A stretch of 64,000 bases of DNA, from assembly GCF_900112595.1 (NCBI RefSeq), contig NZ_FOMI01000003.1:372001-436000 (forward strand), in the 5' to 3' direction. The notes under the pieces are model-generated. The model saw only the letters and a list, made by a program, of their open reading frames with translations, was not told the DNA's origin and did no database searches. The translations under genes were made by a program, and so were the position numbers. The DNA is from Algibacter pectinivorans. Lineage in GTDB: Bacteria; Bacteroidota; Bacteroidia; Flavobacteriales; Flavobacteriaceae. Of the stretch, positions 1 through 64,000 are shown piece after piece (position 1 is the stretch's first letter; the number at the start of each line of letters is the position of its first letter).

Positions 1-1816
1 TTCTACTAGAGCGAGATGGAAATGGGTTTATAAAATACCCTCTAGGTCTATTAATTCGCCTGTTATAACCCAATGTTATACTTTCTTCAGTTTCAGAGTC
101 GTTTTCTCCAATATTAAATATTAAATTTAAGGTAGGGAAAAGGCCTAAATAATTGTTGTTAAATTCTGTATCTATAGGAAAACCAAATGCTTCTTGTAGC
201 TCGCTATCACTTAATCTAGAATTGATATCGCCCTTAAGTTGAGTGTTTTCTAAACGTAAGCCAAGTAAAAAAGAAAACTTGCCATATTTAGTGCCATATT
301 GGGTATATAGGGCATTAATATTTTCGGAATAGTCAAAAATATTGGTAATGGTATCGTTTATAAAAAAACTACCATCGCTAATGTCTTCTTGCCGTAATAC
401 ATAATCTTTAATTTCGTTTTTAAAATTACCTCTATAGCCAGCTTCAAACCTTGCATTTTCTCCAATTGGAAGCACGTAATCTAATTGTAATAGATATTCT
501 TTTTCGTCTTCAATTTCATTAACAATTTCTTCTTGTATAGCGTCTGGATTGGTTTGGTTGGTTAAAAGGTAGTCTTCACTAATACTTGTTAATTGTTCTT
601 CTGAACCTTTTTCAAATTGTAAATCGGCTGTTAATTCGTGGCCAGCATCGTTAAATTTAGTAATGTAGTTTAGGGCCAATTGGTAGTTATCGCCCGCTTC
701 ATCTTGCTTTTCTTTTCTTAGGGTTTGCTCTACAAGATTATCATTATTATACCGGTCGCTAAAGTTTTCAGATAAGTCGGCATCTTCACCATAGCGATAA
801 AAAACACTTCCGGTTAAAGATGTTTTCTTCGATAAAAAATATTCCATACCTAAACTGGCATTGTAATAACGGTTTATTCGAGTAACATCTTGATCTTCTA
901 TAATTCTTTCAAATTCTGGAGCTTCGGTAACGCCATCGATTACTTTGTCAAAATACTCGGTATCATTAAAGCTATTTCTAGGCGAATCGTAATATCTAAA
1001 ACCTAGGTTAGAAAATAAGTTGAATTTTTCGGTACGATAGTTAATATTTGTGGAAACTCCTGCTGTTTCAGGGCTTCCTACTGTTATATTTAAGGAACCA
1101 TTAAAACCTAGAGTTTCTTTTTGCCGTAGAATAATATTTAATATTCCAGCTGTACCTTCGGCATCGTATCTTGCAGAAGGCGACGTTATTACTTCAACGC
1201 GTTCTATGGCTTCGGCTGGTAATTGGCTTAAAACGTTAGTGTCTCCAAAACCTGCCATGGCCGATGGTTTACCGTTAATTAATATTCTTACATTTTCGTT
1301 TCCTCTTAAACTTATTGAGCCTTCAATATCTACGGCAACCGAAGGTACATTATTTAAAGCATCGCTAACTGTTCCACCAGCAGTGGTAAGATCTTTACCT
1401 ATATTGTATATTTTTTTGTCGAGTTTAATTTCTACGGTTGTACGTTCTGCAATAATTTCTACTTCGCCTAAGGATTCGGCATCAATTTCAAGTAAAAAGC
1501 TACCAATATTTTCAGGTTTTTTTATTTCCCTATCGGTTAACGTAATTGTTTTAAAAGAAATATATTCAATAGAGATGTTATACACACCTGTTGGTACAGG
1601 TATTTTAAAAGTTCCTTTAGCATCTGTAATTCCTCCAGTAACTATTTTATTTTCAGCTTTACTAAAAAAGGCTATTGTAGCATATTCTAGAGGGAGGTTG
1701 GTTTCTTTATCTAGAACAACTCCAGAGATGTTTACTTCTTTTCCTTTTAATTTTTGTGCAAATGAAAATAGGTTTACAAATATTAAAGCTAATAGTAGTA
1801 AATAGTTTTTATGCAT
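1..1816 (-). CDS. TonB-dependent receptor, OMP_b-brl_3 type (3' end outside window)
   Basis: Outer-membrane beta-barrel receptor; 605 codons are inside the window and the C-terminal barrel continues beyond base 1. The protein begins MHKNYLLLLALIFVNLFSFA, a signal peptide. A carboxypeptidase-regulatory-like beta-sandwich follows (ISGVVLDKETNLPLEYAT), then a plug domain (ALNNVPSVAVDIEGSISLRG, and LINGKPSAM) and barrel strands, including the family-typical RRINRPRGYFINPFPS at the window edge. The frame was read on the minus strand from the ATG at 1816. Receptors of this class import siderophores, vitamins or glycans using TonB-ExbBD energy, but no SusD-like partner is visible, so the ligand is unknown. 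A TAAGTTTG box lies 26 nt upstream of the start. The gene is downstream of arsC in the same direction but probably has its own promoter. Confidence 0.9.
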   Translation of the reverse strand, partial: MHKNYLLLLALIFVNLFSFAQKLKGKEVNISGVVLDKETNLPLEYATIAFFSKAENKIVTGGITDAKGTFKIPVPTGVYNISIEYISFKTITLTDREIKKPENIGSFLLEIDAESLGEVEIIAERTTVEIKLDKKIYNIGKDLTTAGGTVSDALNNVPSVAVDIEGSISLRGNENVRILINGKPSAMAGFGDTNVLSQLPAEAIERVEVITSPSARYDAEGTAGILNIILRQKETLGFNGSLNITVGSPETAGVSTNINYRTEKFNLFSNLGFRYYDSPRNSFNDTEYFDKVIDGVTEAPEFERIIEDQDVTRINRYYNASLGMEYFLSKKTSLTGSVFYRYGEDADLSENFSDRYNNDNLVEQTLRKEKQDEAGDNYQLALNYITKFNDAGHELTADLQFEKGSEEQLTSISEDYLLTNQTNPDAIQEEIVNEIEDEKEYLLQLDYVLPIGENARFEAGYRGNFKNEIKDYVLRQEDISDGSFFINDTITNIFDYSENINALYTQYGTKYGKFSFLLGLRLENTQLKGDINSRLSDSELQEAFGFPIDTEFNNNYLGLFPTLNLIFNIGENDSETEESITLGYNRRINRPRGYFINPFPSRSSR

Positions 1817-1841
1817 TAGTAGTCTTTAGAAAGTTTGACTA

Positions 1842-1849
1842 CAAACTTA
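1842..1849 (-). promoter_or_regulatory. Candidate -7 box TAAGTTTG for the TonB receptor
   Basis: Exact match to the Bacteroidota -7 consensus TAnnTTTG, 26 nt upstream of the receptor ATG. No clear TTG is found at the expected -33 distance. Confidence 0.4.
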
Positions 1850-1905
1850 GCTTAAGGTTTAACGGTAATAGGTTAAAATTATGTTAATACAATTAAAGGA
1901 TTAAA

Positions 1906-2247
1906 CTATAAAATGCTTGAAATTAATTCGGTTGGTCTGCCAATAGTCGCCTTATTTCCATTAATTACTATTGGGCGCTCTATAAGCTTAGGGTATTCTA
2001 CCATAGCAGCAATTATTTCGGCATCACTTAGGGTTTTGTTTTTAAATTTTTCTTTCCATATAGCTTCGTTTTTTCGCACCAATTCTATGGGTTTGATATT
2101 TAGTAAATTAATGATGCTTTTTAATTCTGACGCCGAAGGAACATTATCTAGATATTTAACCACCTCAAAAGGTTTTCCAGATTCTTCTAAAAGTGCTAAG
2201 CCGTTACGCGACTTGCTGCAACGGTTATTGTGATATATTTTTATCAT
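1906..2247 (-). CDS. arsC: ArsC/Spx-family arsenate reductase-like protein
   Basis: A 113-residue thioredoxin-fold protein of the glutaredoxin-coupled ArsC/YffB family. It has the catalytic cysteine (Cys10 in HNNRCSKSRN), an LVRKNE segment and the C-terminal ERPIVI...IGRP motif that ArsC uses to hold the oxyanion. Length is normal for the family. Its ATG overlaps the stop of the upstream HAD gene (TAATG), so it is the last gene of a prfB-HAD-arsC operon. There is no arsR, arsB or acr3 nearby, so a role in arsenate resistance is unproven. Many chromosomal homologues (YffB, ArsC2) have no assigned substrate. Confidence 0.85.
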   Translation of the reverse strand: MIKIYHNNRCSKSRNGLALLEESGKPFEVVKYLDNVPSASELKSIINLLNIKPIELVRKNEAIWKEKFKNKTLSDAEIIAAMVEYPKLIERPIVINGNKATIGRPTELISSIL

Positions 2248-2864
2248 TATAAATGGATGTTAAAGGTTTTTAATTGTTGACGGAGTTTTTCTGGTGTTTC
2301 AAAATGAATGCCATGAATTCCTAATGCTTTGGCGGCTTCAATATTTCTTAGATTATCATCTATAAACACTGCGTTTTGAGCATTAATATTAAAACGTTTT
2401 AAAGTTAGCGTGTAAATATCCTTAAAAGGTTTTCTAGTTTTTTCTTCGCCTGAAACCAAAATACCTTCAAACCATTGTAAAAACTCAAAACGCTTTAAGG
2501 CAATAGGGAAGGTCTCGGTACTCCAATTGGTTAAAGCAACTACTTTATAATCATTAGACGCTATACATTTTTTTAGAATATCTACTGTGCCTTCAATGGC
2601 ACCACCTAACATGTCTGGCCAACGCCCGTAAAATAGTTTTATTTCCTTCTCGTATTCAGGAAAAAGAGCAATTCTGTCTTTGGTAGCCTGTGCAATAGGG
2701 TAGCCAGCATCTTGGTTTTCATTCCAATCGCTAGTGCAAATATGATCTAAAAACCATTTTGTTTTTTCTTTATCGTTATTAAAGACATCTAAAAATACAT
2801 ATTCTGGATTCCAGTCAATTAAAACACCACCAAGATCGAAAATTATTGTATCTATTTTACTCAT
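2247..2864 (-). CDS. HAD-superfamily hydrolase (YihX-like, HAD-IA)
   Basis: A 205-residue phosphatase-like protein. Motif I is [12 protein letters not shown] (nucleophile Asp10; the second Asp of DxD is replaced by Gly, as usual in YihX-like members). Motif II is ALTNWS, motif III is the Lys in EEKTRKP, and motif IV is FIDDN. The alpha-helical cap lies between motifs I and II. YihX-like enzymes dephosphorylate sugar phosphates or flavin nucleotides; the substrate cannot be read from this sequence. The start overlaps the prfB stop by 4 nt (ATGA) and the stop overlaps arsC by 1 nt, indicating translational coupling. Confidence 0.88.
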
Positions 2865-3971
2865 AATTGATTATTGTCTTCGGTTTGTTGCCCCATGGCC
2901 ATTAAATAAGCCTTTAAAAAGGCGTCTATATTACCATCCATAACAGCATCAACATTACCGGTTTCGTGGCTTGTACGCACATCTTTAACTAATTTATAAG
3001 GATGCATTACGTAGTTTCTAATTTGGCTTCCCCATTCTATTTTCATTTTACCAGCCTCAATATCATCACGCTGCGATAGTTGCTTTTGTAGCTCAATTTC
3101 ATACAATTGCGATTTAAGCATTTGCATGGCTCTAGATCTGTTATCGTGCTGAGAACGGGTTTCGGAACATGAAATTTGAATACCTGAAGGTTTATGCGTT
3201 AACTGTACTTTAGTTTCTACTTTATTTACATTTTGTCCGCCAGCTCCACTAGAACGTGCCGTGGTAATCTCAATATCTGCAGGGTTAATTTCAATTTCTA
3301 TAGTATCATCAACTAAGGGGTAAACATATACCGATGCAAAACTTGTATGGCGTTTAGCATTACTATCAAAAGGGGAGATGCGCACTAAACGATGTACTCC
3401 ATTTTCTCCTTTTAGCCAACCAAAGGCAAAATCGCCTTCAATTTCTAAGGTAACCGTTTTTATGCCGGCAACATCACCTTCTTGAAAGTTTAATTCTTTT
3501 ACCTTAAAACCGCTTTTTTCGGCGTACATTAAATACATGCGCATGAGCATACTTGCCCAATCGCAACTCTCTGTTCCACCAGCACCAGCTGTAATTTGTA
3601 GTACGGCACTTAAATTATCGCCTTCTTCGGAAAGCATGTTTCTAAACTCGATATCTTCAAGTAATTCTAGCGCTTTACCGTATCGCTTCTCAACATCCTC
3701 TAAAGTAGCTTCGTCTTCTTTGAAAAATTCGTAGATGACTTCGAGGTCTTCAATAAACGTTTTTAAATCTTTGTAATCTTGTACCCATTTTTTCTTTACA
3801 CGAAGTGATTTCATAGTAGCCTCTGCTGCTTTTGAATCATTCCAGAAATTAGGATCGAAGGTGTGCTCTTCTTCGTTTTGTATTTCTATAAGTTTGGCAT
3901 CTATGTCAAAGATAGTGCCTAAGTTTGTCGAGGCGGGTATTTAGATCTTTAATTTGATCTGTTGTTATCAT
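2861..3971 (-). CDS. prfB: Peptide chain release factor 2 with programmed +1 frameshift
   Basis: RF2 recognises UGA/UAA and triggers peptide release. The gene is in two frames: the ATG at 3971 opens 21 codons ending ...RHYL at an in-frame TGA (3908-3906). A +1 slip on CTT-TGA-C then continues as [14 protein letters not shown] into the long frame, giving 369 residues, normal for RF2. Visible motifs are SPF in VRISPFDSN (the RF2 anticodon-like tripeptide) and the catalytic GGQ in [16 protein letters not shown]. Using the ATG at 3814 as the start would lose the N-terminal helical domain, so the upstream start is preferred. It is the first gene of an operon with the HAD and arsC genes. Confidence 0.95.
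3905..3920 (-). other. prfB recoding site (AGG...TAT CTT TGA C)
   Basis: On the minus strand the order is AGG CAC TAT CTT TGA C. The slippery CTT, the weak TGA stop and the following C match the classical RF2 autoregulatory site. The upstream AGG sits where the E. coli AGGGGG stimulatory element lies, but only three purines remain. Low RF2 would slow termination at TGA and favour the +1 slip, so RF2 controls its own synthesis. Confidence 0.93.
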
Positions 3972-3988
3972 GAAATTTTAATTTTAAA

Positions 3989-3996
3989 CAAAAATA
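3989..3996 (-). promoter_or_regulatory. Candidate -7 box TATTTTTG for prfB operon
   Basis: Matches TAnnTTTG, 18 nt upstream of the prfB ATG. The nearest upstream TTG is only 13 nt away instead of about 19, so the assignment is weak. Confidence 0.35.
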
Positions 3997-4240
3997 GAAA
4001 ATAAGGTGACAATTTATTGAATAAAGCCAAACGAATTACCTTGTTACAGATAAAAGAAATTAATAACGCTTTAAAGAATATTTTTGATAACGGGTAAATA
4101 AAGATGCAAGTTTGTGGGAGCAAATAACTCTAGTTTATCGTATTATTGGTGTATATTATTAAAATCAATAATTATTGATTAATGCGGTAGTTTTCTTTCG
4201 TAATAACTTAACCTAAATATCTTATAATTGTTTTATTACT

Positions 4241-5404
4241 ATGAGTTTTAAAGAAAATAGAGATTTCTTTTTTGATCTTTTTGAAAGGCAGGTAATTTCG
4301 GAACCTATAGACAATATTGTACATGTTGAGCAGCCAGAAATAGTGCTTTTAAGTAATATTGATTCGAATGATTTAATGAAGCGAAAGGGGTATTATTCTT
4401 TAAAATCTATTCCTAGGTATTTAGTTCCGTCATTTAATGTTAATTTTAAAACGAAACGAATAGCTCAATTTCATCAAGGTTATTCTATAAAAATTAATGA
4501 CGATTATACTTCTGTAGACGACTATGTAACCGCTCAGTTTAAGAAAAAAGCTAGAGAAATTAGGCGCTATGTTAAACGCTTAGAAATGTGTTTTGATATT
4601 AATTATAAGATGCATATTGGTACGATTTCGAAAAAGGAATATGATCAATTATTTGAAGCACTTCGTCTAATGCTCCAAGAGCGATTTATACAGAAAAAAG
4701 AGATAAATGATAGGTTATTGGAGTGGGATAGACTTTATAAGATATTTTTTGCCCTTATAAATGAAAATAAAGCATCTATTTTTGTGGTTTATGAGTCAGG
4801 TAAACCTATATCTATTTCCTTAAATTATATTTTTGGTAAGTTTTATTTTAATGCTATAGCGTCTTATAACCTTGATTATTCTAAATTTGGATTGGGTAAT
4901 GTGATTATTTATAAACAACTAGATTGGTGTATACACAATAGTTTTAAGCATTACGAAATGGGTAGGGGAGATTATGATTATAAGAGACGATGGAGCAACC
5001 AAATTTATACCTTAGATCATTTTTTGGCAATTCCGAAGCGTTCAAATTTTAAATCAACTCAAGCCTTTAGAATAGAAGGTTTTAAAATTCAATTTTTTGA
5101 GTTTTTGCGTTCTAAAAAGTTAAATCTGATTTATAATAATATAAAAAACAAACTACATTTTTTAAATACAAAAAATGTAGAAACAGAATATGTTTACAAT
5201 CCTTATAATGACGAGAAAGCCTTAGAAAATATGAAAATAATAAATTATGAGCAAAATGATTATTTAAAATTGATGAAACCTATTAACGACTTTTTATTTT
5301 CTAATTCGGCTCATAAAAGCCTATTAAAAGTGTATAAAACGCCCAATAAATCAGAATTTATATTGGCAATTAAAAATAAGTTTCAAAAAGTTAACTTGTT
5401 ATAA
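4241..5404 (+). CDS. GNAT/FemAB-like acyltransferase (Acetyltransf_6 type), paralogue 1
   Basis: A 387-residue cytoplasmic protein with no signal peptide. A short N-terminal segment (FFDLFERQVIS) is followed by a BioF2/Acetyltransf_6-like region at about residues 95-270. Hallmarks are IRRYVKRLEMCFDI, ASIFVVYESGKPISISLNY, FGLGNVIIYKQLDWC and the strongly conserved YEMGRGDYDYKRRW. A separate C-terminal domain of about 80 residues ends in a beta-rich stretch. Known relatives transfer acyl or aminoacyl groups (FemAB-type fold) and often sit in capsule or exopolysaccharide loci; the substrate here is unknown. It is the first of three tandem paralogues (gap of 15 nt to the next). Two more paralogues lie at 40.9-43.4 kb. 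A possible TATTTTTG box is at 4079-4086. Confidence 0.8.
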   Translation: MSFKENRDFFFDLFERQVISEPIDNIVHVEQPEIVLLSNIDSNDLMKRKGYYSLKSIPRYLVPSFNVNFKTKRIAQFHQGYSIKINDDYTSVDDYVTAQFKKKAREIRRYVKRLEMCFDINYKMHIGTISKKEYDQLFEALRLMLQERFIQKKEINDRLLEWDRLYKIFFALINENKASIFVVYESGKPISISLNYIFGKFYFNAIASYNLDYSKFGLGNVIIYKQLDWCIHNSFKHYEMGRGDYDYKRRWSNQIYTLDHFLAIPKRSNFKSTQAFRIEGFKIQFFEFLRSKKLNLIYNNIKNKLHFLNTKNVETEYVYNPYNDEKALENMKIINYEQNDYLKLMKPINDFLFSNSAHKSLLKVYKTPNKSEFILAIKNKFQKVNLL

Positions 5405-5419
5405 ATCAAGCCGGTTTTT

Positions 5420-6328
5420 ATGAAAAAGAATTTAAGTAAATTAAATTTATTTTTAGAATTATTTCAAAAAGGACAAATTCCTAATTGTTATTTGGATATA
5501 AAAAATAGGGGAGAGAATATCTTAAAAAATAATATTAAAGATTATAAGAAAAATAGCTTAGTTCATTCTCATAGTCTGTGTCCAAATTATCTAGAATATG
5601 TAGTTAATGAAGAGGAGTACAAGTTAAGTAAAGTTACGCAGGCTAATATAGGTTACGCTATTGATATTTCGAAAATAAATAATCTACAAGATTATATGGA
5701 GAGGCATATGAGTCGTAGTTTTAGAAAAACAATTAGACAATCTGTTAGGCGTTTGGAGGATGGCTTTAAAATAACCTATAGAATGTTAGGACATGATATT
5801 TTAGAATCTGAGTATATATCTTTATTAGACCAGTTAAGGGCAATGCTTGACAAAAGATTTGAGCAGAAAAATGAGAAGGACGAAAAATTAAGCCAATGGT
5901 TGCAAATAAAAAATAATTTTTACGAGAGCTTAAAAAATAAGCAGGCAAATATTTTTGTAATTTATAATGCCGATACACCAATAAATATTTCATTAAATTA
6001 TTTGTCTAATAACATGATTTTTTGCTGGATTTCTTGCTATAATATTAATTATGCAAAGTTTAGTTTGGGCCATGTAGACCTTTGTAAACATATAGAGTGG
6101 TGTTTTGAAAATAGCTATAAGCTTTTAGAACTAGGGTATGGCGATCATGATTACAAAAAAAAATGGAGTAATATTATTTATAATTTTGAGCATCATGTTT
6201 TAAGTAAAAAAAAGTCTTTTAAAGCTATAATATTAGGTAAAATAGAATATTGCAAAGTTTATATAAAGGAATTTTTAAAGCATAAAGGTGTTGTTGTTTT
6301 TTTTAAAAGTTTAAAAAAATCTAAATAG
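5420..6328 (+). CDS. GNAT/FemAB-like acyltransferase, short paralogue 2
   Basis: A 302-residue member of the same family as its two neighbours. It keeps the N-terminal FLELFQKGQIPNC segment, the basic RKTIRQSVRRLEDGFKI helix, ANIFVIYNADTPINISLNY, and the signature LELGYGDHDYKKKW. It ends soon after the signature (at KSLKKSK) and so lacks the roughly 80-residue C-terminal domain of paralogues 1 and 3. No frameshift or remnant of that domain is evident before the next gene, so this looks like a true short form. It follows paralogue 1 by 15 nt, suggesting co-transcription. Confidence 0.78.
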   Translation: MKKNLSKLNLFLELFQKGQIPNCYLDIKNRGENILKNNIKDYKKNSLVHSHSLCPNYLEYVVNEEEYKLSKVTQANIGYAIDISKINNLQDYMERHMSRSFRKTIRQSVRRLEDGFKITYRMLGHDILESEYISLLDQLRAMLDKRFEQKNEKDEKLSQWLQIKNNFYESLKNKQANIFVIYNADTPINISLNYLSNNMIFCWISCYNINYAKFSLGHVDLCKHIEWCFENSYKLLELGYGDHDYKKKWSNIIYNFEHHVLSKKKSFKAIILGKIEYCKVYIKEFLKHKGVVVFFKSLKKSK

Positions 6329-6402
6329 GTATTATATAATAAGCAATAGCACTCTGTTTTTTTAATTATGCAAACAAAAGCACTACGGTTAATTTAAAAT
6401 TT

Positions 6403-7566
6403 ATGTCAAACTTGAACACTAATAGAATTAATTTATACGATGATCTTTTTGAAAAGCAAGTTGTTCCAGATTGTATTTTAAAAATTGGTTATAAGGATAA
6501 TGATATTATACTTTACAGTAATTTTAAGAAGGCTATCGAACAAAAAAATATATCAATTCAAATTGTGCCAGAATATTTAAATATTAGCTATCAAGACCAT
6601 TTAACTAGTAAGGTTATTAATGAATATCGGTTGGGTTATGCCTCAAAACTAAAAGGGTTTAAAGATATTATTAGCTATGTACGTAGTCAATATGGTAAAA
6701 ATTCAAAACCTATATTTAAAAACATTAAACGTTTAGAAATGTGTTTTAACGTGAAGTATGTTTTTTATCACGGAGAAATTTCAAAAGCACAATATAGCAT
6801 ATTGATGAAAGCTCTACGAGACATGTTAATCAAAAGATTTCAACAAAGAAATGATGCTAATTATCGTTTAAGTGAATGGGGAAAATTAGTTGACAGTGTA
6901 TATAAACTTATAAAATTAAAAAAAGCATCTCTTTTTGTAATATATAATAATAATGAGCCTATTCAAATCAATGTTCAGTACCATTTTAAAGATATTCTAA
7001 TAGGGTCTATAGCTTCTTATAATATAGATTATCAGGTTTTTGGTCTAGGGAATACTGGAGTTTATAAGCAGATAGAGTGGTGTATTGAAAATAACTATTC
7101 TATATATGATCAAGGTCATGGCGATTTGGAATATAAGCGTAGATGGAGTAATTTAATTTATAATTTTAAGCATCATATTGTGTATTCTAAAAGTGATTTA
7201 AAATCTAAGTTTAAAGCAAATATTGAAGTTTTAAAAGTTACCACAAAAGCATTTTTAAGAAAGAAAAAAGCTGTTGAAACTTTAAAAACAATTAAAAGTA
7301 AATTTTCAAGAGAATCACAAGACAAAACGCCCTTTGTTAAAAGCTTTGAGATTATAGAATTAGAAACTATAACGGATGAAATTAATACGTTTACATCAAT
7401 AAACTGGAAAGCTTTAGAGTATCAGTTTTTAGTTAAAAATATTTGTGATTTTTTGTACTATAAATTCGAACACTTTAATGATGTAGTAGTACTTCAACAC
7501 AATTCAGAAAGTGAAATCTTTATTATTAAGGGGAAAAATGCTTATCAAAAAGTGGTATTTCATTAA
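6403..7566 (+). CDS. GNAT/FemAB-like acyltransferase, paralogue 3
   Basis: 387 residues, the same length as paralogue 1. Conserved blocks are LYDDLFEKQVVPDCILKI at the N-terminus, FKNIKRLEMCFNVKY, ASLFVIYNNNEPIQINVQY, FGLGNTGVYKQIEWC and YDQGHGDLEYKRRW. The C-terminal domain (about residues 310-387) ends SEIFIIKGKNAYQKVVFH, resembling the tail of the member at 40890. The 74-nt gap after paralogue 2 could hold a promoter but no TAnnTTTG box was seen. The next gene (threonine aldolase) is 84 nt downstream on the same strand and is not obviously related in function. Confidence 0.78.
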   Translation: MSNLNTNRINLYDDLFEKQVVPDCILKIGYKDNDIILYSNFKKAIEQKNISIQIVPEYLNISYQDHLTSKVINEYRLGYASKLKGFKDIISYVRSQYGKNSKPIFKNIKRLEMCFNVKYVFYHGEISKAQYSILMKALRDMLIKRFQQRNDANYRLSEWGKLVDSVYKLIKLKKASLFVIYNNNEPIQINVQYHFKDILIGSIASYNIDYQVFGLGNTGVYKQIEWCIENNYSIYDQGHGDLEYKRRWSNLIYNFKHHIVYSKSDLKSKFKANIEVLKVTTKAFLRKKKAVETLKTIKSKFSRESQDKTPFVKSFEIIELETITDEINTFTSINWKALEYQFLVKNICDFLYYKFEHFNDVVVLQHNSESEIFIIKGKNAYQKVVFH

Positions 7567-7650
7567 ATATGCCCGTTAACTGTATTCTGACCATATTTTT
7601 AATGTTGTTTAGGTCCTTAAATTTTATAATTACACAAATATATTTAATTT

Positions 7651-8667
7651 ATGATAATAGATTTAAGAAGTGATACAGTAACCCAACCATCGAAAGAAAT
7701 GCTAGAGGCGATGATGGATGCTCAGGTAGGAGACGATGTGTTTAGAGAGGATCCAACAATTAATAAATTAGAAAAGCATATTTCTGAAATGTTTGGCAAA
7801 GAACAAGCCTTGTTTTTTCCTAGTGGCACTATGTCAAATCAAACAGCAATTAAATTGCATACCACACCTGGTGATCAAGTAATTTGCGATAAATACGCTC
7901 ATATTTTTAATTACGAATCTGGTGGTGCTGCATTTAATAGTGGTGTGTCTTGTAATTTGATAAATGGTAATAGAGGTTTGTTTACTGCCCAACAAGTAAA
8001 GGAAGCTATAAATCCAGATGCGTATTATTATAGTAAAACTGCTTTAGTTGAAATTGAAAACACCACAAATAAAGGAGGCGGAGCATGTTGGGACTTTACG
8101 GAGATCCTAAGGATAAAAAAAGTGTGTAGTGAAAATAAATTAGGTTTTCATTTAGACGGTGCGCGATTATGGCACGCCTTAATTTCTAAGAATGAAACAA
8201 CTAGGCAATATGGTGAAGTATTTGATACCATATCGGTTTGTTTAAGTAAAGGTTTGGGTGCACCAATAGGTTCTGTGTTAGTGGGTAATTCAAATATCAT
8301 GTCCAATGCGCTTAGGGTTAGAAAAATCTTTGGTGGTAATATGAGGCAATCGGGTTATTTGGCAGCAGCAGGTTTATATGCTATAGAAAATAATATTAAC
8401 AGGCTGGAGGAAGATCATATAAAGGCGAAAGAAATAGGGGAGAGTCTACAAAAAATGAGTATTGTAAAAGGTGTAGAACCTGTTGAAACTAACATAGTAA
8501 TTTTTGAACTTAACAAAGATGTAGATGAAAACCTATTTATTAAAAAACTTATAGATAAAAATATTTATATTATTAATATGGGAAGTAATAAGCTTAGAAT
8601 AGTAACACATTTGGATTATACTGATATTATGCATGATTACGTTCTTGGTTGCTTTAAGAATATTTAA
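7651..8667 (+). CDS. ltaE: Low-specificity L-threonine aldolase
   Basis: A PLP enzyme (338 residues) that cleaves L-threonine or L-allo-threonine to glycine and acetaldehyde. The N-terminus MIIDLRSDTVTQPS and the block VGDDVFREDPTI are diagnostic. LFFPSGTMSNQ contacts the cofactor phosphate, FHLDGARLWHA holds the PLP-pairing Asp, and Lys200 in SVCLSKGLGAPIGS forms the Schiff base. Full length for the family. It is followed by a hairpin terminator at 8682, so it is probably the last or only gene of its transcript. Confidence 0.92.
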   Translation: MIIDLRSDTVTQPSKEMLEAMMDAQVGDDVFREDPTINKLEKHISEMFGKEQALFFPSGTMSNQTAIKLHTTPGDQVICDKYAHIFNYESGGAAFNSGVSCNLINGNRGLFTAQQVKEAINPDAYYYSKTALVEIENTTNKGGGACWDFTEILRIKKVCSENKLGFHLDGARLWHALISKNETTRQYGEVFDTISVCLSKGLGAPIGSVLVGNSNIMSNALRVRKIFGGNMRQSGYLAAAGLYAIENNINRLEEDHIKAKEIGESLQKMSIVKGVEPVETNIVIFELNKDVDENLFIKKLIDKNIYIINMGSNKLRIVTHLDYTDIMHDYVLGCFKNI

Positions 8668-8681
8668 TCTATTTAGCCACT

Positions 8682-8709
8682 ATGCAATACAGAGCCTTAT
8701 TGCATTTTA
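8682..8709 (+). terminator. Hairpin terminator after threonine aldolase
   Basis: An 8-bp stem (ATGCAATA / TATTGCAT) with an 8-nt loop, followed by TTTT, starting 15 nt after the stop. Confidence 0.5.
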
Positions 8710-8810
8710 GGCATCTAGTAAAAATGAAAAGGAAAAGAGTAGCGCTTTTGATGCTTATAAACATCTAAAAATTTGATGTGTTTTTGATTAATACTATATT
8801 TATATAATAC

Positions 8811-8845
8811 AAAAAAAAGAGGGGTATATTAAACCCCTCTTTTTA
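8811..8845. terminator. Bidirectional terminator between convergent genes
   Basis: The stem AGAGGGGT / ACCCCTCT with a 7-nt loop is flanked by an A-tract and a T-tract. It can therefore end transcripts from ltaE (plus) and from the lipoprotein at 8899 (minus). Confidence 0.85.
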
Positions 8846-8898
8846 CTTTGTTATAGTAGTTGTATTTATAAACGTTGTATAACGTTAACAAACATCGA

Positions 8899-10149
8899 TT
8901 ACCAATATCTTACACATTTGTAGTGAGTAGATTCCACAAATTCACAAAGTTCTCCACCTTTACTACTTTTTCCACTAACAACATTAAATACACCTCTATA
9001 ATAACCAGGACCAATTTTAGTATCGCAATTAGTTCTAATTTTAGTGTAGTAACAGTTGTTAATATAAATGTAAATGTATTTACCAAATGTTCCATCACGG
9101 TTAGTACCAGAAATATTTATAACTTCACCTGGTTGAACACTTCTATTACAATATACTCTTTTTCCGTAACGCGTACCTTCATATCTTTGAACGATATCTA
9201 CTTTTTTGGCTCTGTGCCAATCAAATTCTAATTCTAATTGTGTTACCTCACCTTCACAGTCGCTACAAACTTCTTCTTTTTCAGGAACGTCTACAGAAAT
9301 AATAAGAGATTGTTGAACCGTAGAAGCTAATACTACAGCAACTTTTTGTCCACACTCAGGCACAAAATTTTCTTGTCCTTCTGCAAGAGCAACTATTTCT
9401 AAACCTAAACTTTCGTTATAAGTTTTGTCGTTATCCCATTGGTTAATTGGGTTACAAGATAGATAATCACAGTCGTTTGTACAGTTATTTCCTGTACCTT
9501 CAATTAGTTCCCAAATAGCCCACTGTACGTGACCAAAGGTGTACGTTCCTCCTAATGGACTTTCAGTACCAATTATATCTTGATTTAAGATATAATTAAT
9601 TTTTCCAAAAACATCAGCGTTTTCAAATAAAGGAACACCAGGGCTTTGTTCTAACCCACTTAAAGTTTCATCGTAACTAGAATAAACATCAAAAGTGTAA
9701 GTAGATATGTCTATAAAACCTTCTAAGTCGATACAATAAGCATCGTAATCTAGTCCAGCTAAAGGACCTTCTGTAATATCCAATCCAATAAAAGCTCCTC
9801 CTGTAGGACTACATTCAGGATCTTTAGTTGTAACGGTTACCGTTTCAGGTAAACTCAATTTAAGTGCATCTAAATCAGCCTCACATTTAGATGAACCTTC
9901 AGAATAAGAATTACTAGCTAAAGAAAAAGAAAGATCTTGAGCAGGCATGTCAGTAGAAAGATCATTGTTTAAAACAAAAGTTTCGTCTTCCTCGCCATCA
10001 GATACTAAAATTTCATCTTCTTGAGCTAATTCATTTTCCATAACTTCTTCTTCAGAAAGAGCAGAAGTATCTTCGGTTACTGTCTCATTTTGACAGGAAG
10101 CAAATACTACAAGCATTGCTAATAAAAATAATTTAGTAAGATTTTTCAT
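8899..10149 (-). CDS. Lipoprotein with apparent thioester (TED/TQXA) domain and C-terminal beta-sandwich
   Basis: 416 residues. A lipoprotein signal ends FASC (lipid Cys19) and is followed by a long acidic linker (about 25-80) rich in Glu and Asp. The middle region has the two blocks of a Cys-Gln thioester domain, AYCIDL (Cys139) and HVQWAIWELIEG (Gln209), as in Gram-positive adhesins that bind host surfaces covalently. Several Cys pairs (NNCTNDC, CSDC) suggest disulfides. The last 115 residues (from about 301) carry QPGEVINISGTNRDGTFGK and TNCDTKIGPGYYRGVFNVVSG, resembling a small beta-sandwich (DUF7467-like, from memory). The acidic lipoprotein linker suggests surface exposure. It stands alone between terminators and the divergent ybaB region. 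The adhesin role is inference. Confidence 0.75.
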   Translation of the reverse strand: MKNLTKLFLLAMLVVFASCQNETVTEDTSALSEEEVMENELAQEDEILVSDGEEDETFVLNNDLSTDMPAQDLSFSLASNSYSEGSSKCEADLDALKLSLPETVTVTTKDPECSPTGGAFIGLDITEGPLAGLDYDAYCIDLEGFIDISTYTFDVYSSYDETLSGLEQSPGVPLFENADVFGKINYILNQDIIGTESPLGGTYTFGHVQWAIWELIEGTGNNCTNDCDYLSCNPINQWDNDKTYNESLGLEIVALAEGQENFVPECGQKVAVVLASTVQQSLIISVDVPEKEEVCSDCEGEVTQLELEFDWHRAKKVDIVQRYEGTRYGKRVYCNRSVQPGEVINISGTNRDGTFGKYIYIYINNCYYTKIRTNCDTKIGPGYYRGVFNVVSGKSSKGGELCEFVESTHYKCVRYW

Positions 10150-10181
10150 AATATAATATTAGTTTTTACAATTTACACCTA

Positions 10182-10189
10182 CAAAGATA
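10182..10189 (-). promoter_or_regulatory. Candidate -7 box TATCTTTG for the thioester-domain lipoprotein
   Basis: Exact TAnnTTTG match on the minus strand, 33 nt before the ATG. No good TTG at -33 was found. Confidence 0.45.
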
Positions 10190-10395
10190 TTAGAAGTATA
10201 TATTGTTATCCGCTTTTTTAGATTAAGTACCAAACTATTAGTTTTATGAATTTTTATTTACATGTAATCGGTTTTATTAGCCTTTCATAAGATGTTTTAA
10301 CTTAAAATTATGAAATTAAGTGTGATTTTATTATGAATTTAAAGTTTCTAAGCCGGTAAAATTACTTTTATTTAATAAATAAGATGCTAGTTAAT

Positions 10396-10719
10396 TTATT
10401 TATAAATGTCCATACCTGGTATATTAGGCATGCCTTCTTTAGCCACAGCGGCTAATTCGCTCTCATTAATTTGAGTTGCTTTTGTTATAGCTTTATTTAA
10501 AGTTAATATAAGGTAGTCTTCTAATTGCTCCTTATCTTCAAGTAATTCATTATCAATTTCAATAGATTTTATTGTTCTATTCGCCGTTAAAGTTACTTTA
10601 AGCTTATTATCACTACTAGATTCATCAACTAAAACCGTATCTAAACGTTTTTTAGTAGCTTCTACTTTTGCCTGGGTTTCTTTTAGTTTACCCATCATAT
10701 TCATCATATCTCCAAACAT
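10396..10719 (-). CDS. YbaB/EbfC-family nucleoid-associated protein
   Basis: A 107-residue small DNA-binding protein. It has the family layout: a Met-rich start ([16 protein letters not shown]), a helix, a beta-hairpin region ([18 protein letters not shown]) and a C-terminal helix ending EGMPNIPGM. YbaB homologues form dimers that bind DNA without strong sequence preference. The usual partners dnaX and recR are not adjacent here. The gene is transcribed divergently from the oligopeptidase, with facing promoter boxes in between. Confidence 0.9.
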
Positions 10720-10745
10720 AATTTTATATATTAATTATTTTAATA

Positions 10746-10753
10746 CAAAGCTA
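10746..10753 (-). promoter_or_regulatory. Candidate -7 box TAGCTTTG for ybaB
   Basis: TAnnTTTG match 27 nt upstream of the ybaB start on the minus strand. Confidence 0.45.
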
Positions 10754-10764
10754 TTTAAATTTTC

Positions 10765-10772
10765 TATTTTTG
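10765..10772 (+). promoter_or_regulatory. Candidate -7 box TATTTTTG for the S9 peptidase
   Basis: TAnnTTTG match 34 nt before the TTG start. With the box at 10746-10753 it makes a compact divergent promoter pair. Confidence 0.45.
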
Positions 10773-10805
10773 GAAGCTTAAAATTTATGAATTAATACCA
10801 TTTAA

Positions 10806-12866
10806 TTGAAAAATACACATCAATTTCCAATTGCAAAAAAAATAGCAAAAGAATTAACAATTCACAAAGATACTCGAATTGATAATTATTATTGGCTTAA
10901 CGATAGAGAGAACCCTGAGGTTATTGAATATCTTAATGCAGAAAATGCATATACAAAAGCTGTACTAAAGCATACGGAAGATTTTCAGAAGAGTTTGTTT
11001 GAAGAAATGAAAGCTCGAATTAAAGAGGATGATACGTCTGTACCTTATAAGCTAAATGGGTATTGGTATTTAACCAAATATGAAACAGGTAAAGATTATC
11101 CTATTTACGTACGTAAAAAAGAAACTTTAGAGGCAGAGGAGGAGTTGTTGTTTGATTGTAATGTTATGGCAAAGGACTTTTCTTATTTTAATTTAGGTGG
11201 TATTTCAATTAGTCCAGACAATAAATTAGCAGCTTTTTCTACCGATACTGTTAGCCGACGCCAATATACTATTCAGATAAAAAATTTAATTACAGGTGAG
11301 ATTTATTCGGATAAAATAGTAAACACGACAGGCAGTGCTACTTGGGCAAATGATAATAAAACCTTGTTTTATGCCATGAAAGATGAAGTAACTTTGCGAT
11401 CCCATAAAATTTATAAACATAAGTTACACGCTAAAAACCAGTCAGACGAAGTTGTTTTTCATGAGAAAGACGAAACGTTTAACACCTTTATATATAAAAC
11501 AAAATCAAAAAATTATTTAATTATAGGGTCTTCAAGTACATTATCTTCAGAGTATCGTTTTTTAAATGCAGATAATCCAGATGGCGATTTTAAAATTTTT
11601 CAAAAACGTACAAAAGATTTAGAATATAATATAGCGCACTACAAGGATAGTTTTTATATTATTTCTAACATAGATAATGCCACAAATTTCAAGGTTTCTA
11701 TTTGTAACGAAACCAATACGGGTAAGGCGTTCTGGAAAGATGTTATTCCGCATAGAAAATCTGTTTTAATTGAAGATATTGAAATTTTTAAAGATTATTT
11801 AGTTGTTAATGAACGTGAAAACGGACTTAACAAAATAAGAATAATGAGTTGGGATAAAAAGGAAGACTATTATTTACCTTTTAATTCAGAAACCTATACT
11901 ACATATATTGGTAATAATCCCGATTTTGATAACGAGTTATTACGCTATGGGTATAACGCTTTGGATACTCCAGGGTCGGTTATAGATTATAACTTAAAAA
12001 CAAAACAAAGCGAAGTTAAAAAAGAGCAGGAAATACTTGGCGGCACATTTAAAAAAGAAAACTATGAGTCTAAGCGGATTTGGGCAACCGCGTCCGATGG
12101 TGTAAAAATACCTATATCATTGGTATATAAAAAAGGAATAGAGCTAGATGGTACTAACCCTGTTTTACAATACGCATACGGGTCTTATGGCTCAACAATT
12201 GATCCCTCATTTTCAAGTGTTCGATTAAGTTTGTTAGATCGCGGTTTTATCTATGCCATTTCGCATATTAGAGGAGGTGAGTATTTGGGGCGCGAATGGT
12301 ATGAAAACGGAAAACTGCTCAACAAAAAAAATACATTTACAGATTTTATAGACTGTTCTAAGTTTCTAATTGAGCAAAACTACACATCAAACAAACATTT
12401 ATATGCTTACGGAGGTTCGGCGGGTGGTTTGTTAATGGGAAGTATTATTAATATGAATCCAGAACTGTATAATGGTGTATTGGCCGCTGTACCATTTGTA
12501 GATGTGGTAACTACAATGCTAGATGATTCTATTCCTTTAACAACAGGTGAGTATGATGAATGGGGTAACCCTAATCATCCTGAGTACTATAGCTATATGA
12601 AGTCGTATTCGCCTTATGATAATGTTGAAGCTAAAGCATATCCTAATATGCTTGTTACAACTGGTTTACACGATTCTCAAGTGCAATATTGGGAGCCCGC
12701 AAAATGGGTAGCTAAATTAAGAGAGCTAAAAACAGACTCTAACAAATTGTTATTTCATATCGATATGGACTCTGGTCATGGAGGTGCATCTGGTCGTTTT
12801 GAAAGCCTAAAAGAATTAGCCCTAGAGTATGCGTTTTTACTAGATTTAGAAGGTATTTATGGATAA
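10806..12866 (+). CDS. Oligopeptidase B / prolyl oligopeptidase family (S9A) serine peptidase
   Basis: A 686-residue cytoplasmic peptidase that cuts short peptides, in oligopeptidase B after basic residues. The N-terminal FPIAKKIAKELTIHKDTRIDNYYWL is the typical S9A entry. A seven-bladed propeller fills the middle, and the catalytic domain has the nucleophile in YGGSAGGLLMG, an Asp in TGLHDSQVQYWEPAKW and a His in DMDSGHGGASGR. The start is a TTG; the only nearby ATG (10787) runs into a stop after two codons, and the next in-frame Met would remove conserved N-terminal sequence. No signal peptide is present. A tight 73-nt gap with its own promoter box separates it from the next gene. Confidence 0.9.
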   Translation: MKNTHQFPIAKKIAKELTIHKDTRIDNYYWLNDRENPEVIEYLNAENAYTKAVLKHTEDFQKSLFEEMKARIKEDDTSVPYKLNGYWYLTKYETGKDYPIYVRKKETLEAEEELLFDCNVMAKDFSYFNLGGISISPDNKLAAFSTDTVSRRQYTIQIKNLITGEIYSDKIVNTTGSATWANDNKTLFYAMKDEVTLRSHKIYKHKLHAKNQSDEVVFHEKDETFNTFIYKTKSKNYLIIGSSSTLSSEYRFLNADNPDGDFKIFQKRTKDLEYNIAHYKDSFYIISNIDNATNFKVSICNETNTGKAFWKDVIPHRKSVLIEDIEIFKDYLVVNERENGLNKIRIMSWDKKEDYYLPFNSETYTTYIGNNPDFDNELLRYGYNALDTPGSVIDYNLKTKQSEVKKEQEILGGTFKKENYESKRIWATASDGVKIPISLVYKKGIELDGTNPVLQYAYGSYGSTIDPSFSSVRLSLLDRGFIYAISHIRGGEYLGREWYENGKLLNKKNTFTDFIDCSKFLIEQNYTSNKHLYAYGGSAGGLLMGSIINMNPELYNGVLAAVPFVDVVTTMLDDSIPLTTGEYDEWGNPNHPEYYSYMKSYSPYDNVEAKAYPNMLVTTGLHDSQVQYWEPAKWVAKLRELKTDSNKLLFHIDMDSGHGGASGRFESLKELALEYAFLLDLEGIYG

Positions 12867-12881
12867 TAAAAAAAAAAGTTT

Positions 12882-12889
12882 TATTTTTG
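12882..12889 (+). promoter_or_regulatory. Candidate -7 box TATTTTTG for the cysteine-synthase-like gene
   Basis: TAnnTTTG match 51 nt upstream of the ATG at 12940, inside the short intergenic gap. Confidence 0.4.
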
Positions 12890-12939
12890 TCCGGTTTAAA
12901 TTATGATTAAGACATAATTATGATTTATAAAAAGCTTAT

Positions 12940-13980
12940 ATGAAAAACAGAAATCAAGTATTTGATAATGTATTAGATTTAATAGGCAATACGCCGCTTG
13001 TTAAACTTAATAGAATAGCTTCCAAGTTTAAAGGTAACTTTTATGCGAAAGTAGAATCTTTTAACCCAGGACACTCATCTAAAGACAGAATAGCACTTTA
13101 TATTATAGAAGAAGCCGAAAGAAAAGGCATTTTATCTCCTGGCGATACCATTATAGAAACTACCTCAGGTAATACAGGGTTTAGTATAGCCATGGTAAGT
13201 ATCATTAAAGGGTACGATTGTGTTTTAGCAGTAAGTTCTAAATCGTCGCCAGACAAAATAGATATGCTAAAAACAATGGGAGCAAAGGTATATGTTTGCC
13301 CTGCTCATGTAAGTGCAGACGATCCTAGATCGTATTACGAAGTTGCAAAACGATTACATAGCGAGATTAAAGGGTCGGTTTATATTAACCAATATTTTAA
13401 TCAATTAAATATTGATGCGCATTATAGATCTACAGGTCCAGAAATTTGGAATCAAACCGAAGGTAAAATAACGCATTTAATAGCTTGTAGTGGTACAGGT
13501 GGTACTATTTCTGGCACAGGTAGGTATTTAAAAGAGCAAAACCCAGATATTAAAATTATAGGTGTAGACGCTTATGGTTCGGTTTTAAAAAAGTATCATG
13601 AGACTAGAGAGTTCGACCAAAAAGAAATTTATCCATATAGAATAGAAGGATTGGGGAAAAATTTAATTCCTTCTGCAACAGATTTTGATATTATAGATGA
13701 GTTTATAAAAGTAACAGACGAAGATAGTGCACACACAGCCAGATTAATTGCAAAAAGGGAAGGTATGTTTGTAGGTTATACTTCTGGAGCAGCTACTCAG
13801 GCACTTATGCAACTAGGAGATGAAGGCATATTTAAAAAAGACGATTATGTAGTTGTAGTTTATCCAGATCATGGTGCGCGCTATATGAGCAAAGTGTACA
13901 GTGATAAATGGATGAGCGATCAAGGTTTCTTTGATAGTGTAAATGAAGCCGCAGCAGAAAATATACAATACATTAAATAA
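12940..13980 (+). CDS. PLP-dependent cysteine-synthase-family enzyme, candidate cysteate synthase (CapA-like)
   Basis: 346 residues of fold-type II PLP enzyme. The internal-aldimine Lys48 lies in NPGHSSKDR, the TSGNTG substrate loop is at 75-80, and [11 protein letters not shown] grips the phosphate. There is no C-terminal CBS-domain pair. Cysteine synthases and cystathionine beta-synthases share these motifs, so the fold alone does not give the substrate. Context does: the next gene is an AONS/SPT-like acyltransferase, the same pairing as capnine synthesis in Capnocytophaga, where CapA makes L-cysteate from O-phosphoserine and sulfite. The cysteate role is inference from that pairing. A hairpin follows the stop, and the downstream gene has its own promoter box. 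Confidence 0.7.
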
Positions 13981-13994
13981 CAAAATTTTAAGTT

Positions 13995-14046
13995 AAAAAA
14001 AGAGGTGATATTTTACTAAAGTGGTAAAATGTTACCTTTTTTTTGT
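13995..14046 (+). terminator. Hairpin terminator after the cysteine-synthase-like gene
   Basis: An A-tract, then a stem with arms AGGTGATATTTTAC and GTAAAATGTTACCT (one internal mismatch region), and a long T-tract. Confidence 0.75.
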
Positions 14047-14095
14047 TTTGTTAATAATTGAGCGTTAAAAATTATGTTCAAACCATATAAATATT

Positions 14096-14103
14096 TAATT
14101 TTG
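14096..14103 (+). promoter_or_regulatory. Candidate -7 box TAATTTTG for the SPT-like gene
   Basis: TAnnTTTG match downstream of the terminator. Transcription from here would give a leader of about 115 nt before the ATG at 14225, in which no recognised riboswitch was seen. Confidence 0.45.
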
Positions 14104-14224
14104 CAGTCACTAACTAAATACTAAAAGCTTCTTTAATTTTGAGCATTTCTTGTTTAACTCGGTTTAAAAAGTATTAACTAGTTGCGGTTACGTCTCAATT
14201 TTAATAGCAATATCATAATAATAA

Positions 14225-15484
14225 ATGAAAGATTTATTCGAAAAAATTTACAAAGACAAAGGACCATTGGGTAAATGGGCATCACAAGCAGAAGGTTACT
14301 TTGTGTTTCCTAAGTTAGAAGGAGAAATTTCTAACCGTATGAAATTTCAAGGAAAAGATGTTATTACCTGGAGTATAAATGATTACCTAGGTCTAGCGAA
14401 CCACCCTGAAGTACGTAAGGTGGATGCTGAAGCAGCTGCCGAATATGGGTCTGCATACCCAATGGGAGCTAGAATGATGTCTGGGCACACCGATTTACAT
14501 GAAAAACTTCAAAATGAATTAGCATCATTTGTTAGTAAGGAAGCAGCTTATCTTTTAAATTTTGGTTACCAAGGTATGGTGTCTACTATAGACGCATTGG
14601 TGGCAAAGGATGATATTATTGTTTACGATGTTGATGCACATGCATGTATTATTGATGGTGTTCGTTTACACATGGGAAAACGTTTTACCTATAAGCACAA
14701 TGATGTTGAAAGTTTAGAAAAAAACTTAGAGCGTGCTACTAAAATGGCAGAACAAACAGGTGGAGGAATTCTTGTAATCTCTGAAGGTGTTTTTGGAATG
14801 CGAGGTGAGCAAGGGCGTTTAAAAGAAATAGTAGCACTTAAAAAGAAATTTAATTTCAGATTATTTGTTGATGATGCGCATGGTTTCGGAACCTTAGGGG
14901 CAACTGGCGCTGGTGCAGGAGAAGAGCAAGGTGTTCAAGATGATATTGATGTTTATTTCGCAACTTTTGCTAAATCTTTGGCAAGTACAGGAGCTTTTAT
15001 AGCAGGAGATCAAGAAATAATTGACTACCTAAAATATAATTTGCGTTCTCAAATGTTTGCAAAATCTTTGCAAATGCAATTAGTGGTTGGTGCACTTAAG
15101 CGTTTAGAAATGCTTAAAACCATGCCAGAATTGAAAAACAAATTATGGGAGAATGTTAACGCATTACAATCTGGATTAAAAGAGCGTGGTTTCGATATTG
15201 GTACTACTCAAAGTTGTGTTACACCAGTATACTTAAAAGGAAGTATTCCTGAAGCTATGGCTTTAGTAAGAGATTTGCGTGAAAATTATGGAATATTTTG
15301 TTCTATAGTGGTTTACCCAGTTATACCTAAAGGTTTAATTTTACTTAGATTAATACCTACTGCAACACATACCTTAGAGGATGTTTCTGAGACTTTAGAT
15401 GCTTTTGATGCGATTAGAGATCGTTTAGAAAACGGAACATATAAGCGTTTATCTGCAGCCTTAATTGCTGCAATGGGCGAATAG
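14225..15484 (+). CDS. AONS/serine palmitoyltransferase-like PLP enzyme, candidate cysteate C-acyltransferase (CapB-like)
   Basis: A 419-residue alpha-oxoamine synthase that joins an amino acid and a fatty acyl thioester with loss of CO2. The family blocks are present: WSINDYLGLANHPEV, PMGARMMSGHTDLHEKLQ, the DDAHGFGTLG Asp-x-x-His that contacts the cofactor, and the PLP Lys in FATFAKSLASTGAF. It is soluble, with no membrane segment. In Bacteroidota, this branch makes either 3-ketosphinganine (from serine) or dehydrocapnine (from cysteate). The neighbouring cysteine-synthase-like enzyme favours the sulfonolipid product, which is found in outer membranes of gliding bacteria. It is not linked to other KBL or biotin genes. 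Product assignment is inference. Confidence 0.75.
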   Translation: MKDLFEKIYKDKGPLGKWASQAEGYFVFPKLEGEISNRMKFQGKDVITWSINDYLGLANHPEVRKVDAEAAAEYGSAYPMGARMMSGHTDLHEKLQNELASFVSKEAAYLLNFGYQGMVSTIDALVAKDDIIVYDVDAHACIIDGVRLHMGKRFTYKHNDVESLEKNLERATKMAEQTGGGILVISEGVFGMRGEQGRLKEIVALKKKFNFRLFVDDAHGFGTLGATGAGAGEEQGVQDDIDVYFATFAKSLASTGAFIAGDQEIIDYLKYNLRSQMFAKSLQMQLVVGALKRLEMLKTMPELKNKLWENVNALQSGLKERGFDIGTTQSCVTPVYLKGSIPEAMALVRDLRENYGIFCSIVVYPVIPKGLILLRLIPTATHTLEDVSETLDAFDAIRDRLENGTYKRLSAALIAAMGE

Positions 15485-15500
15485 GTTATTTACAAATATT

Positions 15501-15540
15501 AAAAAAAACGCCGATTCAAATTTGAATCGGCGTTTTTTTT
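15501..15540. terminator. Bidirectional terminator, 40-nt perfect palindrome
   Basis: Positions 15501-15520 are the exact reverse complement of 15521-15540: A8, then CGCCGATTCAAA and its mirror, then T8. It serves both the SPT-like gene and the convergent GNAT gene, whose stop codon overlaps the last bases. Confidence 0.92.
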
Positions 15541-16660
15541 ACGTTAGATTTTTTCTAAATGTTTTTCGTCGTTTATAAACTTCCGGCGAAAAGTGTTTCC
15601 ATATTTTATGGATGGCTTCATTATCTTCTAATTCTGGAGTTCTGTAACAGGTTTCAATACCTTTCGCTTTAAAGGTGTCATAATATTCATTAAATATCAC
15701 GGCATGAACTCCTTTGTTTTGGTAATCTGGATGGATGCCTATTAAGTAAAAAATAACATCTTTACTATGTTTTTTAGCTTTCAAAATATGCCTGAATCCA
15801 AAAGGGAATAATTTACCCTTCATTTTCTGTAAAGCCTTTGCAAAAGCGGGCATAACAATAGCAAAACCAATCATTTTATCATCTTTATCTACAATAAATT
15901 TGATGTATTCAGGATTTATAAAACTTATAAATTTCTTTTTGAAATAGGCTTTTTGCACCTCGTTAATTGCAACAAAAGAAGATAAGGATGCGTAGCTTTC
16001 ATTAAATAAATCGAACATTTTATCAGCATAAGGCATAACCTCTTCTGTGGTTGTTAAATTTAAAGCTTTTAGCTGGTAGCGTCGTTTAATTAAATCTTGG
16101 GCTTTTTTAAAAAACTCAGGCTTTACATTAGTAAAAGGGAATTTGCTTTCGGAGTATGATTTTTCAATCTCGTAACCGGCATCGCGATAATGCTTTGCGT
16201 AATAGGCATGGTTGTACCAGGTTACCATTGGAGCTATAGAATCAAAACCTTCTGTCATTACTCCAACTTTATCTAAATTAGAAAAACCTACTGGTCCTTC
16301 GGTAAACTCTAGGTTATAGCTTTTTCCTATTTTTTCTACTTCACTTAAAAGTGCTTTTGAAACTTCTGGATCGTCAATAAAATCAAACCACCCAAAGCGC
16401 ATTTTTTTTATGTTTTGCTCTTTAATTTCTAGCCAATTAACTATTGCTGCAATTCGACCTACTATTTCTCCGTTTTTGTAGGCTAAAAATAATTGCGCTT
16501 CGGCATCGTTAAAAACAGGGTTTTCTTTTTTGTCAAAGGTTTTTATTTCTTGGCTAATAATTGGAGGAACCCAGTATTTAGAGTCTTTATAAAGCTTAAA
16601 AGGGAACTTTACAAAAGCTTTTAAGTCCTTTTTGCTTTTTACTTCTTTAAGTGTTATCAT
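15539..16660 (-). CDS. GNAT-family N-acyltransferase, conserved next to SPT-like gene
   Basis: A 373-residue soluble protein with a GNAT core in its first 150 residues (SKYWVPPIISQEIKTF, AQLFLAYKNGEIVGRIAAIVN) and a second GNAT-like half (KMIGFAIVMPAF, FYLIGIHPDYQNKGVHAVIFNEYY, with the Q/R-x-x-G-x pyrophosphate loop as QNKGV). The convergent neighbour is the AONS/SPT-like gene, sharing one terminator. Bacterial ceramide synthases characterised in Caulobacter are reported to be GNAT-like, so an N-acyltransferase for capnine or sphinganine is a reasonable guess, but nothing in the sequence proves the acceptor. It is transcribed after the outer-membrane protein at 16687, 26 nt away. Confidence 0.7.
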   Translation of the reverse strand: MITLKEVKSKKDLKAFVKFPFKLYKDSKYWVPPIISQEIKTFDKKENPVFNDAEAQLFLAYKNGEIVGRIAAIVNWLEIKEQNIKKMRFGWFDFIDDPEVSKALLSEVEKIGKSYNLEFTEGPVGFSNLDKVGVMTEGFDSIAPMVTWYNHAYYAKHYRDAGYEIEKSYSESKFPFTNVKPEFFKKAQDLIKRRYQLKALNLTTTEEVMPYADKMFDLFNESYASLSSFVAINEVQKAYFKKKFISFINPEYIKFIVDKDDKMIGFAIVMPAFAKALQKMKGKLFPFGFRHILKAKKHSKDVIFYLIGIHPDYQNKGVHAVIFNEYYDTFKAKGIETCYRTPELEDNEAIHKIWKHFSPEVYKRRKTFRKNLT

Positions 16661-16686
16661 ATTTGTTGGTTAGCTATTAATGAGGT

Positions 16687-17706
16687 TTAATCATCAAAAT
16701 CTACGTCTTTCTTTTTGCGTTTGTTATTGTTTTCTGGATTTTCTACGTCTTTATTTTTGTTCTTGTTTTTCCCTTTTGCTTTTGGTAATTGGAACCCGTC
16801 TTGCTCATCTGCAGAATTAACATTGTCAATCTCTTTATCCTTATGGAAATCTAAGCGGTACGACGCTCCAAAATTAACGCCAAATACCGATGGTGTATCT
16901 TTAGTATTAAAAGTTACTGCCGTGTCTAATTGAAAGTTTTTAGACAGTAAGTAGGCGCCACCAAATCTAAAAAGGTTATCGGCATAAAAATCACTATGTA
17001 TGCCTTGGGTTTCTCCAAAAATAACCCATTTTGGGCTAAAGGAGTGCGTTAATGTTAATATGTATTGAAAATCAGATTGTTCTGTTCCTATCCTGTCTTT
17101 TATTAAATTCATTACAAATACCCATCCTCCAGAAAAATTATTTTGAGTTGCAATCATTATTTTAGGGCTAAAACCTTCAATGCCAGCGTAGGTATATGGA
17201 TTGGGGTTGGTGTCGTAATTTGCTCCTAAATAAACAGATACAGCAGGAATTAAAGATTTCCATTTAAATTGTCTGTTGGCTCTCCAGCTGTAAAGGTTTG
17301 GTTTGTCTTCTTCAGTGTTTTTGTAAGGATCATATAAAAGATATTTAGCACCTATGGCTAAAAACTTAAAATTTCCTCGATCTTCATCGGTGCTAAAATT
17401 AGAGGCAAAAGTTTTTGTGTCATTTTGGTAGGTGCCTTCAATATTTAATTCTAATTCTTCAAATAACAACCCATACCTAGCGGCAAAATCTACTCCAAAA
17501 CCAGAAACTTCATAGGCTGCTGCTGGTGTTCTTTCTTCTTTTATACTATAAGGTCCTATTTCTAGTTGAGCTACGTTGGTTCCTACAGAAAAAGCACTTC
17601 TGGATACTCCTGGTCTATTGGAGTTTATTACATCGGTATATTGGCAAAATGCCTGAGTGGTTATTAGGCATAGTAGAAAAAACAATTTAGATTTTATTGG
17701 GGTCAT
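16687..17706 (-). CDS. Outer-membrane beta-barrel protein, MetA-pathway phenol-degradation/transporter family
   Basis: 339 residues. A signal peptide (MTPIKSKLFFLLCLITTQAFC) is followed by INSNRPGVSRSAFSVGTNVAQLEIG, the usual start of this barrel family, then alternating aromatic strands to about residue 285. The family-like end of the barrel (GVNFGASYRLDF) is followed by an unusual 50-residue polar tail rich in Lys, Asn and Asp (KGKNKNKNK, KRKKKDVDFDD), probably periplasmic. The function of these barrels is poorly known; some are labelled transporters. It starts a two-gene unit with the GNAT gene and is divergent from DUF4834. A TATATTTG box lies 48 nt upstream of the start. Confidence 0.75.
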   Translation of the reverse strand: MTPIKSKLFFLLCLITTQAFCQYTDVINSNRPGVSRSAFSVGTNVAQLEIGPYSIKEERTPAAAYEVSGFGVDFAARYGLLFEELELNIEGTYQNDTKTFASNFSTDEDRGNFKFLAIGAKYLLYDPYKNTEEDKPNLYSWRANRQFKWKSLIPAVSVYLGANYDTNPNPYTYAGIEGFSPKIMIATQNNFSGGWVFVMNLIKDRIGTEQSDFQYILTLTHSFSPKWVIFGETQGIHSDFYADNLFRFGGAYLLSKNFQLDTAVTFNTKDTPSVFGVNFGASYRLDFHKDKEIDNVNSADEQDGFQLPKAKGKNKNKNKDVENPENNNKRKKKDVDFDD

Positions 17707-17753
17707 AATACTAAGGTTTAATTGTTTCTTTAATAAAATGTATTAAAGGTTTT

Positions 17754-17761
17754 CAAATATA
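17754..17761 (-). promoter_or_regulatory. Candidate -7 box TATATTTG for the barrel-protein gene
   Basis: TAnnTTTG match on the minus strand, 48 nt upstream of the ATG at 17706. Confidence 0.4.
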
Positions 17762-17815
17762 GATATTTTATGCTTTTTTTATCATTCTTGAGCCTTTTTT
17801 AAACGGATAGAATTG

Positions 17816-17823
17816 TATTTTTG
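17816..17823 (+). promoter_or_regulatory. Candidate -7 box TATTTTTG for DUF4834
   Basis: TAnnTTTG match 27 nt before the ATG. A TTG at 17788-17790 is 25 nt upstream, slightly beyond the usual spacing. Confidence 0.45.
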
Positions 17824-17849
17824 TTAAATTAAATCATAAAAGTAAAAAA

Positions 17850-18113
17850 ATGGGTTTATTAAAAACCATTCTTATAATAGCCTTAGTATATTACGGAATT
17901 AAAATTATTTCTAGGATTTTCGCGCCTTTACTGCTTAAATTCGCAGCTAAAAAAGCCGAAGAACGTTTTGGAGGCCAGTTTGGTCAATTTCAAAAAAGAC
18001 AAAGTCAACAGACTGAAAAAAAGGAAGGCGAAATTACTATCGATAAAATACCAGAAACAAAAACATCTAACAAAAATGTTGGAGAATATGTGGATTATGA
18101 GGAAATAGAGTAG
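17850..18113 (+). CDS. DUF4834-family small membrane protein
   Basis: An 87-residue protein with one N-terminal transmembrane helix (LLKTILIIALVYYGIKIISRIFAPLLLKF). A basic, Gln-rich cytoplasmic segment and an acidic tail (GEYVDYEEIE) follow. The layout matches DUF4834, a family restricted to Bacteroidota and without known function. In flavobacteria it is often next to yfhO, as here (120 nt upstream). A hairpin lies between the two genes. Confidence 0.82.
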   Translation: MGLLKTILIIALVYYGIKIISRIFAPLLLKFAAKKAEERFGGQFGQFQKRQSQQTEKKEGEITIDKIPETKTSNKNVGEYVDYEEIE

Positions 18114-18181
18114 TGCTCTCTTTTTATTGTTTCCTTTATTAGGAATTATGTTCTTAAAGTTTAGTAATCTTATTATACTTA

Positions 18182-18212
18182 ATTCTGAAAAATTATAACT
18201 ATTTTTCAGAAT
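18182..18212 (+). terminator. Hairpin between DUF4834 and yfhO
   Basis: A 12-bp perfect stem (ATTCTGAAAAAT / ATTTTTCAGAAT) with a 7-nt loop, followed by a modest T-rich stretch, 20 nt before the yfhO ATG. It could be a terminator or attenuator. Confidence 0.5.
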
Positions 18213-18232
18213 CATTTTCTTAAATACAATTC

Positions 18233-20659
18233 ATGCCATTATCAATTAAAAAATTATTACCCCACGTATTAGTTTTATTAGGTTTTATAGTAATTTCATT
18301 AGCCTATTTTAGTCCTGTTTTACAAGGGAAAGCTATTTATCAAAATGATATTGTGCAATATATTGGCATGAGCAAGCAGCAAAAAGACTTTAAAGCTGAA
18401 ACTGGTGAAGAGACGTATTGGACCAATAGTGCGTTTGGAGGTATGCCAACATATCAACTGGGTGCAAAATATCCGCATAACTACATTAAAAAGTTAGATT
18501 TAGCCTTACGGTTTTTACCTCGTCCAGCAGATTATTTATTTCTGTATTTGTTAAGTTTTTATGTGTTTTTACTAGTGTTAAAAGTAGATTTTAAATTGGC
18601 TGCTTTAGGTGCACTAGCCTTTGGTTTTTCTACGTATTTAATTATAATTTTAGGAGTAGGCCATAATAGTAAGGCGCATGCTATTGCTTACATGCCCTTG
18701 GTTTTAAGCGGCATTCTGTTGGTGTTTCAAAAACGATACATTCTTGGTTTTTTACTAACAACCATAGCTATGGGGCTAGAGTTAGTGTCTAATCATTTTC
18801 AAATGACGTACTATCTTATGTTTCTAGTTATCATATTAGGTATTGCATATTTGGTAGACGCTTATAAAAAACAAATGTTGCCGCATTACTTTAAATCCAT
18901 TGGTGTTTTAGTTGCAGCTGTTATTTTGTCTGTTGCTTTAAATGCTACTAACTTTTTAGCTACTAACGAATATGTTAAAGAGAGTAAACGTGGTAAAAGT
19001 GAACTAACAATTAATCCAGATGGTTCACCTAAAGACATTACAAATGGTTTAGATCGAGACTATATAACTCAGTTTAGTTATGGCATTGTAGAGACTTTTA
19101 ATTTATTTATTCCGCGTTTTACAGGTGGAGGAAACTCCGAAGATGTGGGAAAAGATTCTGCAACCTACGAGGCTTTTAGAAAATTAGGAGCAACGACAAC
19201 TCAAGCAGCGCAAGAAGCGAGTCGTGCACCAACGTATTGGGGAGACCAACCTATTGTTGAAGCGCCTGCATACATAGGTGCAGTCGTTTTATTTTTATTT
19301 GTTTTTGCCTTGTTTTTGGTGAAAGGCAGATTAAAATGGTGGCTCGTTGGTGGTACATTACTGTCTTTATTATTGTCCTACGGAAAGAATTTAGGTTTTT
19401 TAACAGACTTATTTATTGATTTTGTACCGCTATATAATAAATTCCGTGCGGTTAGTTCTATTCAAGTTATTTTAGAGTTGTGTATACCTGCATTAGCCAT
19501 TTTTGGGTTAGTGAGGCTTTTTAATGATTATGAAAGTAAAGACGTTAAGCTTAAAGCTCTAAAATATTCGATAGGTATTACCGCAGGTTTGGCTTTGGTG
19601 TTTTTGTTGTTTAAATCGTCTTTGTTTGATTTTGTTGGAACTAACGATGGTTTTTATCGTCAAAATTACGGGCAAGATTTTGTTGATGCTTTAAAAACAG
19701 ATAGAAAATCGATGTTTACAGCAGATACTTTTAGAACTTTAGTTTTGGTGTTACTATCGGCAGCTGCTATATTTTTATTTTTAAAGGATAAGTTAAAGGA
19801 AAAATGGGTAGTCGTAGCTTTTGGGGTATTAATCCTTTTTGATTTGGTTGGTGTGGATAGACGCTATGTTAATAACGATGATTTTGTTTCGGGTGTTCAA
19901 ATGAATAAACCATTTCAAGCTACAGAAGTGGATCAGTATATTTTAAAAGATACATCGCACTTTAGGGTATACGATTTGGTTTCAGGACCTTCAAAGCCAT
20001 CCTATTTTCATAATTCTCTAAATGGCTATAATGCAGCCGAATTAAGACGTTATCGCGAAGTATTCGACTTTTATATTTCTAGAAACAATATGAATGTGCT
20101 TAATATGCTAAATGCAAAGTATATTGTAGCGCAAGATGAAGAAGGCGCAGCGTTCCCTTATAAGAACGAAAGCGCTAATGGTAACGCTTGGTTTGTAAGT
20201 GCTTTAAAAGAAGTAAATTCTGCTAACAGCGAAATTAAGGCCTTAGATAGTTTAGATTCTAAAAACAAGGCAGTTTATATGAAGCCGGATTTATTTGAAG
20301 GCAATATAAAAAACAACTATGTTGTAGATTCTTTAGTAGGTATAGATTTAACAGATGTTAAGTCTAACTACTTAAAATACGAAACCAATAACTCAAACGA
20401 TGGATTTGCAGTCTTTTCAGAGATTTATTATCCCGAAGGATGGAAAACGTATATCGACGGAAAAGAAACGAATCATATTCGGGTAAACTATATTTTACGT
20501 GGTATGCAAATACCAAAAGGAACACATACTATTGAGTTTAAGTTTGATCCAGATGTGGTGAAAACAGGAAGTAAAATAACGTTAGCAAGTTCAATATTGC
20601 TTGGTTTATTGCTGCTTGGAGGTTTGTACTATGAGTTCAAAAAGAATAGAAGTGTCTAA
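18233..20659 (+). CDS. YfhO-family polytopic membrane protein (GT-C-like)
   Basis: An 808-residue integral membrane protein with about a dozen hydrophobic helices: a start at LPHVLVLLGFIVISLAY, several between 90 and 260, a group at 345-460, two near 505-545, and a final one at 780-800 (ASSILLGLLLLGGLYYEF). The first loop (QNDIVQYIGMSKQQKDF, FGGMPTYQL) and the late soluble region with FSEIYYPEGWKTYIDGKE match YfhO. YfhO in Gram-positives is implicated in glycosylating lipoteichoic acid; the flavobacterial role is not established. The next gene, a glycosyltransferase, starts inside its 3' end, so they are co-expressed. Confidence 0.88.
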   Translation: MPLSIKKLLPHVLVLLGFIVISLAYFSPVLQGKAIYQNDIVQYIGMSKQQKDFKAETGEETYWTNSAFGGMPTYQLGAKYPHNYIKKLDLALRFLPRPADYLFLYLLSFYVFLLVLKVDFKLAALGALAFGFSTYLIIILGVGHNSKAHAIAYMPLVLSGILLVFQKRYILGFLLTTIAMGLELVSNHFQMTYYLMFLVIILGIAYLVDAYKKQMLPHYFKSIGVLVAAVILSVALNATNFLATNEYVKESKRGKSELTINPDGSPKDITNGLDRDYITQFSYGIVETFNLFIPRFTGGGNSEDVGKDSATYEAFRKLGATTTQAAQEASRAPTYWGDQPIVEAPAYIGAVVLFLFVFALFLVKGRLKWWLVGGTLLSLLLSYGKNLGFLTDLFIDFVPLYNKFRAVSSIQVILELCIPALAIFGLVRLFNDYESKDVKLKALKYSIGITAGLALVFLLFKSSLFDFVGTNDGFYRQNYGQDFVDALKTDRKSMFTADTFRTLVLVLLSAAAIFLFLKDKLKEKWVVVAFGVLILFDLVGVDRRYVNNDDFVSGVQMNKPFQATEVDQYILKDTSHFRVYDLVSGPSKPSYFHNSLNGYNAAELRRYREVFDFYISRNNMNVLNMLNAKYIVAQDEEGAAFPYKNESANGNAWFVSALKEVNSANSEIKALDSLDSKNKAVYMKPDLFEGNIKNNYVVDSLVGIDLTDVKSNYLKYETNNSNDGFAVFSEIYYPEGWKTYIDGKETNHIRVNYILRGMQIPKGTHTIEFKFDPDVVKTGSKITLASSILLGLLLLGGLYYEFKKNRSV

Positions 20660-21929
20660 AAAAGCGCTAATAATAACCTATTATTGGCCTCCTGCGGGTG
20701 GTCCGGGTGTACAGCGCTGGTTAAAATTTGTTAAGTATTTACCAGATTGCGATGTAAATCCTATTCTTTTTATTCCAGAAAACCCTAATTACCCTATACT
20801 TGATAAAAGTTTAGAGCTAGAAGTATCAGATACTCTAACAATCATTAAACATCCAATAAAAGAACCTTATAAATGGGCGGGGATTTTTTCTAAAAAGTCT
20901 TCTAGAACCATTAGTAAAGGGATTATCTCAAACGAGAAAGAGCAATCTTTAATCGAAAAGATGATGCTTTTTGTGCGTGGTAACTTTTTTATACCAGATG
21001 CTAGAGTAGGCTGGGTAAAGCCTTCGGTGTCCTTTCTTGAAGGTTATATTAAAAAAGAAAGGATTGAAACTATTATTACTACAGGGCCACCACACAGTGT
21101 CCATCTTATTGGTTTAAAATTAAAAGAAAAGTTGGGGGTAAAGTGGTTAGCAGATTTTAGAGATCCATGGACTACTATTGGTTACCATAAGCAATTAAAG
21201 TTAATGACTGGTTCTGCAGTTAAACATAAAGCTTTGGAGAAACAAGTGTTAAATACAACCGATCAAATTATAGTTACAAGTTTTACTACTAAAAAAGAAT
21301 TTCAAGCCTTAACCAATAAGCCTATTGAAGTTATTACCAATGGGTATGATAACGAGGCTCATGTAAATTTTAGCATGGATACTAAATTTACATTAGCTCA
21401 TATAGGCTCTTTGTTATCTAAGCGAAATCCAGAAATATTTTGGCAAGTACTACACGATTTAGTTACTGAAAATTTAAACTTTGCCAAAAGTCTTCAGCTT
21501 AATTTTGTTGGATTTGTAAGTGAAGAAGTCTTAGCTTCTATTAAAAAACATAGTTTAAGTGATTATGTTAATGTTGTGGGTTATGTATCGCATCAAGAAG
21601 CTGTTAAGTATCAAAAGCAGTCTCAGGTTTTGTTGCTTATAGAAATAGATTCAGAGGATACAAAATGCATTGTTCCTGGTAAGTTATTTGAGTATATGGT
21701 TTCAAATAGACCCATAGTTGCTATAGGTCCAAAAAATTCCGATGTTAAGAAAATCATTAAAGAAACCAATACAGGACACTACTTTACTTATTATGATTAC
21801 GACTCGTTAAAAAGAATTATCTTAGAGTATTATAAAGCTTTTTTAAATGAAAACTTACAAGTTAGTCCTGTTGGTTTGCAAAAGTACCATAGAAAAGCAC
21901 TTACTAAATCACTAGCTAAACTAATATAA
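20631..21929 (+). CDS. Glycosyltransferase, GT4-like
   Basis: 432 residues from the ATG at 20631. A longer frame from a TTG at 20601 adds ten residues with no family support, while TTGGAGG 7 nt before this ATG is a rare good ribosome-binding site, so 20631 is chosen. It overlaps yfhO by 29 nt. The N-terminal Rossmann domain has TYYWPPAGGPGVQRWLKF, typical of flavobacterial GT4 enzymes. WLADFRDPWT and VITNGYD mark the domain junction, and PGKLFEYMVSNRPIVAIGP is the nucleotide-sugar (E-x7-E-like) region. It presumably acts at the cytoplasmic membrane face. The next gene (flippase) starts in a TAATG overlap. Confidence 0.85.
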   Translation: MSSKRIEVSKKALIITYYWPPAGGPGVQRWLKFVKYLPDCDVNPILFIPENPNYPILDKSLELEVSDTLTIIKHPIKEPYKWAGIFSKKSSRTISKGIISNEKEQSLIEKMMLFVRGNFFIPDARVGWVKPSVSFLEGYIKKERIETIITTGPPHSVHLIGLKLKEKLGVKWLADFRDPWTTIGYHKQLKLMTGSAVKHKALEKQVLNTTDQIIVTSFTTKKEFQALTNKPIEVITNGYDNEAHVNFSMDTKFTLAHIGSLLSKRNPEIFWQVLHDLVTENLNFAKSLQLNFVGFVSEEVLASIKKHSLSDYVNVVGYVSHQEAVKYQKQSQVLLLIEIDSEDTKCIVPGKLFEYMVSNRPIVAIGPKNSDVKKIIKETNTGHYFTYYDYDSLKRIILEYYKAFLNENLQVSPVGLQKYHRKALTKSLAKLI

Positions 21930-23389
21930 TGGGTGTCGTTGCTATACAGTCTTTTAAAAATATTGTTTCAACCTATTTGGGTTTTTTTATAGGCGCTATA
22001 AACACATTATTTCTTTATACAGAATTTTTAACAGACGATTATTATGGAATGGTAGGCTATATGCTTTCGCTAGCCTATGTTATTATGCCGTTAATGTCCT
22101 TTGGTATGCACAATACTTTGGTTAAATTTTATTCAACATTTAAAACAAGAGTGGCGCTTAATAGCTTTTTAACTCTTATGCTTGTTTTGCCATTTTGTAT
22201 TATACTGCCTTTAATTTGCATTGTTTATTTTAGTTATGATACGATTGCCGCTTTTTTGTCGAGTAAAAACGAAATAATAAAAGGTTATTTATGGCATACG
22301 TTTATTATAGCCATTGCTTTGGCTTACTTTGAAGTGTTTTTTGCCTGGGCAAAAGTGCAAATGCAAACCGTTTTTGGAAATTTCATGAAAGAGGTTTTTC
22401 ATAGAGTTTGTAGTATGTTGTTGCTTTTTGCTTTGCATTTCAAAATTATTAGTTTAGAGCAATTTATGGCTGGCCTCGTAGTAATTTATGTTTTGCGCAT
22501 GTTGGTTATGAGCGTTTATGCTTTTAGTATAAAACTCCCTGTAATTACGTTTGGTAAAGTAAGTGGGTTAAACAGTATTTTAAAGTATTCTGCTTTAATT
22601 ATTGTTGCAGGCCTAATAGCTACTCAACTTTTAGATATCGATAAAGTTATGATGGGTCAGTACCTAAACCCTATGCGCAATATTGCTTATTATAATGTAG
22701 CAATTTTTATTTCGACAGTTATTGCGGTTCCGCAGCGTGCAATGCATCAGTTACTGTCTCCAATGTCGGCAAAGTATTTAAATGATAGAGATTTTAACTC
22801 CTTGGAGGATTTGTACAAACGTAGTTCTTTAAGTCTGTTTGTAGTGGGAGGTTTAATTTTTTTACTAATTATATTAAACATAAATCAACTATATCTTCTA
22901 ATAGATACAGAGTATAGTGTAGGCTTGTATGTCGTGCTTTTAATTAGTGTTTCCAAGCTTTATGATTCCCTACTAGGTAGTAATAATGCTATTCTTTTTA
23001 ATAGTGATTATTATAGGTTTGTTTTAATTATTGGTGTTGTTATAATAGCAATAATGGTTTTATTAAACATAGTGTTAATTCCAATGTGTGGTATAAATGG
23101 AGCGGCTATAGCTACGTTTATCGCTGTTTTTTTATACAATACCATAAAGTTGTATTTTGTGTATAGAAAATTTAAACTGTTTCCGTTTACGATGGCAACC
23201 TTTAAGATAGGACTGCTTTTATTGACCTCTGCTTTGTTATTTTATTTCTGGGAGTTTTCTTTTCATCCAATAGTTAATATTGGTTTAAAATCGATTTTAA
23301 TAACAGTGCTTTATACTATTGTAATTTATCGGTTTAACTTGTCAGATGATATTTCAAGGGTTATTAAAAAGCTTATAAAGTTGAAATAA
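21929..23389 (+). CDS. Oligosaccharide flippase-like membrane protein (Wzx/MATE-like)
   Basis: 486 residues with about 14 hydrophobic helices and no signal peptide. The first helices (NIVSTYLGFFIGAINTLFLYTEF and YGMVGYMLSLAYVIMPLMSFGMHNTLVKFYS) have the polysaccharide_synt/Wzx pattern. The MCGINGAAIATFIAVFLYN block in the second half is characteristic of MOP-superfamily flippases. It would move a lipid-linked glycan across the inner membrane. It is coupled by a 1-nt overlap to the GT4 gene, and the yfhO-GT-flippase trio is closed by a terminator. No polymerase is beside it, and it is the only obvious flippase in the window. Confidence 0.85.
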   Translation: MGVVAIQSFKNIVSTYLGFFIGAINTLFLYTEFLTDDYYGMVGYMLSLAYVIMPLMSFGMHNTLVKFYSTFKTRVALNSFLTLMLVLPFCIILPLICIVYFSYDTIAAFLSSKNEIIKGYLWHTFIIAIALAYFEVFFAWAKVQMQTVFGNFMKEVFHRVCSMLLLFALHFKIISLEQFMAGLVVIYVLRMLVMSVYAFSIKLPVITFGKVSGLNSILKYSALIIVAGLIATQLLDIDKVMMGQYLNPMRNIAYYNVAIFISTVIAVPQRAMHQLLSPMSAKYLNDRDFNSLEDLYKRSSLSLFVVGGLIFLLIILNINQLYLLIDTEYSVGLYVVLLISVSKLYDSLLGSNNAILFNSDYYRFVLIIGVVIIAIMVLLNIVLIPMCGINGAAIATFIAVFLYNTIKLYFVYRKFKLFPFTMATFKIGLLLLTSALLFYFWEFSFHPIVNIGLKSILITVLYTIVIYRFNLSDDISRVIKKLIKLK

Positions 23390-23493
23390 TAGATTGTTAT
23401 TTTGGAGGCAACGAAAAACAGTTGTAATGCGCTGCGCTTAAAATAAAATATTCTTATTCTATTTTGTATAATAAATTAAACTATTCTTAAAAA

Positions 23494-23541
23494 GAAAAAC
23501 CCTACGATGCTGCTTTGAGGCAAACCTTGCGTAGGGATTTT
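23494..23541. terminator. Bidirectional terminator between flippase and secreted basic protein
   Basis: The stem CCCTACG (23500-23506) / CGTAGGG (23530-23536) is flanked by an A-rich and a T-rich tract, and lies between convergent genes. Confidence 0.8.
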
Positions 23542-23562
23542 CGTACTAACCAACCAAAATTG

Positions 23563-24771
23563 TTATGATCTTCGTCTTGTCGATGTCGATCTTGTATTGT
23601 TGCTAGAGCTATTTCTGCTTTGTGTTGCTCTTTGTGTTCTGTTTTGCGTAGACTTCGAAACTGTGCGTTTTTGAGTTGTTCTTGGTTTACTTACAGTACG
23701 TTGAGCTACTTGCGTACTTCTAGTTTTATTATTGTTTCTATTATATGTACGTGTATTTGTTGCTTTTGGTTTTTGAACTGTAGTAGTTTTTTTATTACGT
23801 GTTACCGTATTGTTTCTAGTACTTGTTCTATTACCAATATTATTAGTGTTTCCGGTAGTTCTTCTGTTAACTATTTTCGTGTTATTTCTATTAGTTGTTG
23901 TTCTTGAAATGTTATTATCAGTTCTATTATCGCGTCTAGTAACTTGCTTATTTGCTTTACCATTAGTTCTAGTGCTTCTATTTACTGTGCTATTTGCGCG
24001 TCTTGTGTTTGAGTTGTTGTTAGCTACAGTTCTTTTATAGTTTGCATGTCTATTAACTTGTGTAACATTTCTTTTGCTTCTATTTACGGTTGCGTAACTT
24101 CTGTTTCTAGAAATTGTATTTCCTCTTCTAGTTGCAATAGCCGTTCTTGGTCTGTAATTGTTTTGAAACGCTCTATGATACGTGTAACGTACAGGGTTGT
24201 AAAATTGTCTGTAAGGTCTGTTGTATACTACACAGTAGTCTCTAGCTGGGATGCTGTAATACCTGTGCCATGGTCTAAAAACATAGCCTCTGTTGTAAAT
24301 ATTGATAAACCCAGAGTAGTGAGAAAACACATTGTTTCTGTAATATACATTTAAGCCACCAATACGGTTTATATAACCAAAGTTGTTATAATAGATGTTT
24401 ACATTTCCTGCTTGACTAATACGGCCATAGTAATCATAGTAAATAGGAATATTTTCTATTTGAATTATTGCTCCGTATTCATCATATTGCACGTAAGCGT
24501 TGTAATCGTAACCAGTATTAAAACTAACGTTTACGTTTCTTGTGTTAATACTTACTCCAAAATTAGAGGTGTTTCTAAGTAAATTGAAATCGAATTGTCC
24601 ATCTCTAAAAACAGAAAACTCTACGCCATCTACATTAAATATAAAAGAGTTTCCATAACCTCCATAATATGTTGCGGCTTCATTTGCGTTTGTTTCGGTG
24701 TTGGTTGTGGTTGCGTTAACAGTAAATCCTGTAAGGACTAAACCTGCTAATAAGAATATAAACTTTTTCAT
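23563..24771 (-). CDS. Secreted protein with YD-like beta repeats and Arg/Asn/Thr-rich tail
   Basis: 402 residues. The signal peptide is MKKFIFLLAGLVLTGFTVNA. Residues 40-160 hold short beta-strand repeats: FNVDGVEFSVFRDGQFDFN, then units such as YYDYYGRISQAGNVNIYYNNFGY and INRIGGLNVYYR. A Tyr/Arg-rich segment follows, and then a tail of about 200 residues (205-402) made almost only of Arg, Asn, Thr, Ser and Lys with no predicted fold. The net charge is very high. I know no function; a cell-surface or nucleic-acid-binding role is possible. The shorter protein at 25264 is a paralogue of the folded part, and both have sigma-54-like promoters. Confidence 0.75.
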   Translation of the reverse strand: MKKFIFLLAGLVLTGFTVNATTTNTETNANEAATYYGGYGNSFIFNVDGVEFSVFRDGQFDFNLLRNTSNFGVSINTRNVNVSFNTGYDYNAYVQYDEYGAIIQIENIPIYYDYYGRISQAGNVNIYYNNFGYINRIGGLNVYYRNNVFSHYSGFINIYNRGYVFRPWHRYYSIPARDYCVVYNRPYRQFYNPVRYTYHRAFQNNYRPRTAIATRRGNTISRNRSYATVNRSKRNVTQVNRHANYKRTVANNNSNTRRANSTVNRSTRTNGKANKQVTRRDNRTDNNISRTTTNRNNTKIVNRRTTGNTNNIGNRTSTRNNTVTRNKKTTTVQKPKATNTRTYNRNNNKTRSTQVAQRTVSKPRTTQKRTVSKSTQNRTQRATQSRNSSSNNTRSTSTRRRS

Positions 24772-24806
24772 TACTATAATTTTTTATGGGTTACTGTTTT
24801 AGTAAT

Positions 24807-24826
24807 TACAACCATCGTGCCAAAAA
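24807..24826 (-). promoter_or_regulatory. Sigma-54-type promoter (TGGCAC-N5-TTGTA)
   Basis: On the minus strand TTTTTTGGCACGATGG-TTGTA matches the -24/-12 RpoN consensus TGGCACG-N4-TTGC(A/T) except for the last positions. It lies about 40 nt from the ATG at 24771. The same core precedes the paralogue at 25833. Confidence 0.65.
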
Positions 24827-25204
24827 ACGAACATAGGGATTTAGGCCTTGTAAACATTGAATAAATAATTTAATTATATGTTGATTTGGAAGTGTTTTAG
24901 ATTGCTGTTGACTAAAAAATATAGAGTATTTACTATTTGTATTGTGTGTTGGTTAGATTGCAAAAGACTTTATTTATTATCAATTCTGAAACTTGAAAAG
25001 AATAAGGATATTTAAAGAGTTTTTTAAACAAGAAGAAATTTGATTTAATACATGCAGCTTTATTTTGAGGAAGCTATGGGTTGATTGTTAGGTTTGCTGT
25101 TAAAACCAAGAGTAAATGCATTAATAATATTTAAAAAGACTGTAATTAGTTACCAGCTGAATCTTTTTGTGGTAGGTAAGTGTGTATAGGTTAAATATTA
25201 TAAA

Positions 25205-25239
25205 TAAAAAACCTCGAAGCTATACAACTTCGAGGTTTT
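25205..25239. terminator. Terminator downstream of the 189-residue secreted protein
   Basis: The stem CCTCGAAG / CTTCGAGG with an 8-nt loop has an A-tract before it and TTTT after it. It is placed about 30 nt beyond the stop of the minus-strand gene. Confidence 0.8.
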
Positions 25240-25263
25240 CACCTTTAACTAAACTAACTAATC

Positions 25264-25833
25264 TCAAAAAAAATATCTTTTATACTTTTTATTATGCCTT
25301 GTTTTTACGTAATATTTTACTTGTCCTCGGGTTTTAACAATTTGTCCTTTGCGATTATAGACAACTTTTAAACCGCCAACTTTGGTTAAAACAGCATGCT
25401 TATTTGGGCTGTAGCTCATGTTAACGGTTCCAGCGCGGGTAATACGTCCGTAACAATCGTAATTTATGTTTACATGGCCAATGCGTTTAATTTTTCCAAA
25501 TCTGTCGTGGGTAATTGTTAGACCTTTATTAGAGAAACGTGTATATAGTACATTGGCATTTGGGCCTCTATAACTTGTGTTTCTATAGGTGTTACTGTTA
25601 TATGGTAATGGGTTAAAGTGTTTTGTGTGTTTTGCATTAAAATCGAAACTACCATCTGAGAAAATTAAAAACTCCACACCGTTTTCTTTAAACGTAATAG
25701 GTTGAGATAGGTGCTTGCTTTTTCTTTTTTCTAGCTTTATGTTTGGTTTGTGTGTGTTACTTTCGGTTGCTGATGCAGTTGTTAATCCTATCAACAAACT
25801 TGCAAATACTAGTATTACTCTTTTCATAATCAT
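25264..25833 (-). CDS. Secreted basic protein with YD-like beta repeats (paralogue of 23563)
   Basis: 189 residues. The signal peptide is MIMKRVILVFASLLIGLTTASA (Met3 at 25827 is an equally likely start). It shares the block NGVEFLIFSDGSFDFN with the 402-residue neighbour and then has repeated strands FGKIKRIGHVNINYDCYGRITRAGTVNMSY, VGGLKVVYNRKGQIVKTRG and VKYYVKTRHN. It lacks the long Arg/Asn/Thr tail but ends in a short basic stretch. Function is unknown. The repeat rhythm (Y-D-x-x-G-x-I-x-x-x-G-x-V-x-I-x-Y) suggests a small beta-solenoid or sheet. It is controlled by its own sigma-54-like promoter. Confidence 0.75.
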   Translation of the reverse strand: MIMKRVILVFASLLIGLTTASATESNTHKPNIKLEKRKSKHLSQPITFKENGVEFLIFSDGSFDFNAKHTKHFNPLPYNSNTYRNTSYRGPNANVLYTRFSNKGLTITHDRFGKIKRIGHVNINYDCYGRITRAGTVNMSYSPNKHAVLTKVGGLKVVYNRKGQIVKTRGQVKYYVKTRHNKKYKRYFF

Positions 25834-26110
25834 AAGGATTTCATTGTGCCTACTCTTTAGCTTTTCGGCTTTCGCTTTGTTGTTTAGTGGTTTTCAATTT
25901 GCGTGCCAAAAAAATGGTTAGATTGTTGAATTAACTTGGTTTTAACAGTCTTGTTGTTGTTATTTTATTGGTTTTTAGAGAGTTGTTATTTGTGCTAAAA
26001 AAGAGACGTTTCTTTTTTAAGAGGGAGTTATTTTATTGAAACACCTCTTTAAAAAAAAGAAATAAGTAAAATGGACTAGTTTGTGGTGTTAAACCAAAAT
26101 GTTGCAAATA
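25834..26110. other. Intergenic region with sigma-54 site and two small hairpins
   Basis: No gene is seen. It holds the sigma-54-like site at 25893-25912, and hairpins near 25997-26018 (AAAAAAGA / TCTTTTTT) and 26019-26050 (AAGAGG / CCTCTT). The structured RNA element follows at 26111. Confidence 0.55.
25893..25912 (-). promoter_or_regulatory. Sigma-54-type promoter (TGGCAC-N5-TTGAA)
   Basis: The minus strand reads TTTTTTTGGCACGCAAATTG followed by AA, a good -24 element and an acceptable -12 element with correct spacing, about 60 nt upstream of the gene. It is nearly the same as the site before the paralogue. Confidence 0.7.
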
Positions 26111-26189
26111 GGTGCGTTAGGGATTGAGCAATTGTTGGAGCTCCTCGAAGAGAGCGACTTGTGAAAGCCCGACCCTTGTGGTAACGCCC
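26111..26189 (+). ncRNA. Structured RNA element next to uvrA, possibly a flavobacterial repeat/Flavo-1-like motif
   Basis: GGTGCGTTA (26111-26119) pairs with TAACGCCC (26182-26189), giving 8 pairs with one bulged T. Inside this, GGG (26120-26122) can pair with CCC (26168-26170), ACC...GGT near 26172-26182 forms a small hairpin, and CTC-GAA-GAG forms another. The flanking words GTTAGGGATTGA and GCCCGACCC recur, in my memory, in many flavobacterial intergenic regions. The element lies about 18 nt beyond the uvrA stop, so it could also be transcribed on the minus strand. Family assignment is uncertain. Confidence 0.5.
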
Positions 26190-26206
26190 AAATAATTAAA
26201 AGTGAA

Positions 26207-28990
26207 TTAAAGTTTTTCTTTTAAATATTTACCAATTTGAGATGCTTTTATGTTAGATATCTCCTCTGGAGTGCCTGTTGCCACTAGATTTCCGCCTTTT
26301 TCGCCGCCCGTTGGACCAAGGTCGATAATATGATCGGCACATTTAATTAAATCGATATTATGCTCGACAACAATAATAGAGTGGCCTTTGGCTATTAAAG
26401 CATTAAAAGATTTTAGTAGCTTTTGAATGTCGTGAAAATGAAGTCCGGTTGTGGGTTCGTCGAATATAAATAGTGCTTTTTCTTTATTGTTTCCTTTACC
26501 TAAAAATGATGCCAATTTAATACGTTGTGCTTCGCCACCTGATAGGGTAGACGAGCTTTGTCCTAAAGTAACATAACCCAAGCCAACATCTTGTAGTGGT
26601 TGGAGTTTGTTTTTAATTTTGGTTTGTTCGGTAGCTTCGAAAAAAGCAATGGCATCGTCGATTGTTGCGTTTAATATATCGTCTATGTTTTTATCGGCAA
26701 ATGTAACTTCTAGGACTTCTTTTTTAAAGCGTTTGCCTTTGCAGGTTTCGCATTCTAGATGCACATCGGCCATGAATTGCATTTCAATGGTTACTTGACC
26801 TTCACCCTTGCAAGTCTCACAACGTCCGCCATCTACGTTAAACGAAAAGTGCTTTGCTTGGTAGTTTCGTATGGTGCTTAATTTCTGTTTTGAAAACAGC
26901 GCACGAATATCATCGTATGCTTTTATATAGGTTACCGGATTGGATCTTGATGAGCGCCCAATTGGATTTTGATCTACAAATTCAATGTGATTTATATTGC
27001 TAAAATTTCCTTTTAGCTCGGTAAATTGTCCTGGTTTGTCTCCAAAATCGGTAAGTTTCTTTTGAAGCGCTGGGAACAATATTTTTTTAACTAAGGTACT
27101 TTTGCCGCTACCTGAAACTCCTGTAATTACGGTTAGTATGCCTAAAGGAAAGCTAACATTGATATTTTTGAGGTTGTTTTCGCGAGCTCCAATAATATCG
27201 ACATGGTATTTTGATGTTCTGCGTGTTTTTGGAACTTCTATTTTTAGCTTTTCGTTTAAGTATTTGGCTGTTAAGGATTGTGATGCTAAAATATCGGTAT
27301 AAGTGCCATCGGCAACTACATGGCCGCCAAAGGTTCCTGCTTCGGGACCAATATCGATAATGTATTCTGCAGCTTTCATGATATCTTCATCATGCTCGAC
27401 CACAATTACTGTGTTGCCTAAATCGCGTAAGGATTTTAAAACAGAAATAAGGCGTTCGGTATCTTTAGGGTGCAGGCCAATACTGGGTTCGTCTAAAATA
27501 TACATAGAGCCCACTAAACTACTTCCTAACGATGTTGCTAGGTTTATACGCTGACTTTCGCCACCGGAAAGGGTGTTCGATTTTCTGTTTAGCGTTAAAT
27601 AATCTAAACCTACATTAGCTAAAAAGGATAGTCTGTTGTTTATTTCTTTTAATAATCTATTGGCTATATGAGCGTCGTGATCGGTAAGTTCTAGCGCTTT
27701 AAAGAAGGTGGTTAGCTTATTTAATGGCATTTCTACCAAATCGGTAAGTGTGGCACCGGCAATTTTTACATAGTTGGCTTCAATACGCAAACGCTTACCA
27801 TTACAGGTTTTACATTTGGTTTTACCGCGGTAACGCGATAACATTACCCGGTTTTGAATTTTATAAGCTTTAGATTCTAACTCGGCAAAAAAGGAATTTA
27901 AACCTTCGAAATATTTGTTTCCTGTCCAGATTAATTGTTTTTGGGCATCGGTTAGCTCAAAATAAGGTTTATGGATAGGAAAATCGAATTTATGCGAGTT
28001 GTTTACCAATTGGTCTTTATACCAACTCATGCTTTCTCCTCGCCACGGGAAAATGGCGCTTTCGTAAACAGAGAGCCCTGTGTTAGGGATCACTAAATCT
28101 TCGTCAATACCAATAATGTCGCCATAGCCTTCGCATTTTGGGCAGGCGCCATAAGGATTGTTGAAACTGAACAAATGCACATTAGGTTCTAAAAAATTAA
28201 TACCATCTAATTCAAATTTATTACTAAAAGGGCGTTGTTTGTTATCGCTTAAGGTTTCGATGATACATTCGCCTTTACCTTCAAAAAAAGCAGTTTGTAC
28301 GGCGTCTGCTAATCGGTTGTAAAAGTCTTCTTCGTTTTTGGTGATCACTCTATCTACAACTAATAATATAGTGTCTTTTTTGGTTATAGACTGAGCTTCG
28401 TCTATTCTTAAAACATCGTTGTTAACTTTTATACGTGCGTAACCTTGCTGATTTAATGTTTTTAATTTGTCCTCAATGGTTCGTCCTTCTTCCAAATAAA
28501 TAGGAGCAAGGAGCAGTAGTTTTTCTCGCTCGGGAAATGTTTTTATATAATCAAGAACATCTGTGACCGTGTCTTTTTTTACTTCTAAACCAGAAATGGG
28601 CGAGTAGGTTTTTCCGATTCTAGCAAATAGCAGCTTTAGGTAATCGTAAATTTCGGTTGTTGTACCTACTGTAGATCGTGGGTTTGTAGAATTTACTTTT
28701 TGCTCTATAGCAATAGCAGGAGCAATACCTTTTATATAATCTACTTTTGGTTTGTTTAATCGCCCTAAAAACTGACGCGCATAACTCGATAAGCTTTCTA
28801 CATAGCGTCGTTGACCTTCGGCATATAGCGTATCGAAAGCTAAACTTGATTTTCCGGAGCCCGATAAGCCCGTTATAACCACTAATTTGTTTCTTGGAAT
28901 AACAACATCGATATTTTTAAGGTTGTGCAGTTTTGCACCTTTTATAATGATGTTTTCTTTTGGGTTAACTTCGGAAATATTAGTGTTCAT
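26207..28990 (-). CDS. uvrA: Excinuclease ABC subunit A
   Basis: A 927-residue DNA-damage sensor of nucleotide excision repair, acting as a dimer with UvrB. It has two ABC modules. The first has Walker [10 protein letters not shown] near residue 42 and the signature LSGGESQRI. The second has GVSGSGKST and LSGGEAQRI, each followed by a DEP(S/T)xGLH Walker B. Zinc-finger cysteines are visible in [26 protein letters not shown] and ECETCKGKR. Length is normal. It is transcribed alone, divergently from the ECF sigma factor, and the structured element at 26111 lies just beyond its stop. Confidence 0.98.
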
Positions 28991-29087
28991 AGGATGTTTA
29001 TCGAAATAATTTGTAAAGATAATACAAGTGGGCGAGCATAAAAAATAACCGTTTATCGAATAAATAGTTAAAAAAAATTATGATTTA

Positions 29088-29119
29088 TTGTTTTTTAGGA
29101 ACGATTGTTGTTATATTTG
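29088..29119 (+). promoter_or_regulatory. Promoter for the sigma-factor gene (TTG-N21-TATATTTG)
   Basis: TTG at 29088-29090 and TATATTTG at 29112-29119 are 21 nt apart, within the Bacteroidota sigma-ABfr range. The leader to the ATG at 29224 would be about 98 nt. Confidence 0.6.
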
Positions 29120-29223
29120 ACTCATAATAACTTAATAAACACGTGTCTATAGCATAAAATTACTTTTAAACTTAATAACCCCCAAGCAACGAGGTTTTAC
29201 TTCGTGCATTAAAAGTAAACATT

Positions 29224-29808
29224 ATGCAACAAGAACTTATTACGGACGCGATTCTAGTAAGCAACTACATTAAAGGAGATGAAAGCGCGCTAGAAATTTT
29301 AATTAAACGGCACAAACAAAGAATTTACAGTTTTATTTACTCTAAAGTATACGATAGAGATGTTGCTGAAGATATTTTTCAGGATACTTTTATTAAAGTT
29401 ATACGCACGTTAAAACGTGGTTCGTATAACGAGGAAGGTAAGTTTTTACCTTGGGTAATGCGTATTTCGCATAATTTGGTAATTGACTTTTTTAGAAAAA
29501 ATAATAGAATGCCTAAATTTGATAATGCGGGCGATTTTAATATTTTTTCTGTTTTAAGCGATAGTAGCTTGAATGCTGAAAAAACAATTATTAAAGAGCA
29601 AGTAGAACATGATGTAAGACGTTTGGTAGATGAGCTTCCAGACGACCAAAAAGAGGTGTTAATGATGCGTATTTATAACGATATGAGTTTTAAAGAAATT
29701 TCTGAAAGAACAGGTGTTAGTATTAATACTGCTTTAGGAAGGATGCGTTATGCGCTTATTAATTTGCGCAAAATAATTGATAAGCACAATATAGTTTTAA
29801 CGAATTAA
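29224..29808 (+). CDS. ECF-type RNA polymerase sigma factor
   Basis: 194 residues with two sigma-70 domains. Region 2 (about 20-95) includes YSFIYSKVYDRDVAEDIFQDTFIKV and LPWVMRISHNLVIDFFRKNNR. Region 4 (about 130-185) has LPDDQKEVLMMRIYNDMSFKEISERTGVSINTALGRMRYAL, a helix-turn-helix for the -35 element. No region 1.1 or 3 is present. No membrane anti-sigma factor is encoded beside it; instead a 48-codon ORF follows 58 nt later. The regulon is unknown. Confidence 0.92.
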   Translation: MQQELITDAILVSNYIKGDESALEILIKRHKQRIYSFIYSKVYDRDVAEDIFQDTFIKVIRTLKRGSYNEEGKFLPWVMRISHNLVIDFFRKNNRMPKFDNAGDFNIFSVLSDSSLNAEKTIIKEQVEHDVRRLVDELPDDQKEVLMMRIYNDMSFKEISERTGVSINTALGRMRYALINLRKIIDKHNIVLTN

Positions 29809-29866
29809 TGCAATAAAGTAAATCTTGTTTCGTTTTCTATTTGAATTAACCTTTTAAATAGATATA

Positions 29867-30013
29867 ATGGAAAAAATTTACTCTGAAAATTCTTTAAAAA
29901 ACATTGAAAAGCGCGAGCCAAAGGAGGAAACGGTTAATTTTCTTCTTAATTACTCAAAAGCTTTAAATGTTAAAGATTATAATAACATGAGGTTTGAAAC
30001 ACTTCTGAATTAA
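29867..30013 (+). CDS. Small acidic/basic 48-residue protein downstream of the ECF sigma gene
   Basis: A short reading frame starting MEKIYSENSLKNIEKREP and ending MRFETLLN. It has a clean ATG 58 nt after the sigma gene and a strong terminator 18 nt after its stop, so it is probably translated from the sigma-factor mRNA. It has an amphipathic character (EETVNFLLNYSKALNV), no Cys and no membrane segment. Its position suggests a regulator, possibly an anti-sigma or stability partner, but that is inference. Confidence 0.6.
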   Translation: MEKIYSENSLKNIEKREPKEETVNFLLNYSKALNVKDYNNMRFETLLN

Positions 30014-30030
30014 ATAGAAATAAATAAAAT

Positions 30031-30063
30031 AAAAGCCCTGATTCTAAGAATTAGGGCTTTTTT
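30031..30063. terminator. Bidirectional terminator between sigma operon and nth
   Basis: The stem AAAGCCCT...AGGGCTTT with inner pairing of TTCT/AGAA is flanked by an A-tract and a T-run. The nth stop lies inside the distal part. Confidence 0.85.
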
Positions 30064-30710
30064 GATTTATAATAATCATTCAAAACCGATTGTCTTCCAA
30101 TAGTTTTAGTAATAATATCCTTCTCTAAATCCCAACCTCGAGCGGGCGAATATTCACGACCATACCAAATAATTTGAAGATGTAAGTCATTCCACAATTC
30201 CTCAGGAAATAAACGTTTTGCATCTTTTTCGGTTTGAGCTACACTTTTCCCGTTGGTTAAATTCCATCGGTACATTAATCTGTGTATGTGAGTATCAACA
30301 GGAAATGCAGGAACACCAAAGGCTTGAGACATAACAACACTTGCTGTTTTGTGGCCAACGGCAGGTAGTTCTTCTAAATATTCAAAACTTTGTGGCACTT
30401 CGCCATTATGTTTTTCAATTAATATTTTTGATAAGCCGTAAATGCCTTTACTTTTCATTGGCGATAGGCCACAAGGTCTAATAATGTCTTTAATTTCTTC
30501 TACCGACATTTTAATCATATCAAAAGGATTGTCGGCACGTTCAAATAGTAAAGGGGTTATTTGGTTTACGCGAACATCTGTACATTGTGCAGAGAGTAAA
30601 ACAGCTATTAATAGGGTGTATGGGTCTTTATGGTCTAACGGAATTGGTATTTCTGGGTAAAGCTTATAAAGCGTATTTATAACAAAGTTTACCTTTTCTT
30701 GTTTAGTCAT
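30051..30710 (-). CDS. nth: Endonuclease III-like DNA glycosylase/AP lyase, lacking the iron-sulfur cysteines
   Basis: A 219-residue base-excision-repair enzyme for oxidised pyrimidines. The helix-hairpin-helix and catalytic region is LEELPAVGHKTASVVMSQAFGVPAFPVDTHIHRL, with the Schiff-base Lys after GH and the catalytic Asp in VDTH. LLSAQCTDVRVNQ is the usual N-terminal block. The C-terminus (REYSPARGWDLEKDIITKTIG) has none of the four cysteines (C-x6-C-x2-C-x5-C) that hold the 4Fe-4S cluster in E. coli Nth, so this is a cluster-less form. It is divergent from bcp. Confidence 0.9.
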   Translation of the reverse strand: MTKQEKVNFVINTLYKLYPEIPIPLDHKDPYTLLIAVLLSAQCTDVRVNQITPLLFERADNPFDMIKMSVEEIKDIIRPCGLSPMKSKGIYGLSKILIEKHNGEVPQSFEYLEELPAVGHKTASVVMSQAFGVPAFPVDTHIHRLMYRWNLTNGKSVAQTEKDAKRLFPEELWNDLHLQIIWYGREYSPARGWDLEKDIITKTIGRQSVLNDYYKSKKP

Positions 30711-30716
30711 AAGTTG

Positions 30717-30724
30717 TATTTTTG
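30717..30724 (+). promoter_or_regulatory. Candidate -7 box TATTTTTG for bcp
   Basis: TAnnTTTG match 22 nt before the ATG at 30746. It overlaps a possible TTG start at 30722, which argues that translation begins at 30746. Confidence 0.5.
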
Positions 30725-30745
30725 ATAAAAATCAAAGTTAAGACT

Positions 30746-31201
30746 ATGAATACACTAAAACAAGGCGATGCTGTTCCTAATTTTACAGCTAAAGATGAGC
30801 AAGGAAATGATATTTCATTAAGCGATTATAAAGGCAAAAAACTAGTTGTGTTTTTTTATCCTAAGGCAAGTACACCAGGCTGCACTGTGGAGGCGTGTAA
30901 TTTAAGAGATAATTACACCGAACTTAAAGCGCAAGGTTATGAGTTGTTAGGTGTTAGTGCAGATTCTGCAAAGAGACAATCAAATTTTAAAAATAAACAT
31001 GAGTTTCCTTTTCCGTTATTAGCCGATGAGGATAAAACGGTTATTAATGCCTTTGGTGTTTGGGGGCCTAAAAAGTTTATGGGTAGAGAGTATGACGGTA
31101 TTCATAGAATGACTTTTTTAATAAACGAGCAAGGTGTTGTAGATCGTGTTATTCAAAAAGTAAAAACCAAAGATCATGCGGCGCAAATTTTAGAAAATTA
31201 A
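30746..31201 (+). CDS. bcp: Thioredoxin-dependent thiol peroxidase (BCP/PrxQ)
   Basis: 151 residues from the ATG at 30746. A TTG eight codons upstream lies in the promoter box and is rejected. Peroxiredoxin Q reduces hydroperoxides with thioredoxin as donor. The peroxidatic Cys sits in FYPKASTPGCTVEACNLRD, with the resolving Cys five residues later, as in two-Cys BCP proteins. The later GVSADSAKRQSNFKNKHEFPFPLLAD block is standard. It is cytoplasmic. It ends at a strong bidirectional terminator shared with the gene at 31268. Confidence 0.95.
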   Translation: MNTLKQGDAVPNFTAKDEQGNDISLSDYKGKKLVVFFYPKASTPGCTVEACNLRDNYTELKAQGYELLGVSADSAKRQSNFKNKHEFPFPLLADEDKTVINAFGVWGPKKFMGREYDGIHRMTFLINEQGVVDRVIQKVKTKDHAAQILEN

Positions 31202-31218
31202 TTTACCAGTGTGTATAA

Positions 31219-31258
31219 AAAAAAACGGCTATTCATTCAAAATAGCCGTTTTTTATTT
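31219..31258. terminator. Bidirectional terminator (bcp / conserved gene at 31268)
   Basis: A 10-bp stem AACGGCTATT / AATAGCCGTT with a 7-nt loop, an A9 tract before it and a T-rich tract after it. Confidence 0.88.
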
Positions 31259-31267
31259 TTTTTTGTT

Positions 31268-32743
31268 TTACTTTTTCTTTCTAGTAATGTTTCTGCTTAA
31301 GGTTAGTGGTCTTCGGGTATATCCAAATAACCTGTAGTCCTTAATTAACTCTGCAGTTCCTTCTGGTACCATTTCTTCCCAACCTTTTTCCCCACGCGAA
31401 ATTTTTCTTAGTATTTCCCTTGAGAATATATTCATAATACTTTCATCATAATCCTCAATATCTACAACTTTTCCGTTGTATTTAAAGAATTTGTATAATT
31501 CCTTCATTCGTGGATATACCTTTAAATTTTCGCTAGTAATAAGCTCTCCAGTTTCAGAGTCCTTCATTGGGTATAGGTAAACTTTTAAATCTTTAAAGAA
31601 TAATTTTCCAAAGGCTTCTAGAATACCACCACTCATATGACGATAATATTTTTCGTCGAAAATATCTACTAAATTACTAACGCCCATAGCTAATCCCATT
31701 CTAGCTTTTGTGTAGTTAGAGAAGTATTCTACAACTTTAAAGTATTCTTGGAAGTTGGATATCATAACCGATTGTCCTAGAGAGCATAGTAAATCTGCGC
31801 GATCTATAAAATCTTGCTCGTCAATTTCACCTTCGGCTCTTAAATTAGACAGTGTGATTTCAAAAACCACAACAGTTTTCTTTTCGTCAACTTTGTTTTC
31901 TTTTATAAACATTTCGTATGATTTCTCATACATTGCCATGTTTACTTTGGTTACGGGTCTAAAACTACCTCTAAGTGCTAAAATGTTTTTCTTGTAAAAC
32001 ACACGAGCCGGTAAAACATTGGTACCATCTGGACCAAACATTACGGCATCTGTCATGCCATTTTTAACCAGCTGTAAACTCATTAAGCGGTTGTCGATAT
32101 CTTTAAAAACAGGTCCAGAAAAGTTAATGGTATCAATCTCTAACTGGTCTTTATCTAAATGGTCGTATAAATAACGTAATAGTTTTTTAGGTTCGTTATA
32201 CTTGTAAAACGCGCCGTAAATTAAGTTTGTACCTAGAACACCAAGTGTTTCTTGTTGCAGTCGTGCGTCGGTTTCTTTAAAACGTAAGTGGAGGATTATT
32301 TCGTTGTATTCGGCGCCTGCTTCAACCTGATATTTAATTCCTACCCAGCCATGGCCTTTAAATTGCTTAGCAAAATCAATGGTTGCAACGGTGTTGGCGT
32401 AGGTGAAAAATATTTTATTGGGATTTTTTTCACGGGTTAGCCTATTTTCCATAAGGTCCATTTCGTGAGCAAGCATTTTTCTTAAACGCGCTTCGGTTAC
32501 ATAGCGTCCATCGTCTTCGGCACCATATATAGCATCACTAAAATCTTTATCGTAAGCAGACATAGCTTTAGCGATGGTTCCTGAAGCTCCTCCGGCTCTA
32601 AAAAAATGACGACAAGTTTCTTGTCCTGCGCCAATTTCAGCAAAGGTTCCGTAAATGTTTGAATTTAAGTTGATTTTTAATGCCTTAGATTTTAACGATG
32701 GGATATCATCAAATTCTTTGTCGCCAGTAATGGTTATTTCCAT
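31268..32743 (-). CDS. Conserved Bacteroidota protein of unknown function, 491 residues
   Basis: A soluble protein with no signal peptide, membrane helix or motif that I can assign. It starts MEITITGDKEFDDIPSLKSKAL and has highly regular conserved-looking blocks such as GTFAEIGAGQETCRHFFRAGG, YGAEDDGRYVTEARLRKML, FSGPVFKDIDNRLMSLQLV and MGVSNLVDIF. Closely similar proteins are common in flavobacteria and carry contradictory database names (nucleotide adenylyltransferase, TonB receptor), none supported by a motif seen here. It has a near-ideal promoter (TTG-N18-TACCTTTG) and is divergent from the MBL hydrolase. A housekeeping role is likely but undefined. Confidence 0.8.
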   Translation of the reverse strand: MEITITGDKEFDDIPSLKSKALKINLNSNIYGTFAEIGAGQETCRHFFRAGGASGTIAKAMSAYDKDFSDAIYGAEDDGRYVTEARLRKMLAHEMDLMENRLTREKNPNKIFFTYANTVATIDFAKQFKGHGWVGIKYQVEAGAEYNEIILHLRFKETDARLQQETLGVLGTNLIYGAFYKYNEPKKLLRYLYDHLDKDQLEIDTINFSGPVFKDIDNRLMSLQLVKNGMTDAVMFGPDGTNVLPARVFYKKNILALRGSFRPVTKVNMAMYEKSYEMFIKENKVDEKKTVVVFEITLSNLRAEGEIDEQDFIDRADLLCSLGQSVMISNFQEYFKVVEYFSNYTKARMGLAMGVSNLVDIFDEKYYRHMSGGILEAFGKLFFKDLKVYLYPMKDSETGELITSENLKVYPRMKELYKFFKYNGKVVDIEDYDESIMNIFSREILRKISRGEKGWEEMVPEGTAELIKDYRLFGYTRRPLTLSRNITRKKK

Positions 32744-32771
32744 AATGTGTATAGGTTACGTCTTGTTCTTA

Positions 32772-32800
32772 CAAAGGTATCAAATAAGTGTAGCAAACAA
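32772..32800 (-). promoter_or_regulatory. Promoter of the 491-residue conserved gene (TTG-N18-TACCTTTG)
   Basis: On the minus strand the -33 TTG (32800-32798) and the -7 TACCTTTG (32779-32772) have consensus spacing. The ATG is at 32743. Confidence 0.65.
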
Positions 32801-32811
32801 AAAAATAAACT

Positions 32812-32819
32812 TATTTTTG
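32812..32819 (+). promoter_or_regulatory. Candidate -7 box TATTTTTG for the MBL hydrolase
   Basis: TAnnTTTG match 17 nt before the TTG start, implying a leader of only about 10 nt. Confidence 0.4.
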
Positions 32820-32835
32820 TAAAAACTTAAAATTT

Positions 32836-33597
32836 TTGAAAATTACTTTTCTTGGTACTGGTACTTCGCAAGGCATTCCAATTATAGGAAGCGACCACCC
32901 GGTTTGCTTAAGTAAAAACCCTAAAGACAAGCGCTTAAGAGTTTCTGTTTTAGTAGAGTGGGATAATTTTACTTATGTAGTAGATTGTGGGCCAGACTTT
33001 AGGTATCAAATGCTGAGGGCGCAGGTAAAACGAATTGATGGTATTGTGTTTACTCATGAGCATTCCGATCATGTTTTAGGTTTGGATGATATTAGGCCAT
33101 TTTATTTTAAGCAAGGTGGTATTTCTATTTATGGACATAAGCGCGTTTTAAAATCTATAAAAAAACGATTTGATTATGTTTTTAAAAAGGAAAACAGGTA
33201 TCCAGGAGCTCCAGAAGTTATAACTCACAGGCTTAAAAATAAGCCTTTCAAGTTGAAAAATTTAACGGTTGTTCCTGTAAGTGGTAAACATCATGAGTTG
33301 CAAGTTTTTGGTTTTAAGTTTAAAGATTTTGCATATTTAACCGACATGAAAACGGTTTCGGATAGGGAGGTTGAAAAAATTAAACATGTAAAAGTTTTGG
33401 TGGTTAATGCTTTACGTATAGAGCCGCATCACTCGCACTTTAATTTAGACGAAGCACTGGATTTTATAAGGAAAGTTAACCCAGAAAAAGCTTATTTAAC
33501 ACATATAAGTCATCTGTTAGGGTTTCACGATGATGTTGAGAACAAGTTACCTAACAATGTGTTTTTGGCATACGACGGATTAAAAATAACAGTTTAA
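32836..33597 (+). CDS. Metallo-beta-lactamase-fold hydrolase (PhnP-like)
   Basis: A 253-residue MBL-fold phosphodiesterase-like protein. MKITFLGTGTSQGIPIIGSDHPVC is the PhnP-type N-terminus. The metal motif is FTHEHSDHVLGLDD (HxHxDH), with further His in SGKHHELQVFG, an Asp in YLTDMKT, and a late His in YLTHISHLLGFHDD. PhnP cleaves cyclic ribose phosphates; flavobacterial homologues are mostly uncharacterised. The start codon is TTG: no ATG gives the full GTGTSQG N-terminus. The next gene begins 13 nt downstream, probably in the same transcript. Confidence 0.88.
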   Translation: MKITFLGTGTSQGIPIIGSDHPVCLSKNPKDKRLRVSVLVEWDNFTYVVDCGPDFRYQMLRAQVKRIDGIVFTHEHSDHVLGLDDIRPFYFKQGGISIYGHKRVLKSIKKRFDYVFKKENRYPGAPEVITHRLKNKPFKLKNLTVVPVSGKHHELQVFGFKFKDFAYLTDMKTVSDREVEKIKHVKVLVVNALRIEPHHSHFNLDEALDFIRKVNPEKAYLTHISHLLGFHDDVENKLPNNVFLAYDGLKITV

Positions 33598-33610
33598 ATA
33601 AAAAAGAATA

Positions 33611-34111
33611 ATGAAGCAGAGAATTTTTATGTACTTATTTGTGTTTACAGCGCTTTTAGTGTTGTTTCAGTATGTTAGTTCGAAACGAATTTTCGAGGAT
33701 ATTGATAAGCAATTAGTAACAAGTAATACGCAGCTTAAAAAATACAAGGATTCTGTTGCTGTTTTACATAAGGATATTTTAGAGTTATCACATTTTAATC
33801 TATACAGAAACGAAGATGCTATTAGTTATTTTGAAAATGATGGGTATAAAATAGATGAATTAATTCCGTTTATTAAAGATGAGTTGTATAAGATGAATGA
33901 GGTAAAAGGAGATCATCCTATTATTCCTTATGCTTCTGGTGAGGGCAGAAAAATGATGTTAAATACAGTAAAAATGCTGAATCATAAATGGATTGTTGCA
34001 GATTTTTCCGATGGTCAATATTGGGGAGAAGTGTTTTTAACTTATGAAATAACTGAGGAAAAACAACTAAAATTTCAACTCGTAGAGCATTTTCTTTACC
34101 CTTTTGATTAA
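33611..34111 (+). CDS. Membrane-anchored protein of unknown function, 166 residues
   Basis: One N-terminal hydrophobic helix (IFMYLFVFTALLVLFQYV) anchors a short coiled-coil-like stretch (KQLVTSNTQLKKYKDSVAVLHKDI). A mixed alpha/beta domain of about 100 residues follows, with ASGEGRKMMLNTVKMLNHKWIVADFSDGQYWGEVFLTYEI. The sequence is conserved-looking but I recognise no catalytic motif. It is 13 nt downstream of the MBL hydrolase and is followed by a hairpin, so it likely ends that operon. Confidence 0.65.
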   Translation: MKQRIFMYLFVFTALLVLFQYVSSKRIFEDIDKQLVTSNTQLKKYKDSVAVLHKDILELSHFNLYRNEDAISYFENDGYKIDELIPFIKDELYKMNEVKGDHPIIPYASGEGRKMMLNTVKMLNHKWIVADFSDGQYWGEVFLTYEITEEKQLKFQLVEHFLYPFD

Positions 34112-34118
34112 AAAATAG

Positions 34119-34142
34119 TTTCCTAATAACATAATTAGGAAG
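34119..34142. terminator. Hairpin between convergent genes at 34.1 kb
   Basis: The stem TTCCTAAT / ATTAGGAA with a 6-nt loop is preceded by AAAAA. The 3' T-run is weak on the plus strand but the preceding A-run serves the minus-strand gene. Confidence 0.55.
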
Positions 34143-34147
34143 GTTGC

Positions 34148-34534
34148 TTAGTTAATTTTAATAGCTGTTCCTTTTTCTTTTCTCTGAGGCTCACCTTCGT
34201 TAAAAGAAGCTTTTGCGTATTCAAAGGTATACGAGCTATCTGTGGTGGTTAATATTTTCATATGGATAGGGTCTTTCTCTGCGATTGATTTTGGGTTAAT
34301 CTTGTACAACACAAACTCACAATCATTAATCCATTTCACTTCAGAGCTATCTGTTTTTCCATCATAAAAATTAATACTATAGCGCTCGGTTCTCTTAAAG
34401 TTTGCGCTTTTTTCTACACCATCTACAATATAATCAAATCGAAATGTGCCTGTTTTATAGTCTTTACAGTTTCTAGGCGATTCATAGCAGCTTGTTAAGC
34501 TTAAAAAAAAGGTTAAAAGAAGTAATGTGCGCAT
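34148..34534 (-). CDS. Small lipoprotein, 128 residues
   Basis: The signal MRTLLLLTFFLSLTSCYES has a lipobox ending at Cys16. The mature part is beta-rich (GTFRFDYIVDGVEK, RYSINFYDGKTDSSEVKWINDCEFVLYKI) with a Cys that could pair with the one in NCKDY. Small flavobacterial lipoproteins of this kind are widespread but have no known role. It is 38 nt downstream of the XRE regulator gene in the same direction, so the two may be co-transcribed. Confidence 0.7.
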   Translation of the reverse strand: MRTLLLLTFFLSLTSCYESPRNCKDYKTGTFRFDYIVDGVEKSANFKRTERYSINFYDGKTDSSEVKWINDCEFVLYKINPKSIAEKDPIHMKILTTTDSSYTFEYAKASFNEGEPQRKEKGTAIKIN

Positions 34535-34572
34535 GTTTTGTTTTTTTCATGCAAAGCTACTAAACAATACTG

Positions 34573-34950
34573 TTAATTTTCGTAGTTTTTAAAACTTCCG
34601 TCGGAATAAAATACAACAATACGGTCTATAGTTTTGTTGTTGTCACTTTTAGTTATTGGCGGCAATTCTGGTATTGTAGCTTTTGCTGCAAGATTTTCTT
34701 GAATAGGTGCTTTGGTTTTTTCTTCAGAAGGAAAAGCTCCCTTACCATTAAATAGCCAATACAAATCAACTTCGGGGAAGGCGGAGAGTACTTTTAAAAT
34801 AAAATCTAAACTTGGCTTATTTCGACCAGACAATATATGTGAGATACTAGAGCGTTGTACTCCAATTTTTTCGGCAAAAGAAGATGCAGACTCACCGTAG
34901 TAATCTATAACTTTTTGTAGTCTTTTAATAAAATCTTCTGTGTTTATCAT
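34573..34950 (-). CDS. XRE-family helix-turn-helix regulator
   Basis: 125 residues. Residues 5-60 are a Cro/C1-type HTH (QKVIDYYGESASSFAEKIGVQRSSISHILSGRNKPSLDFILKVL). A Pro/Lys-rich linker and a short conserved C-terminal strand (DRIVVFYSDGSFKNYEN) follow, an arrangement seen in many Bacteroidota XRE proteins. A perfect inverted repeat (34976-34993) overlaps its probable -7 box (TACATTTG on the minus strand), suggesting autoregulation. Related half-sites lie before the divergent peptidase gene. There is no antitoxin-type partner, so it is a stand-alone regulator. Confidence 0.88.
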   Translation of the reverse strand: MINTEDFIKRLQKVIDYYGESASSFAEKIGVQRSSISHILSGRNKPSLDFILKVLSAFPEVDLYWLFNGKGAFPSEEKTKAPIQENLAAKATIPELPPITKSDNNKTIDRIVVFYSDGSFKNYEN

Positions 34951-34975
34951 TGTAAATAGTTGTCTGAGGTAATTG

Positions 34976-34993
34976 TTGTTACAAATGTAACAA
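34976..34993. promoter_or_regulatory. Operator-like inverted repeat TTGTTACA-AA-TGTAACAA
   Basis: A perfect 8-bp inverted repeat with a 2-nt spacer, 26 nt upstream of the XRE start. On the minus strand it contains TACATTTG, a match to the -7 consensus, so a bound protein would block the promoter. Confidence 0.6.
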
Positions 34994-35153
34994 TATAACT
35001 TTAAATCAGGAAATATATTGTATGGTTGTTATCTATTTGTTTTAAGTTTTGGTTTAATATTCACTATATAAACAACTGAATATTTGTGTTTTAAGTTAAA
35101 AATTTCAATTAAAGTAAGTTTTTTTGATTAATATATATCTAAAACCGAACTTC

Positions 35154-35173
35154 TTGTTTAATATTGTAAACAA
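35154..35173. promoter_or_regulatory. Inverted repeat TTGTTTA-N6-TAAACAA
   Basis: 7-bp arms in the XRE-peptidase intergenic region. Its half-sites resemble those of the neighbouring repeats. Confidence 0.4.
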
Positions 35174-35190
35174 ACTGTTGAAAATTAATG

Positions 35191-35230
35191 TTTACAAATG
35201 TAAAAAAGTAATTGTTTACATTTGTGTACA
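35191..35230. promoter_or_regulatory. Two further operator-like repeats before the M14 peptidase
   Basis: TTTACA-AA-TGTAAA (35191-35204) is a perfect repeat. TTTACA-TT-TGTGTA (35215-35228) is an imperfect copy that contains TACATTTG (35217-35224), a -7 match 19 nt before the ATG at 35244. Confidence 0.5.
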
Positions 35231-35243
35231 CAAAATAATCAAG

Positions 35244-36389
35244 ATGCAATTACAGGATATTAAGGCGTTATTTAAACGGCACAAAGAAGATCAATTATCT
35301 CATCGTTATATAACCAATAAAGACATTGAGCCTTTGTTTGAAAAATTATCAAAACATGTGCAAGTAGAAACTATTGGTAAGTCTGTTTTATCAAATCCTA
35401 TTTATGGTTTAAAAATTGGAAATGGTAAAAAAAGAATACTCATGTGGTCTCAAATGCACGGTAATGAGTCTACGACTACTAAGGCTATATTCGATCTCTT
35501 AAATAGCTTTATAGACGCCAATTCGGAGCTTAATTTTATTTTAGAGTCCTGTACTTTATATATCATTCCTATTTTAAATCCAGATGGCGCTTTATCTTAT
35601 ACTAGAATTAACGCAAATCAGGTGGATTTAAATAGAGATGCTCAAAATAGAACACAACCAGAAAGTATAGTCTTGCGTAATACTTTTGAGAATTTTAAGC
35701 CGCATTTTTGCTATAATTTACATGGGCAGCGTACTATATTTAGTGCAGGAAACACAAATAAATTAGCAACGGTTTCATTTTTAGCTCCAGCCCAAGACGA
35801 GGCTTGTACTGTTACACCCAATAGAAAAGTGGCTATGGAGGTTATAGGGGTAATGAATAATGCGCTGCAACAAATTATATCCAATCAAGTAGGGGTGTAT
35901 GACGATGCTTTTAATTTAAATTGTGTTGGAGATACGTTTCAAAGTGAGAATGTCCCAACTATATTATTTGAAGCGGGGCATTTTCCAAATGATTATGGTA
36001 GAGAAGTAACACGCGAGTTAATATATGTATCTTATTTAGCTTCGTTGGATTATATAGCCAAAACAGAAGTTACAGGGAATAAGTACGAATCTTACTTTAA
36101 TATTCCAGAAAACGGGAAGTGCTTTTTAGATGTTATTATTAGAAATGCAAAAATTGATGGTATTTTGCTAGATGTAGGTGTATTATTTCAAGAGCGATTA
36201 GTTAATAATCGGGTGGAATTTATACCCAAAATTGAGAAAATTGAAAAGTTAAATGCATTTTATGGACACAAAGAGATTGATGCTAAAGGTGTTGCCATTT
36301 ATAACGGAGAAGGCGGGGTATTGGAAATAGGTTACGAAAACGTTTTCGTAATATTAAATAATGAGAAATTATTGCTTTTATCGAAATAA
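35244..36389 (+). CDS. M14-family zinc metallocarboxypeptidase
   Basis: 381 residues from the ATG at 35244. An upstream TTG (35124) would add 40 hydrophobic/basic residues, but it lies before the promoter-like box and is rejected. The zinc ligands are His and Glu in WSQMHGNEST and a later His in YNLHGQRTIF. A substrate-binding Arg lies in DLNRDAQNR, and the general-base Glu in LFEAGHFPNDYGRE. There is no signal peptide, so it is cytoplasmic. It likely trims peptides or peptide-like conjugates. It may be controlled by the divergent XRE regulator. Confidence 0.85.
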   Translation: MQLQDIKALFKRHKEDQLSHRYITNKDIEPLFEKLSKHVQVETIGKSVLSNPIYGLKIGNGKKRILMWSQMHGNESTTTKAIFDLLNSFIDANSELNFILESCTLYIIPILNPDGALSYTRINANQVDLNRDAQNRTQPESIVLRNTFENFKPHFCYNLHGQRTIFSAGNTNKLATVSFLAPAQDEACTVTPNRKVAMEVIGVMNNALQQIISNQVGVYDDAFNLNCVGDTFQSENVPTILFEAGHFPNDYGREVTRELIYVSYLASLDYIAKTEVTGNKYESYFNIPENGKCFLDVIIRNAKIDGILLDVGVLFQERLVNNRVEFIPKIEKIEKLNAFYGHKEIDAKGVAIYNGEGGVLEIGYENVFVILNNEKLLLLSK

Positions 36390-36427
36390 AACATAGAAAT
36401 AGTTCTGTATTTTTAATAAAAATGTAT

Positions 36428-36435
36428 TAATTTTG
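36428..36435 (+). promoter_or_regulatory. Candidate -7 box TAATTTTG for the Lrp-family gene
   Basis: TAnnTTTG match 24 nt before the ATG at 36460. No consensus TTG was found at -33. Confidence 0.45.
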
Positions 36436-36459
36436 CCTCATATATAAGAATAGTTAATT

Positions 36460-36939
36460 ATGGGAAAAATCAAATTAGACGAAATAGATCATCAAATTCT
36501 TGACATGTTAATCGACAACACAAGAATTCCTTTTACTGATATTGCAAAAAAGTTATTAATTTCAGCAGGTACGGTTCATGTTCGTGTAAAAAAAATGGAA
36601 GAAGCTGGTATTATTAAAGGATCTTCTTTAATGTTGGATTATAAAAAGTTAGGCTATTCGTTTATTGCTTACGTAGGGGTTTATTTAAACAATACGTCTC
36701 AAACTAAATTTGTTTTGGAGCGTATTAATGAAATTCCTTATGTTACAGTAGCTCATATTACTACAGGTAAGTTTAATATTTTCTGTAAAATTAGAGCTAG
36801 AAGTACAGAACACGCTAAAGAAGTAATCTTTTTATTAGACGATATAGAAGGCGTATATAGAACAGAAACAATGATTTCGTTAGAAGAAAGTATTAACGAT
36901 AAAAAACGTTTAATGCATTCTATTTTTAATGATTTGTAA
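36460..36939 (+). CDS. Lrp/AsnC-family transcriptional regulator
   Basis: 159 residues. The N-terminal winged HTH (LDEIDHQILDMLIDNTRIPFTDIAKKLLISAGTVHVRVKKMEEAGII) is followed by an effector-binding RAM domain (about 70-145) with AHITTGKFNIFCKIRARS. These proteins form octamers and sense amino acids. This close type is conserved in flavobacteria as a single stand-alone gene. It ends at a clear terminator and marks the border between the housekeeping region and the glycan locus. Confidence 0.92.
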   Translation: MGKIKLDEIDHQILDMLIDNTRIPFTDIAKKLLISAGTVHVRVKKMEEAGIIKGSSLMLDYKKLGYSFIAYVGVYLNNTSQTKFVLERINEIPYVTVAHITTGKFNIFCKIRARSTEHAKEVIFLLDDIEGVYRTETMISLEESINDKKRLMHSIFNDL

Positions 36940-36957
36940 CCATATTCAATATGCATT

Positions 36958-36990
36958 TAAAAGCTCTGTGAAAACGGAGCTTTTTTTTTC
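36958..36990 (+). terminator. Terminator of the Lrp-family gene
   Basis: A 9-bp stem AAAGCTCTG / CGGAGCTTT (one G-T pair) with a 6-nt loop, followed by T9. Confidence 0.85.
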
Positions 36991-37107
36991 ATGCATGTTT
37001 GTATTAATTATTAGTGCTATTTTTACTTTGGTACAATTTTTTACCGTTTAAAGTAAGTATTTGGTCATATTCTCGACTGCAGACATATTTGTTATACATT
37101 AAAAAAT

Positions 37108-38559
37108 ATGATATTTAATTCTTTAGAGTTTTTTTTATTTCTTCTCGTTGTAGGTTTTATTTATTGGTTTGTTTTAAAGCGAAGTTTAAAAGGACAAAAT
37201 ATATTACTTTTAGTTGCTAGTTATATGTTTTATGGCTGGTGGGATTGGAGGTTTCTTTTTTTAATATTACTTAGTACTGTTGTAGATTATTTTATAGGTA
37301 TTAAAATTTTTAATAGCGATAAACAAAAGGTACGTAAATCATGGTTGTGGTGTAGTGTTTTGTTTAATTTAGGGCTGCTGGCTTTTTTTAAGTATTATAA
37401 TTTCTTTGTAGAATCTTGGGTAAATATGTTTTCGGTATTAGGTTATAGTATTAAAAACACATGGACGCTGAGTGTTATTTTACCTATAGGTATTTCCTTT
37501 TACACGTTCCAAACGATGTCTTATTCGTTTGATATTTATTATAAAAAATTAAAGCCAACTAAACACTTTATTGCTTTTGCAGCCTTTGTTAGTTTCTTTC
37601 CGCAGTTGGTTGCTGGCCCAATTGAAAGAGCATCAAACTTATTAAGTCAAATTACAAGTAAAAGAGTATTTAATTATAACCAATGTATTAGTGGTTTGAA
37701 ACTCATGCTTTGGGGTTTGTTTAAAAAAATGGTTATAGCAGATTCTTTAGCACCCATTGTAGATGATATTTTTATAAATTATTCCAATTATTCGGCTTCA
37801 ACATTAGTATTGGGTGCAGTGTTTTTTAGTTTTCAAATTTATGGCGACTTTAGTGGTTATTCTGATATAGCCATAGGAACAGCTAAGCTTTTTGGGATAG
37901 AGTTAAAATCAAACTTCAAATTCCCTTATTTTTCGAGAAATATTGCCGAGTTCTGGGTACGTTGGCATACTTCATTATCAGATTGGTTTCGCTATTACGT
38001 GTATTTTCCTTTAGGAGGATCTAAAGTTTCAAAATTAGTCTCTATTAGGAATATAGCTATAGTATTTTTAATTAGTGGATTATGGCATGGTGCGAATTGG
38101 ACGTATTTATTTTGGGGTGCTTTTCATGCCATTGCATTTGTTCCTGTTTTTTTATTGGGTAAAAACTCAAAATATAAAAATTCTACAATAGGAGAAAATT
38201 CTAAACTACCATCAATAAATGAAGTATTTCGAATGATGATGGTATTTAGTATTGTAACTTTTTCTTGGGTGTTTTTTAGGTCGGCAACTATTGCTGATGC
38301 ATTTAACTATGTTTTAAGAATGTTTTCGGTATTTACTTTTGAATCATATATGCACCCAAGAGGTTTCAGGATGATAGATTATTATATTTTAGTAGCTCTC
38401 TTTGTTATATATGAATATTTAATTAGACGAGATGAACGGGCTCCTTTTAAATTTAAATCGAGGTATGTTCGATTTATGGTTTATGCTATGGTTATATTGT
38501 GCATGTTGTTGTTTTATGATAGTAAAATAGATAGATCTTTTATTTATTTTCAATTTTAA
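37108..38559 (+). CDS. MBOAT-family O-acyltransferase (AlgI-like), cassette 1
   Basis: A 483-residue inner-membrane protein with about 10-12 helices. The AlgI-like blocks are SYMFYGWWDWRFLFLI, SFYTFQTMSYSFDIYYKKLKPT, FVSFFPQLVAGPIERASNLL, YGDFSGYSDIAIGTAKLFGI, FWVRWHTSLSDWFRYYVYFPLGG and LISGLWHGANWTYLFWG. The last His is the proposed catalytic residue. Such proteins move acyl groups across the membrane to periplasmic glycans. It ends with FIYFQF, as do the two other MBOAT proteins in this window. It is paired with an SGNH protein 19 nt downstream. Confidence 0.92.
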   Translation: MIFNSLEFFLFLLVVGFIYWFVLKRSLKGQNILLLVASYMFYGWWDWRFLFLILLSTVVDYFIGIKIFNSDKQKVRKSWLWCSVLFNLGLLAFFKYYNFFVESWVNMFSVLGYSIKNTWTLSVILPIGISFYTFQTMSYSFDIYYKKLKPTKHFIAFAAFVSFFPQLVAGPIERASNLLSQITSKRVFNYNQCISGLKLMLWGLFKKMVIADSLAPIVDDIFINYSNYSASTLVLGAVFFSFQIYGDFSGYSDIAIGTAKLFGIELKSNFKFPYFSRNIAEFWVRWHTSLSDWFRYYVYFPLGGSKVSKLVSIRNIAIVFLISGLWHGANWTYLFWGAFHAIAFVPVFLLGKNSKYKNSTIGENSKLPSINEVFRMMMVFSIVTFSWVFFRSATIADAFNYVLRMFSVFTFESYMHPRGFRMIDYYILVALFVIYEYLIRRDERAPFKFKSRYVRFMVYAMVILCMLLFYDSKIDRSFIYFQF

Positions 38560-38578
38560 CTATTTAAAAAACTGAGAA

Positions 38579-39541
38579 ATGAAAAAAATATTTTTTAAAG
38601 GGGCTTTTTATAGTTTATTGATTGTTTTAGTTTTAGAGTTAGTTATTAGGGGGTTTCATTTAACTAAAGATTATCCAATTCGTATCATTGATAAAAACCA
38701 AGTAGAGAAGTGGAAACCTAATCAAAATGGATATTCGGTTACAGGTAACAGACGTCAGAATTTTTCAGAATTTCGGATTAATAATTCAGGTTTCAATTCT
38801 TATCGAGAGTTTACCCCCTCAAAAGAAAAAAAGGAAATAGCGCTAGTTGGCGATTCTTATATTGAAGGTTTTCACCAAGATTATCGATTTTCCATTGGAA
38901 ATAAAATAGAAAAACAATTAACCGGTTTTGAAGTTTATGAATATGCCTATGCGGGCTATGACTTTGCCGACGAACTAAATTTAATAAGTAAGTATAAAGA
39001 TAAATTTAATCTAATCGATTACGTGTTTATCGATCTTAAATTTAACACAGATCTACAAAGAGGGGTGTATGCTGTAATTCCTGATAGAATGAACTTAGAA
39101 ACACCATTTTATAGAAACTTGCGTAAATTTAAATTATTAGTATATTTAAATAGTATTGGAGTAACAGGAGATTTAAAAACACGTTTTAGAGAATTAATAG
39201 CCTTAAAAATTAAACCAGATATAACACCTAGCAATGAGAACAAACTTAAAGAAGTGGATGAAATTAACCCTAAATATCTAGCTAATTTTAATACGCTGGT
39301 AGAAACTTATAATTTCGATAAATCAAGGTTTGTGCTCTTATTAGAAAAAAGAAATACACCAAATGCGTTTAAAAATTATTTAAAGGCAAATAATTTTAAA
39401 TTTATAGATTTAAGTAGTGATTTAGAGAAGTCTAAAACACCTACGACATTAATTTATGATAGCCATTGGAATGATAAAGGCAGGAGCATTGTAGCAAATG
39501 CTATTGTAAAGTATACCAGACAATTGGAATTTAATTATTAA
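38579..39541 (+). CDS. Membrane-anchored SGNH-like protein partner of MBOAT 1
   Basis: 320 residues with one N-terminal helix (FKGAFYSLLIVLVLELVIRGF) and a periplasmic SGNH fold. Block I is IALVGDSYIEGF (nucleophile Ser in GDSY) and block V is DSHWNDKGRSIV (Asp-x-His). AlgJ/AlgX/DltD-type proteins finish O-acylation started by an MBOAT partner, and this gene follows one directly. It is more GDSL-like than the other two SGNH partners in the window, which have GSS motifs. Its 3' end overlaps the convergent ATP-grasp gene by 11 nt. Confidence 0.8.
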   Translation: MKKIFFKGAFYSLLIVLVLELVIRGFHLTKDYPIRIIDKNQVEKWKPNQNGYSVTGNRRQNFSEFRINNSGFNSYREFTPSKEKKEIALVGDSYIEGFHQDYRFSIGNKIEKQLTGFEVYEYAYAGYDFADELNLISKYKDKFNLIDYVFIDLKFNTDLQRGVYAVIPDRMNLETPFYRNLRKFKLLVYLNSIGVTGDLKTRFRELIALKIKPDITPSNENKLKEVDEINPKYLANFNTLVETYNFDKSRFVLLLEKRNTPNAFKNYLKANNFKFIDLSSDLEKSKTPTTLIYDSHWNDKGRSIVANAIVKYTRQLEFNY

Positions 39542-40655
39542 TATTCAGTTTTCTTAAAACAAAACGACAAGACCTATATATTGTTGGTTTTAAATCACTT
39601 AACATGTATTTAATAGGAGTGTTGTTAAAAATAAATTTCAATTTTAACAACTGACTTTTATTTTTTTTAATACTTTTTACTAGGCCCTTTAATAGCATAA
39701 AATCTATTAATTTATAATCAGGAGTTTCAAACGTTTTATTTAAGCTGGATAGGTAGTATAAGTATGGGAAGTTAACACCTGCAAATAAAGATGCTTCAAG
39801 CGAACCCCAAAATCTTGGGTTTATTTCTACTACCTTAAAATTTTTGGCGTTTTCATCAAACCTCATATCTAAATGGGCCACTCCAGACCAAGCCAATGCT
39901 TTCATTAAAGTTTTTACTTGGTTAATAATTGCGTCTTCCTTTACAAACTTAAACGAAATTTGGGGAGCAAACTTATGGCCTCCATACATATTGGGTTTTT
40001 GTATAGTATAAGCCAAAACCTCTCCATTTCTGCATAATACGCTACAATCAATATCGTATCCTTCAATATAATCTTGAGCAAGATAATTTGTTTTAGAATC
40101 AATCGATTTAAGGAACTTTAAAAACTCCCGTTCTTCATTAAAAACTTCAATACCTAACCCGCCTCCAGGGCTATCAATAGGTTTAATAAGTACTGGGTAT
40201 TCTATTTTACTTAAATCTGGTTTAACATTGATTTTAATAACTTGGCTTTTAGGATAAGGTAATCCCAAAGCTTCTAAAAAATTAGTTAAAGAATTTTTGT
40301 TTATAGCTTTTTCAAAATTACTATGGGATGGGAGTAGAGCTAATTTATTAGGCGATGTTAATAAATTTTTATACTTGGTAATAATTCTAATACTATCCTC
40401 AAAAATGGGCATAATTAAATCAACTTCTTGATTTTTAGTGATTTCATTAATATTATTAATGTAATCCGAACCATTTTCTGTTTTGGGTTTATAGTAAAAT
40501 TTAAATACTTTTTTAGAGTATTTCATAGGTATGTCTTTGTTATTGGACATAACATGGATTTTTATTCTTTTAATTTCCGAAAGACAGTTTAAAACGATCA
40601 TTAAAACTGGAGCTTCTCCATCGGGAATAAATATAGATATTGCTTTATTTGGCAT
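39531..40655 (-). CDS. ATP-grasp protein (carbamoyl-phosphate-synthase/PylC-like)
   Basis: 374 residues. An N-terminal Rossmann-like domain (ISIFIPDGEAPVLMIVLNCL) is followed by ATP-grasp elements: YPVLIKPIDSPGGGLGIEVF, LAQDYIEGYDIDCSVLC, and the metal site FKVVEINPRFWGSLEASL. ATP-grasp enzymes join a carboxylate to an amine through an acyl phosphate. In glycan loci such proteins often attach amino acids or make small precursors, but the substrate is not evident. It converges on the SGNH gene with overlapping ends and no terminator between them. Confidence 0.8.
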   Translation of the reverse strand: MPNKAISIFIPDGEAPVLMIVLNCLSEIKRIKIHVMSNNKDIPMKYSKKVFKFYYKPKTENGSDYINNINEITKNQEVDLIMPIFEDSIRIITKYKNLLTSPNKLALLPSHSNFEKAINKNSLTNFLEALGLPYPKSQVIKINVKPDLSKIEYPVLIKPIDSPGGGLGIEVFNEEREFLKFLKSIDSKTNYLAQDYIEGYDIDCSVLCRNGEVLAYTIQKPNMYGGHKFAPQISFKFVKEDAIINQVKTLMKALAWSGVAHLDMRFDENAKNFKVVEINPRFWGSLEASLFAGVNFPYLYYLSSLNKTFETPDYKLIDFMLLKGLVKSIKKNKSQLLKLKFIFNNTPIKYMLSDLKPTIYRSCRFVLRKLNINN

Positions 40656-40813
40656 AAATAAGTAGTTCTTTTTTAAGCCTTAAAATTAGTTTTGGGACTT
40701 ATATACCTCAAATATTTAAAATTAATCTGTAATAATTAAGTTTTTACTTTAAATTATTTAATTTATTTTAATTTAGTATGTATATAATAAGATAAAACTT
40801 ACTGTTAAAAGAA

Positions 40814-40821
40814 TAATTTTG
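40814..40821 (+). promoter_or_regulatory. Candidate -7 box TAATTTTG upstream of paralogue 4
   Basis: TAnnTTTG match in the 234-nt divergent gap, 68 nt before the ATG at 40890. Confidence 0.35.
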
Positions 40822-40889
40822 TTAATATTATTCTTTTGTTAGACATTTGGTATGGAATAACTAAAATTACTTTAAAATAAAGGGTAGAG

Positions 40890-42080
40890 ATGAGCTTATT
40901 AAATACGGTTAATCATAATTTTACACAAGATTTTTTCGAGAAAGGAGATTTTAACCCACTAATATCAGAGATTTTCGATAAAAATAAAGAGGAAAAATTT
41001 AAAAACTCTAGTTTAAATTTAGAAGAAGCAAATGTAGACACTATACATTTAATAGAATTTGTACCTCCCTTTTTTAACCTAAAGTTTAACAATACAAAAG
41101 GTGTTTTGTCGACTTTTAGGTATACTTATTTTAATGGTTTTATGTGTAATTTAACCTCAAGTAAATCTTTGGATGATTACATGTACTCTCAATTAGGTAA
41201 AAAGAAGAAAAAGATAGTTGTTAGACGGTTAAGTCGTTTAGAACAATGTTTTAATATTGATTATAAAATATTTTATGGAGATATAGAAAATGAAGAATGT
41301 CGTGTATTAATGGACACCTTTAAAATAATGATTAAAAAACGCTTTAATCAAAGAGGAGATATACATAGTAGCCTAAAAAACTGGTCGTTTTATAGAGATG
41401 AAACAGCTCATTTAATTAGAAATAAAAAGGCTTGTTTATTTGTTATTTATAATGACAAAACTCCAATTGCAATGAGTTTAAACTTTTTATTTAATAAAGT
41501 GTTTGAAAGTGCTATTACTTCTTACGAAATTGATTTTGCAAAGTTTGGGCTAGGAAATATAATTGTTCTTAAAAAATTAGAGTGGTGCTTTGATAACGGT
41601 TTCGAGTTTTTTAATATGCGTTATGGAGATTATCCATATAAACGTATGTGGTGTAATACTGTTTTTAAATATGATAGTTATATTGTTTACAAAAAATCTT
41701 TAGGTAATTTATTGAAAGCTTTTGTAATACTTAAAAAAAACCAAGCTATAACTTACGCTATACTAAACAAAGATAAGTTTAAGGCTTTGTCTAGTGCAAT
41801 GTCTAAACTTAAAGGTAAACCAATAGATAATAAACCTATTATAGAAGCTAAAGAACCGGTTTTTAAGGCTTTAAGTAATTTTAATGAATTTGATTACAAA
41901 AATTTAACTCCTGTTGATATAAAAGAGGAAGATTATGTTTTTTTAAGAAAACCAGTGTTTGATTTGCAGTATATTTTAGTAGCTAAAACCGAAGATATAG
42001 CGTGTTTTAAATTTGAAAAGAATATTTTTATAGCAAAGAATATTACTACTAGCACGTTTTTTAAATTAGATTTAAACTAA
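40890..42080 (+). CDS. GNAT/FemAB-like acyltransferase, paralogue 4
   Basis: A 396-residue member of the family found at 4.2-7.6 kb. Shared blocks are DFFEKGDFNP at the N-terminus, IVVRRLSRLEQCFNIDYKI, ACLFVIYNDKTPIAMSLNF, FGLGNIIVLKKLEWC and FNMRYGDYPYKRMW. The C-terminal domain is present and ends IFIAKNITTSTFFKLDLN, closest to paralogues 3 and 5. Its location inside the glycan locus supports a glycan-decoration role for the whole family. It converges with paralogue 5 only 22 nt away, and no clear terminator was seen between them. Confidence 0.78.
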   Translation: MSLLNTVNHNFTQDFFEKGDFNPLISEIFDKNKEEKFKNSSLNLEEANVDTIHLIEFVPPFFNLKFNNTKGVLSTFRYTYFNGFMCNLTSSKSLDDYMYSQLGKKKKKIVVRRLSRLEQCFNIDYKIFYGDIENEECRVLMDTFKIMIKKRFNQRGDIHSSLKNWSFYRDETAHLIRNKKACLFVIYNDKTPIAMSLNFLFNKVFESAITSYEIDFAKFGLGNIIVLKKLEWCFDNGFEFFNMRYGDYPYKRMWCNTVFKYDSYIVYKKSLGNLLKAFVILKKNQAITYAILNKDKFKALSSAMSKLKGKPIDNKPIIEAKEPVFKALSNFNEFDYKNLTPVDIKEEDYVFLRKPVFDLQYILVAKTEDIACFKFEKNIFIAKNITTSTFFKLDLN

Positions 42081-42102
42081 TTTTAGTATGAACATGTTAC
42101 TC

Positions 42103-43365
42103 TTATTTTATTTCTAGGCTACTAGGCGAAATTTTAAAATAGCTGTTGTTAGAATTATTTTTAATTATAAATTGCTCTTTTTTAACTTGAAAAACACTAA
42201 TTAAGTCTAAATGTAAGTTGTTAATATACAAGTGGTTGTATACTTCTTTTTTAAGTTCAGAATTAAGGCTTTCTACACTTATAATGTAGGCTTCTAAAAT
42301 TAAATTGCTAACCTCCGAAGGTAAAACAGGAGTTATTTTGTAATGTTTTATTTCTGGTAATTTTCTGTTTTTTAGTTTGAAAACTGCGCTGTAATAAAAA
42401 TTGTTTACGCCTTTCTGCCTTAAAAATTGTTTTAGTTTAAATTTTGCCGCTATAAAACAGGATAATCCACTTGTTAGTATGGAGGGTTTATAAATTAAAT
42501 GATACTCGTAATTATACGTTTTGTTACACCAATCTTTCTTATACCCATATTCGCCTTTATAAAAGTCGAACTTATTAAAACCTTTTGCTGTTAGAGATTC
42601 AAATAAATTCATTATAGTTATAGAACCTAAACCAAATTTATAATAGTTTACATCGAATACTGGAATAACACCAATAGATAAGGATTCTATATGGTAGCAT
42701 AAGTAAAATGATATAGGCTTTTTGTCGTTATATACAACATATAACGAAGCTTCTCCATTAGAAACCATAGGAAGTATTGTATCTGTGTAAAAATTCCAGA
42801 AATAATTATCTGTTATTGAATAAAATTCTTTTCGTAATTTAAATTTTTCAATTAATAAGGCTTTAAAGGCATTCATTAAATCTAAATACTCTTTTTTATT
42901 AATTGTGGTTTTGTAAAATAACTTATAAGAAATATTAAAGCAGGACTCCAATTTCTTTTGTCTTCTTTTAATATTCCCTATTTTTTTTCGTCCAACTTGT
43001 TTGGTAAAATAGTCATTAATATTTTCATATTCAGAAAAATCCGCCATATATGCTTTATATTCACGAATTCGTTTTATTTTATACTTTGCTTTAGGTTCTA
43101 AATTTTTAAGAGTATTATTATAATTTGGTATATTATAAACAATAAAGAGTTTGTTTTTTAAAGGCCATTGGCTATTTGCTTTTATTGTATAATTATTACT
43201 GGTCATTAACAAACTACCTCCAATACTGCTATAAACAGGAAGTAATTTACCTTTAGTAAACGAAATACCATCTATAGAATTATAATTATATAGTTTGGTT
43301 GCCTTTGCATAATGTAATTTCCATTTTTCTTTAAAAAGCCGACAAGACGATAAAGTTTTATTCAT
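42103..43365 (-). CDS. GNAT/FemAB-like acyltransferase, divergent paralogue 5
   Basis: 420 residues. It is the most divergent family member: the signature is FDFYKGEYGYKKDW, where the others have a GDxxYKxxW core, so the acidic Asp after Gly is Glu here. It keeps GNIKRRQKKLESCFNISY, ASLYVVYNDKKPISFYLCY and FGLGSITIMNLFE. The C-terminal domain ends EQFIIKNNSNNSYFKI. The N-terminus differs (SSCRLFKEKWKLHYAKATKLYNY). It is the last gene of the long minus-strand cluster, 24 nt after the FemAB-like gene. Confidence 0.72.
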   Translation of the reverse strand: MNKTLSSCRLFKEKWKLHYAKATKLYNYNSIDGISFTKGKLLPVYSSIGGSLLMTSNNYTIKANSQWPLKNKLFIVYNIPNYNNTLKNLEPKAKYKIKRIREYKAYMADFSEYENINDYFTKQVGRKKIGNIKRRQKKLESCFNISYKLFYKTTINKKEYLDLMNAFKALLIEKFKLRKEFYSITDNYFWNFYTDTILPMVSNGEASLYVVYNDKKPISFYLCYHIESLSIGVIPVFDVNYYKFGLGSITIMNLFESLTAKGFNKFDFYKGEYGYKKDWCNKTYNYEYHLIYKPSILTSGLSCFIAAKFKLKQFLRQKGVNNFYYSAVFKLKNRKLPEIKHYKITPVLPSEVSNLILEAYIISVESLNSELKKEVYNHLYINNLHLDLISVFQVKKEQFIIKNNSNNSYFKISPSSLEIK

Positions 43366-43389
43366 TTTTTATACGTATAAGACTTTAAT

Positions 43390-44451
43390 TTATATAGTGT
43401 TTTTTTCTTCCCATCTATATTTTGGAAAAAAGTCGGGAGCAGTATCTTTAGTGAAGTTTCTATTGGAAACTAATGCGTTATAAACATCCTCATTAACTAT
43501 ATAAGTCCAAATTTTAAAAGGTCTATAATTTTTTGATAATGAGGACTTAAAATCAAACAAACTGTCTTGTTTATTGTTTAGGCCACCACCTAAGTTAAAG
43601 TAGGAATAATTAGCGTTATAGTAATCCAACCTAATTTTGTTAATTAAAGCTCTAAGTGGGGAGAGGTGCAAATAATTCTCATTCGTTCCGGATAAATGAT
43701 ATTGAATAATCTTATTTGTCCTGATTATTAAAGCAGCAGAAATAGTTTTGTTGGTTTCTTTATCCACAGCATAAACAATGTCTGTTTCAAATTCATTACT
43801 ATTAATGAAGCTTAAAAAATAGTCCTTACTAAAATAGTAACTCTTATGTGCGTTTAAGCGATCCATATTTTCATAATATAAATCTATAAAGGATTCTAGG
43901 TGAGCTAAATCGTTACTTTTTTTTATATCCAGATTTTTTTGGGCTTTCTTTAAATATCTTTTTGCTGTTTTAGAAAATGCTAATTCTTGTGTTTCATAGG
44001 ATTCTTTTAAATCAAAATATACTACGTTGCCAAGGGTTTTAATGGCGCCTAGGTTTTCAAGAATATCTTCTTGCTTATCTAAAAAGGGATGTAATCTACT
44101 AAAAACAGAAATTATTTTTTGCTTAACTAAGAATTCATTTAAATGTTTTTTATAATGGGTATTATCAAATTTAGTAGTCCAATTATTTCGTAGTGGACCA
44201 GCATATCCATAAACCGAAGTTGCATCATAAAATGTTGTTCCTTCAATAGGTCTTATAAGTAATGGTAAACAAATAATAATATCGTCTTGTATGTATTTTA
44301 TTAAAACAGCGGTTTCATTCTTTAATTTAGATGACTGGTGGTAATCATATGTGTGATAAAAGTCATAATGAGACACTTCAGCGAGGGTTTCTCGCCAAAG
44401 GTTCCTTTCATTTATTAAGGTTATACTTATATTTAAATTTTTAATTGTCAT
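43390..44451 (-). CDS. FemAB-like acyltransferase
   Basis: A 353-residue double-GNAT-fold protein of the FemAB/FemX type, which in Gram-positive bacteria adds amino acids from aminoacyl-tRNA to lipid-linked peptidoglycan precursors. The visible blocks are FYHTYDYHQ, SVYGYAGPL, FSRLHPFLDKQE, AKRYLKKAQKNLDIKKS, ISAALIIRTNKIIQYHLSGTNENYLHLSPLRAL and YFNLGGGLNNKQDSLFDFKSSLS. No coiled-coil (seryl-tRNA-like) arm was recognised. It aligns by eye with residues 543-890 of the fusion encoded next to it, so the two probably arose by duplication. Confidence 0.78.
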   Translation of the reverse strand: MTIKNLNISITLINERNLWRETLAEVSHYDFYHTYDYHQSSKLKNETAVLIKYIQDDIIICLPLLIRPIEGTTFYDATSVYGYAGPLRNNWTTKFDNTHYKKHLNEFLVKQKIISVFSRLHPFLDKQEDILENLGAIKTLGNVVYFDLKESYETQELAFSKTAKRYLKKAQKNLDIKKSNDLAHLESFIDLYYENMDRLNAHKSYYFSKDYFLSFINSNEFETDIVYAVDKETNKTISAALIIRTNKIIQYHLSGTNENYLHLSPLRALINKIRLDYYNANYSYFNLGGGLNNKQDSLFDFKSSLSKNYRPFKIWTYIVNEDVYNALVSNRNFTKDTAPDFFPKYRWEEKNTI

Positions 44452-44533
44452 TGTTTAGTTTAGAAAATTTCATTTTTTAAAGAAGTTTTAAGAGTATTAA
44501 ATATTAATAACATACCACGGTATAATTATTTAA

Positions 44534-47206
44534 TTATCTATTCATAAACCTGTAAAACGGAAAGAAATATTTCTTAACCTCATCTTTATGTGAATTATTG
44601 TAATCTTCATGTTTGTTTTTACATAGGTTTTCATAAACTTGGTAATTGTTTATTTTTCTTCCTGTGTAGAAAACTATATCATCATCCTTAGGAAAAAAGG
44701 CTTTCTTACTTTTATATAGACCATCGCCATCGCTTAAGCCTCCGCCTAATACATAATGTTTTAATTTATTTTTAATGGCCCATCTAATAATTTCAACACG
44801 TAAAAAATCATTAGGTCTATGGCTAAAGTAGTTAGCATCGGTACCTCCTAAAAAAGCAAATAATGTATCTTTATTTTTTATAATTAATTCTGCAGATATA
44901 GGCAGGCCATCAAAATAAGAAAAGGCCATAAGTATTTCAGATCTATGATTGGAAATTAACTCTTTAAAATATTGTAACGAAAAAAAGTATAATTCTTTTG
45001 CATTATTTCGTTTCATAGTGTCTGTATAGATATTATAAAACGTTTTAATTTCTTCTTGAGTTATTTCTTGTTCTTGCAGAATTTTAAAGGTTAGGTTATT
45101 TGTTACAGCCTTTCTATAGTTATTTCTAACCTTAGGAAGGAATTTTTCCCATTGTAGGTCGAAATCGGATTCTAATGTTCCTTTAACATTTAAAAGTGTT
45201 GAAATGAGTAGGCCAGAATAGCTAATGTAATTTCTGTTTAAGCTAAACCGAATAAACTCTGTAACCACATTCTTTTTTTCATACCAACTATCTATAGCTT
45301 TCCAAAAGGCTTGTAAATCGATGGAGTTAACTTGCTTGCCGTCGTATAAAGGACCATTGTAACCATATGGCGTTATAGTATCATAATATTCCTCTTGAGA
45401 GTCTTTTGAATCTATTTTCCTAAGTATTACGGGCATTATAATTTTAACCTCGCCGTTTATTTTAAATTGGAAGCATTTTAGGGTATCTGTCTCGCTAACA
45501 AAATATTTCAAATGATCGTATGAATAATATACGTTGTTATTCCAATTATTTTTAAGTAAGGTTTTGTAGCTTTCAATTTCTTCAGTACTGTTTAATTTTA
45601 CACTTAAAAAATCGTATTCTTTATTTAGGTTTTCTACTGGATATATGTCGTTATAAAGAATTTTAGATAAAACTTTAGATAACCATATTATTCTACCACA
45701 ATGCTCTACATGCCATACAGCACGGTTTTCAATAACATTACCGGCAAGCATTGGTCCCATAACATGAAGGTTCTTACTACTTTCCAATGCGTTATTTACA
45801 TGAAAACCTATATTAGATTGGTTTGGAACACAATATTTTTTTTGTAACAGGTTTTTGTAAAGTATTGGCAGGTCGTCATGTTTTAAATTTTTGCCGCCAA
45901 CACAATTTATAATAATATGATACGCTTTTTTAGCTGTTAAAGTTTTGCCCGATTTAGTATCTAAATAAGTTAAAAGGTAGTCACCGTTATTATCTTTTTC
46001 TAAGTCGCTAAATCTTCCAGCTATGTGCTCGAATCTATTTTCTCGTTCTAGCTTATCTATAACGTTTGTGTAATGTTGTCCAGCACAACGCTGTCTTTTT
46101 CCTATCGCGTTTCCATATTCGCAAGCAAATATTTCAAGCTCTTTTTCGTTTAAAGAATTTAACAACACGCCAAAGGCTTTCGAAATAATTTCAACCGTAG
46201 ATGCGGGACCTAAATTAATGTCATCAGCGAGGTCTAAATCTTTAAAAGTGGCCTCTGCAATAATTTGGGCTGTTAGTTTGTTACAGGTTTTTAAAGCCTC
46301 TAAATGTACAGGTTTAAATTGCTGTTGTTTTTCAAAATTTATAGTAGTATCAGGTATTCTGCCTTGCGTAGAAAGGAATGTAAAATTTGTATTATTAAAA
46401 TTCTTGTCTTTAAAATCGTTAATTTTATATATTAGCTCTAGTGCACTAGCATTAGCACCAATAATTAAAATATTTAATGTTTTATTGGTATTTACCCCAA
46501 TAAAATTTTGAATTTTATCAAGAGATACTTTTAGTTCTGGCTTATATGGGTTGTTTAAAAAAAGGAGGTTGTCTTGTTCAATTATTCTTTTATTTTTCCA
46601 CAGATAATTTGTTGGTAAAGAACCTACAGAAAGCACAACCTTTTTCGATTTTATATCATCCTTATTTTCTATTTTAATAGTGTACACACCGTTTACACGT
46701 TCAATATCAATTACTTTTCCATTGATTTTATTTAACTCTATTTTATTGGTTTTCCTAAGCTTTTCAGTTTTGGCTTTAATTAATTGATCCATATAACACC
46801 CAAAAAAACGCCTAGGAATAAATAAATCTTCCCATCTGTTATGTTTTATATCGTCATGGTTGTTAGTGAGCCAGTCTTGAGTTAAAGTTCCACCTTCATT
46901 TTTAAGTTCTTGTAGCAGCCAATTTTTATTACTATTTAACCAGGCAATGAATAAGCCTAATTCGGGCTCAATTAAAAAATTTCGTAATGACGTTATTAAA
47001 AGCGTTGAATATCCAGATCTTTCTCCGTAGGGTAGGCCTAAGTTAAATTCATGGTATTTCTCAATAATGTTTATAGAGATTTTTTTACCATTAGTTTCGT
47101 CATTATTAATGAGTTTTAAAAAATTTAGGATACTAAAGGAAGTTGATATACCCGATCCAATAAATGTTAAGTCTGTAATTTCTTTAGTACTGTCCACTTT
47201 AGTCAT
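44534..47206 (-). CDS. Fusion: FAD/NAD(P)-binding protein (PF13454-like) + FemAB-like acyltransferase
   Basis: 890 residues, two parts. Residues 1-540 resemble FAD/NAD(P)-binding proteins of the CreE/HpyO or lysine-N-hydroxylase type. They have a first dinucleotide loop FIGSGIST (17-21), the PF13454 block YSTLLITSLRNFLIEPELGLFIAWL...FIPRRFFGCYMDQL, a second loop LIIGANASALEL (near 250), INCVGG, and the closing NVIENRAVWHVEHC. Residues 543-890 are a FemAB-like domain: YYSYDHLKYF, TPYGYNGPLY, ISAELIIKNKDTLFAFLGGTDANYF, YVLGGGLSDGDGLYKSKKAFF. The frame is continuous with no sign of sequencing fusion. N-oxygenation plus N-acylation is one possible combined chemistry, but this is inference. The start overlaps the PglD-like gene by 8 nt. 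Confidence 0.8.
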   Translation of the reverse strand: MTKVDSTKEITDLTFIGSGISTSFSILNFLKLINNDETNGKKISINIIEKYHEFNLGLPYGERSGYSTLLITSLRNFLIEPELGLFIAWLNSNKNWLLQELKNEGGTLTQDWLTNNHDDIKHNRWEDLFIPRRFFGCYMDQLIKAKTEKLRKTNKIELNKINGKVIDIERVNGVYTIKIENKDDIKSKKVVLSVGSLPTNYLWKNKRIIEQDNLLFLNNPYKPELKVSLDKIQNFIGVNTNKTLNILIIGANASALELIYKINDFKDKNFNNTNFTFLSTQGRIPDTTINFEKQQQFKPVHLEALKTCNKLTAQIIAEATFKDLDLADDINLGPASTVEIISKAFGVLLNSLNEKELEIFACEYGNAIGKRQRCAGQHYTNVIDKLERENRFEHIAGRFSDLEKDNNGDYLLTYLDTKSGKTLTAKKAYHIIINCVGGKNLKHDDLPILYKNLLQKKYCVPNQSNIGFHVNNALESSKNLHVMGPMLAGNVIENRAVWHVEHCGRIIWLSKVLSKILYNDIYPVENLNKEYDFLSVKLNSTEEIESYKTLLKNNWNNNVYYSYDHLKYFVSETDTLKCFQFKINGEVKIIMPVILRKIDSKDSQEEYYDTITPYGYNGPLYDGKQVNSIDLQAFWKAIDSWYEKKNVVTEFIRFSLNRNYISYSGLLISTLLNVKGTLESDFDLQWEKFLPKVRNNYRKAVTNNLTFKILQEQEITQEEIKTFYNIYTDTMKRNNAKELYFFSLQYFKELISNHRSEILMAFSYFDGLPISAELIIKNKDTLFAFLGGTDANYFSHRPNDFLRVEIIRWAIKNKLKHYVLGGGLSDGDGLYKSKKAFFPKDDDIVFYTGRKINNYQVYENLCKNKHEDYNNSHKDEVKKYFFPFYRFMNR

Positions 47207-47846
47207 TATTATTAATTTTTAATACTCTTCCTGGGTTACCTACCATTGTAGCGTTTTCGGGAACATTTTTAATTATAACTGTACCAGCACCAATTAAACA
47301 ATTTGCGCCTATTTCTTTTACGCCAGTCATGACTGTTACACCCATTCCTATGTATGCGTTTTGTCTTACATTTATTAAGGCTCCAACATTTACTCCAGAG
47401 GACATAAAAACTCCATCTTCCATGTTGACATGATGAGCTATTGTACTATCCATATTAATCATAATATAGTTTCCAATTGTAGTATGTGGCATAACAATAT
47501 TTCCAGCAAGCATATACACTGCTTCGCCTAAGCTTACATCGGGTCCAATAGATACCGTTTTATGAATAAAACTTGGAATTTCATAACCTTCTTTTTTTAA
47601 AGTAGATAGATATTTTGAACGTATAATGTTATTTCCAATTGGGCAATAAACCTGTTGGATTTTATTTTTAAATTCTGAACTAAATAAATCTTTATATTGT
47701 CCTAACACAGGAATATTTATAACCTTTTTACCTATTAATTCTTTATCATCATCAATAAAACCAACTATATTAATTCCATCTTCTTTTAGGTAGGAAGCGT
47801 AAACTTGTCCTTGTGTGCCAGCACCTATTATAACTGCGTTTTTCAT
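47199..47846 (-). CDS. PglD/NeuD-like sugar O- or N-acetyltransferase
   Basis: 215 residues. The N-terminal PglD_N Rossmann-like part (MKNAVIIGAGTQGQVYASYLKEDGINIVGFIDDD) is followed by a left-handed beta-helix of hexapeptide repeats from about residue 95 (VSIGPDVSLGEAVYMLAGNIVMPHTTIGNYIMINMDSTIAHHVNMEDG). The His in AHHVNM is in the position of the PglD catalytic His. It probably acetylates an amino sugar nucleotide with acetyl-CoA. The 4-nt overlap with the PglC-like gene upstream matches the usual PglC-PglD pairing, but no aminotransferase or dehydratase partner is within the window. Confidence 0.85.
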   Translation of the reverse strand: MKNAVIIGAGTQGQVYASYLKEDGINIVGFIDDDKELIGKKVINIPVLGQYKDLFSSEFKNKIQQVYCPIGNNIIRSKYLSTLKKEGYEIPSFIHKTVSIGPDVSLGEAVYMLAGNIVMPHTTIGNYIMINMDSTIAHHVNMEDGVFMSSGVNVGALINVRQNAYIGMGVTVMTGVKEIGANCLIGAGTVIIKNVPENATMVGNPGRVLKINNND

Positions 47847-48481
47847 TGTACTTGTGTATTTCCTTTAAAAGCTTCCATATTTACTTTTCCACTGCTATTT
47901 ATATCTTCTTTTTTTATAACTTTTTTTATAGTCATTAAAATTATTTTGATGTCTGTTTTAAAACTTATATTTTGAACATACCAAACATCTAGTTTAAATT
48001 TTTCTTCCCATGAAATAGCATTTCTACCATTAACTTGTGCCCACCCTGTAACACCTGGTTTAATGGAGTGTCTTTTTCGTTGCTCTTTATTATATAATGG
48101 TAAATAACTAACAAGTAATGGTCTAGGGCCAATAATACTCATGTCTCCTTTAAGAACATTAATTAATTGTGGAATTTCGTCTAACGAATATTTTCTTATA
48201 AAAAGTCCAACATTAGTTACCCGATCTTTAAATGGAAGGAGCTCTCCATTTTCATCGGTATTATCATTCATTGTTTTAAACTTAATAATTTTAAATAGTT
48301 TTTCGTTTTTCCCAGGACGGTTTTGAAAGAAGAAAGGTTTCCCTTTATTAGCAAATAACAAGAAAATAAGTACAAATATAAAAATGGGAGATAAAAGGAT
48401 TAAAGCTATTAAAGCAATAATAATGTCTAAAATTTGTTTTAATACTAAATATGGGGTCATTTTTAACGATTTTTCTAACAT
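47843..48481 (-). CDS. Monotopic phosphoglycosyl transferase (PglC/WcaJ-C-like), copy A
   Basis: 212 residues. A re-entrant N-terminal hydrophobic segment (LDIIIALIALILLSPIFIFVLIFLL) precedes the catalytic domain: GKPFFFQNRPGKNEKLFKIIKFKTM, SLDEIPQLINVLKGDMSIIGPRP (Asp-Glu dyad) and KPGVTGWAQVNGRN. It transfers a sugar-1-phosphate to undecaprenyl phosphate to begin glycan assembly. It lies between the second copy (27 nt upstream) and the PglD-like gene. The likely substrate is a UDP-diacetamido- or acetamido-sugar, by analogy with PglC. Confidence 0.9.
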   Translation of the reverse strand: MLEKSLKMTPYLVLKQILDIIIALIALILLSPIFIFVLIFLLFANKGKPFFFQNRPGKNEKLFKIIKFKTMNDNTDENGELLPFKDRVTNVGLFIRKYSLDEIPQLINVLKGDMSIIGPRPLLVSYLPLYNKEQRKRHSIKPGVTGWAQVNGRNAISWEEKFKLDVWYVQNISFKTDIKIILMTIKKVIKKEDINSSGKVNMEAFKGNTQVQ

Positions 48482-48508
48482 ATAAAATTAGGTAATGCTA
48501 TTTGCTTT

Positions 48509-49123
48509 TTATTGTTTTTGACGGATAACGTTTAAGTACGATTCAACATTAGTATTGTCAACCGCGACATCTTTAGAAGACAAAACTTTAAATACAGTTT
48601 TAACTAATATATTTAAATCTAACTTAAATGATAGATTATCAACATATTCTGCATCAAAATTTAATTTGGTATCCCAGTCTAAATTATTTCTGCCGTTTAC
48701 TTGAGCATAACCTGTAATACCAGGCTTAACAGTGTGCCTTTTTTGCTCATTTTTAGTGTAATAGGGTAGGTATTGTGGTAACAAAGGTCTTGGGCCAATT
48801 AAAGACATGTCGCCTTTAATGATATTAAATAATTGCGGCAATTCATCAATAGATGTTTTTCTAATTATTTTACCAATAGTTGTTAAACGATACGTGTCTG
48901 GAAGCAGATTACCATTAGCATCCTTTTTATCATTCATTGTTTTAAACTTTACTATTTTAAATAATCTTTCATTTTTACCAGGTCTTACTTGAAAAAAGAA
49001 AGGTTTACCTTGATTGGCAAAAAATAATAAAATAGTGGCTATAATTATTAGTGGTGAAAACAAAATTAAGGCTATCAATGCAACAAGGTAATCTAAAAAT
49101 GGCTTTATTATATTTTTGTACAT
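48509..49123 (-). CDS. Monotopic phosphoglycosyl transferase, copy B
   Basis: 204 residues, strongly similar to copy A along its whole length (LDYLVALIALILFSPLIIIATILLFF, KPFFFQVRPGKNERLFKIVKFKTMND, SIDELPQLFNIIKGDMSLIGPRPLLPQYLPYY, KPGITGYAQVNGRNN). The Asp-Glu dyad and the SLIGPRP helix are intact, so it is not a decayed duplicate. Two initiating transferases in tandem could start two different lipid-linked glycans, or one may serve another lipid. It is 5 nt downstream of the carrier-protein gene. Confidence 0.9.
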   Translation of the reverse strand: MYKNIIKPFLDYLVALIALILFSPLIIIATILLFFANQGKPFFFQVRPGKNERLFKIVKFKTMNDKKDANGNLLPDTYRLTTIGKIIRKTSIDELPQLFNIIKGDMSLIGPRPLLPQYLPYYTKNEQKRHTVKPGITGYAQVNGRNNLDWDTKLNFDAEYVDNLSFKLDLNILVKTVFKVLSSKDVAVDNTNVESYLNVIRQKQ

Positions 49124-49128
49124 ACCAG

Positions 49129-49371
49129 TTAATTCATTGTAGTTTTAATGGCCTGTAAAAGATCTCCAATATTATTCATATTCATTAAGTCCATTAACTT
49201 AAATTTTATATTAAACTCTTGTTCAATTTCATTAATTATCATCATGTGGGTTATAGATTCCCAGCCTTTTACATCGTTAGCGCTAGTGTCGTTATTTAAA
49301 ACAAAGTCTTCATGTTCTAATACTTTTACAAAGGCAGCTCTTACTTTTGTTTTTATTGTTTCTTCATTCAT
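49129..49371 (-). CDS. Acyl/peptidyl carrier protein
   Basis: An 80-residue four-helix carrier. Ser39 in VKGWESITHMMIINEIEQEF is the expected phosphopantetheine attachment site (D/E-S-I/L-x-x-M), and the following helix is acidic, as in carrier proteins of the DltC/ACP type. It lies between the adenylation enzyme (12 nt upstream) and the phosphoglycosyl transferases (5 nt downstream). The adenylating enzyme next to it would load it. The cargo may be an amino acid or another carboxylic acid. Confidence 0.88.
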   Translation of the reverse strand: MNEETIKTKVRAAFVKVLEHEDFVLNNDTSANDVKGWESITHMMIINEIEQEFNIKFKLMDLMNMNNIGDLLQAIKTTMN

Positions 49372-49383
49372 AATAGGTGTATG

Positions 49384-50880
49384 TTAGTTTTTTAAAAAAA
49401 AGGTTCTTAGTGCCTTTCTATCAATTTTTCCGTTTAAACTATGTGGAAACTCTTTAATAAAGCGAATATGCCTCGGAATCATATAATCGGGCATTTTACC
49501 TTTTAAATAATCAAAAATATAATCAGTTTCAAATGGGGCATCTTCAAAAGCTAATCCTAGTTCGGCGTTACCTAAATCGTTAGTAATATCAATTGCTACT
49601 ATGTTCGATTTCTTTTTAGAAATAGCTTTAGCGTGATATTCAATTTCAGCCAATTCCACTCTGTAGCCTCTTATTTTTACTTGAAAGTCTGCTCTTCCAG
49701 CATATAAAAAATCCCCGTCTTCATCCTTTAAACAAAGATCTCCGGTTTTGTAATAGCGTTCCGTTTTACCATTTTCCTTAATATTAAAAAAGCTAAGCGC
49801 ATTGCGCTCAGGATTTTTCCAATAGCCTGGTGTAATTTGTGGTCCCGATAAACATAATTCGCCCACCGTGTTTAAAGGCACTTCTTTATTATTTTCATCA
49901 ACAACTAAATACTTGGTGTTTTTTTGTGGAGTGCCAATGGCAATAATACCATTTAATGCCTTTGTGTGGGTGTGTTTATTATAAGGGTAAAAGCCACTAT
50001 ATACTGTAAACTCGGTTGGGCCGTAGTAGTTAAAAATTTTGCAATTTGGTAGGCAATTACTCCATTCTTCAGCAATATTGTTATGTAAAGCACCACCACC
50101 AAAGCTACAGTAACGCACATGTGGCGAGTTAATTTCTGCAAAATAAGGGCGCAAATAATTTAAAATAGAAGGCACCATAGTAAGCACACTTAACTTTTGT
50201 TCTTGTATCAGTTTAAATATATAAAAATACTTAATTGCATTTTTAGGAATAGTATAAATACAAGCTCCTGCTAAAAGTGGAAATAAATAAGTAACCACAG
50301 AAAAATCGAAGGTGAGCTCGAACATTTGTAAACAGCGGTCTGAAGCTAATAAATTAAAATCAGGTTCAGCATCTATAGCATCTACTAAACTATTTACGTT
50401 ATTAAAGGTTATAGGTACACCTTTTGGTTGGCCAGTAGTACCAGAAGTAAATAAAATATAAGCAATATCTTCTGGATTTACTTGTTTACATTCTAAATTT
50501 AGTTCTGTAAATTTTAACGATTTAGATGCTACCACATTATAATCGGAATAGATAGAATTCTGAGACGAGTCTATAACGGTGTTAGTTTCGGTAGCTTTAA
50601 AAATTTGAATATTACGCTCCACGGGGGTAGATGGGTTAACAGGAACGTAAGCTCTTCCTTCTAGCCATAAGGCTATAATACTGGCGTAGGTTTGTAAGTC
50701 ATCGTTAGTAACTAAACCTATAAGTTGCTCTGAAGGGTCTATATAATTTGCTATATGAAATCTAATTTTAGATATTTCTACAGCAAAGTCCTTATAGGTA
50801 TAAAATATATTGCCAATATAAAAAGCATGCTTGTTGGAATGCTTTAAAATAGATTGCTGTAAATTAACGATATACTCCAT
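49384..50880 (-). CDS. DltA-like AMP-forming acyl/amino-acid ligase
   Basis: 498 residues, the usual length of a stand-alone adenylation domain such as DltA. Core motifs: A3 YILFTSGTTGQPKGVP (141-156), YGPTE at 286-290, YKTGDL (A7), the hinge GRADFQVKIRGYRVEL and the C-terminal catalytic Lys in NGKIDRKAL. It activates a carboxylate with ATP and loads the carrier protein encoded 12 nt away. The block around residue 260 (CSFGGGAL) lacks the Cys-Gly-Glu that reads D-alanine in characterised DltA, so the substrate is probably not D-Ala. No condensation domain is present, so this is not a peptide synthetase. Confidence 0.88.
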   Translation of the reverse strand: MEYIVNLQQSILKHSNKHAFYIGNIFYTYKDFAVEISKIRFHIANYIDPSEQLIGLVTNDDLQTYASIIALWLEGRAYVPVNPSTPVERNIQIFKATETNTVIDSSQNSIYSDYNVVASKSLKFTELNLECKQVNPEDIAYILFTSGTTGQPKGVPITFNNVNSLVDAIDAEPDFNLLASDRCLQMFELTFDFSVVTYLFPLLAGACIYTIPKNAIKYFYIFKLIQEQKLSVLTMVPSILNYLRPYFAEINSPHVRYCSFGGGALHNNIAEEWSNCLPNCKIFNYYGPTEFTVYSGFYPYNKHTHTKALNGIIAIGTPQKNTKYLVVDENNKEVPLNTVGELCLSGPQITPGYWKNPERNALSFFNIKENGKTERYYKTGDLCLKDEDGDFLYAGRADFQVKIRGYRVELAEIEYHAKAISKKKSNIVAIDITNDLGNAELGLAFEDAPFETDYIFDYLKGKMPDYMIPRHIRFIKEFPHSLNGKIDRKALRTFFLKN

Positions 50881-50886
50881 ATTTTT

Positions 50887-51984
50887 TTAATAAAAATGAC
50901 CATCTCTATTATACAATGTTATGCCTTCATAATCAAAAATAGTATCGTTGTGTACAATACCTTTTTTGGTAACTTTATGAGTAAACACAGAAAAATAACG
51001 CTTATTTAAATTATCAGATAATTTAGTATCATCAGTAAAAATAAAATTGCGTTTAGATTTTAAAAGGTTTTCCATTAATACGTCTACACACACATCATAA
51101 TGCTTAAGGTCTTCAACTAAAAAGTATTTAACATTAAATTCATTATAATTTATTATGTATGATAAGAAGCCAATTATCGATTCGTTTTTCATAATTTTTA
51201 AATTATGAATATGAATATTATCACTTATACCAGGTTGTAAGTTTGTATATGGCTTTTTATGATTTAAAGGTATTTGGAGATATTGTGTATTGCTTAGTTG
51301 CCAATTTACATAATCTTTTGTTTTTAAAATTAGGTCGTTTTTACACAAAGGCTCAATAAAATGCCAAGTTGGATTATCCAATTCATTTATAAATTCGTAG
51401 GTTAAATGTGCTGTTCTCTTACCTAGTTTTAATTTATTTATAAAGCGAATCAGTTTTCCTGTTGTACCATCAATAATATCTAAAAGAAACTTCACGGGTT
51501 TTAAAAACTGAAATCGGCCTAAAAGCATAGAGCGATCTAAACTGTAAAATATGGTGTGTCTTAATCTCGATGTTATAACGCGAAAAGGACGTTTATCGTA
51601 AAAGTCCTGCACATTTTCCGTATAACTTTTTATTACCACTTGGTTTTGTACTAATTTAACAGCATAATCATATATGTACGTACCTAAAACTGTGGTTTTA
51701 TATTGTTTAGCCACCCACCAATCAATCATCCAATATACTTTTTTTAAAGGTTGACTTTGCATATTAATAACATCGGGGAACATGTAAATAAACGCTACCA
51801 TTTTATCCTTCTCCATGGCTAAAACTCCACAAAAATCTTCTTCCTCAATTCTGTTGTTAGCAATTAACCAAATAGCTTTACTTTTGGCCATTGGCGCTAA
51901 ACCAGATTTCCAAAATGTATTATTTTCAATATGCTCTCTTAACTTACTTTTAGTTAAGTTAACGATTTCTAAATCTTCACTCAT
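50887..51984 (-). CDS. GNAT-like protein of the glycan locus, unknown acceptor
   Basis: 365 residues, soluble. The first half has a GNAT-like layout (CGVLAMEKDKMVAFIYMFPDV, VYWMIDWWVAKQYKTTVLGTYIYDYAVK, where the segment TVLGTY replaces the usual acetyl-CoA pyrophosphate loop). The second half may be another GNAT-like fold (NESIIGFLSYIINYNEFNVKYFLVE). It is 6 nt upstream of the adenylation gene, so it is expressed in the same order and likely uses the carrier-bound product. I recognise no named family beyond this. An approximately 200-nt gap separates it from the upstream SGNH gene. Confidence 0.6.
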   Translation of the reverse strand: MSEDLEIVNLTKSKLREHIENNTFWKSGLAPMAKSKAIWLIANNRIEEEDFCGVLAMEKDKMVAFIYMFPDVINMQSQPLKKVYWMIDWWVAKQYKTTVLGTYIYDYAVKLVQNQVVIKSYTENVQDFYDKRPFRVITSRLRHTIFYSLDRSMLLGRFQFLKPVKFLLDIIDGTTGKLIRFINKLKLGKRTAHLTYEFINELDNPTWHFIEPLCKNDLILKTKDYVNWQLSNTQYLQIPLNHKKPYTNLQPGISDNIHIHNLKIMKNESIIGFLSYIINYNEFNVKYFLVEDLKHYDVCVDVLMENLLKSKRNFIFTDDTKLSDNLNKRYFSVFTHKVTKKGIVHNDTIFDYEGITLYNRDGHFY

Positions 51985-52153
51985 TGGTTTTGTTATACGT
52001 GTTGGTATTTAGTAAAAGCAACAATCTCATTCAAATATATAATTATATGATTAGCAATTGGTGTTCATTTATATATTTACGTTATTCATTACTTTTTTTT
52101 CGATAAGAGGTTCATAAATTAAAGTTGTCTTATAAATAAAGTAACACTTATGT

Positions 52154-52174
52154 GTGTTGTAAGAAAAACAACAC
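52154..52174. terminator. Weak hairpin downstream of the SGNH gene
   Basis: A 7-bp stem GTGTTGT / ACAACAC with a 7-nt loop, about 14 nt beyond the stop at 52188. It lacks a T-run, so termination is doubtful. Confidence 0.3.
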
Positions 52175-52187
52175 TCAGAAAATTACA

Positions 52188-53126
52188 TTAATCAAGATGC
52201 TTATTTATAATTTTAACCAAATTATTATTAAATAGGGTAGCACCTTTATCGTTTAAGTGCGAAGGGTCCCAAAACAGGTCTAGTTTATTAATATAATCTG
52301 GTTTGTTAAGGTAATTATAAAACGGTATACCTTCTGCTTTAGCTATTGCTTGTATAGTTGTAAAGGATTCATTTTTAGATAAGTCGCGCTCAATAAGTTT
52401 AGGCGAGCTAACAAATATTAATTTAACATTGTGCTTTTTAGTTTCGCTAATAAAATCTTTAAGTAATTGCACAAAAATTGGTTCTATTTGCTCGGTGTAA
52501 ATTTTTTTTGGTGGATGTTGGGTATAAGACACCAATTTTTCTGGAGTCATTTCTTCTTTTAAAGGTCTATATCCTTTTTGTGCTATTTGTGGAGCAAACT
52601 TATATTTTAAGACATGAACAATTGTAGAATTATATTGGTATGCCTTAAATAAAAGCTTAAGGTCTTTATATTTAGATTTTAACTTTAAAAATGGGTTTAA
52701 AGTTGCTTTATTATCACCATAATAAGGATGTAAGTCACTAAGTCTACTAAAGGCTATATCCGATTTAAAAAGGAACTCTTCATCTATATTAAAAACAATT
52801 AATTCTGGTCTATGCCTTTTTAACAGCATTTTTTGAAGCGCCGTATGGTAAATAAGTTGTTGTCCTTCTGCACCGGCATTGTAGCAAGTTTTTCCGGTGC
52901 TTTTTTCAATTATAGAAGGTTTGTAGTGTCTAATAGCATGCGAACTCCCAATAACCATAATAGCGTCTTTAGATTGGTTTATTACGTACGATGATCGCGC
53001 AAATTTTCCCGTTTCTTGACTTAAAAATAGTTTTTTAGCTACTATACCAAAACAAAAATCTATAACTAGAATAACTACAGCAAATTTTAATATTAATAAG
53101 GTAACACGTTTTATTTCAGTTGTCAT
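52188..53126 (-). CDS. Membrane-anchored SGNH-like protein partner of MBOAT 2 (DltD/AlgJ-like)
   Basis: 312 residues. One N-terminal helix (VTLLILKFAVVILVIDFCFGI) is followed by a periplasmic SGNH domain: block I MVIGSSHAIRHYKP (nucleophile Ser), an Asn in CYNAGAEGQQ, and block V DPSHLNDKGATLF. It starts 5 nt after the stop of the MBOAT gene at 53132, the same order as in algI-algJ and dltB-dltD. The GSSHA and NAGAEGQQ pattern resembles the third SGNH protein of the window (GSSRA, NMGADGRK) more than the first one. Confidence 0.8.
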   Translation of the reverse strand: MTTEIKRVTLLILKFAVVILVIDFCFGIVAKKLFLSQETGKFARSSYVINQSKDAIMVIGSSHAIRHYKPSIIEKSTGKTCYNAGAEGQQLIYHTALQKMLLKRHRPELIVFNIDEEFLFKSDIAFSRLSDLHPYYGDNKATLNPFLKLKSKYKDLKLLFKAYQYNSTIVHVLKYKFAPQIAQKGYRPLKEEMTPEKLVSYTQHPPKKIYTEQIEPIFVQLLKDFISETKKHNVKLIFVSSPKLIERDLSKNESFTTIQAIAKAEGIPFYNYLNKPDYINKLDLFWDPSHLNDKGATLFNNNLVKIINKHLD

Positions 53127-53131
53127 AATTA

Positions 53132-54541
53132 TTAAAATTGAAAATATATAAATTGACTATTACCAAATACACCCAAATAAAAAATTATAAAAACAATAAT
53201 ACCGTACCTTAAATGTGTAGCTGTAGCCTTTAAATATTTAGGAAGCACTAGGTAGTTATTAAAAAACTCTCTTTTTAGTTCGCTTAAAACAAGTATAAAA
53301 ATGGCTATTACAGTATAAACAGGAGCCGTAATATCATCTCTTCCACCAATATATGGAATTCCAAAATTGGTAAACATATCTTTAAAAATTAGTACAGCTT
53401 CACTTAAAGAATTGGCCCTAAAAAACACCCAGGTTAAATTTATAAGTACAAAGGTGAGCGCTATATTAATAAGCCCCGACCTTTTCTTTTTAAAAATTAA
53501 AGTTTCGGCAATTAAATAAAGGCCATTAATAGCGCCCCAAATAACAAAGGTCCAATTAGCACCATGCCATAAACCACTTATTAAAAATGTTATAAATAAA
53601 TTAAATAAATAACGTCCTTTTTTAGATTTATTTCCTCCCAATGGAATGTACACATAATCTTTAAACCAGGTAGATAAACTTATGTGCCAACGTTTCCAGA
53701 ACTCGCCAACCGATGCCGCAAAATAAGGTCGATTAAAATTTACCATTAATTCTAAACCAAATAATTTAGCAATACCAATAGCTATTAAAGAGTAGCCCGC
53801 AAAATCACCATAAATTTGAAAAGCAAAGAAAACTGTGGCCACCATAAACGTTATACCATCATGGTTTTCTACATTATTATAAACAGCATCTACATAAATA
53901 GCCGCTCTATCGGCCACGACTAATTTTAAAAAGAAGCCCCAAATTATAAGTTTAACGCCCGAGGCTATCTTACGTTTTGTAAAAACTCTAGATGTTAATA
54001 TTTGAGGTAATAAATTAGACGCTCTTTCAATAGGACCCGCTACCAACTGCGGAAAAAACGAAACAAATGCGGCAAAACTTATAAAATTAGTTGTAGGTTT
54101 TAGTTTGCCTCTTTTAATATCAATAGAGTAGGATAGCGTTTGAAACGTATAAAACGAAATTCCTACAGGAAGTATAATATTTAAAGTCCAGCTGTTTTGC
54201 ACTGTGTAACCAAGCAGACTTAAGGATTCTATCCAAGAATTCACAAAAAAATTATAATATTTAAAAAAGCCTAAAAGTCCCAAGTTAAAAATAATGCTTG
54301 CAAGCATCCATTTTTTCTTAGTAGCTGTTTCTTTAGAGTTATAAATTTGTATTCCTACAAAATAATCGACAATAGTACTTGTAGCAATTAACATTAAAAA
54401 CCGGTAATCCCACCACCCATAAAACACATAACTACTAACTAATAAAATTACATTTTGTAATTTTAAATTTCTTTGAGCTACCCAATATAAAAGAAGTACT
54501 AAGGGTAAAAACAGAAAAAATATGGCAGAATTAAATAACAT
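53132..54541 (-). CDS. MBOAT-family O-acyltransferase (AlgI/DltB-like), cassette 2
   Basis: 469 residues, polytopic. The conserved stretches are SYVFYGWWDYRFLMLI, SFYTFQTLSYSIDIKRGKLKPT, FVSFFPQLVAGPIERASNLL, YGDFAGYSLIAIGIAKLFGLE, FWKRWHISLSTWFKDYVYIPLGG and LISGLWHGANWTFVIWG with the catalytic His; the C-terminus is QFIYFQF. Its ATG directly abuts the stop of the glycosyltransferase gene. Together with the adenylation enzyme and carrier protein it completes the four part types of a dlt operon, although the order differs and a gap interrupts the set. Confidence 0.92.
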   Translation of the reverse strand: MLFNSAIFFLFLPLVLLLYWVAQRNLKLQNVILLVSSYVFYGWWDYRFLMLIATSTIVDYFVGIQIYNSKETATKKKWMLASIIFNLGLLGFFKYYNFFVNSWIESLSLLGYTVQNSWTLNIILPVGISFYTFQTLSYSIDIKRGKLKPTTNFISFAAFVSFFPQLVAGPIERASNLLPQILTSRVFTKRKIASGVKLIIWGFFLKLVVADRAAIYVDAVYNNVENHDGITFMVATVFFAFQIYGDFAGYSLIAIGIAKLFGLELMVNFNRPYFAASVGEFWKRWHISLSTWFKDYVYIPLGGNKSKKGRYLFNLFITFLISGLWHGANWTFVIWGAINGLYLIAETLIFKKKRSGLINIALTFVLINLTWVFFRANSLSEAVLIFKDMFTNFGIPYIGGRDDITAPVYTVIAIFILVLSELKREFFNNYLVLPKYLKATATHLRYGIIVFIIFYLGVFGNSQFIYFQF

Positions 54542-55699
54542 TTATTTGTTTTCTAGGTTTTTATATTCTTGTAAAAGGCCATCCCAAATTACTTGGCGTT
54601 GGTAGCGCTTTACAATAAGTTCTCTACATTTAGCCTTATCGTAAACAAAAGTTTTATTATATATTTTTAACATGGCGTCGTGTAAGGCATTAGCATCTCT
54701 AACAGGAATAATACAGCCATTTTCGCCTTCAATAATTATTTCATTACAACCATTTATATTAGTAACAATGGCAGGTAATTCCATGGCACCAGCTTGCATT
54801 ACTACATTAGGAAACCCTTCGCGATAACTAGGGAAAGCCAAAACATTGGCAATAGCAAAATAAGGTCTAACATCGGTAGCCCAACCTGTAGATATAATTT
54901 GTGGGTTGGTATCTTTTATTTCTAATGTTTTTTCATCTAAGGGATCTAAATCTGTTTCAAAATCGCCTACCAATAAAAGTTTAGCATCTTTATGCGTTTT
55001 AGATATAGTATTAAAAGCTTCTAGAAGTTCTTTTATACCTTTATCGGCCACTAGACGCCCAACATAAATAAATACAAAGTCGGTTTCTGCAATATTTAAC
55101 TTTTGTTTTAGGGCTTTGTTTTCGGTTGTATTACTAAAATGATTTAAACTAAAATGATCGACATCTATACCATTAGAGCTCCCATGTGCTATAACTTTCA
55201 ATTTATTTTTGGTAGTAAACTTTTCTTCTAAAATAATATCATACAAACCATGGGAGTTTGGATAAATCATAGAAGCGGCTGCATAAGTAATTTTTTCAAC
55301 CGTGTTTAGTAACCATCTTTTTTTACCTGTAGCCACAAGTAACGGTAAACCAGCAATGGTATGCAACCTATGAGGTACACCAGCAAATTTGGCCGCAATC
55401 ATGGATAGTGTTCCTGCTTTAGGCGTATGCGAGTGTACTATAAAAGGCTTTTCTTTTTTAAATAATTTATAGAGTTTATATACCGAAATCAAATCCTTTA
55501 TTGGTGTGATTTTTCTAGTCATATCTATAGCAACTGTAGGTACATTTTCTCTTTCCGAAACCATTTTAAGAAGGTTGTACTCATCATTGGAGGAAATTGC
55601 AATAACATTGTAATGCGCCGACATAAATTTAAGTTGACCATAAAGTAGACCTCTTAGGGATGCTGGTACTGTTGTAACTCTAATAATTTTTTTCTTCAT
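54542..55699 (-). CDS. Glycosyltransferase family 4
   Basis: 385 residues from the ATG at 55699 (nine codons inside a longer frame that opens at 55726; family members start near MKKKIIRVTTVPASL). The two GT-B Rossmann domains are visible: VHSHTPKAGTLSMIAAKFAGVPHRLHTIAGL in the first, and FIYVGRLVADKGIKELLEAF and FPSYREGFPNVVMQAGAMELPAIVTNINGCNEII in the second, which has the E-x7-E nucleotide-sugar motif. It is the first gene of the minus-strand cluster, upstream of MBOAT 2. A 460-nt gene-free region separates it from the divergent lipoprotein. Confidence 0.92.
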   Translation of the reverse strand: MKKKIIRVTTVPASLRGLLYGQLKFMSAHYNVIAISSNDEYNLLKMVSERENVPTVAIDMTRKITPIKDLISVYKLYKLFKKEKPFIVHSHTPKAGTLSMIAAKFAGVPHRLHTIAGLPLLVATGKKRWLLNTVEKITYAAASMIYPNSHGLYDIILEEKFTTKNKLKVIAHGSSNGIDVDHFSLNHFSNTTENKALKQKLNIAETDFVFIYVGRLVADKGIKELLEAFNTISKTHKDAKLLLVGDFETDLDPLDEKTLEIKDTNPQIISTGWATDVRPYFAIANVLAFPSYREGFPNVVMQAGAMELPAIVTNINGCNEIIIEGENGCIIPVRDANALHDAMLKIYNKTFVYDKAKCRELIVKRYQRQVIWDGLLQEYKNLENK

Positions 55700-56186
55700 A
55701 AAGACTTTAATATCTGCGTATTTCAAGAGGGCGTAAATATATAAAAGTTATTTTGTTATGTAAACGGTTTCTTAGTTTCTATTTACTACGTTGGTAATAA
55801 AGTGGCATTGTAGTTTAAATAAAAATTAAATGTGATTTACATATATATTTAAAATAATTATATAAAGTGTATAAAATTTACATGATACAACTATAAAAAG
55901 CTTATAAACAGCTAGTTAAAATTGTTATTTTTTATTAACAAAAGGTCTATTATAAAATATTTGCTATTATTTTTACGGCTCGAAGTCCAAAAAGCACAAA
56001 GTAAACGTAAGTTAATGAGTGATATATAGGTTAAAACTGTTTTTAAACGTTAAAATTAGGTATTTTGTCGATGTTTTTATGTTTTATAGTATTAATTTAT
56101 CGATTTATTTGAACAGTTTGTCGGTTTTTTCAAAAAAAAATTATATCATTGAACAATATATTTTATGTCCTTAATTATTTAGTATT
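55700..56186. other. Divergent intergenic region, no gene
   Basis: 487 nt of AT-rich DNA between divergent genes. It must hold promoters for the glycosyltransferase (minus) and the beta-helix lipoprotein (plus), but no TAnnTTTG box with a correctly spaced TTG was found. Confidence 0.6.
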
Positions 56187-58160
56187 ATGAAGATTACAAT
56201 TAAAAACATTGCTTTGGCAATGGCAACGGTGGTTACTTTAACATCTTGCAACAACGAAGAGTTATTTGTAGACCAAATCGTTACCGAAGAGCTAGTAGAA
56301 ACCGATAACATTAAAGAAGAAGTAGAAGACCCAGTAGTAGACCCAACTGCGCCTTGTGCCTTTAGTTTAAGTAGTGCTACAGCAAACTCAACAGTTGTAA
56401 TAGATTGCATACTAGATTTGGATGGACAAACAATTACCTTGCCAAGCAGTGTATATCTTAGTTATGCTGGTGGCGATATTATTAATGGCACAATTAATTT
56501 TGGTGCCAGTAACACCATTGATGGCGAACTTTTAAACTACACATTAAACGTAAAAGGGCAAACTCCAAAACTTACCAAACCAGAATTCAATTTTTTACCA
56601 GAACGTTGGGATATTGTTGAGGGCGAAACCACTTCTGATATTGCTTGGGATAACAATAAAAATTTAGAATTTACCATGTCTTTAATTAAAGAATTAGGGG
56701 CAACAACATTTAAAATGGATGTAATAGATGCTTATTTTGAAGGATCTCGTAATGCACCAGGGACAAATTTTTACCCTTCAGTAGAAGCTGTAAATATTCC
56801 TTCAGACTTTAATTTAGTAATGACAGACAATACTCATTTAAGAATCCAACCTGCCACTGCTCAATCAGAAAGATTAGAAAATGGAGCCATTTTTGCCATT
56901 CGAGATGCGGATAATATTACTGTTACTGGAGGGAATTTGCACGGAGATAGAAAGGTTAGATATTTTTCTCCCGATAATAATGGTTTAGAAGGAGCTCATT
57001 TATTTTATATAGAATCTGGGCGTAATGTTATATTAGATGGGATTAAGTTTATTGATGGCTCTAAAGGAGGTTTAAACATCTATTCTTTAGGAGCCACTTT
57101 TGAAGCATGGTACAACCCTAGTAGATATATAAAAGTTTTAAACTGCGAGTTTACCAATATACGAAGAATGGCAGTTGCATTAACTGATGGGCGTGATATA
57201 CTTTTTGAAGGAAACACCTTTACAAATACTGGTCAACCAGGACCAAATTCCACTGGTGGAGAGGTTGGTTATGCCATGAATATGGAGGCAACTAGAGTAC
57301 GTGACGCTAACGGAATATTAGTTGAACGTGAAAAAGTAACAGATATAATAATACGTGGAAATAAAGAAACAGGAAGTAGAGGAGGTTCCATTTCTGTGCA
57401 TATTGGTCAAAATGTAACTATTGAAGATAATGATTTTGAAACAACAGTAACATATGCTTATACCAATGGGACCAAAATTATTAATAATAGATTTAAAGGT
57501 TTAGGAGCATCGAAATCTGACTATGCAATATTTGCTACTGGTGATGGTGATACGGTTTATAATAATGAAATTTATGGTAATACCATTGAGGATTATAATA
57601 TTGGTATGATTTTAAGTTCTGCTTATATTGAAGTTCATAGTAATGTGATTTCTGGAGTAACTTCAGGTATTTTGTTAGGAAAATCGACTAATTCTAATAT
57701 TTATAATAATAATGTTACTGCAAATACTTTTGGTATCATTGTAGGTAATACGTGGCTAAACAATGTGGAAATAAAAGGGAATACCCTATCTGCAGGATTT
57801 TTAAACATGAAATTTTCTAATAGTAATAATAAACCAGAGCATGCTAATTATACCTTTTCTGTTACCGATAATATTTGTAAAACAGACAAAAAAATAGATT
57901 TTTTGCAGGTTAATGGAGTTAATTTTTCCAATAATGAAGTTGCTGGTATTCAAATAGCAAACTCAACAAATTTGACAATTTCTAATAATACAATAAAACC
58001 AACAGATTTTGATGGCATTCGTTTATACGACGATCATGACAATGTATCACTTATAAACAATACTATTTATGAACCTACAGGTGCTTCTAGATTTCAATGT
58101 ATAAATAACGGCTCGGAGAGTCAAGATGAAATTATTGAGAAAGGGAATACTTGTAATTAA
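56187..58160 (+). CDS. Right-handed parallel beta-helix lipoprotein
   Basis: 657 residues. A lipoprotein signal (IALAMATVVTLTSC, Cys21) is followed by an acidic linker (about 25-55). A pectate-lyase-like parallel beta-helix spans about 175-655, with repeated units such as LIRGNK-, IEDNDFE, IINNRFKG, IYGNTIEDYN, VHSNVISG, IYNNNVTANTF and VEIKGNTLS. Asn ladders at unit ends are clear. The fold hosts polysaccharide lyases, C5-epimerases and hydrolases; the catalytic residues cannot be placed here. It is next to the glycan locus, so processing or binding of the exported glycan is likely. It is a single-gene unit with its own terminator. Confidence 0.82.
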   Translation: MKITIKNIALAMATVVTLTSCNNEELFVDQIVTEELVETDNIKEEVEDPVVDPTAPCAFSLSSATANSTVVIDCILDLDGQTITLPSSVYLSYAGGDIINGTINFGASNTIDGELLNYTLNVKGQTPKLTKPEFNFLPERWDIVEGETTSDIAWDNNKNLEFTMSLIKELGATTFKMDVIDAYFEGSRNAPGTNFYPSVEAVNIPSDFNLVMTDNTHLRIQPATAQSERLENGAIFAIRDADNITVTGGNLHGDRKVRYFSPDNNGLEGAHLFYIESGRNVILDGIKFIDGSKGGLNIYSLGATFEAWYNPSRYIKVLNCEFTNIRRMAVALTDGRDILFEGNTFTNTGQPGPNSTGGEVGYAMNMEATRVRDANGILVEREKVTDIIIRGNKETGSRGGSISVHIGQNVTIEDNDFETTVTYAYTNGTKIINNRFKGLGASKSDYAIFATGDGDTVYNNEIYGNTIEDYNIGMILSSAYIEVHSNVISGVTSGILLGKSTNSNIYNNNVTANTFGIIVGNTWLNNVEIKGNTLSAGFLNMKFSNSNNKPEHANYTFSVTDNICKTDKKIDFLQVNGVNFSNNEVAGIQIANSTNLTISNNTIKPTDFDGIRLYDDHDNVSLINNTIYEPTGASRFQCINNGSESQDEIIEKGNTCN

Positions 58161-58181
58161 GTTAAAGTTAAAAAGATTACT

Positions 58182-58218
58182 AAAAAAAGGGAAGATTGTA
58201 CATAGTCTTCCCTTTTTT
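58182..58218 (+). terminator. Terminator of the beta-helix lipoprotein
   Basis: An A7 tract, the stem GGGAAGA / TCTTCCC with a 10-nt loop, then T6, 22 nt after the stop. Confidence 0.85.
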
Positions 58219-58604
58219 AATAATGTTTTTTTTACATAGTAGCGTGTAAACCGTGTTGGTTTTAAAAATTAAATTTATTTAAATGATTCCATCTTTAAAA
58301 TTAATAGAACTAAATCAATTTACACGATTTAGGTTTTTTGGGACACTTTAAAAAAGTGTGGTTTTTTTATAATATGGCAACATAGGTAATTGACAAAGAA
58401 TGAGAAACCACAAAAAGACAAATATGTATTGATGTTTTTGTAGTTTGTTGGAAGGAAATTGAAATTACAAATTTAAAAATTAAAGATGGTTTTAGTTCCA
58501 TTTAATGGTCTCAAAAATATAGGAAGTTTTATACTTTAGTGCGTATTGTTCTAGTTTCAAAAAATTAATTAAATTTTTTATTGATAAGTACGTATAAGTG
58601 CTTA

Positions 58605-58634
58605 TTGATTTGTAATCAGAAAATTCTAACTTTG
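58605..58634 (+). promoter_or_regulatory. Consensus promoter TTG-N19-TAACTTTG for MBOAT cassette 3
   Basis: TTG at 58605-58607 and TAACTTTG at 58627-58634 have the ideal 19-nt spacing. The leader to the ATG at 58740 would be about 99 nt. Confidence 0.7.
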
Positions 58635-58739
58635 TTTATTGGATTATAGTACTCTTTAATTCGAGGTAACATCATTAAAGTTAGACTTTATTTTGAATAC
58701 AGTAAATTATAAAAAGCAAGAATAAAACTATTAATAACC

Positions 58740-60158
58740 ATGTTATTTAATTCATTCGAATTTTTAATTTTTTTTCCAATCGTTTTTACTATCTATTGGG
58801 TTTTAAACAAAGATTTAACAAAACAAAATTTATTATTATTATTATCCAGTTACATTTTTTACGCTTGGTGGGATTGGAGGTTTTTATCCTTAATAATAAT
58901 TAGTTCGTTTATTGATTTTCGAGCCGGGATTAAAATATTTGCATCTAAAACTAAAAGGGAAAGAAAAAAATGGTTAATTGTGAGTTTAGTTGCTAATTTA
59001 GGTTTCTTATCCATTTTTAAATATTATAATTTCTTCGCAGAATCCTTTTCAGATTTAATGAATCGTTTTGGTTGGCAACCAAATGATTTAACTCTAAATA
59101 TAATCTTACCTGTAGGTATTAGTTTTTATACCTTTCAGACTTTAAGTTACTCTATCGATATTTATAGAAAACAATTTAAACCAACTTATAATGTTGTGTC
59201 ATTCTTCACTTATGTGTCTTTTTTCCCGCAGTTAGTTGCGGGTCCTATTGAGCGGGCTTCCAATTTATTACCACAGATAGAGAAAAAGAGGATTTTTAAA
59301 AAAGAATGGTTCAATGCAGGAGTTATTCAAATACTTATAGGCTTGTTTCGTAAAATTGTTATTGCAGATAATATTGCTGGATACGTTGATACAATTTATG
59401 CAGATGTAAGTTTATATAATTCATCAACTATTCTTTTGGCAACAGTTTTATATGCTTTTCAAATTTATTTCGATTTTGCTGGCTATTCTGACATAGCTAT
59501 TGGTACTGCTAAATTATTAGGGTTTAAATTTAATCAAAACTTTAATTTACCTTATTTTTCTAAATCGCTTACGGAGTTTTGGAGAAAATGGCACATATCT
59601 TTATCTTTTTGGTTAAGAGATTATTTATATATTTCTTTAGGTGGAAACAGAAAAGGAATAAAGATAACGTATAGAAACTTAATGTTAACTATGTTACTAG
59701 GAGGTCTTTGGCATGGAGCCAATTGGACTTTTCTTTTTTGGGGAGGTATTCATGGCGTTGTTTTAAGTTTAGAGAAATTTTTAAAATCTATTCGGTTTTC
59801 TAATAAATTTAAAACAGTTGATTTTCTTGGTTACCCTTTAACATTTGGGATTGTAATATTTTCATGGATATTTTTTAGGTCACAGGATTTAAACTCAGCT
59901 TTTGTTGCTATTAAAAAAATTTTTCAATTTAATTTTTCTGCCCCATTTATTGGAGATATAAATTTGATAACAAATTCTATATTAGTTTTATCCATTGGTT
60001 TAATTTTTGATTTATACCTTTTCAATAAAAACTTAAGTTTAGAAAACTTAGGAGCTAAGTTCAGTTTATTAAAAATTGTAATTGTATCCTGTATTGTAAT
60101 AATGCTAATTAATCTTTTTTATTCTTCTTCAAATAATTTTATTTATTTTCAATTTTAA
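58740..60158 (+). CDS. MBOAT-family O-acyltransferase (AlgI-like), cassette 3
   Basis: 472 residues. The same blocks as cassettes 1 and 2 are present: SYIFYAWWDWRFLSLI, SFYTFQTLSYSIDIYRKQFKPT, YVSFFPQLVAGPIERASNLL, YFDFAGYSDIAIGTAKLLGF, FWRKWHISLSFWLRDYLYISLGG and LLGGLWHGANWTFLFWG, ending NNFIYFQF. A notable difference is the residue string DFRAGIKIF after the second helix where the others have DYF-V/I-GI. It has the best promoter in the glycan locus and forms a two-gene unit with the following SGNH gene (3-nt gap). Confidence 0.92.
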   Translation: MLFNSFEFLIFFPIVFTIYWVLNKDLTKQNLLLLLSSYIFYAWWDWRFLSLIIISSFIDFRAGIKIFASKTKRERKKWLIVSLVANLGFLSIFKYYNFFAESFSDLMNRFGWQPNDLTLNIILPVGISFYTFQTLSYSIDIYRKQFKPTYNVVSFFTYVSFFPQLVAGPIERASNLLPQIEKKRIFKKEWFNAGVIQILIGLFRKIVIADNIAGYVDTIYADVSLYNSSTILLATVLYAFQIYFDFAGYSDIAIGTAKLLGFKFNQNFNLPYFSKSLTEFWRKWHISLSFWLRDYLYISLGGNRKGIKITYRNLMLTMLLGGLWHGANWTFLFWGGIHGVVLSLEKFLKSIRFSNKFKTVDFLGYPLTFGIVIFSWIFFRSQDLNSAFVAIKKIFQFNFSAPFIGDINLITNSILVLSIGLIFDLYLFNKNLSLENLGAKFSLLKIVIVSCIVIMLINLFYSSSNNFIYFQF

Positions 60159-60161
60159 ATT

Positions 60162-61097
60162 ATGAATCTAAAGAACATAGAATACATAGTTAAAACAATT
60201 ACGTTAGTTTTAATTTTTACATATTTAACGGATAAAGTTGTTTTTTTTTCATTAAACAAAATAAGTGATAAGGTATTTACAGGCCAAAGTATTGGTAAAT
60301 TAAATCATTATATAGTTTTAAAAGACAGTTTAGATTTTGTTGTTTTTGGCAGTTCAAGGGCAAATCGAAATTTAAATCCTGAAATAATATCAAAAAACAG
60401 TTTTAATATGGGGGCAGATGGTCGGAAATTATCTTTTGCCGCTACTTTGATTAAAATATTACCAAGAAAAAAGGAACAAACCGTACTTTTACATATAGAT
60501 CCAGAAAAAGCTTACTTAAAAAACTATAAAGGTGATGATATTCAGGTTTTAGGTACTAAATATCATAGAAATCCACTTATTAAAAATGAAATTGATAAAC
60601 TTGAACAAGCAGACCGTTTTCAGAAATTTTATTGGAGTTTAGGATACAATAGAACAGTACTTGGAATAATTAAAAATTACTTACACCCAAATTACAACTA
60701 TAAAAACTACTCAGGTTTTGATCCTATTTTTGTCACTGAAAATCAAAAAAATATTTTTAAAAATATTTTAAAAAATGAAGCATCTGTAAAATGCGAAAAT
60801 GTTTTTGTAATTAATGAAATTTATAAAAATTATTTAAGTGAACTTAAATTATTTTGCGACCAAAATAACAAAAAATTAATTTTATTTACCTCTCCAAAAT
60901 ATAATGATCAATGTAAAGAAGATAATTTAAAATTTAGTCAAACAATGGAAAATATGGGGTTGACATATCTGGACATGACAGATTATTTTAAAAAAAATAA
61001 CTTATTTGAATATTGGAAAGATAAAATCCATTTGTCAAACTATGGAGCTGAAATTTTTACGGAGGAGTTTAAGCAGTTATTAATTGAAATTAAATAA
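60162..61097 (+). CDS. Membrane-anchored SGNH-like protein partner of MBOAT 3
   Basis: 311 residues with an N-terminal helix (YIVKTITLVLIFTYLTDKVVFF) and a periplasmic SGNH-like domain. Block I is FVVFGSSRANRNLNPEI (Ser in GSS), the NMGADGRKLSFA stretch follows, and KDKIHLSNYGAEIFTEEF gives the Asp-x-x-His of block V. The overall pattern matches the partner of cassette 2. It lies 3 nt after the MBOAT gene. The end of this unit has no obvious terminator before the convergent CapK-like gene. Confidence 0.78.
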   Translation: MNLKNIEYIVKTITLVLIFTYLTDKVVFFSLNKISDKVFTGQSIGKLNHYIVLKDSLDFVVFGSSRANRNLNPEIISKNSFNMGADGRKLSFAATLIKILPRKKEQTVLLHIDPEKAYLKNYKGDDIQVLGTKYHRNPLIKNEIDKLEQADRFQKFYWSLGYNRTVLGIIKNYLHPNYNYKNYSGFDPIFVTENQKNIFKNILKNEASVKCENVFVINEIYKNYLSELKLFCDQNNKKLILFTSPKYNDQCKEDNLKFSQTMENMGLTYLDMTDYFKKNNLFEYWKDKIHLSNYGAEIFTEEFKQLLIEIK

Positions 61098-61225
61098 AAA
61101 TTCCTCGGTTAATTAATCTTTCCTATTCCTTACTTTTTGAAGTATAATCTGTATGGTAATATTTTACTAATATTAGTTAAAATATTCTTATGTTTTATCT
61201 ATAGCTAGGGACACTTAGTTTTAGG

Positions 61226-62623
61226 CTATTGCTCTACAATTTCATCCTTAATAGTATTTTTTATTAATCGGTATTTACCGCTTTTTTCCACAGGTATATT
61301 ATCTGTAAACTTTAGTGTTATTTTAATACGATTACCAACACGATCTTTTAAATTTTTAAGAAATACGTCTTGGTCTTTATTAGTAAAGGTTTTATCATCT
61401 TTTTCAAGAAGTACCAATAAAGCATTTATATGATGCTGTTGTATTTGAAACCGAATGACTCCTTTTACGCCTTTTAAACAGTTAGATATATTGCCTAAAT
61501 TAATTTTCCCTTTTTCCTCCGAGTATATATAATCGGAGATGCGGCCCAAAATATGTTTTACTAAAGGGTTATTGTTGCCACAAGGACAAACTGCTGTAGG
61601 CTCGTCTAGTTCAATTTGGTCGCCAATATCGTACCTAATTAATGGTGTACCCTTTGTATTAAAAGGCGTAACTACTAAACGACCATTTGTGCATGGGTTG
61701 TCTTGATTATCTAAAACCTCGAAAACGCCACTTTGTAATTCGAGATGTAAGTTACCTTGCTCACATTCAATTATAAATGGAGATCCTTCAGATGAAGCGT
61801 ATTGATTATATACCTTTGTTTTAAAATAAGTTTCTAAAACGGTTCTAATTTCTGTGGTAATGGTTTCTGCGGTTGGAAAAATAGCTTTAATAATGCCAGC
61901 AGGAAATACAATATTATAATGCATACCATACTTTGCTATTTCGTACATGGTAGATGGGAATCCTACAAAATATTCCGGCTTAAATGTTATAAGGTTTTCT
62001 ATATAGTATTTTAAATATTTAGAATGTATATGGAAAGTAGAGTAGTAGCGTACGTTATAAATATAGTCTGTTTTCCAAAATCGGTTTTTACGAATATCTT
62101 TTGGTGTTAATAAATTTTTACCGCTAAACCAAGCCGTTTTTTTACCTAAACGGTAACCAAAATTATGCCTAAAATAATCTAAAATAGCATGACGCTCTCT
62201 TGAGTCGTCTAAAAGATATACTACTTCTAAAGATTTTCCTGTTGTGCCTCCTGTTTTTGCAACACTGCCTTCACTTTTTTTTATGGTATAAATATCACTA
62301 ATATTTTGCCGTATTAGCTCTTTATTAACGATAGGAAGCAAACGTATATTTTCAATATTTTCTGGAGAGTCTAGTTTAGACAACGTATTGCTATAGTATT
62401 TAGAATTTGTAATGGCGTATTTTATAAATGCTGTATACTTTTTGGATTGAATAGCTTTTAACTCTTGTAACGACAAGTTTTTATTGGCTTTATAGTGTTT
62501 TAAAAACTCGTGGTATTTGCCAGAATTGCGCCCTCTATACGCTAAAATATTATAAATACTAACTAAAGAATTTTGAAGAAAATGAGGGGCGTACTTATAT
62601 AATTTATCTTGTAATTGTGCCAT
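61226..62623 (-). CDS. Phenylacetate-CoA-ligase-like (CapK family) adenylating enzyme
   Basis: A 465-residue ANL-superfamily protein of the CapK type found in capsule loci. The motifs are AKTGGTTGKSLEVVY (phosphate loop), YNQYASSEGSPFIIEC, FNTKGTPLIRYDIGDQIEL and the four-residue-spaced Cys in VCPCGNNNPLVKHILGR, usual for the family. The C-terminal subdomain ends NIPVEKSGKYRLIKN, with a Lys at the adenylation position. Its role in glycan loci is not settled; it may activate an acyl group for modification. It overlaps the upstream glycosyltransferase by 20 nt. Confidence 0.85.
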   Translation of the reverse strand: MAQLQDKLYKYAPHFLQNSLVSIYNILAYRGRNSGKYHEFLKHYKANKNLSLQELKAIQSKKYTAFIKYAITNSKYYSNTLSKLDSPENIENIRLLPIVNKELIRQNISDIYTIKKSEGSVAKTGGTTGKSLEVVYLLDDSRERHAILDYFRHNFGYRLGKKTAWFSGKNLLTPKDIRKNRFWKTDYIYNVRYYSTFHIHSKYLKYYIENLITFKPEYFVGFPSTMYEIAKYGMHYNIVFPAGIIKAIFPTAETITTEIRTVLETYFKTKVYNQYASSEGSPFIIECEQGNLHLELQSGVFEVLDNQDNPCTNGRLVVTPFNTKGTPLIRYDIGDQIELDEPTAVCPCGNNNPLVKHILGRISDYIYSEEKGKINLGNISNCLKGVKGVIRFQIQQHHINALLVLLEKDDKTFTNKDQDVFLKNLKDRVGNRIKITLKFTDNIPVEKSGKYRLIKNTIKDEIVEQ

Positions 62624-63764
62624 GTGTAGTGTTATTTTGCTCTAAATAAAACAGCTCTATTTGCTTAGTATTAGAAATAATATCGTAGTTACCATTAATA
62701 ATAAAACTAGATTGGTCTATTTTTTTAGAAGCATCTAAATCTAAAATGTGTTGTGCCCATACTTCGGCCGGTTCCTCAATAGAAAGGAATTTAATATTGT
62801 TAGTTAAGCTTACTTCGTTTGTAATAGAGTTGGAGGCTATAATTTTTAAACTTGCAGCTTGGGCTTCTATTAGAGTAACCGGAAGCCCTTCGTAAAATGA
62901 GGGAAATACAAAAACATCCATCATTTGGCAAAGTTCTGGAATATCGGTTCTTACCCCTAAAAATTGTATTTTATGATCAATTTTTAATTGCTTAGCTTCA
63001 GTTTGTAATCCTGCTCGTAAGGGGCCATCACCAATTAATACTAGGGTAGCATGAGGTTGTTTATTTAATAATGCTGCAAATATTTTAATTAAAAAAGCAT
63101 GATTTTTTTGACTAACAAACCGGCCAATGTGCCCAATAACTAACTCATTTTCTAGTCCATACTCTTTTTTATATCTCGCCGAAATGGTAGGGTTATATTT
63201 AAACTTTTCGGTATCAATAGCGTTATTTATGGTTTTAAAAGGCGTTTTACCAAACAACCAATTTCCCGCTTTATCTCCACAAGAAAAATAGTGGGTTGCA
63301 TGTTGTTTTATGCGTTTTTTTAGTTGGAGTTTTACCAGTTTTTTTAAACTTTCTTTTAAACTTTCTTTACCAGAAATTATAGAGGGTAAACTTACTTTAT
63401 TTATAGCAATGTGCGCATGTGCAATACGGCATGGAATATTAAACTCTGCGGCTATTTTATGCGGAAAGTAACTAAATGTATTTAGATGGGAGTGTACAAT
63501 TTTATAATTGTTGTGGCTATTAAAAAACGCACGTAAAGCCTTATAATAAGCCTTGGGCTTAAATGGATTTATTTGTGGTAACTTGTAAATAATGCCTCCC
63601 ATGGTCTCAATTTCGTCATCGTAGGCTCCTTTTTCAGGTCTATGTACTAAAAAATCAAACTGGACTTTTGTTTTGTCTAGCTTTCTGTAATAATTCATAA
63701 TCATAGTTTCTGCGCCGCCGCGATCCATTATGGTAAATATTTGTAAAACTCGTATTGGGGTCAT
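62604..63764 (-). CDS. Glycosyltransferase family 4
   Basis: A 386-residue GT-B enzyme. It begins IRVLQIFTIMDRGGAETMIMNYYRKL, typical of GT4 enzymes in exopolysaccharide loci. The catalytic half shows VIGHIGRFVSQKNHAFLIKIFAALL, LLNKQPHATLVLIGDGPL and FVFPSFYEGLPVTLIEAQAASLKIIAS with the E-x7-E motif. The 20-nt overlap with the CapK-like gene suggests translational coupling. It lies 22 nt downstream of a second CapK-like gene that leaves the window, so a ligase-GT-ligase order is likely. Confidence 0.92.
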   Translation of the reverse strand: MTPIRVLQIFTIMDRGGAETMIMNYYRKLDKTKVQFDFLVHRPEKGAYDDEIETMGGIIYKLPQINPFKPKAYYKALRAFFNSHNNYKIVHSHLNTFSYFPHKIAAEFNIPCRIAHAHIAINKVSLPSIISGKESLKESLKKLVKLQLKKRIKQHATHYFSCGDKAGNWLFGKTPFKTINNAIDTEKFKYNPTISARYKKEYGLENELVIGHIGRFVSQKNHAFLIKIFAALLNKQPHATLVLIGDGPLRAGLQTEAKQLKIDHKIQFLGVRTDIPELCQMMDVFVFPSFYEGLPVTLIEAQAASLKIIASNSITNEVSLTNNIKFLSIEEPAEVWAQHILDLDASKKIDQSSFIINGNYDIISNTKQIELFYLEQNNTTHGTITR

Positions 63765-63786
63765 ATTAGAAATGTGTTATCTATTT

Positions 63787-64000
63787 TTATAAATTGAGTT
63801 TAAATTTGCGCTTTACCGCAACAAATTTACCATTAGCCCCTAAAGGGATAGCATCTACTTTATTTAATTTATACTCAATTTGATCTCCTAATCTAGCCTT
63901 TAAATTGTTTAAAAATTGGGTTTCCATTTTTTTAGTAAATAAGGCGTCTGTTTCTAGGTTTATTATAACTAAACTTGGTGATTCTTGTATAATTTGGCCT
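63787..64000 (-). CDS. Partial CapK/phenylacetate-CoA-ligase-like protein (C-terminus)
   Basis: 71 codons run from the window edge to a TAA at 63789-63787. The peptide IEYKLNKVDAIPLGANGKFVAVKRKF lines up with KITLKFTDNIPVEKSGKYRLIKNTI at the C-terminus of the enzyme at 61226, including the terminal GK(F/Y) adenylation-lysine region. The start lies beyond 64000. The short distance (22 nt) to the following glycosyltransferase suggests one operon. Confidence 0.7.
   Translation of the reverse strand, partial: GQIIQESPSLVIINLETDALFTKKMETQFLNNLKARLGDQIEYKLNKVDAIPLGANGKFVAVKRKFKLNL

Follow-up and report, generated by a model that had tools for sequence, protein, structure and literature searches.

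The ligase and carrier genes of a glycan locus of Algibacter pectinivorans form, with the gene of a predicted two-GNAT transferase here called GNX, a conserved GNX-ligase-carrier triad, which is best read as a working unit. Computation gives this gene unit, the co-occurrence of its members, the predicted fold and the conserved C-terminus of GNX, and the type of the neighbouring MBOAT. The triad would carry out a carrier-fed aminoacylation of an amino sugar, with the MBOAT-SGNH pair standing apart from it, a reading to which we give a probability of about 0.57. The cassette resembles teichoic-acid alanylation in its first half only.

Layout of the locus

The window, i.e. the whole stretch of 64,000 nt analysed here, is taken from assembly GCF_900112595.1 (contig NZ_FOMI01000003.1, positions 372,001-436,000 of the forward strand). 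An earlier note on this DNA had listed five parts on the minus strand at 49129-54541, and all five are real: their open reading frames are confirmed, and Pfam matches, conserved residues and the predicted structure of GNX agree with them (Table 1). A 203-bp gap separates the MBOAT and SGNH genes, which are 5 bp apart, from the GNX, ligase and carrier genes, which are 6 and 12 bp apart. The motif TAnnTTTG occurs once in this gap, as a bare count, and a sigma-70 scan of the region gives 47 matches for 39.9 expected (sd 7.6), which is chance level.

Table 1. Genes of the cassette and of its immediate context, with their positions in the window.
Gene product	Position	Strand	Characteristics	Model match
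Carrier protein	49129..49371	-	80 aa; phosphopantetheine site Ser39	PP-binding 32.2 bits (cut-off 20.8)
Stand-alone amino-acid adenylating ligase	49384..50880	-	498 aa; pocket letters DFVSSGYVYK	AMP-binding 194.4 bits
GNX, predicted two-GNAT transferase	50887..51984	-	365 aa; N-myristoyltransferase-like fold; C-terminus DGHFY	
SGNH protein, partner of the MBOAT	52188..53126	-	conserved residues; 203-bp gap to GNX	
MBOAT	53132..54541	-	carrier-less type (PLGGN, C-terminal FIYFQF)	PF03062 106.8 bits
PglC-like sugar transferase (context)	48509..49123	-	5 bp past carrier gene	PF02397 205.3 bits
PglC-like sugar transferase no. 2 (context)	47843..48481	-		PF02397 213.8 bits
NeuD/PglD-family sugar N-acetyltransferase (context)	47199..47846	-		TIGR03570 174.6 bits (cut-off 160.8 passed)

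The conserved unit of GNX, ligase and carrier

Among 51 loci collected by ligase similarity alone, GNX lies directly ahead of the ligase in 50 and the carrier directly past it in 50, the order in L003 and L015 being taken from their coordinates. The ligase and carrier are thus contiguous with GNX, and not with an MBOAT-SGNH pair, in 50/51 loci, and the earlier proposal that the MBOAT and SGNH proteins act as the downstream partners of the carrier is not supported here. When 299 genomes of the family are considered, GNX is found in 16 and the ligase in 17, with 16 common to both (Fisher 1.3e-25; 6e-8 within the 32 genomes carrying any tested marker), and the two genes are adjacent, by their coordinates, in 14 of these 16; G224 gives a weak match to GNX (68 bits), on a different contig from its ligase. 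GNX clades follow the ligase class, with the sole exception of L043, where a class A ligase goes with a B-clade GNX. Even where the GNX-ligase pair is doubled (L045), each GNX falls within the clade of its ligase class. The neighbours of the unit vary in the class B loci L096-L100, L095 contains GNX and a carrier with no adjacent ligase, and in L034, the nearest relative, most of the MBOAT and SGNH genes is gone and the triad is whole. Loader, carrier, MBOAT and SGNH are not inherited here as one unit, GNX being the constant partner, though a strong window-type SGNH is nested among the genomes with GNX and the ligase (see below).

In L031, the triad stands alone, with no other locus gene around it, and the glycan locus of the same genome is devoid of it over the 19.5 kb examined, which speaks for the triad as a working unit. 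This arrangement would also suit a product that is a lipid, a peptide or a small metabolite rather than a glycan substituent, as would the capacity of an NMT-like fold to hold a lipid and the position of L106 and L115, two of the three distant GNX relatives, outside any evident sugar locus. We nevertheless consider such a product very improbable: GNX adjoins a polysaccharide deacetylase in both L106 and L115 (the third relative, L105, has none beside it), and a PglC-like gene is present in 49/51 ligase loci. GNX is rare at the phylum level, being found in 3/395 genomes of a draw, two of them within the family and one of these the source genome.

The ligase has the fold and the conserved Asp and Lys expected of an amino-acid adenylating A-domain. 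Its fold matches include THR1 (Foldseek, 6.4e-43), DltA and AlmE, the latter as structure 4oxi with glycyl-AMP, and D192 and K485, which we take, from their motifs, to be the equivalents of Asp235 and Lys517, are kept in 67/67 ligases. It scores 305.1 bits with the AA-adenyl-dom model, slightly below the cut-off of 317.4. Its best sequence match is module 2 of LgrA, presumably specific for glycine, and this match hints, without amounting to proof, at a small amino acid as the substrate. The pocket letters were taken, through the LgrA alignment, from what we take to be the GrsA motif positions, and they match no specificity code well known to us. A fatty-acid ligase is thought unlikely, because amino-acid adenylation models match best and D192 is kept. 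As for the carrier, the earlier assignment of Ser39 is confirmed, this residue being invariant in 14 aligned carriers.

The MBOAT-SGNH pair and the comparison with Dlt

A strict Dlt operon is rejected, the Dlt models being far below their cut-offs. The ligase reaches 267.5 bits out of 476 with NF003417 and 259.1 out of 559.85 with TIGR01734, the MBOAT 152.9 out of 375 with the DltB model TIGR04091 (the L092 MBOAT, which is carrier-linked, stays below this cut-off too, with 181.6), and no DltC model is among the matches of the carrier at E 0.001. DltA models exceed their cut-off in 0/21 genomes, including the source genome, versus 2/14 control genomes. The SGNH protein has no Pfam match up to E 10, DltD (PF04914) included; its residues G60-S61-S62-H63, N83, D287 and H290 are invariant in 13 aligned sequences.

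A looser Dlt-like scheme, in which the carrier would hand its load to the MBOAT at 53132, for passage across the membrane to the SGNH protein, from which it would reach a glycan hydroxyl, with GNX in a side role, has several points in its favour. Sets of ligase, carrier, MBOAT and SGNH exist in four family genomes (L091, L092, L093 and L095), without GNX between their genes, and in L049, where a GNAT separates the ligase from the carrier; 79/79 MBOATs examined have the FIYF[QK]F end; and a strong window-type SGNH occurs in 7/299 genomes, 7/7 of which also have GNX and the ligase (p 0.008 within locus-bearing genomes), so that a link in trans is possible and the MBOAT and the carrier may cooperate. 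The four functions that the earlier note had grouped are thus combined in relatives, with another ligase subtype.

The MBOAT itself speaks against this scheme. None of the 18 window-type MBOATs adjoins a carrier gene. PLGG, in the segment whose counterpart in the DltB alignment is the helix that binds DltC, is present in 71/72 carrier-less MBOATs (the remaining one has SLGG) and in 0/7 carrier-linked ones; residues of this helix are named in PMC11035591. An AU test, run once the tree had been seen and on groups defined by gene order, rejects grouping with six of the carrier-linked MBOATs (p 1.9e-13). Judged from PLGG, the tree and this test, the MBOAT at 53132 is of the carrier-less type. The ligase also differs: its residues 258-265 read CSFGGGAL, as the earlier note had correctly seen, whereas the corresponding stretch reads [SN]LFCGEAL in the four ligases of the plain sets, so that the window ligase is without the Cys-Gly-Glu that we take to be that of DltA. 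The association of Cys-Gly-Glu with an MBOAT is imperfect, since the L049 ligase is without it and the L094 ligase has it though neither GNX nor an MBOAT is in that stretch.

Ligase and carrier without the MBOAT-SGNH pair, which the earlier note had named as contrary to its model, do occur and largely tell against that model: a strong window-type SGNH is missing in 10/17 ligase-bearing family genomes, and 13/60 stretches with GNX and the ligase have no full MBOAT, at least two of which (L099, L103) have an MBOAT running off the stretch end. Together with the loss in L034, these results make the Dlt-like scheme unlikely. Of the earlier model, the analysis supports the transfer of an (amino)acyl group from a carrier within a glycan locus, and a ligase pocket unlike that of DltA; it does not support the MBOAT-SGNH pair as the downstream half, even though the association in the 7 SGNH-bearing genomes favours it. 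The best reading of the pair is a separate O-acylation module, resembling O-acetylation of the PatA/PatB type, with which the window MBOAT shares a C-terminal FxYxxF of its own and an SGNH partner (PMC12148441).

The source genome also contains, just beyond the window end, a carrier-MBOAT-SGNH set loaded by FkbH. FkbH is found in 8/299 genomes (7 over the cut-off) and is followed by carrier, MBOAT and SGNH in the source genome and G070, and not in G258, G157, G248 and G019, a count that omits G079 (4-kb contig) and G292.

GNX and the proposed reaction

The protein between ligase and SGNH, described earlier as GNAT-like, has in its predicted model two GNAT halves (pLDDT 89.3) in the manner of N-myristoyltransferase (NMT). 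In a Pfam search to E 10, it matches Acetyltransf_1 alone, weakly (E 0.011), and no NMT or FemAB domain; a profile search against PDB sequences gives one chance match only (E 0.63). The model superimposes on NMT over 295 residues (Z 19.4, rmsd 3.8, 7-12% identity), and the best 50 matches listed are all NMTs, FemX and other two-GNAT families not being among them, which excludes nothing. The likeness to NMT, as modelled, is thus one of fold alone. The C-terminus reads D-G-x-[FY]-X, at a fixed length, in 61/63 copies and aligns with the last NMT residues, a weak placement since pLDDT is about 64 over the last five residues of the model. Within the GNAT superfamily, a catalytic C-terminal carboxylate is unique to NMT (PMC4964394).

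In the reaction that we infer, with its substrate, donor, acceptor and order of steps, the ligase would adenylate an alpha-amino acid of small or medium size, which it would then load onto the phosphopantetheine of the carrier. GNX would then take the aminoacyl thioester from the carrier and, with its C-terminal carboxylate as the probable base, transfer the aminoacyl group in the cytoplasm to an amino-sugar precursor, at its amino group. The likeliest acceptor would be a UDP-4-amino-2,4,6-trideoxy sugar such as PglC and PglD handle; a deacetylated sugar is the alternative. Separately from this, the MBOAT and SGNH proteins would form an outer O-acylation module working on the same glycan, probably fed by acetyl-CoA.

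GNX could alternatively N-acylate the carrier-bound amino acid from acyl-CoA, the N-acyl-amino acid being then moved by PglD, a FemAB-like protein or an MBOAT. The fold would fit, as the acceptor of NMT is glycine, and in L049 and L104 the ligase and carrier genes flank a GNAT gene of a non-GNX kind, the MBOAT-SGNH of L049 offering a possible last step. No third enzyme is constant with the triad, however, as seen in L031 and L096-L100, and the four plain MBOAT-linked sets manage without GNX between their genes, so that we hold this order of events to be rather doubtful.

Carrier-fed aminoacylation by GNX would have parallels in several known systems. With the Dlt system of Gram-positives (DltA, DltC, DltB, DltD, DltX), it shares an amino-acid-class adenylating ligase loading a stand-alone carrier; here, what constantly accompanies them is a two-GNAT protein that looks soluble, the MBOAT is of the carrier-less type and Cys-Gly-Glu is missing. 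AlmE-AlmF-AlmG, for LPS glycinylation in Vibrio cholerae, likewise combines a Gram-negative ligase and carrier with a dedicated transferase, but AlmG has an LPLAT domain (PMC3783018), whereas GNX is GNAT-like and would, as we propose, act on an amino sugar. The O-PS R-group genes of Flavobacterium psychrophilum (wfpC-G) also place a carrier protein within a flavobacterial glycan locus; according to PMC6519341, an ACP-borne acyl group, thought to be a product of FAS-II-like enzymes, is predicted to be transferred onto UDP-Qui2NAc4NH2 by a PglD homologue, the ligase and GNX taking the place of these enzymes here. Eukaryotic NMT shares with GNX the two-GNAT fold and the conserved C-terminal end, its donor being CoA-borne and not, as proposed for GNX, a carrier protein. 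FemABX proteins also have two GNAT domains and transfer aminoacyl groups in envelope building (PMC4964394), but from aminoacyl-tRNA.

Among the matches listed in a search of open-licence literature (titles and abstract openings), no paper describes a ligase-carrier-two-GNAT cassette. We would tentatively suggest, as a possibility short of an even chance, that GNX is the first seen member of a bacterial NMT-like family, that it passes amino acids from an aminoacyl carrier protein to amino sugars with the help of its C-terminal carboxylate, in a third wiring of carrier-dependent envelope aminoacylation beside Dlt (MBOAT) and Alm (LPLAT), and that the cassette is exchanged between flavobacterial surface-glycan loci. 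Some of the same genomes also carry Dlt-like sets with two loaders, an adenylating ligase or FkbH, and flavobacteria therefore offer a natural comparison of the MBOAT features tied to carrier feeding. If the reading is true, the odd carboxylate chemistry of NMT would extend to prokaryotes and to carrier-protein donors, and NRPS-type activation would feed amino acids into bacterial surface glycans by a soluble route.

The cassette and its neighbours

The ligase, the carrier, the MBOAT, the SGNH protein and the intervening GNAT-like protein (GNX) were all found as the earlier note had described them, with spacings of 5 to 12 bp within the MBOAT-SGNH block and within the GNX-ligase-carrier block (the triad). 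Within the 3.65-Mb genome, which the kinship labels of its relatives place apparently in the Flavobacteriaceae, a single close copy of the ligase is present.

Genes of the two blocks and those downstream, in their order on the minus strand
Feature	Positions	Strand	Place
MBOAT	53132-54541	minus	first
SGNH	52188-53126	minus	after MBOAT
GNX	50887-51984	minus	after a 203-bp gap from SGNH
Ligase	49384-50880	minus	after GNX
Carrier	49129-49371	minus	after ligase
Two PglC-like sugar transferases, then NeuD/PglD-family acetyltransferase		minus	downstream of carrier

A search with the ligase alone gave 51 loci, in 50 of which the ligase is flanked immediately by GNX on its upstream side and by the carrier on its downstream side; in the exception (L049), ligase and carrier are separated by another GNAT and followed by MBOAT and SGNH. 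In 20/51 loci the stretch includes a whole SGNH gene of the window type, which adjoins GNX as in the window in none of the 51; the nearest is 757 bp away, beyond a PglC-like gene. In a screen of 299 genomes of the family, 16 have GNX and 17 the ligase (E up to 1e-90), 16 being common to both; by coordinates the two adjoin in 14 of these. The one genome with the ligase but no GNX (G119) carries a distant ligase of 345 bits. A draw of the phylum has GNX in 3/395 genomes, two of them from the window's family. Both screens scored a few top candidates in each genome, so that misses are possible.

At E 1e-20 the window-type SGNH occurs in 10/299 genomes, nine with the ligase and one (G253) without. 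Among the 32 genomes with any tested marker, GNX and ligase are associated (6e-8) and strong SGNH matches (at least 425 bits, 7 genomes) are nested within the ligase-bearing ones (p 0.008). Of the 22 genomes with the FAD protein, a marker of the locus, 14 lack the ligase, and a common locus type alone therefore does not account for this nesting. We read it as a sign that the MBOAT-SGNH module and the triad have the same target glycan. That all seven genomes with a strong SGNH also have GNX and ligase would also suit an MBOAT-SGNH pair fed in trans from the triad's carrier, and it may be so fed.

Some loci are natural experiments. In Mariniflexile (L031) the triad stands amid genes unlike those of the glycan locus, presumably housekeeping genes to judge from their first residues; the syntenic locus of that genome holds two PglC genes, a FemAB-like gene and an MBOAT-SGNH pair, and no triad over its 19.5 kb. 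Spongiivirga (L045) has two GNX-ligase pairs, one per ligase class. L095 has GNX and carrier with no ligase adjoining, and the sole ligase of its genome at E 1e-90 is 6 kb off, in a ligase-carrier-MBOAT-SGNH set. In Algibacter amylolyticus (L034), the window's MBOAT is reduced to its first 27 residues and SGNH to its last 101, GNX, ligase and carrier being all whole. This case is suggestive, not clean, because the ligase pocket letters are changed (DFASCGGVYK) and the stretch holds two further MBOAT genes of the carrier-less type, one partly visible. In this nearest relative the ligase (L034:10001-11500) is 74% identical to the window's, versus 82% for GNX, 88% for the FAD protein and 89% for PglC.

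The window as a whole has three MBOAT-SGNH pairs (37108-39541, 52188-54541 and 58740-61097), each MBOAT ending in FIYFQF. A FAD-NAD(P)-binding domain is fused to a FemAB-like GNAT (44534-47206); in many Aquimarina loci, L001 among them, the counterpart comprises two separate genes, and in L102 and L103 it is one open frame of 1231-1236 aa. FemAB/GNAT paralogues stand in series (40890-44451; also L048, with six, L099, L102 and L103), as if each added a different residue. A PaaK-like adenylating enzyme (61226-62623), which lies within the glycan locus, falls under the cut-off for all 7 NCBIfam models matched. The opposite strand encodes a right-handed beta-helix protein (56187-58160), a relative of which occurs in 35/51 ligase loci.

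MBOAT type and ligase wiring

Among 79 full MBOAT sequences from 69 sources, seven are immediately preceded by a carrier gene. Each of these sets has a loader of its own: a ligase in four, FkbH in two and a ligase with a GNAT in one. In a quick tree without bootstrap (47 of the 79 sequences, after thinning of the 37108-type copies), a single clade holds six of the seven (SH-aLRT 97) and the window MBOAT belongs to a different group (98); an AU test rejects its placement with the six (p-AU 1.9e-13). The seventh, that of L049, has a very long branch, and its membership in the clade is not rejected (p-AU 0.07). The segment aligning with the DltC-binding helix of DltB (excerpt of PMC11035591) reads PLGG in 71 of the 72 carrier-less MBOATs and SLGG in the other, and PL[AS] with an Arg downstream in the seven carrier-linked ones. 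Every one of the 79 has a C-terminal FIYF[QK]F, the acyl-tyrosine motif demonstrated in PatA, for which acetyl-CoA is the donor (excerpt of PMC12148441), so that the window pair is most simply an O-acetyltransferase, presumably with the same donor.

Dlt-like sets do occur in relatives and, with a FkbH loader, in the own genome beyond the window. At 3.4-7.7 kb past the window end (L107:3372-7698; G000:C10:439372-443698), FkbH, carrier, MBOAT and SGNH lie on one strand, FkbH scoring 305.8 bits (cut-off 146.65) and the MBOAT being without PLGG. It is a Dlt-like set whose loader, from the role of FkbH, would make a glyceryl-type thioester. A like set in L092 is in tandem with ligase-carrier-MBOAT-SGNH.

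The ligase is of the amino-acid adenylating class, and across 67 ligases the pocket letters follow the partner. GNX-adjacent ligases comprise 53 of class A (DFVSSGYVYK in 49) and seven of class B (DAT-type); the four beside carrier-MBOAT-SGNH (L091, L092, L093, L095) read DL[VM]SLCVI[YF]K. All four have FCGEAL where class A has FGGGAL or FAGGAL and class B FGG[GE]KL, Cys-Gly-Glu being found at this site in 0/60 GNX-adjacent ligases. CSFGGGAL, taken in the earlier note as a sign of another substrate, thus largely marks wiring, with two exceptions: L049, MBOAT-linked without Cys-Gly-Glu, and L094, which has it with neither partner in its stretch. The GNX tree (27 of 61 sequences, near copies of class A thinned) splits into classes A and B as the ligases do, L043 being the one exception; its pairing of L045_8895 and L095 is marked as long branches coming together.

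GNX, its probable acceptor and the Dlt comparison

GNX matches none of the family models over cut-off. Its AlphaFold model (pLDDT 89.3, 33 sequences) has two halves of GNAT-like strand order linked by a long helical hairpin. The best 50 rows of the structural comparison are occupied entirely by N-myristoyltransferases (NMT; Z 18.3 to 19.4, rmsd 3.6 to 5.0, 282-303 residues aligned); Eis- and VipF-type GNATs appear lower down among the Foldseek matches. These 50 alignments extend to model residues 362-365, and those with the S. cerevisiae and C. albicans enzymes to the last NMT residues (455 and 451). The GNX C-terminus is Asp-Gly plus exactly three residues in 61/63 sequences, all except the distant L105 and L106, and the very last residue is Y, A, F, S, V or I, the position being conserved and the side chain free. 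The base proposed for NMT is its C-terminal carboxylate, a function said to be unique to that enzyme in the GNAT superfamily (PMC4964394). Of the observations made, the putative NMT-like tail stands out as the most interesting, with the caveat that the model is here at some of its lowest certainty.

PglC- and PglD-like genes are present in the window locus, a PglC-like gene in 49/51 relatives, and formyltransferases beside the triad in L037 and L096. Such gene sets are typical of 4-amino sugar nucleotides. A precedent is F. psychrophilum (excerpt of PMC6519341). A polysaccharide deacetylase adjoins two of the three distant GNX relatives, those of L106 (21%) and L115 (18%) and not L105, and in L104 a deacetylase is grouped with ligase, GNAT and carrier. 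Both kinds of neighbour suggest that the probable acceptor is a sugar with a free amine. Around the deacetylase and GNX relative of L106:7923-10045 and L115:8934-11005 no glycan locus is evident.

The Dlt-like route proposed earlier, from ligase through carrier to MBOAT and SGNH, is thus half right: the loading half is predicted to work like DltA-DltC, and the transfer half is, on present evidence, assigned to GNX as the putative transferase. The GNX-ligase-carrier cassette is predicted to be a new variant of carrier-dependent envelope acylation.
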